From NCBI GenBank assembly GCA_021464245.1, contig JADCRB010000016.1, positions 10,753,122-10,817,121 on the forward strand: DNA of 64,000 nt. The letters run 5' to 3'. Both the position numbers and the translations under genes were made by a program. The notes beneath the pieces were generated by a model that worked only from the letters and a program-made list of their open reading frames with translations, made no database searches and was not told where the DNA came from. This stretch comes from Carallia brachiata. Lineage: Eukaryota > Streptophyta > Magnoliopsida > Malpighiales > Rhizophoraceae. Numbering within the stretch: the stretch's first letter is position 1; each line of letters begins with the position of its first letter. This document shows, one piece after another, positions 1-64,000 of the stretch.

Positions 1-2100
1 TATCACAACATTGTTTGCACATGTTAATTCTTTGGATCCTAACGGTTATACATAGTACAATATAAACTTGCATCTAGAACATGTTAAGTTGGCCGTGTCC
101 ATTAATGAGAAACTCTGGAAAAATATATTATTTTTTTTCAAAACATGTCGATGATTGATGTTGTATGGGCATGTCCTGCTATAAATACAAACGCACTTAA
201 CGTGGATTTGGTTGTACCCTTTTCCTTTTGATGGGTCCTTTGTTGTTTCTGCAGAATTGTGAAAAATGATGAAGACTGAGACCAAAAACTAGGGAATCAT
301 TGCTAGCTAACATTCAATAAAGCATAAGGGGAAAAGAGAATAGTTGACTGGTAGTTGACAATTACATAGGACAATTATTCACATTCAAGAAAAGACAATA
401 CCTTATAGTGACAATGACAATAACAGAAACTGCACCAGCAGAATAAGAAAATGAGAGTTTAAGACGAATAAGTACAGTCATCACAAAAATTAAATTCTTG
501 CAGCTATAAGAGAGTTGCCAATGTCTTTTTTTTATTTTATTTTATTTATTTTATGTGCATGGTTCTCTAGCTAAGGATAGCAAGTAAGACATAAGGATGC
601 AGATTTACCATAGACAAATTAGGAACTAAAAGAGCCTAGCAATGGCCAAGTGAATGCATAGAGGTAACAATGAAGGTGATTGTATATCACAGAATCCACT
701 TCTCTGGCCAATTATATCAATTAAGTATGCTCACGTGTATATATATATATATATATAAATAATTTTCTAAGAGCTTCTTTACATGGATGCGGTGAAATTG
801 ATATGTTTCAGATACAAGATATCCAAGATTACATTACACTATCATGTAATGTGATTTGCACAATTGATTGCTTATTGTTGATGCACATTTGCGATTTGCA
901 TCATAATTCACAAAAGACTAACAATACACAATTAATAGTCATGATAATACAATTTGTAAACTGAGCTGCGTCTACTTCACCACATGCAAGTAACTGACTT
1001 TAACTATGATCAAGAACCATGATAGGGCCCAGAAGTACATACTGATATTACCGTGCATTCAGACCACTACTTCATGGTTTTTTGTCTTCTATTTTTTTTT
1101 TCTCCTTAAATTCTCTTCTTGTTGAAGCCAGAAGGATAGGAGAATGAGGGTTCAAATGCACTAAATACAAGAGGTAATCAATTGTTGGACTACTTGTAGG
1201 ATGAAAAGCTAGTGGGTCATTAGATGACAGTGGATGCCAACCATCCCCAATATTATTCAAAAGAAAAGGTTGAAAAAAGCACCAAAGAGGCCTATTTTTT
1301 CCGTGGTATGATTGAATCTGTGGTGAAACAAACAAGCTCAATTTTCAATTTTTGATGTTTAACTGGAAAACTTCCATATGCCAGCCCTTCTCATCAGGGA
1401 AATTAAAAAAGAAAGGAAGGCAAACAAAATCCAATATACATTCATTTGTAAAGAAATATATGCATCATTAAAGTTTCAACTTTGATTTTACATTCATTGA
1501 GAAGTTCATTATCAGAATAATCCCCTCAAAAAAGTTCAAACTATAAACTCTACTGCATTAGCCATCCTTCACTAGAAATATTGCGTGTTTAAACTATTTC
1601 TTTTTTCTATCCAATTTCACCAGAATTATAATAGACTTAGCACTCTGTCATATGAATTCATTTTTAAGTTAGAGGTTTTTTTTTTTTTTCTCGTTTTCTG
1701 TTATGGTTACACAAAGTTCATCATTTTCTTTTAAACAGAAAGCTGATATTTAATATATATGTATATAGCATACATACACGGTATTGAAATCAAACCCATT
1801 TGACATAAGTGAATCTTTAGAACTTTTGTATAAAGAAAGAAAAAAAAAACCACAAAAAAAGGACTGCTCAGATTTTATCTAAACCGTTCAAATGGACAAC
1901 GAATGACAGGGATGAGTTTGACAAAATAGTTGAAACAAATTGGTAAATAGGGGAAACGTACAAGACAGAAATTAAAATTGTTGATAAAAAAACCAAGTCA
2001 GACATAAAAAAATTCCAAATACCCCGCATAATAAGATCAAATATTTCAAACTAATGTCCACAAATATATCATTGATGAGCATGCACTCACAATAACCAGG
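1..2100. other. AT-rich intergenic DNA, no gene seen
   Basis: There is no reading frame with recognisable protein character, no RNA gene, and no paired repeat ends that I could find. A short TA dinucleotide run lies near 740-756. The few open frames are short and of low complexity. The stretch could hold introns or untranslated sequence of a gene beyond the left edge, but nothing here shows that. Confidence 0.6.
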
Positions 2101-2114
2101 ATTATTAAATGAAG

Positions 2115-2138
2115 CCTCTCTCTCTCTCTCTCTCTCTA
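2115..2138. repeat. CT/GA microsatellite
   Basis: An uninterrupted CT dinucleotide run of about eleven units. Confidence 0.85.
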
Positions 2139-2283
2139 AAAACAGAGAAAAAGGGAAAATTAAGAAAAACAAAAACAAAAACAGGAAGACTGTTCCCAAA
2201 ATTATTGAGTCAAGCGCTTAAGCTGTATTCCATTGAGTGGACTGACTAGTGATAACAACAGCATCACTTATGGGCTTCTCTAT

Positions 2284-2394
2284 AAGAGAAGAAGAGAAGA
2301 AGAAGAAGAAGAGAAGAAGAAGAAGAAGAAGAAGAAGAGAAGAAAGAGAGAAGAAGAAGAACCCCCCCCCCCCCCCCAAAAAAAAAAAAAAAAA
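2284..2394. repeat. Compound GAA / poly-C / poly-A tract
   Basis: About 78 bases of pure purine (GAA and GA units, 2284-2361) are followed directly by 16 C (2362-2377) and 17 A (2378-2394). The open frames here on both strands (poly-Glu/Lys, poly-Phe/Leu) are artefacts of the repeat. Confidence 0.9.
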
Positions 2395-2741
2395 GAGCAA
2401 AAGCAAATGATTTTCTCCACATTACTTCTTGTTTCTATCAACCCCAGCTAAGCCACATCTTTTTTTTTTTTTTTAAAGTCTTCTAAAACTGGCAGTACAA
2501 TAGTAAAGAAAAAGGAAAAACGAGCGCCAAAGTACACACCTCCAATTAACTGAGTCAAGCTCAATACTCCATGCCACATCCTATTATTTATACTTAACTA
2601 TATGATTTTCTAAGGAAATTAAAAAAGAAAATACAAGGAGTCACGTAACATCTGAGTTGCTTTTGCTTATACATGCAGTACTCATAGCATTCCTCTAATG
2701 ATGGCAGAGAAGAAGAATTTGGAGAGAAGATAAAGAAAAGC

Positions 2742-2742
2742 T

Positions 2743-2771
<29 letters not shown>
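2742..2771. repeat. GT microsatellite
   Basis: A GT dinucleotide run of about fifteen units. Confidence 0.9.
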
Positions 2772-2775
<4 letters not shown>

Positions 2776-3029
2776 ATTTACCTTCAAAACACAGCTGCCT
2801 GCTGCCTTTTGGACTGAACCTTGAAGTAGTTGCCCAGGTTCACTTCAAGTTGTTTAATGGTGTTGGATTCAATCTACTCAGAGAGAGAAAGAGAGAGAGG
2901 CAGAAGACAGAGAGGCAATGAGGTAGATGAACACTTGCATCCATGTCCTATGTACTCGGGTAAATAACGAGCCTTGGGATACAATGGCCCACAACAAGCA
3001 AAAGTGACTCTTGTTTGTTTTGTAGGAAA

Positions 3030-4310
3030 ATTATAGAAAATAATTTCATTTGGAAACAAAATAGCTATTTAAAATTACATCATGTTTTCCTCATTATTAT
3101 TTATTTTTTTTATTTATTCAAATTAAAATTCTCATTTTTTTTATTATTTTCTTTCTCATCTATTTTTTTTATTCAAATTATTTTTCTTTTCTCGTAAATT
3201 TCTTCTCTTTAAATTTTCTCAATCCAAACACATCATTATACTTATAGTCTGTTTGAATTACGAGAAATTAATGAAAAAAATGTTGTAAAAAAATTGTGAA
3301 AAAAAAAATGTGAAAAAAATTTATAAAAATTTGTTATTTCGATAATTTAAAAATAAGTGAGAAAAAAGATGATAAGAAATAAAATTTTTATATTTGAATT
3401 GTATGAAAATTTTTTAAAAAAATTATAAGTAAAATTACAAATATACCTTTATAAATAATATAATAGTGGCTAAACTTAGAGGCATTTTTATCATTATTCT
3501 TCCACTTGTTTTTTTTTTTATATGGGTTTTGGACAAGTTTTTTTGTCCAAAGCTTTTTTTTCTTCCCAAATTTAATCTCTTTTCTTTTCTTTTCTCACAT
3601 GGAACCAAATAAAAGAAAGTTTCCTCAAACGAGAGAATTCTTTTCCATTGGTTTCTTTCCTCTCTTCCAAGCAAACCATTAATTTTCTACATAAATATAT
3701 GTCAAAAGGTAAAAGTGCATAACTATTCTAACCAAGAAATACTATTTAAAATAAGAGTTTGGTAATTAATCAGTATATTTTTATATATGTAATTTAAATT
3801 CAAATTTATACACTCATGCCCTCCTCTAACAAATAAGTTGGATGTTGGCATCAATTGTATAAAGATTTTAGTGCGGCATTGACTCTAGATTGGGTAATTG
3901 CTAAATCGCCTGCAGCGAAATTTCACTCGACTCCACCAGTATTTAAATGATAGTTCTTTCTTATGAAATAAAGTTAAAACAAAACTTTCACGAATAACTC
4001 AAACTTTAACTAATATTCTTAAAATATACAATTTTTTAATCATTAATACCCTAATTGACAATTTTCAATTAGAAAAAGAAAAGAAAATAAAAGAAAAATG
4101 TGATACTATTTATTTTCTATCAATCCAAACAATTACTTTTTACTTTTTTTTTCTCACAAATTACTATTCATTTTCTTTTTCACAACTTTTTAATCATTAC
4201 TTTTTATCAATTATAACATCATTATTACTGTATTATTTTTTATTCATTTTCTTTTCTTTTCACTTTTTATTCAATTTCCTCCAATCCAAACAGAGTTTCT
4301 AAACAAGAAA
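3030..4310. repeat. AT-rich repeat family, first copies
   Basis: Pyrimidine-rich blocks carry the phrase TTTCTCACAAATTACTATT (around 4150) and end in CAATCCAAACA-type ends (near 3220 and 4275). The same phrases recur at 6270-6500 and 11,970-12,315, so this is a dispersed low-complexity repeat family, probably MITE-derived. The block 3240-3430 reads like an inverted, purine-rich version. No coding sequence is visible. Confidence 0.5.
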
Positions 4311-6260
4311 TGAACTAACAAAATGGTGACTATAGTCCATACACTTGCATCTATATGGGAGAGAGAGAGAGAGTTAAAGATCATTTTCATATAACTAGCT
4401 AGTAACTAGGGTGTTCATTTAACTACTTAACCCGACTAAATCAACTCAATTTTAACTGAAATTGCGATCCGATAAAAAATTTAACAGAATGTAGACAGTG
4501 ATTCGGAGAAATTGTGACTTACAGTTTGGTTGCATATTTAAGAACTGAAATGCGCAACTAAACCAAATTGAAAGGAAACTGATCTTCTTGTGATGTATTA
4601 CATTAGACACAAAATAATTGATATTTAGTGATATTGTATACTTTTATGATTCAGCTATATATTTATTGCAATTTCTATGTAATTCTTGGATTGCTTTATG
4701 CTTTATTCTTATGTCAAAAAAATTGTTATGCTTTATTCTTATTTTATATATTTTTAGCCCCCTTTTCATTTATCTGGACTATAAAGTTATTTTGTCTTTA
4801 AACCCAATTTTCACATATTTTTATCAGATATGTATGATTATCTTTTAATCTTAGTAATATGATAAAAGTAGAGAAATTCATGAAGATTCTTTAAATTGTG
4901 CCGTTATTTAATTTTGTTTTGTAAAAAAACAATTATTTGGAGTTATTTTTTTCGTAATTTTCATTTTAAAAAAGAGTATAAATTTTATAAAATAATTAAA
5001 ATGACAGGACAAAAAAAGTAATTAATCATCTTTCGTTCTCGTGTAGAAAAGTTTTCTATCAACCGTAAACATCTTGATCGTTTAGGGGTGTCTTTGGTTT
5101 TCCCGATGAATACTGTTTTTGTTATTAAAAGTTAAAAAAAGTAAGATAAAATAGTTGTTGATTAATTTTTCTAAGTGTTACTTACAAACTACTTGGATTA
5201 AAAAAAAAATGTAACAATAGGTGATTTTCCTTAAGCAACAATAATTAACTACATAATTTCATTCAACGATATCTAATAATTTTTTTATATGTATTTTTTT
5301 ATAAAATTAATCATCTAATAGTACACATCAATTTATAATTATTTTGAACTCACATAAATAAATCCATCAAATTTTTTTCTTAAAAAAAGGTATAAATACA
5401 GATTTTACATATTATTTTTTATCTTTTTGAAAATTTCACCTACAACATTATTTTAGAATCCATCCATCACGTTTGTGTCATCCCCTTTTTTCACCTTTTG
5501 CCGTTAGTCTTCTGTTAAGTATGTCATATGATAGTTCAATCAGTGCTAAGTAAGCAGGGTCATAGATGTGTCAATATTTTTTAAAAAAATTGGATATTAA
5601 TTTTAACACACGAAAAAAAATATATGAAAATTCAATTATGAAAATTTAAAATTAATCGTGAAAACAAAAAAAATTCTAAAAACAAGAAAAAATTTAAAGA
5701 TTAGAAATTAATTTTGAAATACAGAAGAAAATGTGTAAAATTATGAATTAAATTTTGTCAAGATTTTCTGAAAATAATTTTTAATTACTTTTAGGAATTA
5801 AATAAAAAAATTTGGACAAAACATAACCCTCCCCACTAATTCGCCACCGCCATCACATCCGGCCAAATCCGAGAGAGCGGCGGCGGTAGGGGTTCAGGTG
5901 GCAAATGCAGATAAAGGCTTCTGTAGTTCAATAAACCAAAATAACCATATCAAAGAAACGTCTAGCTCTTCAGCTCTTTTGTTTGCTATTTCGAAAATTG
6001 AGGTCTTTTACTGTCTCTTTTACACAACACGGTGGATAAAAAGTAAAAACATATACAACGAACGAATGAAGGCGTAATCCTTCAGCAGAAAAAGAATAAA
6101 ATTATTTATCTACTAATTTATTTCGAAAATTACAACAGAAACGAAAAGATAAAAAAAAGGATGAGGGAGAGAGAGGTGATTGGACTGCCGCATGACATTT
6201 GATTATACTCATGTGATACTGATTGAACTGTTATATAATATATTTAACAGAACACTAATA
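4311..6260. other. AT-rich intergenic DNA, no gene seen
   Basis: A GA microsatellite lies at about 4361-4374. A short GC-richer patch at 5825-5910 contains GCGGCGGCGG but has no sustained reading frame in any frame. Otherwise the sequence is featureless and AT-rich. Confidence 0.55.
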
Positions 6261-6269
6261 ATAAGGATA

Positions 6270-6500
6270 TTTAGAATTTTTTTAAAGGAAAAAAGAAAAA
6301 AAGAAAAAGAAAATATTTTCTACTCATTTTTTAATTCATATTTTATCAATTCAAATAATTATCTTTTATTTTTTTCATAAATTATTATTTATTTTCTTTC
6401 TCGTAATTTTTTAATTATTATTTTTATCAATCATAATATTATCTTATATTTATTTTCTTTTCTACTCATTTTCTCTTCATCCAATTATAGCACAAAACGA
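6270..6500. repeat. AT-rich repeat family, further copy
   Basis: Shares the TTCATAAATTATTATTTATTTTC phrase pattern and pyrimidine bias of the blocks at 4035-4300 and 11,970-12,315. Confidence 0.45.
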
Positions 6501-9090
6501 TGAGTGAATTTTAAGAAAATTGTTGTGAGTAAAATTTTTAAAAATAAATAATAAATAAAATCTATATTTGTATTTAAAAAAATGAATCAAATTATTTTTT
6601 ATTTTTATCTACAGTAAATGAATGAGATGGTTACAAAATTTACCACAACGGACTGGCACGGTGCAAGCAGCCAAGCTGTGCATTTGATTGACAGGCATAC
6701 CCGCAAAGTAGTTACGACAATTAATGCGTGGTAAGTACACCCATTATTTTAATATATTTATTAAAATAATATTATTTTTAATTTCCACAATTGGCCAAGG
6801 CTACACGTGGAAAGTTGGCTTTTCAATTATTATTGTGATCATTTGAGCTTTAAAATCTTATAAATATGTATTAAAATATTTTTTTTCTATTTTTATATAT
6901 ATAATAAATTAAATAGTAAAACACTATTATTTTATTTATAAATACTAGCCAATACACTAAAAATAATATTATTTTAATAAATATAGTAATTTGTATGGTA
7001 AAGATAAAATATACAAGATAATTTTTAGAAGATTGATTTAGTTTAATTAGACCTAAAAAAATTATTTATTATCATAAAATAATTTTAGAATATTTAAAAT
7101 AGTCATTTTATTATTTATCTAGTAATAATTAATATTAATTTAATTAGAAATTGTAATTTCATTTTATTGTTTAGCAATAGTAATAAATTTTTAACAATTA
7201 ATAATAATAATCAACAATCAATCTTAATAATAGTTAAATCAAACACTTCTTAGTCTTACCTTTAACACAATTGTTCATATTAATGACTGCAATTAACTTC
7301 AACGTTAGCGGCGCCTTTAAATTTTTAGATATATAATCATAAAAATACGATAGATATATAATAATTTAAATCATCACCCTAACACGGCACGGCGGGATAT
7401 GTGAAGAACGTTAATCTCAATTAAAAAATTTTATTAAACTATAACATTTAGAAATTATTAACTTTGATAGAAAAAAAAAAGAAGAAGAAATTATTAGCTT
7501 TGTCGTTTGTGAAAATTTTCCTCTTGACTCTCGTCTCCCATTGGCGGCCGCCACTGCCCATGGCGCTTCCACGTCGGGCAGGGGCCTGTTGCCATGAGGC
7601 CCACAAAATATGCATATTTTTGTTATGTATATATTTTTAAACGAAGTTAGACTATGTAACAACATAATTAGAGGTACATAAAAAGTTATGTAATTCAATA
7701 AATGACTTATGTATTATTTTTTAAAATTTAATCAATTTTTTATTAAATTATATCACATCAATACAGTTTCTAATTACGTTACCATCAAATTTTTCCCTGT
7801 AAAACTTGTCCCCATAAGATTTGTAATTGTCTCCCTCGTCCCCTCATATTTATATAATTTATATGAAATTTTCTAAAATTATTTCATAATTTTGTTTAAT
7901 ATCATAACTTCCTTTAAAATTGTTCATAGGAACTTATCCTCACTGTCTTATAAATTTGTCGCTGTGAAATAAGTTTTGGACCGGTCTGACTCTCTAGCAA
8001 CTCTTTCTTAAGGCCCTATAATTAAGACCGGTCTTGACATTGAATGCATTTAACCATAAAGAAATTTAAAGATTAAAAGGATAAAGTAAGATTTTTGTTT
8101 TCGAACAATATAAAAAAATTTATTGTAAATGTGTCAATAATTAAATTTGTTGATTGAGATTAGAGTAATTTTCGTTTATTTTTTATTCAACTCAGTTTAT
8201 AAGAAGAGACTCCTATCCAAATACTATTGAACCAAAGTAATTTTTCTCGAGCTGACCAAATGGTGTTAATGAGTTTGACACTTAAGACTCGGAGGGCATG
8301 GTTAAATTGGACAATTCAAAATTCAAAGCTTCAATGCACAGTTTGTAAGATTTAAATTTAAATCAAAAGTAAGAGAAGAATCCTAAATTATCACTACGTT
8401 ATCATTTCAAATGGTCAAACAAAAGAATTAAATCCACTTTCCTCAGTTTTGACCGAGTTCCACAGATTTGGTCTGGTCCCTTCACCCAAATTGACAATTT
8501 ATCACCTCCTAGAATAAATATATTCCAAGTATAAGTTGGATCCCAGATGATTGATACAAGAAATGTTTAACCCATTATTAAATTAGTGTTTATAAGTAAA
8601 AAGGAAATTGTGGTCAAAAAAATTATGTTGGTTCAACAAAGACCCACATGAGTGAATATTTAATTTCACTCACAAAAAAAAAAAAAAGAGAGTCCAAATG
8701 AATGAATATTTAACCCAAAAAAAATCTAAATAAATATTAAAAAAAGTATAAGTTAATTTTACTCATTTTTAGGAAATATAACTCACTAATAATTTTACAA
8801 TATTAAATTTTTTAATATTTTTTATTTTCAATAAACTATACATATTATATTATATAAAATTATAAATAAATTATATTTAATTAAAAATACTTCAAAAAAA
8901 AAAGGGTCAACGTGTCTTTCTCTGTCAAAACTATATCTACATCAAGGCATTGACTACCCGCTACTCTTCACGTGCTCTGCAAATAGTAATTCTAAAATAA
9001 AACGGAAATACTTTGTGCAGTGAAGGCCACGTTGTACACATGGGAAAAGCAGCAACACAACTAACAATTCGGCAGCCTGCATCCAAAAGT
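6501..9090. other. Intergenic DNA left of the MATE array, no gene seen
   Basis: AT-rich spacer with one GC-richer patch (7540-7605) that has no convincing coding frame. Given the repeating layout to the right, a MATE gene would be expected to end here, but I find no MATE exon remnant on either strand. Confidence 0.55.
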
Positions 9091-9261
9091 AAAACCAACC
9101 AATTTGTCTTCTTCTTGTTGTTTCTAGGCCTCCCCCCCTATTCTTCTCGCTCACGTTCATGATCACGTGCAAAGTCTTGATCAGCACCACACAGGCTTAG
9201 TTAGATCATAGATGCATTGTTTCGATACTGTTTTAAAAGAAAAAAAAAAAAGATGTTCCGA

Positions 9262-9436
9262 CAGTTTATATTTTAAGTTTTATCTTGATTAAAATTATGA
9301 TTATTATTTTTAAAATAAAAATTAATATTTTTAAAATATTTATTATTTTTATATTTTAAAAATATTAATTTTTATTTTAAAAATAATAATTACAGTTTAT
9401 CTAAAACAAAATTCAAGATAAAATTATCGAGATATG
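9262..9436. repeat. AT-rich foldback element
   Basis: Two arms of roughly 75-80 bases are inverted copies of each other around a centre near 9342. The inner 50 bases of each arm, built on ATTTTTAAAATAAAAATTAA, match almost perfectly, and the outer parts share TTTTATCTTGA. Its length and shape fit a foldback MITE. No target duplication could be fixed with confidence. Confidence 0.7.
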
Positions 9437-10012
9437 TAACAATGGTCGTTTTAAAAAGAGAGCGGCCGTATCACTGAGGATCATGACCGAACAGTAAAAG
9501 AAGAGCTCGCTACCATATAAAAAATGGGTTTCATTTGATGGCGATATAATATTTAATGTGTATATTTTATATAATCATAATTAAAAATATAAGTTAAAAA
9601 ATAATAAATATTTTGTTAATATTATTTTTTATTATTACAATTGAACTACACATAATTTTTATTATACAAATATAAGTTTGAAAATTATTTGACTATAAAA
9701 TCGTATGAACACATAAAAGCTTATGAATTAGAGTTTTTGCAAAAAAGTTTCTTTAGAGTATAATAAAATTATTAAATATTACTTTATTTTTTATTTTTTA
9801 TTTGTATATAAAAAAAGCAGTGACCGTTGTAGTTGAACCATAACACAATAAAAAGGATAAGAAATAATGTACACAAATATATATTTCAGTTGAATTTTAC
9901 TGTAGTGTTTTTTTTTTTCGGATTTGATGTTGAGAAACTCTATATTTGGTAGGCAAATGGACAACCACAACCAAAGGTGTTCAAAAAATGTTCTTGCACG
10001 AAATATTTGCAA

Positions 10013-10041
10013 TTATTATTATTATTATTATTATTATTATT
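10013..10041. repeat. ATT microsatellite
   Basis: ATT trinucleotide run. Runs of the same unit occupy the equivalent place in the spacers at about 17,346 and 27,590, so it is an inherited part of the spacer. Confidence 0.85.
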
Positions 10042-10689
10042 TGGTAACATCAGGAAAGGGCAAAGCACAATATTTGCAATTAATGAAATAGAGGATTGAA
10101 TTCACGATCTCGTGTAAAACCTAAGCCACGCCAGTTTAAAATTGTCAGATCAATTCATGTATATAAATTTAATTAATTTATTGGTCAGCAAAAGATCTAT
10201 TCAACTGTAAATTATATAATATGGTGTATATTTCATACACTTCTCTTTCAGTATGTAAAGTTAAATATATATATAATAAATGGTTAGACTTTCTATTTCC
10301 ATGAAACGATCTGAAAAATTACACTTTGTTATAATGTTTAAATTGTTTTTCTTTCTAAGAAGATAACACACATAAATAGTTGGAATGTTTTTTTTTTTGT
10401 TCTTGTTGAATCGAAAGAAAGTTAATTATGAGTGAAATTTAGAGTTTGAATTCTAAATTCCACCTTCAAATTTTATACTTAATTATTACTAAATTATACT
10501 TAGGAGTTGATGCAGTTGGAACTTTTATTGTACACGACTTTAATACTTAATTATCTTTGAATCATTTCCAACTTAAATTATCAATGAACCCGATGCTTCT
10601 GTTGTTAAAAAAATAAATTAATAAAATAAACAAAAGAATTACGTGTTTTGCACCCAATAGCATGTATAATTAATTAAATTATAATATTT

Positions 10690-10905
10690 AATGTAAAGTT
10701 AAGATGTTCATAGTTCAGTTAATTGAACTGAACCACTATAACTATTTATGAGCTAAAATTTTCGGTATATAAAATTGAAAACAATTTTCAAACTGAACTT
10801 TAATTAATTGAAAATTTTGATTCAGTTTCAGGTTAACTGTTCGATTAACTGAATTTAATAACAAAAAAATTTTAAATTATAATCTAAATGTATAAAAATA
10901 TTTTG

Positions 10906-10939
<34 letters not shown>

Positions 10940-11280
10940 TTATAATTATTATTATATATAAAAATAAATAAATGATTATTTGAGATACAAAATATTTATT
11001 AATATTTGTTTATTAATAATTATTGTATTATTAAAAATTATATATATATATATATATGTCTGTGTGCGTGCATGTGCGTGTGTGCGTACATGGGTGTTTG
11101 TAAAATAACGTTTCAGTTCAGTTTAGTTAATTACAATTTTTTAATATTAGAAACTAAAACTGAATAAAAATTTTAATTTTCAATTGATTCAATTAATTGA
11201 TTATAAAATTTGTTAAATTAATTAAAAATTTAATTCGATTCAATTTAATTTTTTTATTAATTAAAATTTTTAATTTTTTA
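10690..11280. mobile_element. Degenerate inverted-repeat element (AGTTCAGTTAATT type)
   Basis: A stretch absent from the other spacers. Both ends carry repeated phrases of the type TTCAGTT(C/T)AGTTAATT and their complements AATTAACTGAA. The middle holds TA microsatellites (10,906-10,932 and about 11,040-11,057). There is no coding sequence. It is best read as a decayed non-autonomous DNA transposon, and its exact ends are uncertain. Confidence 0.45.
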
Positions 11281-11969
11281 AATACGTTAATGTAAAGCAC
11301 ATCTTAAAATTTTTTATTTGACGTGAAATGAAAGTGAGATAAGAACAACCATAAGATTCCAGTTCAAGGAACCTTGGCGTCGGTACCTACCATTCAACCT
11401 TGGCTGCGTCACTGCGTGGCAGAAGATGTGCCGTGCAATGCACTCCACCTACTGGTCTTTGTTTTTCTTTTAATTAAGAGCACTACTATCTAATCATATA
11501 ATTAATAATACATATAACTATATAATTAATATAATAATTTATTTATTTTTTATTTTAATATATTTTTTATAATTTAATAATATAAATATTACGTATTAAT
11601 TTTAACTTTCTACTATTTGCTTACTTAGCTTGCTATCATCTTGGACAAAATAATTAATTGCACAATAAAATTCACGTGCAGCTTTTGCTTCATCCTTGCT
11701 GGGCCTATTCACGGGAAATATGGAACTGCCAATCATCCACGCAACCATTATTTTCTTATATTGATGAATTCATAATGAGCAAAGTACAAATTAAACTTCG
11801 CACCTAAAAAAATGCCAAGATGTATTTAAAATTTAAGAATTATTATTTGTTTAGAATAAGAGGTTTATTAAATTATAAGTTATATAATAAAATAATTTTT
11901 TTTTATTTTTATAAATTTTGTATATTTTTTTAAATTAAAATCTGATTCCTTAAAATAAAACCAAATGGG

Positions 11970-12315
11970 TTGTTTGTTTGCCTTTTCTAAGTAGAAAAGA
12001 ATTACTTTTTTAATCATTATTCTATCAATTCTTTCACTTTTTTTTTTACATTTTCTTTCTCTATATTTTCTCTATTTATCTAAATAATATATTTTTCACA
12101 CACTTTTTCTCTCATAAATTACTATTCAATTTTTTTTACACTTTCTCACTTATCTAAACCACTTATTTTTTTTACCACTTTTTTCTCTCACAAATTATTA
12201 TTTATTTTTCTTTCTCTACACTTTTTTCGTTTATCTAAATAACTTATTTTTCACACTATTTTGTTTCTCATTTCTTTCCTTCCTACACCTTTCATCTCAA
12301 TCCAAACACATCATA
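11970..12315. repeat. AT-rich repeat family, copy in spacer 0
   Basis: Repeated TTTTCTCTCATAAATTACTATT-like phrases; ends with CTCAATCCAAACACATCAT, the same ending as near 3219. It interrupts spacer homology, consistent with insertion. Confidence 0.5.
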
Positions 12316-13589
12316 AGATCTTAACCAGTAGACTTAGAATGAGAGAGAAAATTTACAATTAGTGGACTAACAGTGGGACATTCACTTGCCAAAATGATGT
12401 TCACATAAAATACATAGTCTAATTTAGCAATCAAACCCAATAAAGTACGAGGTAATGAATAATATATTAATTTTTTTTAGAGAATTGTCTTGATATATTA
12501 AAACAATAAAATAAATTAAAAATACATGTCGCTTGAAGCAGGCAGACGCACAGTCTTCTGATGAGTTGCCCCCCTATTTTAAAGAATCCGTCGGTACAAA
12601 AGTATATAGCAAATTAATTTTGTAAATAAAGTTAACCCATGCTAAAATTTCACTATTTTTAAAGACTATAATATTCTTTTTATAACGTGGCGTTTCCCAC
12701 ACCCCTAGCTTGTAAAGCCAGCTAGTCATTGACCTAAGAAACTGGAACTATGAGTGGAACAAATGTTTCAGCAATTCAGATCTCATTCACACATTGCTTC
12801 AGATCTTTTTCTGACCGAAACATTGCTTCAAATCTCATTCAAACAAACGATGTAGGCTTGACTAGACTCGAAATTACAATCGATTCGTAACTGAACTTTG
12901 TTAAACTAAGAATCTAGCTGTTCTAAACTGGATCGCACTATGTTAAGAGCAAATCCAGTCAAAGTTTTTCCTCTTCCATCCAAAATTTGTAGCTTATTGT
13001 TTTTTTTTTTTTGAATAAATTCTATAACATTTTTGTTAATTCTAAAACCAAAACTGGAACTGCATCGTACATAATCAATTAGAATCCAATTTTCTAACCA
13101 CAGAATTAGAATTAGAATCTGAAAGCAATGGTAGGTAGTCAGGTGGTTGAAAATGTCAAAATTAATGATATGTTCAGCAGGCCTGCACGTAGGCATGTTA
13201 TCCCGTTTAATGTCTTTCTCTTGAAGGCAGGCTGAGGTGCGGATTTAAGAGAGCCGCAGTTGGCATGAATGTTCCACATTAATTACTTTTGTCCTCACCC
13301 TTTTGATTGTTTGGTGTTGAATTGGTCAAAAAAAAAAAGGGATAAGAAAAGATGGGGGCACAAAATTGACCAGGAAAAAATATGAGAAAAATCATTTTAA
13401 AATTACTTAACAATATCATACCATAATTCACACATCCAAATTTCAATTAATCCGGTAATAAATTCTAATGAAAGAGAGATTTTTTTCAATTTAAATTCCA
13501 TGAATTTCAAAGTTCTTACGCCAAAGGACCAACATTACCATAGCCGTGGCTTCTCCAGGAACCAAACAAGTGAGATACTGAATACATCC

Positions 13590-13705
13590 ATCTCCACTTA
13601 AATGTGAAAGGTACCAAATTCTTCTGCAGAAATTATTTGTCTTATTACCTGTTTGTTCTCACACTTACTAAGGAACACCAAAAATGCACTAAGATCGCTT
13701 TGAAG
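13590..13705 (-). other. Conserved 3' flank of MATE pseudogene A
   Basis: This block behind the stop codon is shared by all four gene copies (matching 19,760-19,871; 41,900-41,961 with 42,426-42,486; and 50,280-50,393). Conservation and position suggest 3' untranslated sequence. No polyadenylation site was fixed. Confidence 0.55.
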
Positions 13706-16444
13706 TTAAGCATCTTGTATGCTATGTTCTTAAGTATCTGGTATAAACTATTTATTAATTTAATTACGAGTTACAATTACTTGCAGATAAGAATGAGTTA
13801 TTTCTATTGTGTTGAAGTCAACAGTCTTAGCAAAGAAAGTAGGAAGGCAACCAATTATCTGTTTTTTCCAATCAGTATAGAAGGTGATTATAATTAGTAC
13901 AAAAATTTGAGTAAATATTTCTATCAACATTTCAGACCAAACACCCTGTAGAACAAAGTTATGAAGAAGTAACATGAGGCCTGGTAAGAGATCTGAAAGT
14001 ACAATTTGAAATGTGCATGATATTACAATTTGAAATGTGCATTCAGAAGAGACCTCGTAAGGACAAGGAAAAGGAAAACATACTTTGAATTGCATTTTTG
14101 CAACATAACCAAGAATAACCCCAATTGGGATCCCAACTAGGTAGTGGCAAGCTATATTAACATATGCTACAATGCTCTGCCATCCAGCTCCAACAGCAAC
14201 TCCTATTTTGAAGTAACAATCCAAGTTGTTACATTCTTTTCAAAACAAACACAATGTCTGATTGACACTTAAAAATACATGCTCCAAATCGTGATTACCC
14301 TTATGATATGTCTAAGAATTAAGAAGAATACCAGAAAGCACTGCTTGTATGCTGTTCATGAGTTTGGAAACGGCCAACAATACTGAAAGATTTGCAAATG
14401 CATTGACTACTTTGTTGTCTTCAGTAAAGAGGTATGCAAGCTTCCCTCTGAGAAACAGGAAGACCAGAAACAGCACAAAGCCAATGGCAAACGATGTAAC
14501 AACTACCACGACGATTGAGAACCTTGCAGCTTTTGAGCTCCCTCTCCCGATTTCATTTGATACTCTTACACTGTAAGTTTTCTGTCAGAACATTGAACAT
14601 AACTGGGTAGATTTATTTGCTATAAAATAATTTATTTTTATAAAATATTTACAGGAAAAAATGATTTTCCCTTATTACTTATTTATAATATATTTTGGTA
14701 TTTTTTTCAAAATATAATATCAGTTCAGTAAAAAGAGAAGTTATTTTTCCTAAAAATCTTAAAATTTTCTCCAAATTTTCCCTTATAAAATATTTTACGT
14801 CAAATAAACGTCGAAAAATGAGAAAAAATTTTTCCTTTTAAAACATTTTCAGCCAAACAAACACACATCAGATTCTGTTACAGAAATAATAAGAGAGATG
14901 GTTATACCCTTCAGCAGCCAAGAAACCAAGGGATATCATCATTTCCCACCCGTTGATGTTGACGCTGCAGAAGGAACAAGTTAAACTGCTCACCTTTCAT
15001 AACAATTTTTGGTCTATTGAAAACGAAATGACTGTAGGGAAAGAATTACCAAATCATAAAATGACTCTTACCAAATCATAACCACATAAGACAAAGACAA
15101 CTTGATAACTGGCCAGAGATCCTTGAAGGCAAGCATTGAGAATCCCTTCCACGTTTCGCGGCATCCTCCACAAGTAACAAACAAAAGCTGATCCACATTC
15201 GGAATCCAGAATGCCAAAATCGTCGATATCATTGCTCCCGGGATTCCAAACTTAAACTTCACAGTTAGCAGCCATGACAAAAAAATATGGACACCCAGTG
15301 TAGCAGCAGCCAAGTGTGTAATGATTATATTCTTGTAGGAACATTTGGCAGGTAAAGGATGGAATGAAGGAAAACAAAACAGGAATTAACCATAGAGAAA
15401 TTATTCCTGCCTCTTCTGCAATGTATGATTTCTGACCTAAAGCCTTTAAAATTGGGGTTGTGAAGATAAACACTGGAAGGAGTATAATTGAGCACATGAA
15501 TAAAACTATCCAAGATCTTTGGAGATATATCCCAAGCATGTGATGCTGTCTTGCACCATATGCCTGTCCACATAGAGTTTCCAACGCGCTAGCCATCCCT
15601 AGCTGCATTTTGACAAGAAGAAATCAATCCCCAGCATGCACAAACAACCAAATGCAGGTAAGCAGTTGAGTCGTACTTAGTGGGTGTCAAGAAACTATTC
15701 AACCTAAAATCTTAAGCCGTTGAATAGGCCTCAGGAATGTATCACATTTAAACTCTTAACATACCCCTCATGTGCAAGTCCGTTGAGCTGAAACATGAAC
15801 GGACCAACCATTTATGTAAAAGTTGACAATTAAATGCAAAAAATGAGAACATCATGATTTGAAGAAAAGACTTACTGGTGATGAAACTCTGGTGCTGGGT
15901 GAGGCCAGAGGAATGGATCCCATTTAAACTCTCAACAGTGAGGACCACTCGATCTCACAACTCACATTGATAAACCTCGACCAGCCGGATTATTTATTTA
16001 TTTATTTAACTTCATACCAGACTAAACCAAAAGAGGGGCATTGGAACATAACCATTAAGTTCAATAAGTGTTTGTTTCTTTCTTTGGTTAGTTTGGGGTA
16101 AAAAGAACCCGAAAAAAAGAAACAAAAACAGAGAATCAAAAGACAAGAATGAAAGAAGCAAAGTGGTTACCTGGATGCCATTACAGAACCTCAGGAGAAC
16201 AGTGCTAACAAGTGAAAATGCAGCCAGCTGTGTAGACCCAATATGACAATAAACGCTTGGCTGATTACAGTAACCACAAAAGTGGAGAACCTGGTAAAAA
16301 TAGCAGGACCAGCAACAATCCACAACTTCTTGGTCTCACTTCATATCTTGTCCTTGAGCTTCAGATTCCCCTCCTCAACATCATTCCAGTGTTATTCTCT
16401 TCTCTTTCTTTGATCAAGAGATTTTCATTAATCTCTTTCTCCAT
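13706..16444 (-). pseudogene. MATE efflux transporter pseudogene A
   Basis: Remains of a plant MATE (DETOXIFICATION) gene. Exon remnants: 1 at 16,171-16,444; 2 at 15,072-15,602; 4 at 14,908-14,964; 5 at 14,332-14,570; 6 at 14,084-14,202; 7 at 13,859-13,945; 8 at about 13,706-13,780. Lesions seen by comparison with gene D: two single-base deletions in exon 1 plus a Trp-to-stop change near 16,345; an 11-bp deletion in exon 2 near 15,332 between two CTTG repeats; loss of nearly all of exon 3 with intron 2; the exon 7 donor GT changed to AT; and an altered exon 8 acceptor followed by an early stop. Exons 5 and 6 still read open, with the ELGRGSSKAA-type motif changed to EIGRGSSKAA. With this many lesions it cannot make a normal transporter. 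Confidence 0.93.
14595..14870. mobile_element. MITE-like insertion in intron 4 of pseudogene A
   Basis: About 275 bases are absent from the same intron in genes C and D. The right end reads AAACATTTTCAGCCAAACAA and the left end holds the inverted-like TTTGCTATAAAATAATTTATT. This fits an AT-rich non-autonomous DNA transposon. I could not settle the target duplication. Confidence 0.55.
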
Positions 16445-16534
16445 TTCTTCACAAGAACCAACCCCGCCCCCCCCCCCCCCCCTCCCCCCCTTCCTTCGCT
16501 TTAGTTATCAACACACACAGAGATAGTGAACACA

Positions 16535-16560
16535 CACCAAGCAGTATAGTATTTAAGCAG
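16535..16560 (-). promoter_or_regulatory. Conserved TATA-like block, pseudogene A
   Basis: On the minus strand this reads CTGCTTAAATACTATACTGC, about 95-115 bases before the start codon. The same block stands at the same distance in all four copies, so it is a candidate core promoter. Confidence 0.45.
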
Positions 16561-18028
16561 AGCAATTATTGTAATGAGACCGATTCTATGAAGCCACCAC
16601 CTTTGAATAACGGTTGGACAGACACAAGGTGGAACACAACCCCCCACGCAGTTTCTGTTTGTTTTTCCAAACCTAGTTACTTGTAAGAAGATGTTGAGCA
16701 CTATTTTATTGATAAACTGTTAAATACAATATATTTTAATATTATTTAAATAAAATTATAGTGATAAAGATAATTGAAAAGAACAATTTGGCCCCCCGCC
16801 CCATTAATACCAAGCCTCTACGGCCTCTATGCACTTTAATGAACCAACCAAAAAGTCTTCAAATTCCTTCTAGGTCTCCCCTTTTCTTCTCCCCCAGGTT
16901 CTTGATCATGAACAAAATCTTGTTCCAGTATCACACATGCATGCATTATTTTGGTACTGTTTAAAAGGAATGACCATATTACTGAACGTTTAGGCCTAAC
17001 AGAAAAGAGTTTATTTATTGTCGAACCCAAGATCATCAATTGAAGACGTTGTCAAATAATATCTCTTAAAATTTGCTCTTTTAATAAAATAAATCGTTCT
17101 TGATAAAATTGTAAAGTTTAATTTTTTTTTTTTTTTTTTTGCGTTGTGGATATTATAGAAAAAAGTGTAATAGAATCATAACACGACAAAAAGGGTAATA
17201 AACAATGGAAACAAATATCTATTTCAGTTAGAATTTTCAGTTGTGATTTTATCTTTTTTTTAGGGGCTTGACGTTGAGAAACTCTACACTAGGTAGGCAA
17301 ATGGACAACGACAACCAAACGTCTTCAAGATGTGCTTACATGAATTGCAATTGTTAATATTATTATTATTATTCTTTTTGTAACATCAGGAAAACGACAA
17401 AGCACAATATTTGCAATTAATGAAATAGAGGATTGAATTCTTGATCTCGTGTAAACCTGAGCCACGCTAGTTTAAAATCGTCAATTATTTGATCAATTCA
17501 TGTATATTTATTTAATTGATCAATAAGGATCTATTAGATTGTAAACTATATAATATAAAGTAGATTTTGTACATTTATGAAAAATATATAAAATATATGC
17601 TTAGACTTTGTATTTCTATAAAACGATAGGAAAGAATACACATTACTAGCATGTTAGGAATTTTAAAACTTGTTTTCATTTTAAGAAGATACATACATAA
17701 AATGGTCGGAAAGTCTTTTTCATTCTAGTTGAATGGGGAGGGACTTGAAGTCTGTACCTACCATTCTACCATGGCTACGTGGTGCCATGCCATGCAAGCC
17801 ATCTATTTTTTTTGTTTTTTTTGTTTTTTCCCTTTTGATTATTGCTGAGGGTCAAGCAATCGTCTTGGTCGAAAATAATAAATTGCATAATTTGGCTTGC
17901 TGGGGCAATTCACTGGAAATATAGACCATCCAATCATCCATGCTTCCAATATTGTGGGATACATAATGAGCAAAGTACAAATTGATCTTCGCACCTAAAA
18001 AAGGCCAAGATGTATTAAAAATTTATAA

Positions 18029-18029
<1 letters not shown>

Positions 18030-18060
<31 letters not shown>
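18030..18060. repeat. ATT microsatellite
   Basis: ATT run of about ten units inside spacer A. Confidence 0.85.
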
Positions 18061-18063
<3 letters not shown>

Positions 18064-21000
18064 ATAAAAAATTGATTTAAGCAAACTATATAATAAGAAT
18101 AATTTTTTTTTATTTTGATAAATTTCATATACATTTTTTAAGATTAGAACTAGAGACCTTAAAGATGGAAATATAAAGTCTTAATTAGGTGAAGTATTAG
18201 GGACAAAAATTTGCAATTATTAGACTAAGAAAAAATTAGATTCCAATTCCCTAACCACAGAATTAGAACTAGAATCTGAAAGGAATAGTAGCTAGTCAGG
18301 TGGTTGAAAATGTAATGTTAATGTTAAGTTCAGCAGGCCTGCAGGTAGGCAAGTTATCCCCATTCATATCTTTCTCCTGATCAAAGTGCAAGCTGAGGTG
18401 CAGATTGAAGAGACAGTTGTTTCTGGAAAAAAAAAAAACAAGAGAAGAGACAGTTGGCATTAATGTTGCACATTAATTACTTTCTGTTCTCATCCTTTTG
18501 ATTGTTGTTGTTGAATTGGAAGAAAATGGATAAGAAAAAAGAATTTTATATCCCCAAGTTAACAACAATTAACAGGCGAAACAAATTTTATATTTTGTAC
18601 ATGTGCTTCAAATGTTTGAAAAATTTTTCTTTGTCAATCAAAATTGATTCACCACAATAATATGAAGTAGAAAGTGTGAACATTATGCCTTATAATTTGA
18701 AACCGACCGAAGATTGTTTGCAGTTCTTTGATATTGCAGATGATCAGTAGGCATTAAATACCAAATTAAATTTATCCAAGAACAAGACTTTGCAGACATG
18801 CAATTTATGACACGCAGAAAAAATACAATTAATTCAACAGTTTATTTATTTTCTTTAAATTTAATATATTTTATATAATTTAACGATTCAAATCTTACGT
18901 ACTAACTTTATATTATCATTACGTACTTATATAGTTTTTCCCATTATTCAATTCATCATTTCACATCACTATAAGAGAAGTTTCATGGAAAAGGAAAAAA
19001 TTTCTCATTGTGACTTGAACCTTAAAATTCAATTTTAGTTGATAGAGAGCAGAGTCACATTGTGGCTACCCACAAAATGTTGTAAAGGCAGGCATTGTGC
19101 CCAAAACTATTAGTGGAATATTTGCCTTAGGGTTTTCAATAATTACTAAATGTCCCCAATGGGTTCACCTAAGATAAGTTGTATCAATTTGGAAATACTC
19201 CAAGAGCTGTTACTGCCAACTTAAAATGGGCATTTTGAGCAAACCAATGATCCTAATATCACAATGGAGTACCAGAATGTTACACCAAGACTCGCCTAAT
19301 ATCTCTAGCAATGGCTCGTGAGACCATCGGAGATAGTGAAATAGAACCACAGTAGAACTTCAAAGGAGAATTGCAAATACTTCTGAAATAACACAACCAT
19401 AACATCTCAATATAACCATATTAATTCGGTGATCTAATATCACACAAAGTACAGCAAAATACATGATATGTAAGTTGCTAATCATACAAAAATTAAATGA
19501 GTGAAAAAAAATTAATACACTCTGGATGTCTTTTCAATTCTAGTATCAACTTTTATTTTATTTTTAACAATAGCATATCATAACTCACACATCCACATCT
19601 CCATTAATCTGGTAAAAAATTCTAATTATCTGAACTAGAATTTTTTTTCAATTCAAATTCCATGAATTTTAAAGTTCTCATACCAAACGGCCAACATTAC
19701 AATAGTTGTGCCTTCTCCAGCAACCAAACAAGTAAGTAAGATACTAAATCCATCCATCTCGAACTTAAATATGAAAGAAACCAAATTCATCTGCAGAAAC
19801 TGTTTGTCCTATCACCTGTTTGTTCTCACACTTACTTAGGAACACCAAAATGCACCAAGACTGCTTTGAAGTTAAGCATCTTGTGAGCTATGTTCTTGAG
19901 AATCTGATGCAAACCATCTATTAACCCGATTATGAGTTGTAGTTACCTGCAGATAAGTATGATTAACTTTTATTATGCAAAAGCTATTGTTTTAGCAAAG
20001 AAAGTAGTAAAGCAACCAAATACCTGGTTTTCCCAGTCAGTTTTGCAAGTAATTATAATTAGTACAATAGTTTGAATAAATGTTCCTATCAGCATCCCAA
20101 ACCAAACACCCTGTATAATAGATTTATGGAGAAGTAATTTGAGACCATGTAAGAAATCTGAAAGTATTTGAAATGTGCATTCAGAAGAGACTTCGTAAGG
20201 AAAAGGAAAAGGAAAACTTACTTTGACTTGCATGTTTGCAGCATAACCAAGAATAACACCAGTTGGGATCCCAACTAGGTAGTGGCAAGCTATATTAACG
20301 TATGCGACAATGCTCTGCCATCCAGCTCCAACAGCGACCCCTATGTTGAAGTAACAATCAAAGTTGTTACGTTCTTTTTATAGTACACAAAATGTTTGAT
20401 TGAAACTTAAACATATATGCTCAAATGTGATTAGTCTTACGGTATATAGAAGAATTAAGAAGATTACCAGAAAGCGCTGGTTGTATGCTATTCACGAGTA
20501 TGGAAAAGGCCAACAGTGGCGAAAGATTTGCAACTTCATTGACTACATTGTTGTTTCCAGTAAAGATGTATGCAAGCTACCCTCGGAGAAACAGGATGAC
20601 AAAAAATAGCACAAAGCCAATGGCAAACTATGTACCAACCACGATGCGGATTGAGAACTTTGCAGCTTTTGAGCTCCCTCTCCCGAGTTCATTTGATACT
20701 CTGACACTGCAAGTTTTCAGTCAGAACATTGAACATAAAAGTAAATACAGATTCTATTATCGTATTGATAAGTGAGGTGATTGTACCCTGCAGCAGCCAA
20801 GAAACCAAGGGATATCATCATTTCCCACCCATTGATGTTGATGCTGCAAATAGGACCTATTTAAACTGTTCATCTTTCAGAAAATTTTTTGATCCATTGA
20901 AAATGAAGTGATTGTAGGAAAAGAATTACCAAATAGCAGGGGCATCAATGGCAATCTTAGCATTTTTCACGTGGCCTGTTAAAAGAACCAGAATGGTATT

Positions 21001-22250
21001 GTACCAAAGCTCAAGGCTGCAACAGAGCAAAGGCTTCTACACAAATTTCCAGATAAAAAAATCGGAGCCTTAATAAAGAAATGTGCCAAGGAACTTGGAA
21101 ACCCAAATTCTCACTGTGCCAAATGACAAGTACTGCCAAATGCCTCCAGAAAAGATGGGAAAAAGAAATAGATGGTTCTAAATATAGCACGATTAAATGT
21201 CTTAGTCAACACATGAACATAGAATTTTCCATCTCAGATATTCTTCAGGAATTGTTTGCCCAGTATGCATTCACAGTAATTGAGCTTTATTATAATGTTC
21301 AAGCTCAGCATAGAAGGAAAGCATATCTGTTTAATGTCCTCAGCCTGACACCAAATATGCTGCAACTAATTCTGTCCAACGTACCAAGCGGGCAAACTAG
21401 GGAAATTTGAGAAATACACTTTTCGAGAAGTAAAGGCCATTGTTAGCAAAAACAATGACTCTGCCAGTATTTCAGAGTTTTGGCCCTTACTCAATGGTTA
21501 TGCATATGGTTCAAGTCAAGGCATGAAGGTAAATAAAATGACTCTTACCAAAGCATAACCCCAGAAGACAAAGACAGCTTGATAACCGGCCAGAGATCCT
21601 TGAAGGCTAGCATTGAGAAGCCCTTCCACGTTTCATGGCATCCTCCACATGTAATAAACAAAAGCTGACCCACATTCAGAATCCAGAATGCCAAAATCGT
21701 AGATATCATTGCTCCTGGGATTCCAAACTTAAACGTCACAGTCAACAGCCAGGACAAAAAGATATGGATACCCAGTGTACCAGCAGCCAAGTATGCAATG
21801 ATTATATTCTTGCTCTGCGCTTGTAGGAACATTTGGCAGGTAAAGGATGGAATGTAGGAAAATAGAACAGGGATTAACCACAGAGAAATTATTCCTGCCT
21901 CTTTTGCAATGTACGATTCCTGGCCTAAAGCCTTCAAAATTGGGGTTGTGAAGATAAACACCGGAAGGAGTATGATTGAGCACATGAATAACACTATTCA
22001 AGATCTTTGGAGATATATCCCAAGCATGTGGTGCTGTCTTGCACATATGCCTGCCCACATAGAGTTTCCAACGCACTAGTCATCCCTAGCTGCATTTTGA
22101 CAAGAAGAAATCAATGCCTAGCATGCACAAACAACCAAATGCAGGTAAGCAATTGACTTGTATTTAGTGGATGTCAAGAAATTATTCAACTCAAAACTTA
22201 ACCCGTTGAGTGAACCTCAAGAATGGACATTGGAACAATTCACAATGATT

Positions 22251-22707
22251 TATTGAAATAGGAAAAAGGGTAAAATTAAAATAAAAGAATTATTTCAAAT
22301 TATATAACAATACTATTTTTTAAGGTAAAATTCGTTCTCGTATCGATGCAAGTAGGATAAGTAAATTTTTTCACAAGACAAAATAAAATACACTTGATTG
22401 CAGTTTGCATTACTGAAATCAAGTACTCGAGAAGTTATTGTAATATCTAAAATTGCACTCAAAATGTATATGAATTTTTCTATATTCTCTATATTTATGT
22501 GAATGAGCAATTCACATATTTATAAGAGATTAATAAGGTAGTTATTTGACCAGAGATGCATTTTTGGGTCTAATAGACACGACTCTTTAATGTGTTTTTT
22601 GGTCAATAGATACGACTCTTTAACGTGTCTTTTTATTAATAGATGTCTCTATAACTCCCAAATTAATTAGGGATATAACTCTTTATATTTTGAAAAATTT
22701 TCCAACA
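22251..22707 (-). repeat. LTR (left, probable 3' LTR)
   Basis: 457 bases, paired with 25,672-26,129. The two are visibly diverged with many scattered substitutions, so the insertion is not recent. Confidence 0.87.
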
Positions 22708-25671
22708 ATCCCTCGTTATTTTCAAAATAAAAATATAACGGATTTTCAGCAATTCTGAAAGTCAAATGAATGAGTAAGGTGTCTTACAGATTGAATTTTA
22801 TGTAATAAAATATGTATTGCAACATATCTGAATAATATGATAGACAAGTTTTGAACTAACTATTTTTATTAATAAGCTGTAGAAATATTTCATTATTTTA
22901 CTATACAACATTATCTTTTTTTTTAATAATTAATACATTAAAAACTATTGTGTCTATATTTTTTTCATAAATATTTTAAAGTCAAATACTTAAATTATTT
23001 GAACAACTAAACATTCAACATTCACATAAATAGACTAGGGTTTCCACTTTAAAGTAGTTTTCAAGCCTGTTAAGAGTCTTAAAAGTTCAGCCTCCCAATT
23101 TACTGTGGGTACAAAGCACTATGAACACTTGAGATAAGAGAATTATTTATAGTGCTTCAATCATATTGATGATGTACTTTGACTCATTGAATTCAAGACT
23201 TGATGTTATATTAAACGTTGAGTGGAGGTTCCATCATGAGTGATCAATAAGTATAGACTTGAACTCATCCATCTTTTAATGTCTTGTTCATCAAGTTCTT
23301 ATTAATTCTTTTAGTTAAATATTAACCTTTTTTTTAATATGTAACTGACTTTTTAAAAGTCTTCTATATGTGTTATGGTACTATGAACCAACGTGTGGTT
23401 ACTGAAATATATTAAAAGATACTGTTAAACAATCAGATAACATCTCACCCTTACACTATGAAGTGTTATCAACTCTAAATGTATTAGAGTCACTTGCTCT
23501 TGGAATTGCAATCCATTAATGTCACAAAATTTATATTAATTTATTTGTACTACAACAAAGTTATTCATAAGTCATCCTCTACTTTCTTTTATTCTTACTA
23601 TTAACTGCAGTTACAATTATTATTAACATAACTACCATTCACCAAATTTGTTTTCAAAGATTTCTATGATGAAGCTGTTTTAATGCACCAAGATAAGCCT
23701 CAAATTTAGTCCATTAAGATTTTAAATTTAGAGGAACAATTCACAGATAATTTAATTTGTACTTGTACACATATACATATAATCAACTTTTCATCACATA
23801 ATGTACACACTTGTTACAGAGTCACTATCTCCTGAGGGAAGCAAAATCAAAATTAAAAATTAAATTCTTTATGACAGGCTTGCCTTATGTACAAAAAGAA
23901 CCAGACAGCATCTTTTATTTTAACAGGAATTGTTAAACTCCTTAGGCAGATCCTTCCTTCTAAAAAGAATTATAATCAGTGGCACCCTTTTTGCCTTTTC
24001 CTTGTTGCGTTTCGGTCTTTAAATGGTGCCCAAAAATTATGTCCAGTTTATGAGTAAAATAATCATCATAATTGTCCACAACAATTTCCATTTGGAAATC
24101 TCCTAGATGCACATGGAAATTCCAATTGAATTCGATTACCAAGGTTTCCACCATGTACTGCACTCAAATCCCAACTGCTCGTGGGGGGTTGCACATATGT
24201 GTTGAGAGCCACTTCCGCAGCAATGCCGCTGGAGGATACTTGAGGCAAACCGATCCCTTGACGCACAATATACACAATTCTTCTTTAATAAAAGAATTTA
24301 CAATTCCTCAAAAACCAATCCCTTAAGGGTATTAGCCTCATTCATCATAGATTGAAGATATCAAAGGAAACAACGTTTCCATTCAAAGGCCACGTTTCAT
24401 TTTAATAAAATTCTTGATGCCCTTAACCACCATTTCATTATTAGTCACCGAAAAATAATTGACAGTTCTATGAAATGTCATTTAGCCACTTTAGTCTTTT
24501 GGTCATTGTATTCTGCTATGGCATCATTTCCATTCACCCAGTGGTGGTGAATATTTTGAAGGCCTCAATTTCGAGATTTTAATCCCGTGCAAATTGGACT
24601 ACGAAAAAGTAAATGACATGTTTTTCATGCATGAAAAACAGTAGCCCCTTACTAGTCATGGCCTTTGCCAGTTCAGCCTCTTGGACAAAGACACTAACTT
24701 TCGTTTTAATTTGGGTATATAACTGAAAAAAAATTTGTAAGTACCAGAAATTAACGAACCATCAGGACAGTACATGGCCTTGGGTTAAAGACCAAATGAA
24801 CAACCATCACACAATGTCCAGTGGTAGGCTAAGAACCACTTTAATTCTTACTTTCCTTGTGTCTAAATAGACACCACGCAGACAATGAATTAAATTGCTT
24901 TGTCCGATGGTTTTGTTCAAGAACCAACATTAATCCCTCGTTTCATCACGTGGCACTAGTTTGTTAAGCTAAAAGGCATAAAAATTGATATTAAATAACT
25001 ATTTTTTTTTAATAATTAAACGTGGTATAAAAAATGCTAGATCATCGAATATGTTCATGCATATCATCATTCACATAAATATATCTATAATGCATTGCAT
25101 ATCAAAACTACTTAAGTAGAGTCATAGACCAAATCGTTCTCTAAGTTATCATCTTTATCACCAGAATTATAAACCCGAAATTTTTTTTGTTAACTTAAAA
25201 ACAATAATTTGTTTATAATTACCAGCAACTAGTCTACTGTCGCGAATATAATTTCGCTTGTCCAAAGGGCACCTAATGCATGAAAAGTACATTTCTTGTG
25301 CATGTTTGTGCACTTGCATGTGTGTAATTATTTACTATGTATGCCAAAACGTTAACCCCAAAATATACTTAATATTATTTACATGCAATCAACGAAACAA
25401 TTCACAAGGTAGAATAGAATATATAACATGACATACACCTAATTATCTTAATTATCATGTTTCTCCCAAAACAATTGCAAAGATTCTATAACTCTTGATT
25501 TTTCTGCATATGATAGATGTTAAATATGATGTTTTCACTTAGTTCGAAAAGAAAAAATATCTTTAGAATTTCATAATTTCCACACAATTGAAAGAGTACA
25601 CACCTTAATTCACGAAATTGGAAGCCTAACATTTCAATGTTACGGTCACGAACAACATTTTGCCTTAAGAA

Positions 25672-26129
25672 TGTTGAAACAGGAAAGAGAGTAAAATTGA
25701 AAATGAAAAAATTACTTCAAGTTGCATACAATACTATTTTTCTTAATGTAAAATTCGCTCTCATATCAGTGCAAGCAGGTTAAGCGAATTTCCTCACATG
25801 ATAAAATAAAACACATTTAGTTGTAATTATATTACTGAAATCAAGCTCCTGAGAAATTATTATAATATTGAAAATTGCTCTTAGAATGTGTATAGATTTT
25901 TCTATCTCTATATCTATATGAATGATCGATTTACATATTTATAGAGAAATTAATAAGATAATTATTTGACTAAGAAATACGTTATTTGGGTCCAATAGAT
26001 ATGACTATTTAATATATCTTTTCATCTATAGACATAATTCTTCAATATATCTTTTATCAATAGACGCATTTTTAGAACTATTAAATTAATGAAGAGACAT
26101 AACTCTATATTTTGAAAATTCTCCAAATA
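25672..26129 (-). repeat. LTR (right, probable 5' LTR)
   Basis: 458 bases, partner of 22,251-22,707. No convincing tRNA primer binding site was recognised next to it. Confidence 0.87.
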
Positions 26130-26647
26130 TGATTAACTTCAACCAGCCAGAAAATTTCCTTCTTTTTTTTTTTTTCTCTTTTTTTTGTTAACTTCAGACC
26201 ATACTAAACCAAAAGAGGGACATCGGAACATAATCATTAGTCAGATAAGCTGGATGCTTCTGGTGCAGTCAGTGTTTGTTTCTTTGGTTAGTTTGGAGTA
26301 AAAAGAAAAAAAAAAAAAAAAAAAAAAAACAGAGAATCCAAAGACAGGAAAGAAAGAAGCAAAGTGGTTACCAGAATGCCATTACAGAACCTCAGGAGAA
26401 CAGTGTTGACAAGTGAATATGCGGCCAGCTGAGTAGACCCAGTATGACCAATAAACGCTTGGCTGATCACATTAATCCCAAAAGTGGAGAACCTGGTGAA
26501 AATAGCAGGACCAGCTACAATCCACAACTTCTTGGTCTCCCTCCATAGCTTGTCCTTGAGCTTCAGATTCTCCTTCTCAACATCACTTTCAGTGTTATCC
26601 TCTTCTCTTTCTTCGATCAAGAGATTTTCATTAATCTCTGTGTCCAT

Positions 26648-27587
26648 TTCTCCACAAGAACCCCCCCTACTTCGTTTTAGTTATCAACACACAGAGAGAG
26701 TGAACACACACCAAGCAGTATAGTATTTAAGCAGAGAAATTATTGAAATGAGACCAATTCTATGGAGCCACTACCTATGAATAACAGCTGGACAGACACA
26801 AGGTGGAACACAACCCCACACAGTTTCTGTTTGTTTTTCGAAAGTTTGTTACTTGGATGGATGTACCGAGCACTATTTTATTAATAAACTATTAAATACT
26901 GCGAGACTGTATTATTACCGTTTTAATGTTACTTAAACGAAATTAAGTACTGATAAAACAATTAAAATGAACAATTTGGCACCCCCGCCCCTACCAGTAC
27001 CAAGTCCTCTACGGCCTTTATGTACTCTAATGAATCAACCAATTTGTCTTCTGGTTACATTTTGGCCTCCACTCTTCTTCTCCATCACGCTCTTGATCCT
27101 CTGCAAACTCTTGTTCCACTATCACACATGCTCCGTTGGTTAAATGCATTATTTGGGTACAGTTTAAAAAGAATGAACGTACTCTTGAACATTCAGGTCT
27201 AACAGTAAAAAAGAGCTTGTTCGCTCTTATACCGAAAATCATCAATTTGAGACTTTATCAAGTGATATCTCTTTAGAATTTGCTTTTTTAATGAAATAAA
27301 ATTGTTTTTGTTAAAATTATGAAGTACTAATTATACCTTTTCATTGTCATATTGTTGGAAAAAAGCGCAATAGAATCACAACATAATATTAAGACTAACA
27401 AACAATGGAGACAAAAATCCATTTCAGTTAGAATTTTCAGTTGTGATTTTTTCTTTTTATTTTATTTTTTGGTATGACGTTGAGAAACTCTATACTAGGT
27501 CGGCAAATGGACAACGACAACCAAACGTCTTCAAGGGGTGCTTATGTGACTGTCAAATAAAAAATAGATGTGCTCATATGAATTGCA

Positions 27588-27627
<40 letters not shown>

Positions 27628-29350
27628 TTATTCTTTTTGTACCATCATTTTTTTTAATCAAAAAAAGGTGAATCGCTGGTATGTAGAACTTGTGAGCTAA
27701 AGTCGAGGTACCTGTTAATGTACTTATTCAATTTCTCACGAAGGGAGAACCCACCATTTAAATACGGTTAGTTCCGAGTGAGTCTCTCACACACTTAATA
27801 TCAATATTAATGAGCCTTGAATCAGAAGGCTTGCCAAAGCACAGATATTCTTTTTATAACATCAGGAAAAAGGCAAAGCACAATATTTGCAATTAATGAA
27901 ATAGAGGATTGAATTCTTGATCTCGTGTCAACCTGAGCCACGCTAGTTTAAAATTGTCAATTATTTGATGAATTCATGTATATTTATTTAATTGATTTGT
28001 TGGTCATCAGAAAATCTATTAGACTGTAAATTATATAATATAGACTAGATTTTGTATACTTCTTAAAAATATATAGAATAAATGCTTAGACTTTCTGTTT
28101 CTATGAAACGATAGGAAGGAATACACATTGCCAGCATCTTAGGAATTTTAAAACTTGTTTTTCATTTTAAGAAGATACATGCATAAAATAGTAGGAAAGA
28201 TTTTTTTGTTTGAATTGAGAGAGAGAGAATTAATTATGTGTGACATTTAAAGTTTGAAACTTGATTTTTACCGTCAAATTTTATATTTGATACTTACTAA
28301 ATTACACTTATTAGTTGAAATTGTTGGAACTTTTCTTATACATTGACTTTTTTTTTTGTTTAAAAAAATGGGAAGATAGGAGTGGTGTCCTACAATCCCG
28401 TCAGAAAGTATTGCCCATACTTTTAGGGTAACTTCTGAACTGCCTGGATGGTTACAGTATAGCGCAGTGTTACAAAGAGAAGAGTATGTTTAGCCTCATC
28501 AAACGTTCTAGTAGTTTTCGAATCAAGACCTTTAACTTGATAACGTTCGACGCTTATCATTACATCTCAACGATTGATATTATTAACTTTAATTATTATA
28601 TTTGAAAAAATTTCCACCCTAACGTATCAACGAGATCCATGCTTCTTTCGTTAGAAATAACAAACAAAAGAACTCCATGTTTTGCACCCAATGCTATATA
28701 TCATTAAGTTATAAAATTCAATCTGAAGCGCTCCCCAAAATTCTTTATTTGATGTGGAAGTAAGGCCACGCAGACGATTCCAGTTCATGGAAATTGGAAT
28801 TGAAGTCTGTACCTACCATTATACCATCGCTACGTGGCAAAAGATGTGCCATGCCATGCAAGTCATCTATTTTTTTTCCCCCTTTTGATTATTGCTGAGG
28901 GTCAAGCTATCAACTTGGACGAAAATAATTAATTGCATAATTTGGCTTGCCGGGCATATTCACTGGAAAGATACACCATTTAATCATCCATGCTTCCAAT
29001 ATTGCTGGATACATAATGAGCAAAGTACAAATTGATCTTCGCACCTAAAAAAAAGCCAAAGATGTATTAAATTTACAAATTATTATTATTAGTATTATTT
29101 TTTTAATTTAAAATTCATTGAATTGTAAACTATATAATAAGATTAATTTTTTTATTTTTATAAACGTCATATATTCTTTAAGAACGGAACTGGAGACCTC
29201 AAAAATGGAAATATAAACTCTTAATTAGATGAAGTATTAGGGACAAAAATTTACAATTATTAGACTCAGAAAAAATTGGACTCCAATTCCCTAACCACAG
29301 AATTAGAACTAGAATCTGAAAGGAATAGTAGCTAGTCAGGTGGTTGAAAA
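26648..29350. repeat. Array spacer B, proximal part
   Basis: Homologous to spacers A and C, ending at the hAT insertion (target copy GTTGAAAA at 29,343-29,350). It contains an ATT-rich run near 27,590-27,632 and two stretches absent from the other spacers: about 27,645-27,850, and about 28,352-28,590 flanked by ACTTT on both sides. The last two may be small insertions of unknown class. No gene is seen. Confidence 0.75.
26707..26736 (-). promoter_or_regulatory. Conserved TATA-like block, pseudogene B
   Basis: Same CTGCTTAAATACTATACTGC block as upstream of copy A, at the same distance before the start codon. Confidence 0.45.
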
Positions 29351-30023
29351 CAGGGCCGGACCTATTTAGAATTGAGCGGGGCAACTTCCCCCACAGAAAG
29401 TGCAAATTTATAGATAATTTACTTGTTATTTTTATAAATTTATAGATAATTTATTTGTTATTTTTATATATGCCCCGAGTAGAATTTTTCTATTGGCCCC
29501 ACTACATTAATTTTTGCCCCATCACCGTTTTCGTTTTTAAAACTGCCAACTGTCCAATTAAATGTGTGACAAATAATTCAAGAGCCTTGAGATCCTAATT
29601 GTCATGGTTCTACTACATCACAGAGAAATTGTAGTCATATTTAGTTTCTAATATATAGAAAAAAATGTTAAAAAAATATTGTTGATAAAAACAACCATCA
29701 AATTATATGAAATGAGAAGAAAACAAGTCTAATGCTTTTCAAATTCAAAGAGCAAATAATAATATTGAGATACTAATGTTTTTCTTTTCCTTTTTACATC
29801 CATCAGATTTGGAAGATATATACCTGTCTTTAGGTAATTGTTTGTAGCTAAATATAATTTGAGTATATATAATCTAAATAAATTCATTTTTGTTTTATTT
29901 TGATATTATTAAAGTGGCTGATATTTTTTATATTATGAATTTGATAACTCTTTCAAAGGTCATGATAAAATTTTCTCGATAGAAGGAAAAAATGGAACAC
30001 ATATTTTTAATCATAGATAATTT

Positions 30024-30811
30024 TGTAACGGGTATATTTCGAATTTAAAACAATTAAACTCGAAAATATAAAAATAAATTACAAATAAAAATTTAAAAAT
30101 AAAAAGAAATTTACGTGGGGTCGATCTCCGTAGATCCTCCGGTTAGTGTTCCTTTTTTGACTCCGTCAAGGGTTGCACGAGTTTGATCTTGACTGAAATA
30201 ATTTCCACAGCTTTTTCTTGAACTGGGTAGACTGAAACTGTATCTGATTTGGACGTTTTGATTACGGTTAAGAACCGCAGAGACTTGATCTGAGCCGATC
30301 TAATTTAATTTTACCGAGGGTCGAAGGGACTTTTTCTCGGATGAGCTGCCTGGATTTTGCTGAGGGCCGTGTGAGGCTTAATTCTAGCCGGATTTGTAAT
30401 ATTTTGATATTTTCAGATTTATATTCTCATAAATTCAGATCTAGGAATATAAATCTAAAAATAATTTTAGAAATGGAAACAGCAAATTTTTTGGGGCTTA
30501 CCCCTGAAATATCTCTCAAAAAGGAGTTAGGAGAGTATACTGCAGAGTAAAAGTACGTAGGAAAAGGAGAAATTTTCTTGAGAGATTTTCAAAATTTTCT
30601 TTTTCTCTCAAATTTTCTGGATTTTTCTGTTTACAGATTTGCTGAATCTATTTTGAATTGAGGGGCAGAGGGCCTATTTATAGGGCTCCTTTCCCATGTG
30701 AACATCACATGGGAAAGGAATATTTTTTTGAAATATTTTTCCTTGGCCGGCGTTGCCGATTTCAAGGTCAGCAACGCCGGTCATTGACTTTTTTTTTTTT
30801 CTTTATTTACA
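30024..30811 (-). repeat. LTR of Tat element (3' LTR)
   Basis: 788 bases, TG...CA. By eye it differs from the right LTR at about 45 positions (roughly 5-6 percent), mostly C/T and G/A changes, which points to a moderately old insertion. Confidence 0.92.
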
Positions 30812-31046
30812 AATGCCCTCACTTCAAGGGTCGGTAAGGAAGAACTTTACGAGCGTGATCCGAACCGAATCTTTAAGTTCAGGTTGAAACTTGAGATGTT
30901 CTGATGAACATTGAACGTTGAAGTCTTCTAACTCTGACTATGTCTGCTGTTGTTGGATTGCAATAGGAATCCGATACGATCTTGAGAAAGTTAGCAGCCC
31001 AGCCAATATACAAATTGACATTCTGACTCCAGGTGCATTCGAGCTT

Positions 31047-31661
31047 CTATAGCTCGCAAAGGCTGGCAGAAGTTTTTTGAAGTTCCAAAGCTTTGGTGAG
31101 GATGATTCGGTAGGCAAAGAACTTGAACCTCCCCAAGAGGAAGGCCCAGCACTTCGGAACTTCAAGACCGGCACACAGAGAGACTGACTGTAGTGATGAT
31201 TCCCAAGTCTGCTTCGACGTAAGGAGAGTAGTTGGAACTTCCCTGTACGTCGCCGCATCCAAAAGAAGATTAGGATGATTGCAGCTTCTCATCTCTCTGT
31301 GGTAGATGTGAATTAAGGAGAGTAGTTGGAGCTCCATGACACCGATGACGTTGGAGACTGAGTTTCGAGGGCTTTTAGGGATCCCTCGAGGAAGACTACT
31401 CATTCTTTTCTTAGCTCGTGCGCCTTCAACTTCTTGATCAAAGAACTTCCTGAGACAAGTGTAGAGACTAACCATTTTCTTTTGAGAAAGAAGAGCTGAG
31501 GGGTGAGTATTACAACTCAGAATGCAATATATATATATACATACGATAAAGTTTTTTTTTTTTTTTGAAAAGTCAAAAAGAAGGTACGCAGAATCGAGTA
31601 GGTCCATCCACGTCCCTTTCCTGCATAGGAGACAAAAGAGGCAGCGGCTGTCGCGTGTCAC
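31047..31661 (-). other. Open frame of unknown nature in the 3' region of the Tat element
   Basis: A 204-codon open frame lies between the WOX-like gene and the 3' LTR on the sense strand of the element. I recognise no family. It contains a Lys-rich run and a YIYC stretch that come from simple sequence. It may be only untranslated 3' sequence of the element, or a further piece of captured DNA. It is noted because it is the longest open frame in this part of the element. Confidence 0.25.
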
Positions 31662-31740
31662 GAAAGTCGTTACCGTGTGTTGCAGAAGTCGTTGTCGTGT
31701 GCTGCGGAAGTCGTTGCCGTGTGCTGCAGAAGTCGTTGCA
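31648..31740. repeat. 22-bp tandem repeat, about four units
   Basis: Four consecutive copies of a unit like AAGTCGTTGCCGTGTGCTGC, 22 bases long and with few changes between copies. It is GC-rich against AT-rich surroundings. Plant Tat-lineage elements are known to carry tandem repeats in the variable region between pol and the 3' LTR, which is where this one sits. Confidence 0.85.
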
Positions 31741-31966
31741 CCTTATCTTGTCGGCCATCCTAGCGGGGCCTGAGGCGCAGCTCCAAGTCAAGCTCGACCT
31801 CGTCTGGTGGGCCGATGATGTTGACGTCGATGTCGCTTTCCGGCTGGTTGATGCTGCCGGAATATTCTGGAAAGAGAGGCAAAGTTTTGCCGGAATGACC
31901 ACCTTCTGCTAGAAAAGTCCCTCCTGAACTTAAGTACTTAGGAGGGATGAAACATTGACTGACTCC

Positions 31967-32376
31967 CTAAGACCACCAGGAACAGTACGCATGCTCCCAC
32001 AGGCTACGGCTTTGATTGTTATAGCCTGAAGAGACTATTGCCGTGGTAGAACTCGGACCTGCTTCATTTGAGGGCGAAGTTGTACCGGTGGGATCTACTA
32101 TCGGAATGACAAACTGTTCTTTGGAAAAAGCAGCTCTCAGTGCTGGTTTCTTCCTGCTTCTCCAATTTTGGAACCAATAAAACACATTTTTTCCTTCGAT
32201 TGCCCCGAGCGGGCGCAATCGTGAGACAAGTTGGTAAATCTGAGATGCATTAGGCATAATACCTCCATTGTTGTGGAAGACTTCCTGCAAATTTGCAGTT
32301 GTGCCATGGTTGGTTGCCATCTTGTGCGGGGTGACTTTTCTTCTCCTTTGTCTTGAGGTTCTGCAACTGGTTCCAT
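31967..32376 (-). pseudogene. WUSCHEL-related homeobox (WOX) sequence inside the Tat element
   Basis: From ATG at 32,376 the frame reads [20 protein letters not shown], then QPTMAQLQI. After a one-base deletion in a T run near 32,290 the next frame continues with LQEVFHNN, then a [13 protein letters not shown] helix, then [12 protein letters not shown], and stops at 31,967. Joined across that deletion, the homeodomain (about 32,325-32,144) lines up with the WUS-clade WOX homeodomain without gaps. The invariant W, F and N of helix 3 are kept. The usual HKARERQK tail is replaced by WRSRKKPA. No WUS box (TLPLFPMH-like) or EAR motif is seen in the remaining 60 or so residues. It has no visible intron. 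WOX proteins are plant transcription factors of stem-cell and organ identity; this copy is probably non-functional unless the shift is bypassed. Confidence 0.85.
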
Positions 32377-32461
32377 CTTTCTTGTGGCAGAGAAGCAAAG
32401 GTCTGGTATGTGGTGAAGATCGGTTAAGACTGATGCTAGGTTTCAGACTCAAACCCTCCGT

Positions 32462-32476
32462 CGCTTTTATATTTTT
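32462..32476 (-). promoter_or_regulatory. TATA-like box in front of the WOX-like sequence
   Basis: On the minus strand the sequence AAAAATATAAAAGCG lies about 90 bases before the ATG at 32,376, a normal plant spacing for a TATA box plus a short leader. It is an inference from sequence only. Confidence 0.45.
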
Positions 32477-32499
32477 GGGCCGTTTACAGTTTATACTCA

Positions 32500-32870
32500 T
32501 GTGGGCCGGGAGTTGGATTGGATTCTGAACTTGGGTTCTGAACGGTGTCTGGAACTTGGAATTTTTTTGGTTTTGGGCTTTGGATTGGATTTGGGTCAAG
32601 TGTTTGGGTTTTGGATTTGGATTTTTGGATTTGAGTTGAGTGTTTTGGGTTTTGAGTTTGGACTTAGTTTTCAGACTTTTGAGTTGGACTTTGAGTTTTC
32701 TGAATTGGGTTCAAGTGTTTGGGTTTGGATTTTCGGGTTTGGATTTTCGCTTGGACTTTCAGATCGGGACTTCCGAACCTTTTTTTTTTTGATTTTTTTT
32801 CTATTTTTTTCTTCTTTTTTTTTGATTTTTTTTCTATTTTTTTCTATTTTTTTGATTTTTTTAAAAAAAA
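32500..32870. repeat. Degenerate TTTGGATTTGGG minisatellite and T-rich tract
   Basis: From 32,515 to 32,765 short phrases of the type TTTGGGTTTTGGATTTGGAT repeat with variation, followed by TTTTTTTGATTTTTTTTCTA units to 32,870. It lies directly behind the integrase stop codon. Open frames rich in Phe, Gly and Trp (plus) or Lys and Asn (minus) here are repeat artefacts. Confidence 0.75.
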
Positions 32871-32875
32871 CATAT

Positions 32876-33985
32876 TTACACATAATACTGTTTCAGAAAT
32901 TTACCATTGATTGGGCCGATTCGGACGCCTTTTTGGTCTGACAGCATGTAAGCGTTGTGAGTATAGGCCTCCTGCACTAGGTATGGCCCGTCCCATTTGG
33001 AAGTAAGTTTGTCACCAGGCCGATGCTTCATGTTGATGGGCCGTCGCACTGCAAGAACAAGGTCTCCAACTTGAAAAGATCGAGGGCGGACCCTGCGGTT
33101 GAACATGTTGGTGAGCCGGGCTTGGTAGCACTCTAGTTGCTGTTGCGCTTTGAGCCTCCTTTCATCGAGGGCTTCTAACTCATCCAGACGTAGGCGAGCA
33201 TTTTCCTCTTGTGTGAGTCCTTCCAGAACAGCCATGCGCAGAGATGGAATATGTGTTTCCAACGGCAGTGTTGCTTCGACACCGTAGACAAGTGAGTATA
33301 GCGTCACCTGTGTTGGAGTCCGGTAAGTTGTACGATACGCCCATAATGCCTCCGAGATTCTGTCATGCCAATCTCTTTTGGATTTAGAGACTACTTTCCG
33401 CAATAGGTTGCATAAGGTCTTGTTAAATGTTTCGGCCAAGCCATTTGCTGGGGCATTGTAGATGGATGACTTGTACTGCTTGAACTTGAATTTCTCGCAG
33501 AGCTTATCGATCAAGCTGTTGTAGAACTGCTTGCCATTATCAGTGACGATGAATCGAGGGACTCCATAGCGATAGATCAGCTGAGTCCGGATGAAATTGG
33601 CAACATGCTCCTTCTTTACCTCTCTAAGTGGAATAGCTTCGGCCCATTTTGAGAAGTAGTCGGTTGCTGCGAGGATGTACAGGTGACCCAGGGATGACTT
33701 TGGCAAGGGCGCCACTAAGTCAAGACCCAAGCTTCAAAGGGTCAGGATGAGACAGTTGGATGCAGTGGCTCCGGTGGTTGATGTATGTAATTGGCATGAA
33801 ATTGACAAGCTTGACAAGTTTTAGCAAACTCAATGGAATCACGTACCATGGTTGGCCAGTAGTATCTCATCCATCTGAGTTGGAAGTGCAACTTAGGCCA
33901 CGATTGATGTCCGCTACAAACACCTGAATGTGCTTCAGCGAGAGCTTGCTTTGCCTCTTCATTATCTAGGCAGCGAAGCAAAACT
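32876..33985 (-). pseudogene. Tat element integrase region
   Basis: The N-terminal zinc-binding part (HSGVCSGHQ ... CQACQFHA, about 33,930-33,810) is followed by a Trp-to-stop change and a one-base loss near 33,735-33,750. The catalytic core then reads open for 284 codons to 32,876. It shows the first Asp in LAATDYFSKW, the second in FIVTDNGKQF and the Glu in NGLAETFNK, then a C-terminal part ending GPINGKFLKQYYV. Integrase inserts the DNA copy into the host genome. The catalytic triad is intact, but the two lesions cut it off from the rest of pol. Confidence 0.92.
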
Positions 33986-35450
33986 CCATCAAAAGATCTT
34001 CGATACAAAGCATCCTTGAGATATATGAAGCGAGGAGCTCGTCGTTTGACTGCTTTTTGAGGCACGTAGACAATGTCGTAGCTTTGTAGGATTACTGCCC
34101 ACTTGGCAAGTCGTCCTGACAAGATTGGTCCAGATAAGATATATTTGACAGGATCAGCTCTGGCAATGAGACGTACCGTGTGAGCTTGCATGTAGTGCCT
34201 CAACTTGTCAATGGCAAAGAACAGTGCTAGACATGTCTTTTCAATGGGCGAATAATCAGCTTCGGACCGTTTAGTGTTCTGCTCAAGTAATACAGGGCAA
34301 CTTCCTTTCCCTGCTCGTTTTCTTGTGCAAACAGGGCTCCCAAAGATCTTTCCTGCGCTGCAATGTAGAGAATCAACGACTTTCCTTGAATTGGAGCTCC
34401 CAGGACTGGTGGATTGGAAAGGTACTTCTTTATGCTCACAAAGGCTTTGCTGCAAGCTTCGTCCCACTCGAAGTTGACATCCTTCTTCATCAATCGATGG
34501 AAAGGTTGACATCTCCCAGCTAAGTTGGAAATAAAACGGCGAATGTAGGGCAGCTTTCCTTGTAGACTTCGTAGCTCGTGCAGGTTTTTAGGTTCAGGCA
34601 TCTTTTGAATTGCCTCAACCTTTGACTGATCAACTTCGATTCCACGATGGCGCACCACGAACCCAAGAAACTTTCCTGATGTGACACCGAATGCACACTT
34701 GAGAGGTTCATTTTAAGCTGATGCCTGCGAAGTCTTTCAACACCGTCTTGAGATCCTCGAGGTGGTCTTTGCGCTTCTTAGTCTTTACAACTAAGTCATC
34801 AACATAACATTCTACAATCTTGTGCAGCATGTCATCAAAAATTTTTTGCATAGCACGTTGATAAGTGGCGCCAGCATTTTTTAATCCAAACGGCATAACT
34901 TTGTAGCAGTATATACCTTTTGGGTGCGAATGCTGTCAACTCCTCGTCTTCTGGTGCCATTCTGATTTGGTTATAGCCTGAAGAACCATCCATGAAGGAC
35001 AATGCTTCGTGACCCGTTGTTGCATCGACTGTGATCTCCGTTATGGGCAACAGAAAGTCATCTTTCGGCAGGCCCTGTTAAGATCTCGAAAATCAACACA
35101 TACCCTCAACTGTCCATTCTTCTTTCTTACCGGACTATGTTGGCAATCCACGTTGGGTAGGTGACCTCTCGGATGAAGCCAGCATTGATCAGCTTGTTAA
35201 CCTCCTCCTCGATTTGTGGAATGAGTTCCGGGCGGAACCGTCGTTGTGGTGCTTGACAGAACGAACACCCTTCTTTACTGCTAGACGATGCACCGCAATT
35301 TTCGGGTCAAGTCCAGGCATTTCTTTGTAACTCCATGCGAACACGTCCCTGTATTGACTTAATACCTGAACATATTCTTGTTCTTTTTCTGCAGTAAGTA
35401 AAGCACTTACAAATGTAGGTCGAGGATCTTCCGAGAGCCAAGATTGACCT
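33986..35450 (-). pseudogene. Tat element reverse transcriptase and RNase H region
   Basis: Pieces in several frames: the entry to RT (DVFAWSYKEMPGLDP near 35,355-35,310), the palm motif FMDGSSGYNQI near 34,980, the catalytic CYVDDLVVK near 34,795, the connection/RNase H part (LRSLQGKLPYIRRF near 34,560, then EKTCLALFFAIDKLRHYM near 34,230). The YVDD motif is intact. Frames change at least at about 35,080, 34,925, 34,715 and 34,290. YVPQKAVK is joined directly to RRAPRFIYLK at about 34,045. In Tat elements a second, archaic RNase H domain normally lies at that point, so it appears to have been deleted in frame. Confidence 0.9.
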
Positions 35451-36148
35451 CCTTGAGTTCATCAACAGTTGCTTGGCCACCATCTTCAAGTTCCGGGGGA
35501 GCCTCCTTTACTTCACCGTCTGATGAGTCAGACTCAGCCTCCTCGCTAATTGTGACATGAAATGTAGAGCCTCTGACTTCACATTCTTTGTTTGACTGGA
35601 TAAGCCTGTCTTGTTTGGTGGTGGTGGTGATGGCACGTGCATCAGCTGCTCAGTTTCGGCTCTTTAGCGTGATCCGCACAGGTGACTTCTCCTGATAGCC
35701 TAAGCCAGGTCGGGACTGTGATGATTGAGAAGCGGCGCCATGTGTGGATGGCAGCGTACCCATTGTGCTCGGGTTTGAGAAGTCATAGCCTGCCTTGGCC
35801 AAGAGCTTGTATGCATTAGGATCGAATCCTTCGTGTGTTCTTCTTTCTGGAAGTGAGCCGCCTTCGACTGCTGCTGTGTGTGGTTTGACGAAACCTTTTA
35901 ATGGTTTTGAAGACAAAACCGGCTCAATTTTTGGTATCGGCAAAGTGTAAGTCTCCTTCAGGTTGTGCAGTTCCTTTTTTTGGTTGGCTTTCTTGCTCCT
36001 GTTTAGGATCAATACAATAAGAGAAAGGGGGTTGACCTTCTGAGCGTCGTGACTTCGGCACATAGCGTAGGACTGGAGTGGAGCTTGAAGATGCAACATC
36101 CTTCGGACGAAATTCAGCAGGCTGTGGCAGCTTTTCATTTGTTGGAGC

Positions 36149-36901
36149 CTAGGGTTGGGTATTGGCAAGTTCTTCGACAGCTTTTCCCTTTTTGTGGATG
36201 CCCCCGGTCCAAGTAGCTTTTGATGGAATGATCTCCGGATTGTCTGTGTCAGTGTAGAAGACTGCATCCGCCAAATGTGATTCAGCATCATCAAACGGCT
36301 TTAAATCAGCATTGACCTTTTGAACGCCACCATTATAGTACTTGAAGCACTGATGCAGGCTTGAGAGCACAACTCCATTTTCATGAATCCACGGTCGTTC
36401 TAGTAACATCTTATATGTGGTACGTGCATCGATCACATGAAATAGAGTGCTAAAAGTGAGATTACCGATAGTTAGCTCCAAGCGAATCATCCCAATTGCT
36501 TTCTGTCCTCCTTGATTAAAGCCATGAATCATCAAACGACTGTCTGATAATTCATCAATGCCAATACCGAGCTCCTTTATGGTGGATTTTGGGATAATAT
36601 TGACTGCCGAGCCATCATCGATCAGAATACGTCGGACCTTCAGCTCTCTCACATAGCCTGATACATACAGCGGCCGATTGTGGGGTTTGGACGCCAGCAG
36701 GAGATCCTCATCTGAAAATGAGATAGCGGAGTAACATCCGACATGATTTTGGGCCGCCTGATGCTCCGTCGAGCTAGAATTACTTGATGGCAGAGGTCCT
36801 TGAGGTCTGAAGAGTATTGCCGACTTGATTTTGCCACACTTCTGTTGTTTGCAAAGCTGTAAACAGCTGAGGGTTAGTGAGAAGGGTTTGGAGAGCTTCA
36901 T
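36149..36901 (-). pseudogene. Tat element protease region
   Basis: A retroviral-type aspartic protease fold: LIDDGSAVNIIP near 36,610-36,575 supplies the catalytic Asp (the DDGS form seen in several plant Ty3 lineages), and FHVIDARTTYKMLLERPW near 36,440-36,385 forms the second conserved block. It cleaves the gag-pol polyprotein during particle maturation. It is open for 250 codons but out of frame with the gag pieces upstream. Downstream (36,294-35,460) is a protease-RT linker in broken frames. Confidence 0.88.
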
Positions 36902-38680
36902 ATACCTTCTCCGTTGTTGAATTTTTGTTGTCGAGCGGCTCCTCCTTACAGCGTGTCACCTCTTCTGATGGTTTTGAAGTGATGGTGGTCTGGTTTGTCG
37001 AGGTTACGCCTTCCTGGTCCAGAATGATTTTATTCTGGCTTTTGAGCTTCATGATTAGCTCCTTCAGGATAAAACATTTCTCGGTTGGATGACTTACTAT
37101 CCGGTGATATTTGCAGAATCTTAGATCACTGACTCGATCCTTTTCATTCGGCCGCTTGCACTCTGAGAGTTCGATCAGCTTCGCCTCCAAGAGTTGTTCA
37201 AGAATGTCGGAAACGTCTGAGTCGGGGAATGGATACTGCTTCTACTCCAACTCTCGCAATGTCACCTTCCGCCTTTCCTGTTGTTTTGGCTGAGTTATTT
37301 GAGTCGGAGGATTTACCTTAACTTTGGCGCCCACTTTTACTGGTGCGGCTTCAACAGTCATTACTTCTTTCCCTTTTCCTGAGCTGTTGGGTTTCTTAAT
37401 CTCCCTTCTGCCTCCTTGCTGGTCCAACTGGATGGGAACCGTGCCTGCGGAAGTCTGGATGCTTATCTCCATATCATGTGCGCGGGTCGCCAATTCTTCG
37501 AAAGTTCGGGGTTTAACACCCTGCATGATGTATAACAGCTCCCAATGCATTCCCTGGATGCACATCTCTACGACAGAAGTCTCCGTCAGGCGATCTTTGC
37601 AGTCCAAGCTGAGGGCACACCATCTGTTGATGTATTCGACAACGGGCTCTCCTTTTCCTTTGTTTGGTGTTGGTAAGCTCCATCATACTTACCGTCCTTC
37701 GAGTGCTGAAAAATCTGTTGAGGAACTCTCGTTGTAACTGTTCCCAACTGTCGATCGATTCTGGTTTAAGATTTACGAAGCAGGTGAAAGCGGTCTCCCT
37801 GAGTGAACGAACAAACTGCTTCACCAAGAGATCTCCGTAAGTCCCTGCGTTGTTGCAGGTTTCAACGAAATGGGCGATGTACTGTTTGGGATCGCCTCGT
37901 CCGTCGAATTGTTGAAATTTGGGCGGCTGGTAGCCCAAAGGCATGTTAAGATTTTCGATCCGTCTGGTGTACGGTTTGACGTACATCTGTGATCCTTGGA
38001 AGGATGTAGCTTGTTGCAGGCGGATCGTATTAACTATCATTTCCTGCAATTGTTGAACAGATAGCGAAGCTAAAGAATTTGAGGGTGGCAGCTGTGTAGA
38101 ACTACCTGGTCGCTTTTCTGCAATGAAGACGTCGGCTGGTTGGCTTCTGGAGTGAAACCGGGTGGATATGGTCGCTCCTTGCGAATTTTGAGATCAATTT
38201 GGATCGGGGCCTTTCCTTTAAGAGCGGCGATCTGTTGATCTTTTTCCTCCACGACCCTAATCAGCTGCAAAATCTTGTTCTCCAATTCTGAAATCCTTTC
38301 TTCTGTACTGATTGTGTTGATAATCATAACGACAACAGATGAGGCTCCGCGAAAGACTGGGGGAGAAAACTCTTCTGATTCCTCTGTGTGAGTTGGATTC
38401 TGTTGAGCGGGCTTCGTTGTGTTGCCCTCGACTTCGATCGGGGTGGGTGATCGACTCCTCCATGCGGCAAGAGAGTCAGGGGAGAGTTCCTGTTGTTGTG
38501 CAAACTGTGGACTCTCAGTTTCAATATTTTGTTGGGTTTGGACGTCAAGAAATTGTGTCCGTTCCCGGGTTTCTGGACCTGCGTACCCAAGTAGGGTAGT
38601 TGATGCAGGCAATGGAGCCGTTGCCTTCTTGTTGGTACCGGCAGCTGTACTGCTTTTTGGTGTCATTTGATGTGCTGAAC
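36902..38680 (-). pseudogene. Tat element gag region
   Basis: The N-terminal piece (38,680 to 38,070) is Gln/Ser/Pro-rich and ends with a coiled-coil-like stretch (ERISELENKILQLIRVVEEK). The capsid part (38,049-37,513) has FDGRGDPKQYIAHFVETC and WEQLQREFLNRFF, typical of plant retrotransposon gag. The C-terminal part (37,607-36,900) includes CKYHRIVSHPTEKC, the short Cys/His finger seen in Tat gag. At least two frame changes and one stop (near 37,242) break it. It would form the virus-like particle in an intact element. Confidence 0.9.
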
Positions 38681-38865
38681 ATCTATAAATTTTTTTTTTC
38701 ACTTTTTTTTTTACTTTTTACTCTTTTTTTTTTACTTTTTTACCTTTTTTGTCTTTTTTTTTCTATTTTGTCTTTTTCTATTTTTCTATTTTTTTCTTTT
38801 TTTCGGCTCTTTTCTTTTTGCCTCTTTTTTTTTTTTTTAAGGAACAATTGATGGGAGGTGAAGAG

Positions 38866-38889
38866 GTCCCACCGAGCGTGCCAAAAATT
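38866..38889 (-). other. Candidate primer binding site of the Tat element
   Basis: On the minus strand TTTGGCACGCTCGGTGGGAC follows the 5' LTR by about four bases. Position fits a tRNA primer site. I did not assign the tRNA. Confidence 0.45.
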
Positions 38890-39683
38890 TGTAACGGGCA
38901 TATTTCGAGACTAAAACAATTAAACTCGAAAATACAAAAATAAATTACAAATAAAAATTTAAAAATAAAAAGAAATTTACGTGGGGTCGATCTCCGTAGA
39001 TCCTCCGGTTAGTGTTCTTTTTTTGGCTCCGTCAAGGGCTGCACGAATTTGATCTTGACAGAAATAATTTCCACAGCTTTTTCTTGAACTGGGTAGACTG
39101 AAATTGTATCTGATTTAGACGTTTTGATTACGGTTAAAAACCGCAGAGACCTGATCTGAACCGATCTAACTTAATTTCACCGAGGGTCGAAGGGACTTGT
39201 TCTCGGATGAGCTACCTGGATTTTGTTGAGGGCCATGTGAGACTTAATCCCAGCCAGATTTGTAATATTTTGATATTTTCAGATTTATATTATCATAAAT
39301 TCAGATCTAGAGCGATCGGAGAATATAAATCTAAAAATAATTTTAGAAATGGAAATAGTAAATTTTTTGGGGTTTACCCCTGAAATATCTCTCAAAAAGG
39401 AGTTAAGAGAGTATACTGTAGAGTAAAAGTACGTAGGAAAAAGAAAAATTTTCTTGAGAGATTTTCAAAATTTTCTTTTTCTCTCAAATTTTCTGGATTT
39501 TTCTGTTTACAGATTTGCTGAATCTGTTTTGAACTGAGGGGCAGATGACCTATTTATAGGGCTCCTTTCCATGTGAACATCACATGGGAAAGGAATATTT
39601 TTTTGAAATATTTTTCCTTGGCCGGCGTTGCCGATTTCAAGGACAGCAACGCCGATTATTGACTTTTTTTTTCTTTGTTTACA
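38890..39683 (-). repeat. LTR of Tat element (5' LTR)
   Basis: 794 bases, partner of 30,024-30,811. It has a 10-base addition (AGCGATCGGA, near 39,311) that is absent from the other LTR. Confidence 0.92.
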
Positions 39684-39853
39684 AATTTTTTAAAGAATAA
39701 TTTTAGCACAACAACAAAAATATCATTATAATCATAAATTCTAAAATTATTCACTTTTTTGGAAAGTGTAAGTAAAGTAATATTTATTTTAGATTTTTAG
39801 AGGTGTCTAACCAAATATTCTTTTGTAAAATGTAATTTTTTTTAAAAAGCCCT

Positions 39854-40981
39854 AGTTGAAAATGTGCTGTTAATGATAGGTTTAGTTGAAAATGTAACGT
39901 TAATGATAGGTTCAGCAGGCCTGCAGGTCGGCGAGTTATCTCCATTCATATCTTTCTCTTGATCGAAGATTCAAAGTGCAAGCTGAGCCGCATATTGAAG
40001 AGACTGTTGGCATTAATGTTGCACATTAATTACTTTTTGTCCTCACCCTTTCAATTTTTGTTGTTGAATTGGAAGAAAATGGATAAGAAAGGATGGGGGC
40101 ACAAAACTGACTAGGAGAAAATATGGGATAAATTACTTAAAGAGTACAAAAAAAACAAGAATTTTATATCCCCAAGTTAACAACAATTAACAGGCGAAAA
40201 TAATTTTATATTTTGCACATGTGCTTCAAATGTTTGAACAATTTTTCTTCGTCAATCAAAATTGATTCACCACTCAAATCTGCTTAGATAGATCAGATTG
40301 AACAATATGAACTTATGAAGTAAAACGTGTGAACATCATACCTTATAATTTGAAACCGGCCAAAGATTGTTTGCAGTTCTTCGATATTGCAGATAATCAG
40401 TACACATTAAATAAGAAATTAAATTTATTCAAAGACATGATAATGTAGGCATGCAATCTATCACGTGTAAAAAAATATATAATTAATTTAATAATTTATT
40501 TATTTTTAAAATTTAATATATTTTTCACGATCACACGATTAAGTTTACAGGTGCTAACTTTATATTTACCATTACGTACTTGTATAGTTTTTCCCCTTAT
40601 TCAATTCATCATTTCACATCACTATAAGATAAGGTTCATGGAAAAAGAAAAAAAAATTTCATTGTGACTTGAACCTTAAAATTCAAGTTTACTTGATAAA
40701 GTGCAGAGTCACATTGTGGCCGCCCACAAAATGTTGTAAAAGCAGGCATTGTGCCCGAAGCCCTCTGTGGAATATTTGCATTATGGTTTCCAATGATTGG
40801 TTCAAAGAAGATAAGCTCCATTAGTTTGGAAATACTCCAGGAGCTGTTACAACCAACTTAAAATGGGCAGTTTGAGCAAACCTATGACCTTAGTATCACA
40901 ATGGAGTACCATAACGTTACACCAGGGTTCGCCTAACATCTCCAGCAATGGCTCGTGAGACCATAGGAGGCAGTGATAGAA
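39854..40981. repeat. Array spacer B, distal part
   Basis: Resumes the spacer after the hAT element. The first 60 bases contain a 32-bp direct duplication (TAGTTGAAAATG ... GATAGGT, twice). The rest matches spacers A (18,310-19,330) and C (48,660-49,860) in order. No gene is seen. Confidence 0.75.
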
Positions 40982-40990
40982 CCAAAATAG

Positions 40991-41491
40991 GGATATGCAT
41001 ATTTTTAATCTTAAATTTTTAAATTTTTTTACGTTTGAATCTTAAATTTTTTTTTACATTTCATTTCAGTTCTAAACCTTTTAATTTTCTACCAAATCAG
41101 TCTCTCTGTTTACCAAAAATGATCAATCTATTAAAAAATAATTTTAATTTTACAAAAAATTATTTAAAAAAAGATTTACTATATGAATTGAATATCTTTT
41201 CTATTAAAAATATGCATGTTACCTATTTAATTCGTATATTTGTTGATTAAAAAAATATTTAATATACATATTTTGTTGATGAAAAAAATATTTAATTTAT
41301 GTATTTAACTTTTTTTTAATGATTTTTATTAAGTTAAACTCATTTATTAATGGATTGACCACTTTTTGTAACTTACATGACTGATGTAGTAAGAAATCAA
41401 AAAATTTAGAACTCAAATGAAATGTCAAAAAAGTTTAAAACTCAAATGTAAAAAAACTTAAAGATTTAGTATCAAAAATATGCTTATCTTG
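40991..41491. mobile_element. Mutator-like non-autonomous element (501 bp)
   Basis: Flanked by a 9-bp target duplication, CCAAAATAG (40,982-40,990 and 41,492-41,500). The two ends are inverted copies over about 90 bases (left GGATATGCATATTTTTAATC, right end complement AAGATAAGCATATTTTTGAT). The matching places in spacers A and C lack it. A 9-bp duplication with long terminal inverted repeats is the signature of the Mutator superfamily. There is no transposase inside. Confidence 0.85.
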
Positions 41492-41961
41492 CCAAAATAG
41501 CACTTCAAAGGAGAATTGCAAATACTTCTCAAATAACACAACCATGACATCTCACTACAACCGTATTAATTCGGTGATCTAATATAACACAAAGCACAAC
41601 AACACACATGACATGTAAGTTGCTAATCATACAAAAATTAAATGAGTGAAAAAAAAAAATAATTCGAGTTGGAGCGTCTTTTCAATTCTAGCATCAACTT
41701 TTATTTTATTCTTAACAATAGTATACCATAACTCACACACCCAAATCTCCATTAATCGGTAATAAATTCTAATGATCTGAACAAGAATATTTTTCAATTC
41801 AAATTCCATGAATTTCAAAGTTCTCATACCAAGCGACCAACATTACCATAGTTGTGGCTTCTCCAGTAACCAAACAAGTAAATGAGATACTAAATCCATC
41901 CCTCTCCGCTTAAATATGAAAGACACCAAATTCATCTGCAGATACTGTTTGTCCTATTACC

Positions 41962-42425
41962 TGTTGGTTCTGAGATGGTGCAGCAGAGAAGCTGTGTCAA
42001 GGTTTTTGAAGTAGAAGCCGAGAAAGAGAATTGAGAGCTACAGAGAAAGGATTAGGAAGCTGCTGGAATATTTGATGATCATTCCATTTCATAATTATCT
42101 CCATATAAGGAGTTGTAACATTACATTTTGAAATATGTAATTCAAATTTGCAGCTCAAATTTGAACTTGACAGCTTGCTTACATTATCAGCAAAGTGATT
42201 GATAATACAAGTATCTTAACTAAGTTTAAACTAAATTAAATTACATGAAAGAGATACATAACAAGACAAAATACAAGCAAAATAATCTTCTCTAATACTT
42301 GTCAGCAACCACCATAACGGCAAAACAAACCTTGGAGGGAATAAGTAGCTGATTCAGCGAAAAAAAAACAAGAGCAGCATGCATTGGGGCACCACCATGG
42401 TGTCAGGTTGCAACCTGGAACGTCA
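41962..42425 (-). mobile_element. Solo LTR behind gene C
   Basis: 464 bases absent behind the other MATE copies. It begins TGTTGGTTC and ends AACGTCA, with TTACC before it and TTACT after it (a 5-bp target duplication with one change). On the minus strand it reads TGACGTTCC ... GAACCAACA with a TATA-like CTTATATGGAG. Internal retroelement sequence is absent, which fits a solo LTR left by recombination. It lies 61 bases behind the gene C stop codon, so it could supply or disturb the transcript end. Confidence 0.78.
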
Positions 42426-42486
42426 TTACTTGTTTGTTCTCACAGTTACTTAGGAACACCAAAAATGCACGAAGACCGCTTTGAAG

Positions 42487-45400
42487 TTAAGCATCTTGTG
42501 TGCTATGTTCTTGAGAATCTGGTATAAACCATCTATCAACTCGATTACGAGCTACAATTACCTGTAGATAAGAATGAGTTACTTCCATAAGCTAATAGTT
42601 TTAGGAAAGAAAGCAGGAAGGTAACCAAATACCTGCTTTTCCCAATCAGTTTTGTAGGTGATTATAATAAGCACAATAGTTTGAGTAAATGTTCCGATCA
42701 GCATTCCAGACCAAACACCCTGTATAACAAATTTATGAAGAAGTAACATGAGGCCATAAAAGAAATCTGAAAGTACAACTTGGAATGTGCATGCAAATGA
42801 TCAAGTCATTTAGAAGAGACTTCCTAAGGAAAAGAAGAAAGAAAACTTACTTTGACTTGCATGGTTGCAACATAACCAAGAATAACCCCAATTGGGATCC
42901 CAACTAGGTAGTAGCAAGCTAGATTAACATATGCTACGATGCTCTGCCAGCCAGCTCCAATTGCAACTCCTATTTTGAAGTAACAATCAAAGTTGTTACA
43001 TTCTTTTCAAAACAAACACAATGTCTGATTGACACTTAAACATACTCGCTCCAAATTGTGATTAGCCTTACGATATTTCTAAGAATTAAGAAGAATACCA
43101 GAAAGCACTGGTTGTATGCTATTCATGAGTATGGAAACGGCCAACAGTACTGAAAGATTTGTAAATGCATTGACTACTTTGTTGTCTTCAGTAAAGAGGT
43201 ATGCAAGCTTCCCTCTGAGAAACAGGAAGACCAGAAACAGCACCAAGCCAATGGCAAACGATGTAACAACTACCACGACGATTGAGAACTTTGCAGCTTT
43301 TGAGCTCCCTCTCCCGAGTTCATTTGATATTCTCACACTGCAAGTTTTCTGTCGGAACATTGAACATAAAACTATATACAGATTCCGTTACAGAAATAAT
43401 AAGAGAGATGATTATACCCTGCAGCAGCCAAGAAACCAAGGGATATCATCATTTCCCACCCGTTGATGTTGATGCTACAAAAGGAACAAGTTAAACTGTT
43501 CATCTTTCATAACAATTTTCAGTCCATTGAAAATGAAGTGATTGTAGGAAAAGAATTACCAAATAGCAAGGGCATCGATGGCGATCTCAGCATCTTTCAA
43601 GTGGCCCGTTAAAAGAACCAGAATGCTATTGTACCAAAGCTCCAGGCTGTCAGAGAACAAAGGCTTCTACTCAGATTTCCAGATAAAAATATCGGAGCCT
43701 TAATAAATTAATGTGTCCAGGAACTTGGAAATCAAAAATTCTCGCTGTGCAGAATGACAAATACAGCCAAATGCCTCCAGAAGGGATGGAAAAGGAAAAA
43801 TATGGTTCTAATGCAGCGTGATTAAATGTCTTAGTCAACACATGAACATAGAGTTTTTCATCTCAAAACACCCTATTATCCACATGTATTCTTCCCCTAG
43901 TATGCATTCACAATAATTGAGCTTTATTACAATGTTCAAGCTTAGCATAGCAGGAAAGCATGTCTATTTAATGTCCTCAGCCTGACACCAAATATGCTGC
44001 AACTAATTCTGTCCAACAAACCAAGCGGGCAAACCAGGGAAATTTGAGAAATGCACTTTTCGAGAAGTAAAGGCAATTGTTAGCAAAAACAATGACTCTG
44101 CCAGTATTATGTAGTTTTGGCCCTCACTCAATGGTTATGCATATGGTTCAGGTCAAGGCATGAAGGTAAATAAAATGACTCTTACCAAAGCATAACCCCA
44201 GAAGACAAAGACAGCTTGATAACCGGCCAGAGATCCTTGAAGGCTAGCATTGAGAAACCCTTCCACGTTTCATGGCATCCTCCACATGTAACAAACAAAA
44301 GCTGACCCACATTCGGAATCCAGAATGCCAAAATTGTCGATATCATTGCTCCTGGGATTCCAAACTTGAACTTCACAATCAGCAGCCAGGACAAAAAGAT
44401 ATGGATACCCAGTGTACCAGCAGCCAAGTATGCAATGATTATGTTCTTGCTCTGCGCTTGTAGGAACATTTGGCAGGTAAACGATGGAATGAAGGAAAAC
44501 ATAACAGGAATTAACCACAGAGAAATTGTTCCTGCCTCTTCTGCAACGTACGATTCCTGGCCTAAAGCCTTCAAAATTGGGGTTGTGAAGACAAACACCG
44601 GAAGGAGTACAATTGAGCAGATGAATAACACTATCCAAGATCTTTGGAGATATATCCCAAGCATGTGATGCTGTCTTGCACCATATGCCTGCCCGCATAG
44701 AGTTTCCAACGCGCTAGCCATCCCTAGCTGCATTTTGACATGACGAAATCAATGTCTAGCATGCACAAACTGTTTGCAGGCCTAGCTTCTCTAATGTTCA
44801 ATGTTCCTGTGAAGGTTTTTGGAGCTGTTTTGCTGTGAGCTGGAGGTGGCAGTGGCAGCATTTGAAATGGAATTTCTTTTTGGGATTATTTAGCTTATGT
44901 AATGAGTTTTTTGTATTAGTTTTGTCAATGTAACTGGATTGAAACTATCTTAGCGGTATTTGACAGCTTTTTACTTAAAGGCTGCAAAGTCTAGCTAGTG
45001 GGTTTGGTTTTTAATCATTGTACTTTTGGGAAAGCTTTATACTTAGTCTCTTTGCTTTGTCACTCTTGGAATGACAAGCTATACTCTATTTCCACTTTAT
45101 TGTACTCTAACTTTGTACCTCTCTCCCTTATAAGGGAAATATATTTGAAATAAAAATGTATCTTCATACCCAACCATTGCTGGCAGTTTAGTTTTCTCTG
45201 CATTTTTTCTAAGCTGGTTTTTGTTCCTCTTTCACTTGGATAGCTTTATTTTCCTTACACAAACAACCAAATGCAGGTAAGCAGTTGACTTGTGCTGAGT
45301 GGATGTCAAGAAATTATTCAACCCAAAAGCTTAATCCGTTGAGTGAGCCTTAGGGATGGACATTGGAATAATTCACAATGATTAACCTTGACCAGCCAGA

Positions 45401-45897
45401 AAATTTATTTTTCTTTTCATTTTTTTTTTAGCTTCAGACCATACTAAACCAAAATAGGGACATCGGAACATAATCATTAGTCAGATAAGTTGGATGCTTC
45501 TGGTTCAGTAAGTGTTTGTTTCTTTGGTTAGTTTGGAGTAAAAAGAACTAAAAAAACAAAAAAAAAAAAAAAACAGAGAGAGAGAATCAAAAGACAAGAA
45601 AGAAAGAAGCAAAGTGATTACCAGAATGCCGTTACAGAACCTCAGGAGAACAGTGTTAACAAGCGAATATGCGGCCAGCTGAGTAGACCCAATGTGACCA
45701 ATAAACGCTTGGCTGATTACATTAATCCCAAAAGTGGAGAACCTGGTGAAAATAGCAGGACCAGCTACAATCCACAACTTCTTGTTCTCACTCCATATCT
45801 TGTCCTTGAGCTTCAGACTCTTCTCCTCAACATCACTTCCAGCGTTATTCTCTTCCCTTTCTTTGATCAAAAGATTTTCATTAATCTCTTTGTCCAT
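42487..45897 (-). CDS. MATE efflux transporter (DETOXIFICATION family), gene C
   Basis: Eight exons with GT-AG borders: 45,622-45,897; 44,186-44,727; 43,560-43,646; 43,418-43,474; 43,099-43,337; 42,851-42,969; 42,633-42,719; 42,487-42,561. They join to 1482 bases (493 codons and stop) with no frame break. It starts MDKEINENLLIKEREENNAG. Family features are ETLCGQAYGARQHHMLGIYLQ in the first half, the TCGGCHETWKGFSM loop, LELWYN with the conserved Glu of transmembrane helix 7, SNELGRGSSKAAKFS in the second half, and LMNSIQPVLSG before the last helices. Length and hydrophobic segments fit the usual twelve-helix MATE. Plant MATEs export metabolites or xenobiotics by cation antiport at the plasma membrane or tonoplast; the substrate here is unknown. 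The closest Arabidopsis group is, from memory, DTX21-27. An in-frame stretch of 59 codons lies upstream of the chosen ATG but is not conserved in frame in copy B. Confidence 0.93.
44771..45259 (+). mobile_element. Solo LTR in intron 1 of gene C
   Basis: 489 bases beginning TGTTTGCAGG and ending TTCCTTACA, with the 5-bp target duplication CAAAC on both sides (44,766-44,770 and 45,260-45,264). It is absent from intron 1 of copies A, B and D. A TATA-like CTTATAAGGG (near 45,126) and an AATAAA-like signal shortly after it suggest the plus orientation, opposite to the gene. It is a different family from the solo LTR at 41,962-42,425. Confidence 0.85.
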
Positions 45898-45956
45898 TTC
45901 TCCACAAGATCCCCCTCCTGCCCTTTGGTTATCAACACACAAAGAGATGGTGTACA

Positions 45957-45986
45957 CACACCAAGCAGTATAGTATGTAAGCAGAG
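45957..45986 (-). promoter_or_regulatory. Conserved TATA-like block, gene C
   Basis: Same block as in the other copies, about 60-90 bases before the ATG, but with one change (TTACATACTATA instead of TTAAATACTATA). The change could alter promoter strength if this is the real TATA box. Confidence 0.45.
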
Positions 45987-47799
45987 CAATTATTGAGACG
46001 AGACCAATTCTATAGAGCCACCACCTATGAATAACAGTTGGACAGACACAAGGTGGAACACAACCCCCACACAATTTCTGCTTGTTTTCCGAAAGTTTGT
46101 TACTTGTATGGATATCCTGAGCACTATTATATTAATAAACTGTTAACTACTGCAAAACTATATCAATACTGTTTTAATGCTACTTAAACAAAAGTAGGTG
46201 GTGACAAAACAATTAAAATGAACAATTTGGCGCCCCCGCCGCCACCAGTACCAAGTCCTCTACTGCCTCTATGTACTCTAATGAATCAACAAACTTGTCT
46301 TCTGGTTGCTTTTTGGCCTCCACTCTTCTTCTCAATTAATGGACGTGTTGATATTCTCATTCAATTTTTTCTGTAGAGAGAACTCAACACTCAAGTATTA
46401 TTTAGTTTGAGTAGACCTCCTACATGCTTAAGTTTACGCAAAATACAAATATTCTCACATGAAAGACACAAATATTCTTGTTGGAACATCAAGAAAAAGG
46501 CAAAGCACAATATTTGCAATTAATGAAATAGAGGATTGAATTCTTGATCTCGTGTAAACCTGAGCCACGCTAGTTTAAAATTGTCAATTATTTGATCAAT
46601 TCATGTATATTTATTTAATTGATTTGTTGGTCATCAGAAAATTTATTAGACTGTAAATTATATAATATATAGTAGATTTTGTATACTTCTTAAAAATATA
46701 TAAATGCTTAGACTTTCTGTTTCTATGAAACGATAGGAAAGAGTACACACTGCTAGTATCTTAGGAATTCTAAAACTTGTTTTTCAGTTTAAAAAGATAC
46801 ATTGATAAAATAGTTGGAAAGATTTTACCATTCTGGTTGAATTGAGAGAGAGAATTAATTATTTGTGTCGTTAAAAATTTGAACCTTGATTTTTACCTTC
46901 AAATTTTATATTTGATAATTATTAGACTATAATTTTTTTTTTTTTACTAATCTACTATAGTTACTAAACTATACTTATTAGTTGAAATTGTTGGAACTTT
47001 CATTATACGTAGACTTTAATTATTATATTCGAAAAAATTTCCACCCTAATGTATCAAGGAGATACATGCTTCTTTTGTTAACAAATAGAAAACAAAAGAT
47101 CTCCATTTTTTGCACCCAATGCCATATATAATTAAGTTATAAAATTCAATGTGAAGTACTCCCCAAAATTCCTTATTTGATGTGGAAGCAAGGACAAGCA
47201 GACGATTCCAGTTCAAGGAAATTGTGGAGAGGGACTTGATGTCTGTACCTGCCATTACACCATAGCTGCGTGGCAAAAAATGTGCCATGCACTGCAAGCC
47301 ATCTATTTTTTTTTTTTTTTGCCCCCTTTTGATTATTGCTGAGGGTCAAGGTATCAACTTGGACGAAAATAATTAATTGCACAATCTGGCCTGCTAATGC
47401 TGTTCACTGGAAACATACACCATCTAATCATTCATGCTTCCATTATTGCTGGATACACAATGAGCAAAATACAAATTGATCTTCGCACCTTAAAAAAAGC
47501 CAAGATGTATTAAAAATTTACAAATTATTATTATTAGGATTTTTTTTTAATTTGAAATTCATTGAACTGTAAATTATATAATAAGAATAACTTTTTTCAT
47601 TTTTATAAACATCATACACTTTTTTAAGGTTGGAATTGGAGATCTAAAAAATAGAAATATAAACTCTTAATTAGAAGAAATATTAGGGACAAAAATTTAC
47701 AATTATTATACTGAAATAAAATTAGACTCCAATTACCTATCCGCAGAATTAGAACTAGAATCTGAAAGTAATAATAGTAGCTTGTCAGGTGGTTGAAAA
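45987..47799. repeat. Array spacer C, proximal part
   Basis: Homologous to spacers A and B. It ends at the hAT element, whose left target copy GTTGAAAA is 47,792-47,799. A stretch at about 46,335-46,490 differs from the other spacers. No gene is seen. Confidence 0.78.
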
Positions 47800-48659
47800 C
47801 AGGGGCGGATCTATTTAGAATTTGAGTGTGGGCAATTTCCCCCACAGAAAGTGCAAATTTATAGATAATTTACTTGTTATTTTTATACATGCCCCGAGTA
47901 GAATTTTTCTATTGGCCCCACTACATTAATTTTTGCCCCATCACCTTTTTCGTTTTTAAAACTGCCACCTGTCCAATTAAATGTGTGACAAATCATTCAA
48001 GAGCCTTGAGATCCTAATTGTCATGGTTCTACCATATCACAGAGAAATTGTAGTCATATTTAGTTTCTAATATATAGGAAAAAATGTTAAAAAAATATTG
48101 TTAATAAAAACAACCATCAAATTATATGAAATGAGAAGAAAACAAGTCTAATGCTTTTCAAATTCAAAGAGCAAATAATAATATTGAGATACTGATGTTT
48201 TTCTTTTCCTTTTTACATCCATCAGATTTGGAAGATATATACCTGTCTTTAGGTAATTGTTTGTAGCTAAATATAATTTGAGTATATATAATCTAAATAA
48301 ATTCATTTTTGTTTTATTTTGATATTATTAAAGTGGGCTGATATTTTTTATATTATGAATTTGATAACTCTTTCAAAGGTCATGATAAAATTTTCTCGAT
48401 AGAAGGAAAAAATGGAACACATAGTTTTAATCATAGATAATTTTTTTATGAATAATTTTAGCACAACAACAAAAATATCATTATAATCATAAATTTTAAA
48501 AGTATTCATTTTATTGGAAAGTGTAAGTAAAGTAATATTTATTTTAAATTTTTAGAGGTGTCTAACCAAATATTCTTTCGTAAAATGTAATTCTTTTTTT
48601 AAAAAAATAATGATATTAAGAGTTTGCCCCACTAACTTCAGTTCCTGGATCCACCGCTA
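47800..48659. mobile_element. hAT-like non-autonomous element (860 bp), complete copy
   Basis: Flanked by the 8-bp target duplication GTTGAAAA (47,792-47,799 and 48,660-48,667). The ends read CAGGGGCGGATC and GATCCACCGCTA, an imperfect terminal inverted repeat (9 of 12). An 8-bp duplication and a CAGGG(C/G)-type end are typical of hAT elements. Spacer A has the unoccupied site at 18,303-18,310 and spacer 0 at 13,146-13,153. No transposase is present. The copy in spacer B (29,351-39,853) is its duplicate, later split by the Tat element. Confidence 0.88.
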
Positions 48660-49576
48660 GTTGAAAATGTAATGTGAACGATAGGTTCAGCAGGCCTGCA
48701 CGTAGGCAAGTTGATCTCCATTCATATCTTTCTCTTCATCAGAGTGTAAATGAGACAGTTGGCATTAATGATGCACATTAATTACTTTTTGTTCTCACGC
48801 TTTTGATGGTTGTTGTTGAATTGGAAGAAAATGGATACGAAAGGATGGGGGCACAAAATTGACTAGGAGAAAATATGGGATAAATTATTTAAAAAGTCCA
48901 AAAAAAAAGAATTTTATATGCCCAAGTTAACAACAATTAACAGGCAAAAATAATTTCATATTTTGTAAATGTGCTTCAAATGTTTGAAAAAATTTTCTTC
49001 GTCAATCCAAATTGATTCACCACTCAAATCTGCTTTAGATAGATCAGATTGAACAGTATGAACTTATGAAGTAAAAAGTGTGAACATCATACTTTATAAT
49101 TTGAAACCGACCAGAGATTGTTTGCAGTTCTTTGATATTGCAGATGATCAGTATGCATTAAATACCAAATTAAATTTATTCAAGATAAGACTATGTAAAC
49201 ACGCAATCTACGACATGCAAAAAATACATAATTATTTCAATAATTTATTTATTTATTTTAAATTTAATATATTTTTCACAATTTAACAATTCAGATCTCA
49301 CATACTAATTTTACATCTATCATTACATACTTATATAATTTTTCCCCTTATTCAATTCATCATTTCACATCAGCATAAGAGAAGTTTCGTAGAAAAAGGA
49401 CAAAAAAAAATCATTGGGACTTGAACCTTAAAATTCAATTTTAGTTGATAAAGTGTAGAGTCACATTGTGGCCACCCACAAAATGTTGTAAAAGCAAGCA
49501 TTGTGACCAAAGCTCTCTGTGGAATATTTGCATTATAGTTTACAACGATTGGTTCACCAAAGATAAGCTGCATTAG
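48660..49576. repeat. Array spacer C, distal part (first stretch)
   Basis: Matches spacer A (18,310-19,170) and spacer B (39,890-40,830). The open frames seen here are short and not conserved between copies. No gene is seen. Confidence 0.75.
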
Positions 49577-49698
49577 GGGAATTGTTATTCCCACGAACCG
49601 AAAAGCTTGATACATGCACAAAGAACATACAAACATGGGACCTGCATGGCTTTTCGTGTGTGTATCAAGCTCCTTGTGCGTGTAAATAGTGCTTGCAT
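49577..49698. mobile_element. 122-bp hAT-type MITE
   Basis: Interrupts spacer homology and is flanked by the 8-bp duplication TGCATTAG (49,569-49,576 and 49,699-49,706). It begins GGGAATTGTTATTCCCACGA and ends with GTGCGTGTAAATA. A second, inverted copy with the same end motifs lies at about 61,730-61,845. Confidence 0.8.
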
Positions 49699-49706
49699 TG
49701 CATTAG

Positions 49707-50279
49707 TTTGGAAATACTCCAAAAGCCGTTAATTGGCAACTTAAAATGGGCAATTTGAGCAAACCTATGACCCTTAATATCACAATGGAGTACCATAACG
49801 TTACACCAGGACTCGCCTAACATCTCCAGCAATGGCTCGTGAGACCATCGGAGGCAGTGAAATAGAACCACAATAGCACTTGAAAGGAGAATTGCAAATA
49901 CTTCTCAAATAACACAACCACATCATCTCAGTACAACCGTATTAATTCGGTGATCTAATATCACACAAAGTACAGCAACATACATGACATGTTAGTTGCT
50001 AATCATACAAAAATTAAATGAGTGAAAAAAAAATTAATTAGACTTTGAATGTCTTTTCAATTCTAGCATCAACTTTTATTTTAATTTTAACAATAGCATA
50101 CCATAACTCACACATCCAAATCTCCATTAATCGGTAATAAATTCTAATGATCTGAACGAAAAATATTTTTCAATTCAAATTCCATGAATTTCGAAGTTCT
50201 CATACCAAGCGGCCAACATTACCATCGTTGTGGCTTTTCCAGTAACCAAACAAGTAAATGAGATACTAAATCCATCCCC
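49707..50279. repeat. Array spacer C, distal part (second stretch)
   Basis: Matches spacers A (19,180-19,760) and B (40,830-41,900, outside its Mutator-like element). No gene is seen. Confidence 0.72.
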
Positions 50280-50393
50280 CTCCACTTAAATATGAAAGAT
50301 ACCAAATTCATCTGCTGATACTGTTTGTCCTATTACCTGTTTGAAATCCCACTTACTTTGGAACACCAAAAATGCACCAAGAAAACTTTGAAA
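50280..50393 (-). other. Conserved 3' flank of gene D
   Basis: Sequence directly behind the stop codon that is kept in all four copies, best read as 3' untranslated sequence. In gene C the same stretch is cut by a solo LTR. Confidence 0.5.
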
Positions 50394-53300
50394 TTAAGCA
50401 TCTTGTGTGCTATGTTCTTGAGATTCTGGTACAAACCATCTATTAATTCGATTGCGAGCTATAGTTACCTGCAAATAAGAACGAGTTACTTCTGTCATAT
50501 AAAAGCTAGTAGTTTGTATTTAAGTTTTAGCAAAGAAAGCTGGAAGACAACCAAATACCTGCTTTTTCCAATCAGTTTTGTAGGTGATTACAATTAGTAC
50601 AATAGTTTGAATAAATGTTCCTATCAGCATTCCAGTCCAAACACCCTGTATAAAAGTTTTGTGAAGAAGTAACATGAGGCCATGTAAGAAATGTAAAAGT
50701 ACAACTTCAAATGTGCATGCAAAATGATCAAATCACTCAAAAGAGATTTCCCAAGGAAAAGGAAAAGGAAGACTTACTTTGACTTGCATGTTTGCAACAT
50801 AACCAAGAACAACCCCAATTGGGATCCCAACTAGGTAGTAGCAAGCTATATTAACATATGCTACAATGCTCTGCCATCCAGCTCCAATAGCAACTCCTGT
50901 TTTGAAGTAACAATCTAAGTTTTAAAATTCTTTTCAAAACACACAAAATTTCTGATTGACGCTTAAACTTATATGCTCCAAATTGTGATTAGCCTTATGA
51001 TATGTCCAAGAATTAAGAAGAATACCAGAAAGCACTGGTTGTACGCTGTTCATGAGTATGGAAAAGGCCAATAGGGGTGAAAGATTCGCAACTGCATTGA
51101 CTACTTTGTGGTTTTCAGTAAAGAGGTATGCAAGCTTCCCTCTGAGAAACAGGAAGACCAGAAACAGCACAAAGCCAATGGCAAACGATGTAACAACTAC
51201 CACACCGATTGAGAACTTTGCAGCTTTTGAGCTCCCTCTCCCGAGTTCATTTGATACTCTCACACTGCAGGTTTTCAATCAGAATATTGAACCTGACTAA
51301 TTATATATGTTTTGTTATTGTATTGATAAGAGAGAGGATTGTACCTTGCAGCAGCCAAGAAACCAAGGGATATCATCATTTCCCACCCATTGATGTTGAG
51401 GCTGCATACCGGAACAGGTTAAATTGTTTATTTTTATAAAAATTTTCGGTCTGTTGAAAATGAAACGATAGTAGGGAAAGAATTACCAAATAGCAAGGGC
51501 ATCAATGGCAACCTCAGCATCTTTCAAGTTGCCTGTTAAAAGAACCAGAATGGTATTGTACCAAAGCTCGAGGCTGTCACAGAACAACAGCTTCTACTCA
51601 GATTATCCAGATCAAAATATTGAAGCCTTAACAAATTAATGTGCCAAAGAACTTGGAAAAAGATTGATTTCCAATATTCTCAGAGTGCAGAATGAAATAT
51701 CCTGCCAAATTCCTCAAAAGAAAAGATGGGAAAAGAAAAATATGGTTCTACATGTAGCATGATTAAATGTCTTGGTTAACACATGAATATAGAGTTTTCC
51801 ATCTCAAAACACCCTTTTATCCCCAGATATTCTTCAGTAATCGAGCTCCATTACAATGTTCAAGCTTACCATAGCAGGAAAGTGATCTGTTTAATGTCCT
51901 CAGCCTAGCACCAAATATCCTGAAACTAGTTCTGTCCAATAAACCAAGCAGGCAAACAAGGGAAATTTAAGATTCCGGATGACTTACAACAATTTGTTAC
52001 ATGCACTTTTCGATAAGTAAAAGCCATTGTTAGCAAAAACAATGACTCTGCCAATAGTCATAGTTTTGGCCATTACTAAATGGTTATGGAAATGGTTCAG
52101 GTCAAGGCCAAAAGGTTAACAAAATGACTCTTACCAGAGCATAACCCCAGAAGACAAAGAAAGCTTGATAACTGGCCAGAGATCCTTGAAGGCTAGCATT
52201 GAGAAGCCCTTCCACGTTTCGCGGCATCCTCCACATGTAACAAACAAAAGCTGACCCACATTCGGAATCCAGAATGCCAAAATCGTTGATATCATTGCTC
52301 CTGGGATTCCAAACTTAAACTTCACAGTCAGCAGCCATGACAGAAAGATATGGATACCCAATGTAGCAGCGGACAAGTATGCAATGATTCTATTCTTGCT
52401 CTGCGCTTGTAGGAACATTTGGCAGGTAAAGGATGGAATGAAGGAAAACAGAACAGGAATTAACCACACAGAAATTATTCCTGCCTCTTCTGCAATGTAT
52501 GATTCCTGGCCTAAAGCCTTCAAAATTGGGGTTGTGAAGACAAACACCGGAAGGAGTACGATTGAGCACACGAATAACACTATCCACGATCTTTGGAGAT
52601 ATATCCCAAGCATGTGATGCTGTTTTGCACCGTATGCCTGCCCGCATAGAGTTTCCAACGCACTAGCCATTCCTAGCTGCATTTTGACAAGAAGATATCA
52701 ATGCCTGGCATGTGCAAACAACCAAATGCATGTAAGCGGTTGAGTTGAACTTAGTGGGTGTCAAGAAACTATTCAACCCAAAAGTTATGACCCGTTGAGT
52801 GAGACCTCAGGAATGGATCACATTTAAACTCTTAAGATACCCCTTACATGTAAGCCTGTTGAGTTGAAAGCGTGAAAAAAAAGCACATGCCACCGTATAT
52901 ATAGAAATTCGCAATTAAATGCCAAAAAAAAAAAAAAGAGAACACCATGGTTTGAACAAAAGACTTTCGGTGATGAAGCTCTGGTCTAGGTGAGTCCAGA
53001 GGAATGTATCACATTTAATCTCTTAACAGTGGGGATTACCAGTTCTCACAAGTCACCATAATAAACCTCGACCAACAAGAAAATTCTTTTCGTTTTTTTT
53101 CTTGAACATCAGACCATACTAAACCAAAAGAGGGGACATGGGACATTAGAACATAACCAGATGTCAGACAAGCCGTATGCTTCTGTTCTGTAAGTGTTTG
53201 TTTCTTTAATTAGCAAAAATAATAATAATAACAACTAAGAGAATCAAAAGACAACAAAGAAAGAAGCAAAGTGGCTACCTACCAGGATGCCATTAGAGAA

Positions 53301-53558
53301 CCTGAGGAGAACAGTGTTGACAAGTGAATATGCAGCCAGCTGAGTGGACCCAATGTGACCAATAAACGCCTGACTGATTACATTAACCCCAAAAGTGGAG
53401 AACCTGGTAAAAATAGCAGGGCCAGCTACAATCCACAACTTCTTGCTCTCTCTCCATAGCTTGTCCTTCAGCTTCAGACTCTCCTCCTCACCATCACTTC
53501 CAGTGTTATTCTCTTCCCTTTCTTTGATCAAGAGCTTTTCATTGATCTCTTTCTCCAT
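50394..53558 (-). CDS. MATE efflux transporter (DETOXIFICATION family), gene D
   Basis: Eight exons with GT-AG borders: 53,283-53,558; 52,135-52,676; 51,487-51,573; 51,345-51,401; 51,026-51,264; 50,778-50,896; 50,559-50,645; 50,394-50,468. They join to 1482 bases, 493 codons, fully open. The start MEKEINEKLL was chosen because it aligns with copies A, B and C; another ATG lies 15 codons upstream in frame. Residues 41-70 hold the first membrane helix (LWIVAGPAIFTRFSTFGVNV). CGQAYG is at 103-108, the conserved Glu of helix 7 is near 275 (LELWYN), and SNELGRGSSKAAKFS opens the second half. The C-terminus is short and polar (ending HSTQDA), likely cytosolic. Expected role: cation-coupled export of small molecules across the plasma membrane or tonoplast; substrate not predictable. 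It is the last gene of the array and the least disturbed by insertions. Confidence 0.95.
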
Positions 53559-53626
53559 TTCTCCACAAGACCCCCCCACCCTCTCCTTCTCTTCAGTTAT
53601 CAATCACAGAGAGATGGTGAACACAA

Positions 53627-53652
53627 ACCAAGCAGTACCGTATTTAAGCAGA
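53627..53652 (-). promoter_or_regulatory. Conserved TATA-like block, gene D
   Basis: Reads CTGCTTAAATACGGTACTGC on the minus strand, about 70-95 bases before the ATG. It keeps TTAAATAC but has GG where the other copies have TA. Homology to the other promoters continues to about 53,790 and then stops. Confidence 0.45.
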
Positions 53653-53799
53653 ACAATTATTGATATGAGACGAAAATTCTATGACGCCACGTTCGCCACC
53701 ACATTTGAATAATAAGGGATCGACAGAGACACGGTGGAACACAGCCCCCACACAGCACCTGTTTGTTTTCTTCAGATTTTCTGACTCGTATGTGTTTAA

Positions 53800-54140
53800 C
53801 TAACACGATTTGGTAGGAGAAACAGGCAAGACGACAAGAGCGATTGATAAACAAATTTTATTTTGAATTCTTAGAACCATAAATTGTATAACGACATTTA
53901 TTTGGCATTATAAAATTTACTTCTTGACAAATTTTATATAGATTATTAGATCTATTTTAACTTGTACATGTTGAACTAATACGATTTGGTATGAGAAAGA
54001 GGTAAGACCATAAGAGCGGCTGATAAAAATATTTTATTTTGAGTTCTTAGGCTTATAAACTGTCTAGCGACATTTGTTTAGTATTATAAAATTTATTTTT
54101 GACAAATTTGATATAGATTATTAGAATTATTTTGACAAAA
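53800..54140. repeat. 177-bp tandem duplication upstream of gene D
   Basis: Two direct copies with a period of 177 bases, anchored by ACGATTTGGTA at 53,804 and 53,981, and by GACAAATTT(T/G)ATATAGATTA near each end. The copies are diverged but align over their whole length. They begin just where homology to the other MATE promoters ends. Confidence 0.82.
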
Positions 54141-55320
54141 AAATTAACGTAAATTTTCTGATAAATTTATAAGGTATTATCTTTATGTATTTATTTATTT
54201 TATTAAAAAAAAGTGAGGCTCAAATTCTCAAATTTTAGTTAAAATTAATTATTTAAAAATAAAAAAAGTTGTACCCCTAGCCAGTTTATACTCTACAAGG
54301 AAAGAACTTCACGACCATTAAGGAAGAGGTAACACGACGGCCACGGTGTGACTAATTACACAAGTTGAATCCGCGTGAAAAATTGTTGCTTCCGGTTTTG
54401 TTGGGTTCTCGTGAAGAAATTAAATCGATTAATTATTTTATACAAAAAAAAAAAACTTTGTAATTATTAGATTTTTTAGCATTACTTTCTGAACGGAAAA
54501 CCGTGATATTGTCTTGGCAGAACTGACTTTTTATTATGCCAATAAAACAAGAAAAAGGTAATACGGAAATTTAGTGCCACATTTGACCAATCATTTTCTT
54601 CTTCCATTAACTTAAAACAGGTTTATGAGGAGTAGAAATTCAAATCTTGATGAAATTAGTATGGTACTCACAAGAATGATCTACCAAATTTCCACCGCAA
54701 GTGTTGCAATCTTTAAAACAAAAAAAAAGAAAAAGTAAGAATGTTCGTCATCGTATTTTTAAATTGAAATTGAGACTTACTCGTTAATAACTTTATTTAA
54801 CTTATTATATAAAAAAATTTTACCATTTTAATATTGTTAAATCGGTATAAAACTCTTTTGCACCTAACTACAATATTTGAATCTAAAATCTAATACCACG
54901 CTTTGAAGATAAATCCTCGTTTTATTTTTTTGAGACATTGATTAGAAGGGACGACATTTTCTCATCAATCGGACTGTCCTCTTCGATGGAGCTAAATTCA
55001 TATTTATAATCCAAGTAAAAGCGATGCTTTATACTGTACCTCGCATATGGTTGGCGGCCAACAAAATTTTCCGGGGGGAAAAAGACATGCAGAGAAAGCC
55101 AAACGTGATACTTCTGCTGTAAATAACACTTTTTTGAGCTATAAATTTTTATAATTAAATTTTATAATTTTTAATTTTTTAATTAAATTTTATATTTTTA
55201 AAATTTTTTACAATCGAATCAAATAAGTTATAACTTGACTACATAGAAGTGAATAAATAAAATCCAAAACACGGTTTTTTTTTTCGTATTTTGCGATTTT
55301 AGATTTAAGCAAAATAATTA
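54141..55320. other. AT-rich intergenic DNA, no gene seen
   Basis: No long open frame, no RNA gene and no paired repeat ends found. Confidence 0.6.
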
Positions 55321-55329
55321 AAATATTTT

Positions 55330-55520
55330 AAACGTGGCCGTGGTAAGCTGACAGGGGAGAAGGCGTGTCGAAGACGACCGATTTCAGGCCGTAGATTCGG
55401 AGGGCGACATCGAAGCAGCCGAGGAGGAGCTCTGGTCTGTACGAAGCGATGACATCAATTGTCGCGGGGCAGTTGCTCAGAAGTTGGAAGGAATCGTAGG
55501 CACTGTGTGCGTTGTTGTTA
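55330..55520 (-). other. GC-rich patch with a possible coding scrap
   Basis: GC content jumps compared with both sides. On the minus strand a frame of about 58 codons reads YDSFQLLSNCPATIDV and onward, ending at a stop near 55,330. On the plus strand another frame of similar length is also open (DDRFQAVDSEGDIEAAEEEL). I recognise neither. Base composition suggests a gene fragment, perhaps carried in by a transposon or the tail of a lost gene, but this is inference. Confidence 0.3.
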
Positions 55521-56285
55521 TTTGGTTCTAATTTTGAATCATGGTTTTGTCCGATCGTCGAGCCTCTTCAATTGCGTTTTCATGATCAGGACTAACCAGG
55601 GCCGAACAGAAGTCTATCTGTCTCGTTTAGGTTTTGTGTTTTTTCGTCCTTTTTTGTTTTTTGTGTTATGGATAATCTCAAACTATTACAGAGTTTTGAG
55701 GTTTTACTTTAATATTTTTAATTATTTTTTAAAAAAATTTAAAATAAAAAATACGGCAAAAAAAACTCTATATAAAGGGTGTTTTTTTGAAAAAGTAAGA
55801 ATTATAATATTTGATTAATTTTTATGTAAGTTATTGATTGTTGATAAATAAATTAAAAAGTAATTGATAAAAAAATAAATATAAATTACTTTTTGAAAAT
55901 ATCAACTACTTAATGCAAATTATAATTACAAATTGACCTTACACAACAACAAAGAGACGCTGCTGTCCAAAAGAGACCTGCAGCAACTGTACAAGTGGAC
56001 CCAAAAAGGATGTTGCACTATAGCAACTGTGCAAGTGCGAGGCTCGGACAAGTCCTTAATTTTGTTGACAAGTTTTTTTTTTTTTTTTTGTTTTATTTTG
56101 TGTAAATTTTACCCACCGTTGGATAAAAAATAAAACCAAAAGTGGGGAGGCACGGATGGTGATAATATGTGAATATTATTTTTTTTAATTTTTATGTAAA
56201 TAATAAAAAAGTAAAATAATATTATTTTATTTATAAATAATAAGTCACATAAAAGAAATAATATTATTTTAATAAATACACAACA
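55521..56285. other. AT-rich intergenic DNA, no gene seen
   Basis: A near-repeat (GCAACTGTACAAGTG and GCAACTGTGCAAGTG) lies at about 55,980-56,040, and a T run at 56,070-56,089. Nothing else is supported. Confidence 0.5.
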
Positions 56286-56289
56286 ACTC

Positions 56290-56980
56290 ATTATTGTCAA
56301 ATTCGGACTGGACCGGCCGGTTCAACCAGTCGGACTGGCGACCGATCAGAGGTTCGGTCTGAGTTGTAACTTAAATTTGCTGTGGATCGGACCGATCAAA
56401 ATTCGTTCAACAGACCGGTTCAACCGGTCGAATCAGTGAACCGGTCCCGGGTTGATCGGGTTGGTCACTTTTAATAATTAAGAAAAAATTTCACACAATT
56501 TTATAAAATTTAATTTTCGAACCCCCTGACTTCCAATATGAAAAGTAAGTCTCATACCACTAAACCAACTTATAATTTGTTATGAACTTTTTTTTTTTTA
56601 CTTATTATTTTCTCAAATGTCTCATATAATACACATACTATCTTATGTATCTTATAAATTAACACTTATTATTTTCTTTTTTTTGTTAAGATAATTATTA
56701 ATTTTTTTTAATTGTTAATTTTTATCTTATAATAAATTCTAAATCATATATTTAAAATTTATAAATGTAAGTATTCTAATACATACATATGTATTATAAT
56801 ATTACATTTTACATATAAATTTTGATGTATAATATATATAAATATTTTTTATATATATTTAATATTAAATACTGGCTTTACTGGTTCAATTTTCGGTTAA
56901 ACCGGTTGGACCTTGAACCACTAAACTTTTTAGTTCAATGTCCGGTCTGGTTCTTACAACATTGCAACAACTTGACACTT
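56290..56980. mobile_element. Degenerate element rich in CCGGTTCAACCGG motifs
   Basis: Left part (56,300-56,470) and right part (56,870-56,960) are packed with GGTTCAACCGGT-type phrases in both orientations, with an AT-rich middle. The ends read TTGTCAAATTCGGACTGGACC and, complemented, TTGTAAGAACCAGACCGGAC, an imperfect inverted pair. It fits a non-autonomous DNA transposon. No target duplication was fixed and no gene is inside. Confidence 0.55.
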
Positions 56981-59900
56981 TTTAGAGATAAAATGATTAT
57001 CTATTATAATAACACAATTAATATTTAAAATAGTCATTTTGTTATTGAATTAACAATAATTAGTGTTAATTTAACTAAATACTATAATTTTAATTTATTC
57101 ATTATCAACAATAATAAACAACAGTAATTAATAATCAGCAACAGTAACAGTAATTAATAACAGTAAAATCAAACTCGCCTTTTTATTCACTTTCTTTTGG
57201 TCAAATTATAATTTTGAACAATATGACCAACTCCTCTTAATGAGATTCTAGAAGATTTAAAATATATATGACACAATTGAATAATTTAAAAAATATAAAA
57301 TTTAATTATAAAAATGCATAAAAATTTAGGGGTAAGAAATGTGTTATTCCGTTTTGCTATAATTATGAGAAGTTGAACTTGCTGCGGGTTTATAATTATA
57401 ATTTTCCTCTTCCGTCAAAAAAAAAAAATATATTTTTCCGCTTTTTTTTTTTTTTGATAAGTAAAGTTCATGATTTTGGTCAAACGAGAAGATTTAATTA
57501 TATATTTTTTCTTTGACAAATTTAAGCAGGGAACAGTAAGGATATGCGCAAGAGAATTTTGGACTAATCCAAAAATTAAAAATACTAAAAATTTTTATTT
57601 GAGGTTGGAAATGTTTAACCCAACACACCTAAATACACAAGAAAGTTAATTTCGAAAAAATCAATGTAATTGCAATGAAAAATGACCTTTAAAATGTGAT
57701 TCCTTTTTTTTTTGGTGGGGGGGGGGGGGGTTCATTAAATTTATGAACGGCTAGGTATATTAGAGCCACATAATGTTTCTCATCACAAAGGGATAAAACA
57801 AATAGTGGGTTTTTTTTTTTTTACCAACAAATAGTGGTTTGATTCTATGAATTCTTGATAAGTTTAGATATAGAATTCGTCGTTCAGTTCTTTAAAATAT
57901 TGTCTCATGAAAATGAGAGCAGAATTTTTTTAAAATTACAATAAAAAATTTTACAACTAAAAAGATCAATCAATTTTATTTTTTACACTCCTACTGCAAT
58001 AAATTTCGCAGTCGATCAGGTGCTCTCATCTCATTTGGACAAATCAAAATCGAAGTTCCCCCGTGGATATCCTCTGCTTTGGCCTAATTTGTGGCTGAGT
58101 AGTATTATATAGACATACAAATTTATCATATAATTTGATTATATTGTAATCACACATACATTTGTTGTAACGATATATATATTTTTTATAATAAAAAAAT
58201 AAAATATAAATTTTTATTATAAAAAATACAATTCTCTTTGTAATATATCCGAATCACGTGCCAAAAAAATATATACCCATAAACCTTTTCTCTTTGTCGT
58301 TTTGTATACGGATTGCTTTTGTTGACTAAAATATGTCTTGATCTTTGAATAAAGTGCGTCCATGTGGTGTACTGCTCTGAGTCCTGATTCGGTGGTTGCC
58401 AAGCCTTGATTTTTAGTATTAAATGCAGCGGCAAAGTTTGTACGCTCGATCAACAGTAATTAGATAAAGTATATAAAAAATAAAAAATTTTAAATTTTAA
58501 ATAATAATATTTATATTTTTAATAATAAAATTTTATTATTTAAAATATATATTTTATTACTAAAATTATTAAATTGTTACTTTTAAGACAATTTATCAAA
58601 CTTTTTTTCTTGAGCAATGTATCCGCACCCTAAATGGAAATTGCCATTTGTGTGGCTTTGGCAAAATTGCCATTTGCATTTTGTAATATAAACAGAAAAG
58701 GTGGGTTGAGGAGTTAGCATTAATCACACACATAGCCACAAATAATTGAAATTGAAAGTGAAAAACTCTTGTACTACCAACACAAGGGGAGCAAGATGAA
58801 AGTAATACAAAAAAACATATGAATCAATCGTATTTTATTTAATTTTACAAATAAATGAAATTAAATATAAAAATTTATTTTATTATTCTTTTATATATAT
58901 TTTTTGTATAACTTTTATACTATTATATTAGTCACTAAACGTTGCTAATTATTATATAGTGGTGTTCTTGTATAAATTTGCCGTCACATATGCACGGCAT
59001 TTATGACGGAGACTGCTTATTTAAGAAATTTTGCCGGTGTTTTTTTTTTCCCTAAAGATCTGGTCAGCAACTAACCACTTTATGTGACTACTCAAAAAGT
59101 GATAAGCATTTAACCCTTTGCCGGGGATAGAGAAAAACATGGTGGAGAGAAGAAAAGAGAAAAGAAAAATGATGTTATTTACTGTTTTATTTGTTGTGAT
59201 TTAGGAAAGTCGAGGAAAATTTAAATAATTTTCTCTTAATCCACTAAATTTCTCTGATTTTCTATTAGTTAAATTGTTTAATTTTTAGTTTAATAATTCT
59301 GCTTCTCATTAATTTTCTTAAACATAAAACCTTAAGTTAACATAAAACTTTCAGTTTGAATAATTTAAATCATAATTAATTCTTTATTCTCTTGGGTTCG
59401 ATATCTAGAATATTCACCAGGATTTTATTACTACAATCAGCCCTATACGCTTGTAGGATTTTAACCGGTCGCTCAACTAAATAACAATATAGTGAGAGAT
59501 GAGCGAAGATGCAATACATCTAACTATTTATACACTATATTTTTTTTATTCAATAGATCTTTTATTAACTTACGCCACACTAATATACACACATACACAA
59601 TTCTGTTCCTTTTGCGTTGCTCCCAAATTTAAAAAAAAAAAGTGATGTAACTGGCAGAAATATTACAAATTACTTTATTTTATTTATATAATTATTAATT
59701 TATTCAAATTAAATTTTTAATTGAATTAGTATTATGATGGGTATTATTTTCATTCATCTTATTTTTCACTCTTTTTCAAACAATTTTTTAATTTTTTTTA
59801 CATGACTCTCTCAAATGCAATGAGAGAGAAAATTTTTCTCTCTTTGAATTTTCATTCCTCTCATTTTCTCTTTCACACATTTTTTACTCGCCTACTTTTT

Positions 59901-60530
59901 TTTTAACCAAACATAGTATAAACGTACAATTGAAATGATGAGATACAAGTTTTAAGCCATAAAAAACTTATATTTATTAACGTAGATTATGTTAATTATT
60001 TCTTTTTTTGGTACGCACGAATTCATGATTTTTTTTTTAATTATTTGCATATGATTCATCAGAGTATGAATCCGATCACTTTTAACATACATTTGATCAT
60101 ATAAAATCCTTCTTTTGGAGGAATAAATAAATATTCTTTCAGGGTGATAATCAATCAATTCCTTCTTCTTCTTTTTTTCCCTTTAGTGAAAATATATGAC
60201 CAACTTTTAAACTATGAAACACTTAGAAATAAATACCTAAAATTTGCAAATTATGTTAATTTGTATACGAAATTTTTTTATTACAAAAACCTCCTCTAAT
60301 TATTAAATGAATAAGAAAGGTTAAACAAAAATTTTAGTTGGCAGGAGAGCTCACCAATAACAGGAACTTCAATCTCATTCTTTACTTGGTTTATCTTCTC
60401 ATTTAATATCCCTGGATTGACATTCATGAATATTTATGAATTCTAGCAAGCAAAAAGGTCAAAACGACATTATATGTTTTGAAAACTCCCACCCATCGTC
60501 ACAAGCTGGTCTGCAATGAGAAACCTCTGG
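56981..60530. other. AT-rich intergenic DNA, no gene seen
   Basis: Includes a G run of 14 (57,717-57,730) and several poly-T tracts. The short open frames are AT-rich and unlike known proteins. Confidence 0.55.
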
Positions 60531-61330
60531 CTGGAGCTGGACCATGTGAAATTTGATGGGAGGGGAAAAAGAAAACACTTTCACGTGTTTGGGAAGTGGG
60601 AACACTTTATTTGGAGGTGATGGCTTTGAAAGTAACCAACACTAAAAGGTTACAAGAAAAAACATGGTTACAAGTTCGTCCAGGAGCTACAAAGAAGAAT
60701 TATGTCAAGCAACAAAAAAATTAGGTGGCACGTCCAATTCATGGCCCCCAATTCCCATTTGTGATATTAAAGTACCTTTTCCAATCGGCCCTTTTTGGCG
60801 AGTTTCTGATTTCACATGTGGTGGTCCTTGATTTGTATTTACCATTGGAGGTGGTTCTCTCTCTTTTCGGCTGCAGTCTCAAAGCCACTACTTCAGCCTC
60901 CTATAAAGAGGGATTTATTCAGGCACCATCCAACAGGCTTCAAAAAGATTAATAAATTTATAATTTATTAACAATAAAGTCGAACGTGTAGAAAGTTCTT
61001 TTAAACTCAATAATACTCGAGTAATAGATTCACTCTATGATTAAATGAGAATAATAAATAGTAACCACAGTTTCAATCTATAGATACAATGATAAATATA
61101 TTTATGATTCACCTTTTTTTTCAATAAAAAAAAAGTTGTGCGCGTATGTATACACACATATATTTAATGGATTCTATACTTAAAACTTTATTCTTTTATT
61201 AGGCTTACGATCGGATATGCATGGTGATTACGGTGTGGTTTGGTGTGATCTGAAGGTAAACCAGGCCGCTAAATTATGAACTAGTTTGATTTATAGTTTT
61301 AGCTATTACACTAATTTAAAAATAATATAG
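60531..61330. other. Intergenic stretch with a short open frame
   Basis: A 75-codon plus-strand frame (60,725-60,952) begins MARPIHGPQFPF. It has a higher GC content than its surroundings but no recognisable domain, and a CTATAAAGAG motif lies inside it. CACGTG (a G-box core) occurs near 60,583. I do not call a gene. Confidence 0.3.
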
Positions 61331-61336
61331 GAGCAA

Positions 61337-61339
<3 letters not shown>

Positions 61340-61374
<35 letters not shown>
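61340..61374. repeat. TA microsatellite
   Basis: TA run of about seventeen units. Confidence 0.9.
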
Positions 61375-61379
<5 letters not shown>

Positions 61380-61729
61380 ACCAATCTCTTACACCATTAA
61401 AACTGTAATATTATGGTTTACAAGAAAATTTATATAACATTGGATAAAAAATAATGGAAATAGGATTTTAGATTTATATTTAGTTTGAAAATTACCTGAT
61501 TAATTTAATAAAAACATTTGAAATTATACCCGTACACATGGACATACTGATACTGTACAAGTAATACTGAAAACATACACAAGTATTGATGCTTTTTTAA
61601 TTGGAGCTCCAAGGCATGGCGTGCGACGCAGATGGTAATGCCGGTGTCGTATACAAATTTTTTATAATTCAGTTGTATTAAGTCCTTAAATAAGAGCATG
61701 CGCATTATAAATGAAACAAAAAAGGTAAG

Positions 61730-61845
61730 TGTTATTTACACGCCAAACAAGCTTTATACACGCACAATTAACCATTTGAATTCATATTTGTTTGTTATTT
61801 TCTGCGTGTATCCATTAAATTGATTCGTGGGAATAACAATTCCCA
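61730..61845. mobile_element. Second copy of the 122-bp hAT-type MITE family, inverted
   Basis: Starts near TTATTTACACGCC and ends GATTCGTGGGAATAACAATTC, the complement of the left end of the element at 49,577-49,698. The interior is diverged and the exact borders are uncertain. Confidence 0.6.
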
Positions 61846-62990
61846 ACAAAAAAAAAAATAAGAACTTTATAAAACTTACAAGTAACGACAACAAGCAACC
61901 AACCAAACAATCATGTCTATACGGATACCTGCAATGGTCTCTCATCTCATCCCATCTTGTACACATAACTTGACTATTTTGTTAAAGGGTTGACTAAATT
62001 AAAGTTTACGAATTTAATTATATAAATATATTTATTAAAATACATAATTAATTAAATTATTTATTTATTTATTATTTTTTTAAATTTAATTTATTTTTAT
62101 AATATAATAATTTAAATTACTATATATTTATCTTGTACCCATTTATATGTATCTATAAAACATTTTCGTTTATTAAATTTAATTGAGTCACCTTACCTGC
62201 GTACATTTCGCATTTTGCCAATCCTTTTCTGCGTACAGGGACGGGGCAAATTGCCAGGTTCCTGACAGGTTTTATGTTTTATTATTTTTTAATGTTAAAA
62301 AATTAATAAAATATTTTTTTTGATTTATAAATTCTCAAACAATATTTTTTATTGATTGTGGTGGGCCCCGTCGTTGACCGGTCGGAGTTGCACCGTCAAC
62401 TGCGATTTTACGATGATGATGCTAACACGTGAAAAATGCATGGCATCGACTGATTGATGACGCTAACATACTTTTTAGACGCCTATCGCGATTTTGGCGA
62501 ATGGTCAATGACATAATAAGACGTGCAACAAATTTTATAAAATTCGGAACAACATTGCCTAAATATAAAATAATCATTGTATAATTTATAATTTTTTTTA
62601 TTATAAGTCATACGAAATTTATTGTAAATTTTCACTAATTTATTGTATAATATATATATATATATATATTTGTAAAAAGTACCTTTTTGCACACACCATA
62701 TTTGTCGGGAGAGTGTCTATTTGGCTCATCCATATATTCAAATAAAAAAAAAAAGAAGCCTTTTATCGATTTTTATTTTTATTATATCAAATTTACCTCT
62801 ATCAATTTAATAAAAAATATTTTTGTAACTCTATCGAACTATCATATCAAGTTCACTCAAGTTAGTAGCCTGATCAGTGATATGATATGTTTTTTTGGGT
62901 ATTAACCTGGTTCAAGTCTCCACACCGATGTCTTAATATGCTAAAAGTGTTGTATTATGTACACAGTTGTAAAACTCATTAAAATTATGT
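61846..62990. other. AT-rich intergenic DNA, no gene seen
   Basis: Contains a TA run (62,648-62,669). Nothing else is supported. Confidence 0.55.
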
Positions 62991-62994
62991 CGGG

Positions 62995-63775
62995 ATTGAG
63001 ATGTCCACTTAAATCTAATAATATTTGAGTGATAAGTTTATATAATACTTAAATAATGACAAAAATGGTATAAATACCGACTTCCACTGACATATATCGT
63101 GAGCAATATACCTACAAAAACTTTTTGGATTGTTTTAAAAAAAAAAAGAACTATCATGAGGGGAACTATTATTATTCTAAGTTAAGGGTTAAGCTAATCA
63201 TGTGCGTACTATTTGATCAGGATGCCAAATAACAAAAAGTTCAGGGGGATTATTCAAGCACGTTAAACTAATTATAAGGAAACAAATCGCAAGAATTTTT
63301 TTATTATATATAGAGCATTTTATACTACATGTGAATAATATTTTATATAACATATAAAAAGTATATGATAAAATAATACAAATTACAAGAAATCATCACT
63401 CGAGTCAAAAAATATTCGGGTGATAAGTTCGCATAATAGTTAAACGATGACGACAATAATATTAATACTTATTTTGATTTACATATATTGTGATCAATAT
63501 ATTTGTAAAACTGTTTTTATTGTTAAAAAAAAAAGGACATCATGACGGGAACTATTATTATTCTAAAGTTAGGGGTTAAGCTAATCATGTGCGTACTATT
63601 TGATCAGGATGCCAAATAACAAAATGTTCACGGGGATTAATCAAGCACATTAAAGTAATTAAAAGGAAATAAATCGCAAGAAACCTTTTCTTATTATATA
63701 TAAAGCGTTTTATACGACAAAAATAATATTTTATATAACATAAAAAAATGTATAATAAAATAAGACAAATCAAGT
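62995..63775. repeat. Tandem duplication of about 390 bp
   Basis: Two direct copies with a period of 387-391 bases. Best matching blocks: AAGCTAATCATGTGCGTACT at 63,191 and 63,578, and GATAAGTT at 63,031 and 63,422. The copies differ by small indels and substitutions. No coding sequence. Confidence 0.85.
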
Positions 63776-64000
63776 GAAATCTCTTGTATGTGTTAAAAAA
63801 AAGTCTTCTATCTTGTATAAAATAGTTTTTACACTATATAAATTATGGAAAAAAGTTAAGCGCACAGTGCGGCGTCGTACGAGCAACTAAAAATGCAACC
63901 TATTACTAAAAAAATGTAATTGCATTGATAATTTGTATAAAATTTTTTCAAGAAAATTTTTTTTGAAGTTAAAAACTTTTATTTTTTTAACGAAGATCAT
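63776..64000. other. AT-rich sequence at the window edge
   Basis: Nothing recognised. Confidence 0.5.

Follow-up and report, generated by a model that had tools for sequence, protein, structure and literature searches.

A family of Ty3/gypsy retrotransposons in Carallia brachiata carries a WUSCHEL-related homeobox (WOX) gene between its integrase and its 3′ LTR, and this family probably keeps and uses the gene as its own. The family comprises some 730 copies or more, in at least two sequence subfamilies. The identity of the gene, its position, its copy number, the open frames retained in other copies and the divergence of the subfamilies are matters of observation; purifying selection on the homeodomain during the spread of the gene is supported, though not proven.

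The retrotransposon in the window

The DNA analysed here, called the window, is a stretch of 64,000 nucleotides. Its retrotransposon is composed as follows:

30024..39683, minus strand: LTR retrotransposon, 9,660 bp, decayed copy (LTR pair, TG...CA ends, AAATT duplications)
38890..39683, minus strand: 5′ LTR (direct repeat with the 3′ LTR)
30024..30811, minus strand: 3′ LTR (direct repeat with the 5′ LTR)
39684..39688, no strand: target-site duplication AAATT adjoining the 5′ LTR (sequence)
30019..30023, no strand: target-site duplication AAATT adjoining the 3′ LTR (sequence)
37516..38193, minus strand: gag piece (Pfam Retrotrans_gag, 2.3e-06)
34711..35077, minus strand: reverse transcriptase in two overlapping frames (Pfam RVT_1, 1.4e-14 and 2.7e-04)
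33745..34712, minus strand: RNase H and integrase zinc domain in two frames (Pfam RT_RNaseH_2, 4.8e-12; RT_RNaseH, 9.6e-13; Integrase_H2C2, 1.3e-10)
32876..33733, minus strand: integrase core, open stretch including the stop (Pfam rve, 2.3e-10)

The LTRs form a direct repeat with 93.05% identity over 806 aligned bases, have TG...CA ends, and are flanked on both outer sides by the identical five bases AAATT. Their K2P distance of 0.058 (784 sites) corresponds to an age of about 2 million years at a rate of 1.3e-8 per site per year. The Pfam domains are arranged as in Ty3/gypsy elements, namely gag, reverse transcriptase, RNase H, integrase zinc domain and integrase core, and the assignment to this class rests on the LTRs, the duplication and the reverse transcriptase-RNase H-integrase order. 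Pfam matches to a protease in the window element were all under the curated cut-offs. In this copy gag and pol are split over several frames, the integrase core being a single open stretch, and the region between pol and the 3′ LTR measures 2,064 bp.

The element sits within an array of repeated MATE transporter gene pieces:

21545-21994, minus strand: MATE transporter gene piece (Pfam MatE, 9.5e-08)
44182-44733, minus strand: MATE transporter gene piece (Pfam MatE, 1.8e-22)
52131-52682, minus strand: MATE transporter gene piece (Pfam MatE, 7e-23)

This array includes a repeat (26129-26746 and 45378-45996) with 89.5% identity. An imperfect inverted repeat of about 0.5 kb, 75.6% self-complementary, occupies 40992-41488 of the window.

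The WOX-type gene

The gene and its motifs lie at the following positions:

31760..32376, minus strand: WOX-type gene of the element, ATG to final stop, with a frameshift and a premature stop (31,967-31,969) in this copy (translation, copy alignment)
32135..32325, minus strand: homeodomain, spanning the frameshift (Pfam, PDB, family profile)
31868..31885, minus strand: WUS-box TLPLFP (translation)
31772..31792, minus strand: EAR-like motif LDLELRL (translation)

The original prediction described a homeobox frame with TRWQPT, continued one frame on, between the integrase stop and the 3′ LTR in sense orientation, and the frame (...TRWQPT; ATG at 32,374-32,376, minus strand) was located there. 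It matches the Pfam Homeodomain model at 7.6e-06, over the curated cut-off. In the PDB it matches WUSCHEL (E = 3.1e-12) and STENOFOLIA (6.4e-11), the sole further row being a chance match to flagellin (1.1). For a profile of five family copies, 64 residues could be matched gaplessly to the WUSCHEL homeodomain (8.9e-20). The predicted gapless alignment is borne out in this way, and so is the WOX match in a profile search, on whose absence the prediction was to be given up. Equally, the window copy is one base short relative to other copies, which is the missing base that had been proposed and which causes the frameshift. The end of the gene had been placed too early, at 31,967. This is a premature stop, beyond which the same frame reads KTLPLFPEYSG and then ELDLELRLRPR before the next stop at 31,760-31,762. 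A chance open frame is ruled out by the Pfam, PDB and family-profile matches, and sequence comparison confirms the homeobox as a real, decayed WUSCHEL-related frame.

According to the available part of one account, WUS consists of a homeodomain, an acidic domain, a WUS-box and a C-terminal EAR motif, the last two being required for TOPLESS binding (PMC10573764). The element WOX protein, about 205 residues long, has a homeodomain, a WUS-box and an EAR-like end. By its Pfam and PDB matches the homeodomain is of the WOX type found in the WUS clade. The WUS-box T-L-x-L-F-P is present in the window copy, is kept in some open copies and is altered in others. The C-terminal motif LDLELRL is of the EAR type, and the host loci L031 and L039 have such motifs after the WUS-box. 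Helix 3 of the element homeodomains reads WFQN-RRSR or WFQN-RRHR, as against WFQN-HKAR.

Spread through the element family

A 26-base homeodomain DNA motif, allowing up to three mismatches, has 729 sites in the genome (343 + 386) compared with one for the reversed control; a 26-base integrase motif has 764, its control none. When the genome was searched with 581 bases of the gene and 40 of 1,227 candidates were scored, 40 full-length matches and two short ones were obtained among the matches scored; the window copy matched at 100% and the others among the 40 scored at 93-95%. A search with the WUSCHEL homeodomain gave 1,253 candidates. Among the 150 listed, nine matches at 67-84% identity are read as host WOX genes and at least 141 others lie at 52-56%. 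Twenty-one of these 141 lower-identity loci were read with flanks and 20 contain the element frame; L052 failed the motif filter. The DNA and protein lists together give at least 177 different element-type places. One locus, L018 (G000:C1:423867-427446), has two copies of the element homeobox; the roughly 0.9 kb separating them includes a short inverted piece.

An integrase site lies 0.9-2.2 kb upstream on the same strand for 36 of 48 homeodomain sites, and a homeodomain partner was found for 36 of 62 integrase sites, the pairing covering listed sites with 0-1 mismatch on contigs C1-C19, with partners of two or more mismatches outside the listings. Of 51 gene-bearing loci taken with 1.5-kb flanks, many of which stop before or just within the LTR, 43 include integrase DNA and 28 an LTR piece. 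Both LTRs are present in 16 of 20 copies fetched at the expected stretches, the other four being without a 5′ LTR in the fetched stretch, and LTR identity among the fetched copies ranges from 0.893 to 0.987. An integrase search, in which 40 of 985 candidates were scored, provided 39 elements other than that of the window. Eight of these were read downstream, six of them picked for the absence of a listed neighbouring homeodomain site, and all eight carry the gene, with identities of 92.3-93.5% in three and 80.7-83.3% in five.

Capture by this one element and a WOX-derived frame common to the family had been the two alternatives offered at the outset. The 729 motif sites, the LTRs in 16 of 20 copies and the eight carriers among eight elements read support the second, that the frame belongs to the element family and spreads with it. 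Other copies do share the homeobox at the same place, as the proposed check foresaw.

Open frames and subfamilies

Fifty-five copies were aligned, 30 found by DNA and 25 by protein search (homeodomain similarity). An ATG-started frame of at least 201 residues is present in 12 (6/30 DNA-found and 6/25 protein-found), among them L021, whose frame is reached via several small indels near the start. The other 43 are without a full ATG-started frame; L005 and L057 have a full frame but no ATG. The gene has thus decayed in the window copy and is retained elsewhere in the family. The WUS-box and the EAR-like motif differ among open copies, as with TLPLLSEY in L002 and LDLELPLG in L007. An Asp/Val-coding repeat, at about 31812-31840 of the window, changes length among copies in 3-, 6- and 12-base steps.

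The five integrase-chosen copies at 80.7-83.3% make up subfamily B, whose homeodomain changes include FYNDGGIVPNSTQIL and VYFWFQNRRHRE. Three of its copies show no difference in the 43-46 homeodomain codons compared, which suggests a recent spread of B. A single longer stretch of B was read; it has kept the homeodomain and ILPLFP and is out of frame toward both gene ends. The capture is old, judging by a mean homeodomain dS of 0.46 over 33 pairs of open A copies with B. The subfamilies look like mosaics: their homeodomains differ greatly, and the 20 C-terminal codons compared contain no fixed difference between A and B. L101-L106 have an integrase 96-97% identical to that of the window and a homeobox just 81-83% identical, a mismatch due either to recombination between subfamilies or to a fast-changing homeobox.

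A candidate internal promoter

An A-rich linker between the integrase and the WOX gene precedes the frame, and two features lie upstream of the ATG:

32464..32471, minus strand: TATAAAAG, candidate internal promoter (TATAAAA conserved among copies)
32,476-32,481, minus strand: GGCCCA beside TATAAAAG (20 of 30 copies)

The first is about 90 bases before the ATG of the element WOX; in 44 of 55 copies it occurs no more than 100 bases upstream. Of 30 copies, 29 retain TATAAAA and just 3 have a second GGCCCA further up. The sequence up to 32,480 was part of the search query, and its conservation partly reflects the choice of copies by search; bases 32,481-32,500, just beyond it, are 98.2% conserved, and the linker above 32,560, taken in 20-base steps, is 51% to 94% conserved. 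The reading that we prefer is that an internal promoter of this kind may drive the element WOX. Self-regulation through WUS-type sites was considered and found no support: of nine simple motifs, WUS sites or controls, none was more frequent in the two window LTRs than in shuffled sequences.

Probable selection on the element WOX

Variants confined to single copies have mostly arisen after insertion, and those present in many copies have spread with the element. Over the whole frame in 55 copies, the observed/expected N/S ratio of singletons is 1.02, which is neutral. In the homeodomain the ratio to expectation goes from 1.44 for singletons to 0.34 for variants in at least four of the 55 copies; between singletons and common variants it goes from 0.87 to 0.62 in the middle part, and from 1.17 to 1.28, with no fall, in the C-terminal part. 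The 30 DNA-found copies give 1.67 for singletons and 0.50 for variants in at least two copies in the homeodomain, and a rise from 0.89 to 1.36 in the C-terminal part. Fisher tests for depletion of old amino-acid changes in the homeodomain gave p values of 0.017 and 0.032 (several frequency cut-offs, uncorrected), and pooled old homeodomain variants gave 0.018; whole-frame tests were non-significant (p 0.087 and 0.13). The integrase, used as a positive control, has a ratio of 0.19 (Fisher p 1e-7), a constraint far stronger than that on the homeodomain.

Fixed A-B differences in the homeodomain number 16 non-silent, one of which joins two leucine codons, and 10 silent, not significantly lower than among singletons (p 0.11); for the middle part the figures are 10 and 5 (p 0.77). 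No fixed stop was seen between the subfamilies as compared with 4.55 expected (p 0.011), and the A-B homeodomain dN/dS, uncorrected for mutation bias, is 0.42. The sample of 55 copies includes 25 found through homeodomain similarity. We read the results as moderate, real constraint on the DNA-binding homeodomain, a conclusion that is supported but not proven, with none shown on the tail.

A WOX cDNA could instead have been caught once by a successful lineage and copied without use, the open frames being those of young, undecayed copies. The neutral singletons, the unconstrained C-terminal part and the 43 of 55 copies without a full ATG-started frame are what such an account would predict. It is nevertheless unlikely in view of the depletion of amino-acid changes among old homeodomain variants, the lack of any fixed stop between two subfamilies at a homeodomain dS of 0.46, the gene in all eight integrase-chosen elements read, from both subfamilies, and the nearly equal counts of homeodomain and integrase motifs (729 vs. 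764). Use of the gene by the element family is the better explanation because old homeodomain variants are depleted, no stop is fixed between A and B, the TATA motif is kept in 29 of 30 copies and the frame is open in 12 of 55. This explanation is weakened by a constraint far below that on the integrase and absent from the C-terminal part, which bears the WUS-box and EAR motif.

Origin and donor

Of the nine host WOX loci, seven (L031, L032, L034, L036-L039) have the homeodomain and the WUS-box on separate open stretches; for L033 and L035 the stretch examined did not extend to the WUS-box. The element frame is unbroken from homeodomain to WUS-box, and its continuity, compared with the split host loci, points to capture from a spliced mRNA. 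Public protein matches identify L031 as the host WUS, the two best organism-named ones, at 74% and 66%, being from Erythroxylum. The other host WOX genes are presumably those that their motifs suggest, and we named them on that basis. Recent capture from a living host WOX gene is unsupported, the element homeodomain being 40-51% identical to those of the nine host genes.

A WOX tree with host genes had been proposed as a means of finding the donor. In a homeodomain tree of 44 rows the five element rows do cluster (96/87; 95% of bootstrap trees; branch 1.03), apart from three WOX11-type rows (99/95), and the best tree places them, with weak support (90/79), next to the 36 modern-clade rows and outside that group. 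The tree does not single out a donor, as placing the element clade with WUS, WOX3 or WOX2 is not rejected (p 0.30, 0.32 and 0.33). The WUS-box speaks for an origin within the modern clade, and one extra homeodomain residue common to element and WUS-type rows, together with the EAR-like end, would favour WUS itself.

Among public proteins, a one-copy query gave nine matches, the top score being 47% over 33% of the query and the top identity 51% over 26%. The five-copy profile gave 928. By name, the 120 listed are either plant WOX proteins or homeobox proteins without a specific name, with up to 62% identity over 29%, and the best of them are mostly named WOX3. Neither the nine matches nor the 120 of 928 listed include a closer relative. 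Such absence says little, since the host's own WUS, used as a query, has no match above 74% over at least 70% of its length among the 120 listed. Three short, diverged WUSCHEL-like public proteins, P0002, P0004 (Ipomoea) and P0003, of 145-161 residues, have a WUS-box and an EAR motif.

Class of element and known relatives

The available portion of a screen of 121 angiosperm genomes gives a dual RNase H as the mark of the Tat lineage (PMC9289625, citing Ustyantsev 2015); the scanned pol pieces of this one decayed copy yielded no second RNase H, and the Tat membership proposed at the outset is a tentative one. Retand elements, in the accessible text of a 2025 survey, have an antisense TRP28 ORF and a pol-3′ LTR region of 2,933-6,566 bp (PMC11963269). 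TRP28 is absent from the two antisense ORFs (114 and 145 residues) scanned in the window copy, and its 2,064-bp region falls outside that range. Retand and other additional-ORF elements likewise have an extra ORF between pol and the 3′ LTR, as far as the available text of these sources goes (PMC11963269, PMC7264820). Across 617 assemblies, the same portion of the survey describes the domain-bearing ORFs as antisense and has no sense pol-3′ LTR ORF with a known domain, unlike the sense ORF of the present element, which encodes a transcription factor (PMC11963269). The accessible part of a 2020 review of additional ORFs contains no words starting with homeo or WUS and no "transcription factor" (PMC7264820).

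The screen of 121 genomes lists 15 extra domains, including B3 and YgdH (LONELY GUY), and its available text does not name a homeodomain, in which respect the present element differs from those screened (PMC9289625). It resembles plant Ty3/gypsy elements with B3 (Aegilops), YgdH/LONELY GUY (Citrus) and 2-ODD (Phalaenopsis) in that a host-type domain is kept in many gypsy copies (PMC9289625). A cotton WOX paper, in its accessible portion, concerns only elements near WOX genes (PMC5501002). The searches of the literature, largely of open-access papers, listed no report of a homeobox inside a plant LTR retrotransposon. Extra host-type domains in gypsy elements are already known; a sense-oriented stem-cell homeodomain factor with co-repressor motifs, in hundreds of copies, is new as far as we have searched.

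With WOX proteins of the WUS clade the element protein shares the order of homeodomain, WUS-box and C-terminal EAR-like motif, and with the WUS type the extra homeodomain residue. It differs in that its gene belongs to a mobile element present in hundreds of copies, in its unbroken frame, its altered helix 3 and its tail without clear constraint, and in a homeodomain 40-51% identical to those of the nine host genes.

Possible function and meaning

Retroviral oncogenes are host growth-control genes taken up as cDNA by a retroelement. They may be the nearest working analogy, as here too a host growth-control gene appears to have been captured as cDNA. The element WOX differs from them in being fixed in a plant LTR retrotransposon family without a known infection stage. 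It would be made from its own TATA-type promoter or from a subgenomic RNA. The protein would enter the nucleus, bind WUS-like sites and recruit TOPLESS-type co-repressors, and it may bias the host cell, making it more like a meristem cell or less responsive to the element, by which new insertions would reach the germ line. A plant passes on only those insertions that occur in cells contributing to the germ line, and WUSCHEL maintains cells of this kind. We tentatively suggest that the element WOX might bring host cells into a stem-cell-like state from which the germ line is supplied, or keep them in it, or might retune silencing there. The family would then be a plant counterpart of a transforming retrovirus, selected over millions of years and diversifying into subfamilies whose homeodomains have changed.

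Short repressive homeodomain proteins can act as competitors, and the element WOX might block or dampen host WUS targets, perhaps in connection with silencing, instead of mimicking WUS. The protein is short, an acidic stretch was not noticed in it, and helix 3 has RRSR or RRHR in place of HKAR; the same sequence features are predicted by the main reading, and we regard competition as quite improbable. A private event, in which a separate, later insertion marked by a duplication of its own brought the homeobox into this copy only, can be dismissed on the evidence of 40 full-length matches, the window copy included, 729 motif sites and the gene at the same place in integrase-chosen elements.

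For studies of the WOX family there is a practical warning, as more than 700 homeobox-like sites in this genome appear to be element-derived and may enter counts of WOX genes. The family supplies hundreds of natural homeodomain variants, from which WOX-like proteins might arise ectopically in the host. Whether selfish elements steer the stem cells of plants becomes a question that can be put to a direct test, now that a mobile family has been found with a WUSCHEL-type gene of its own.
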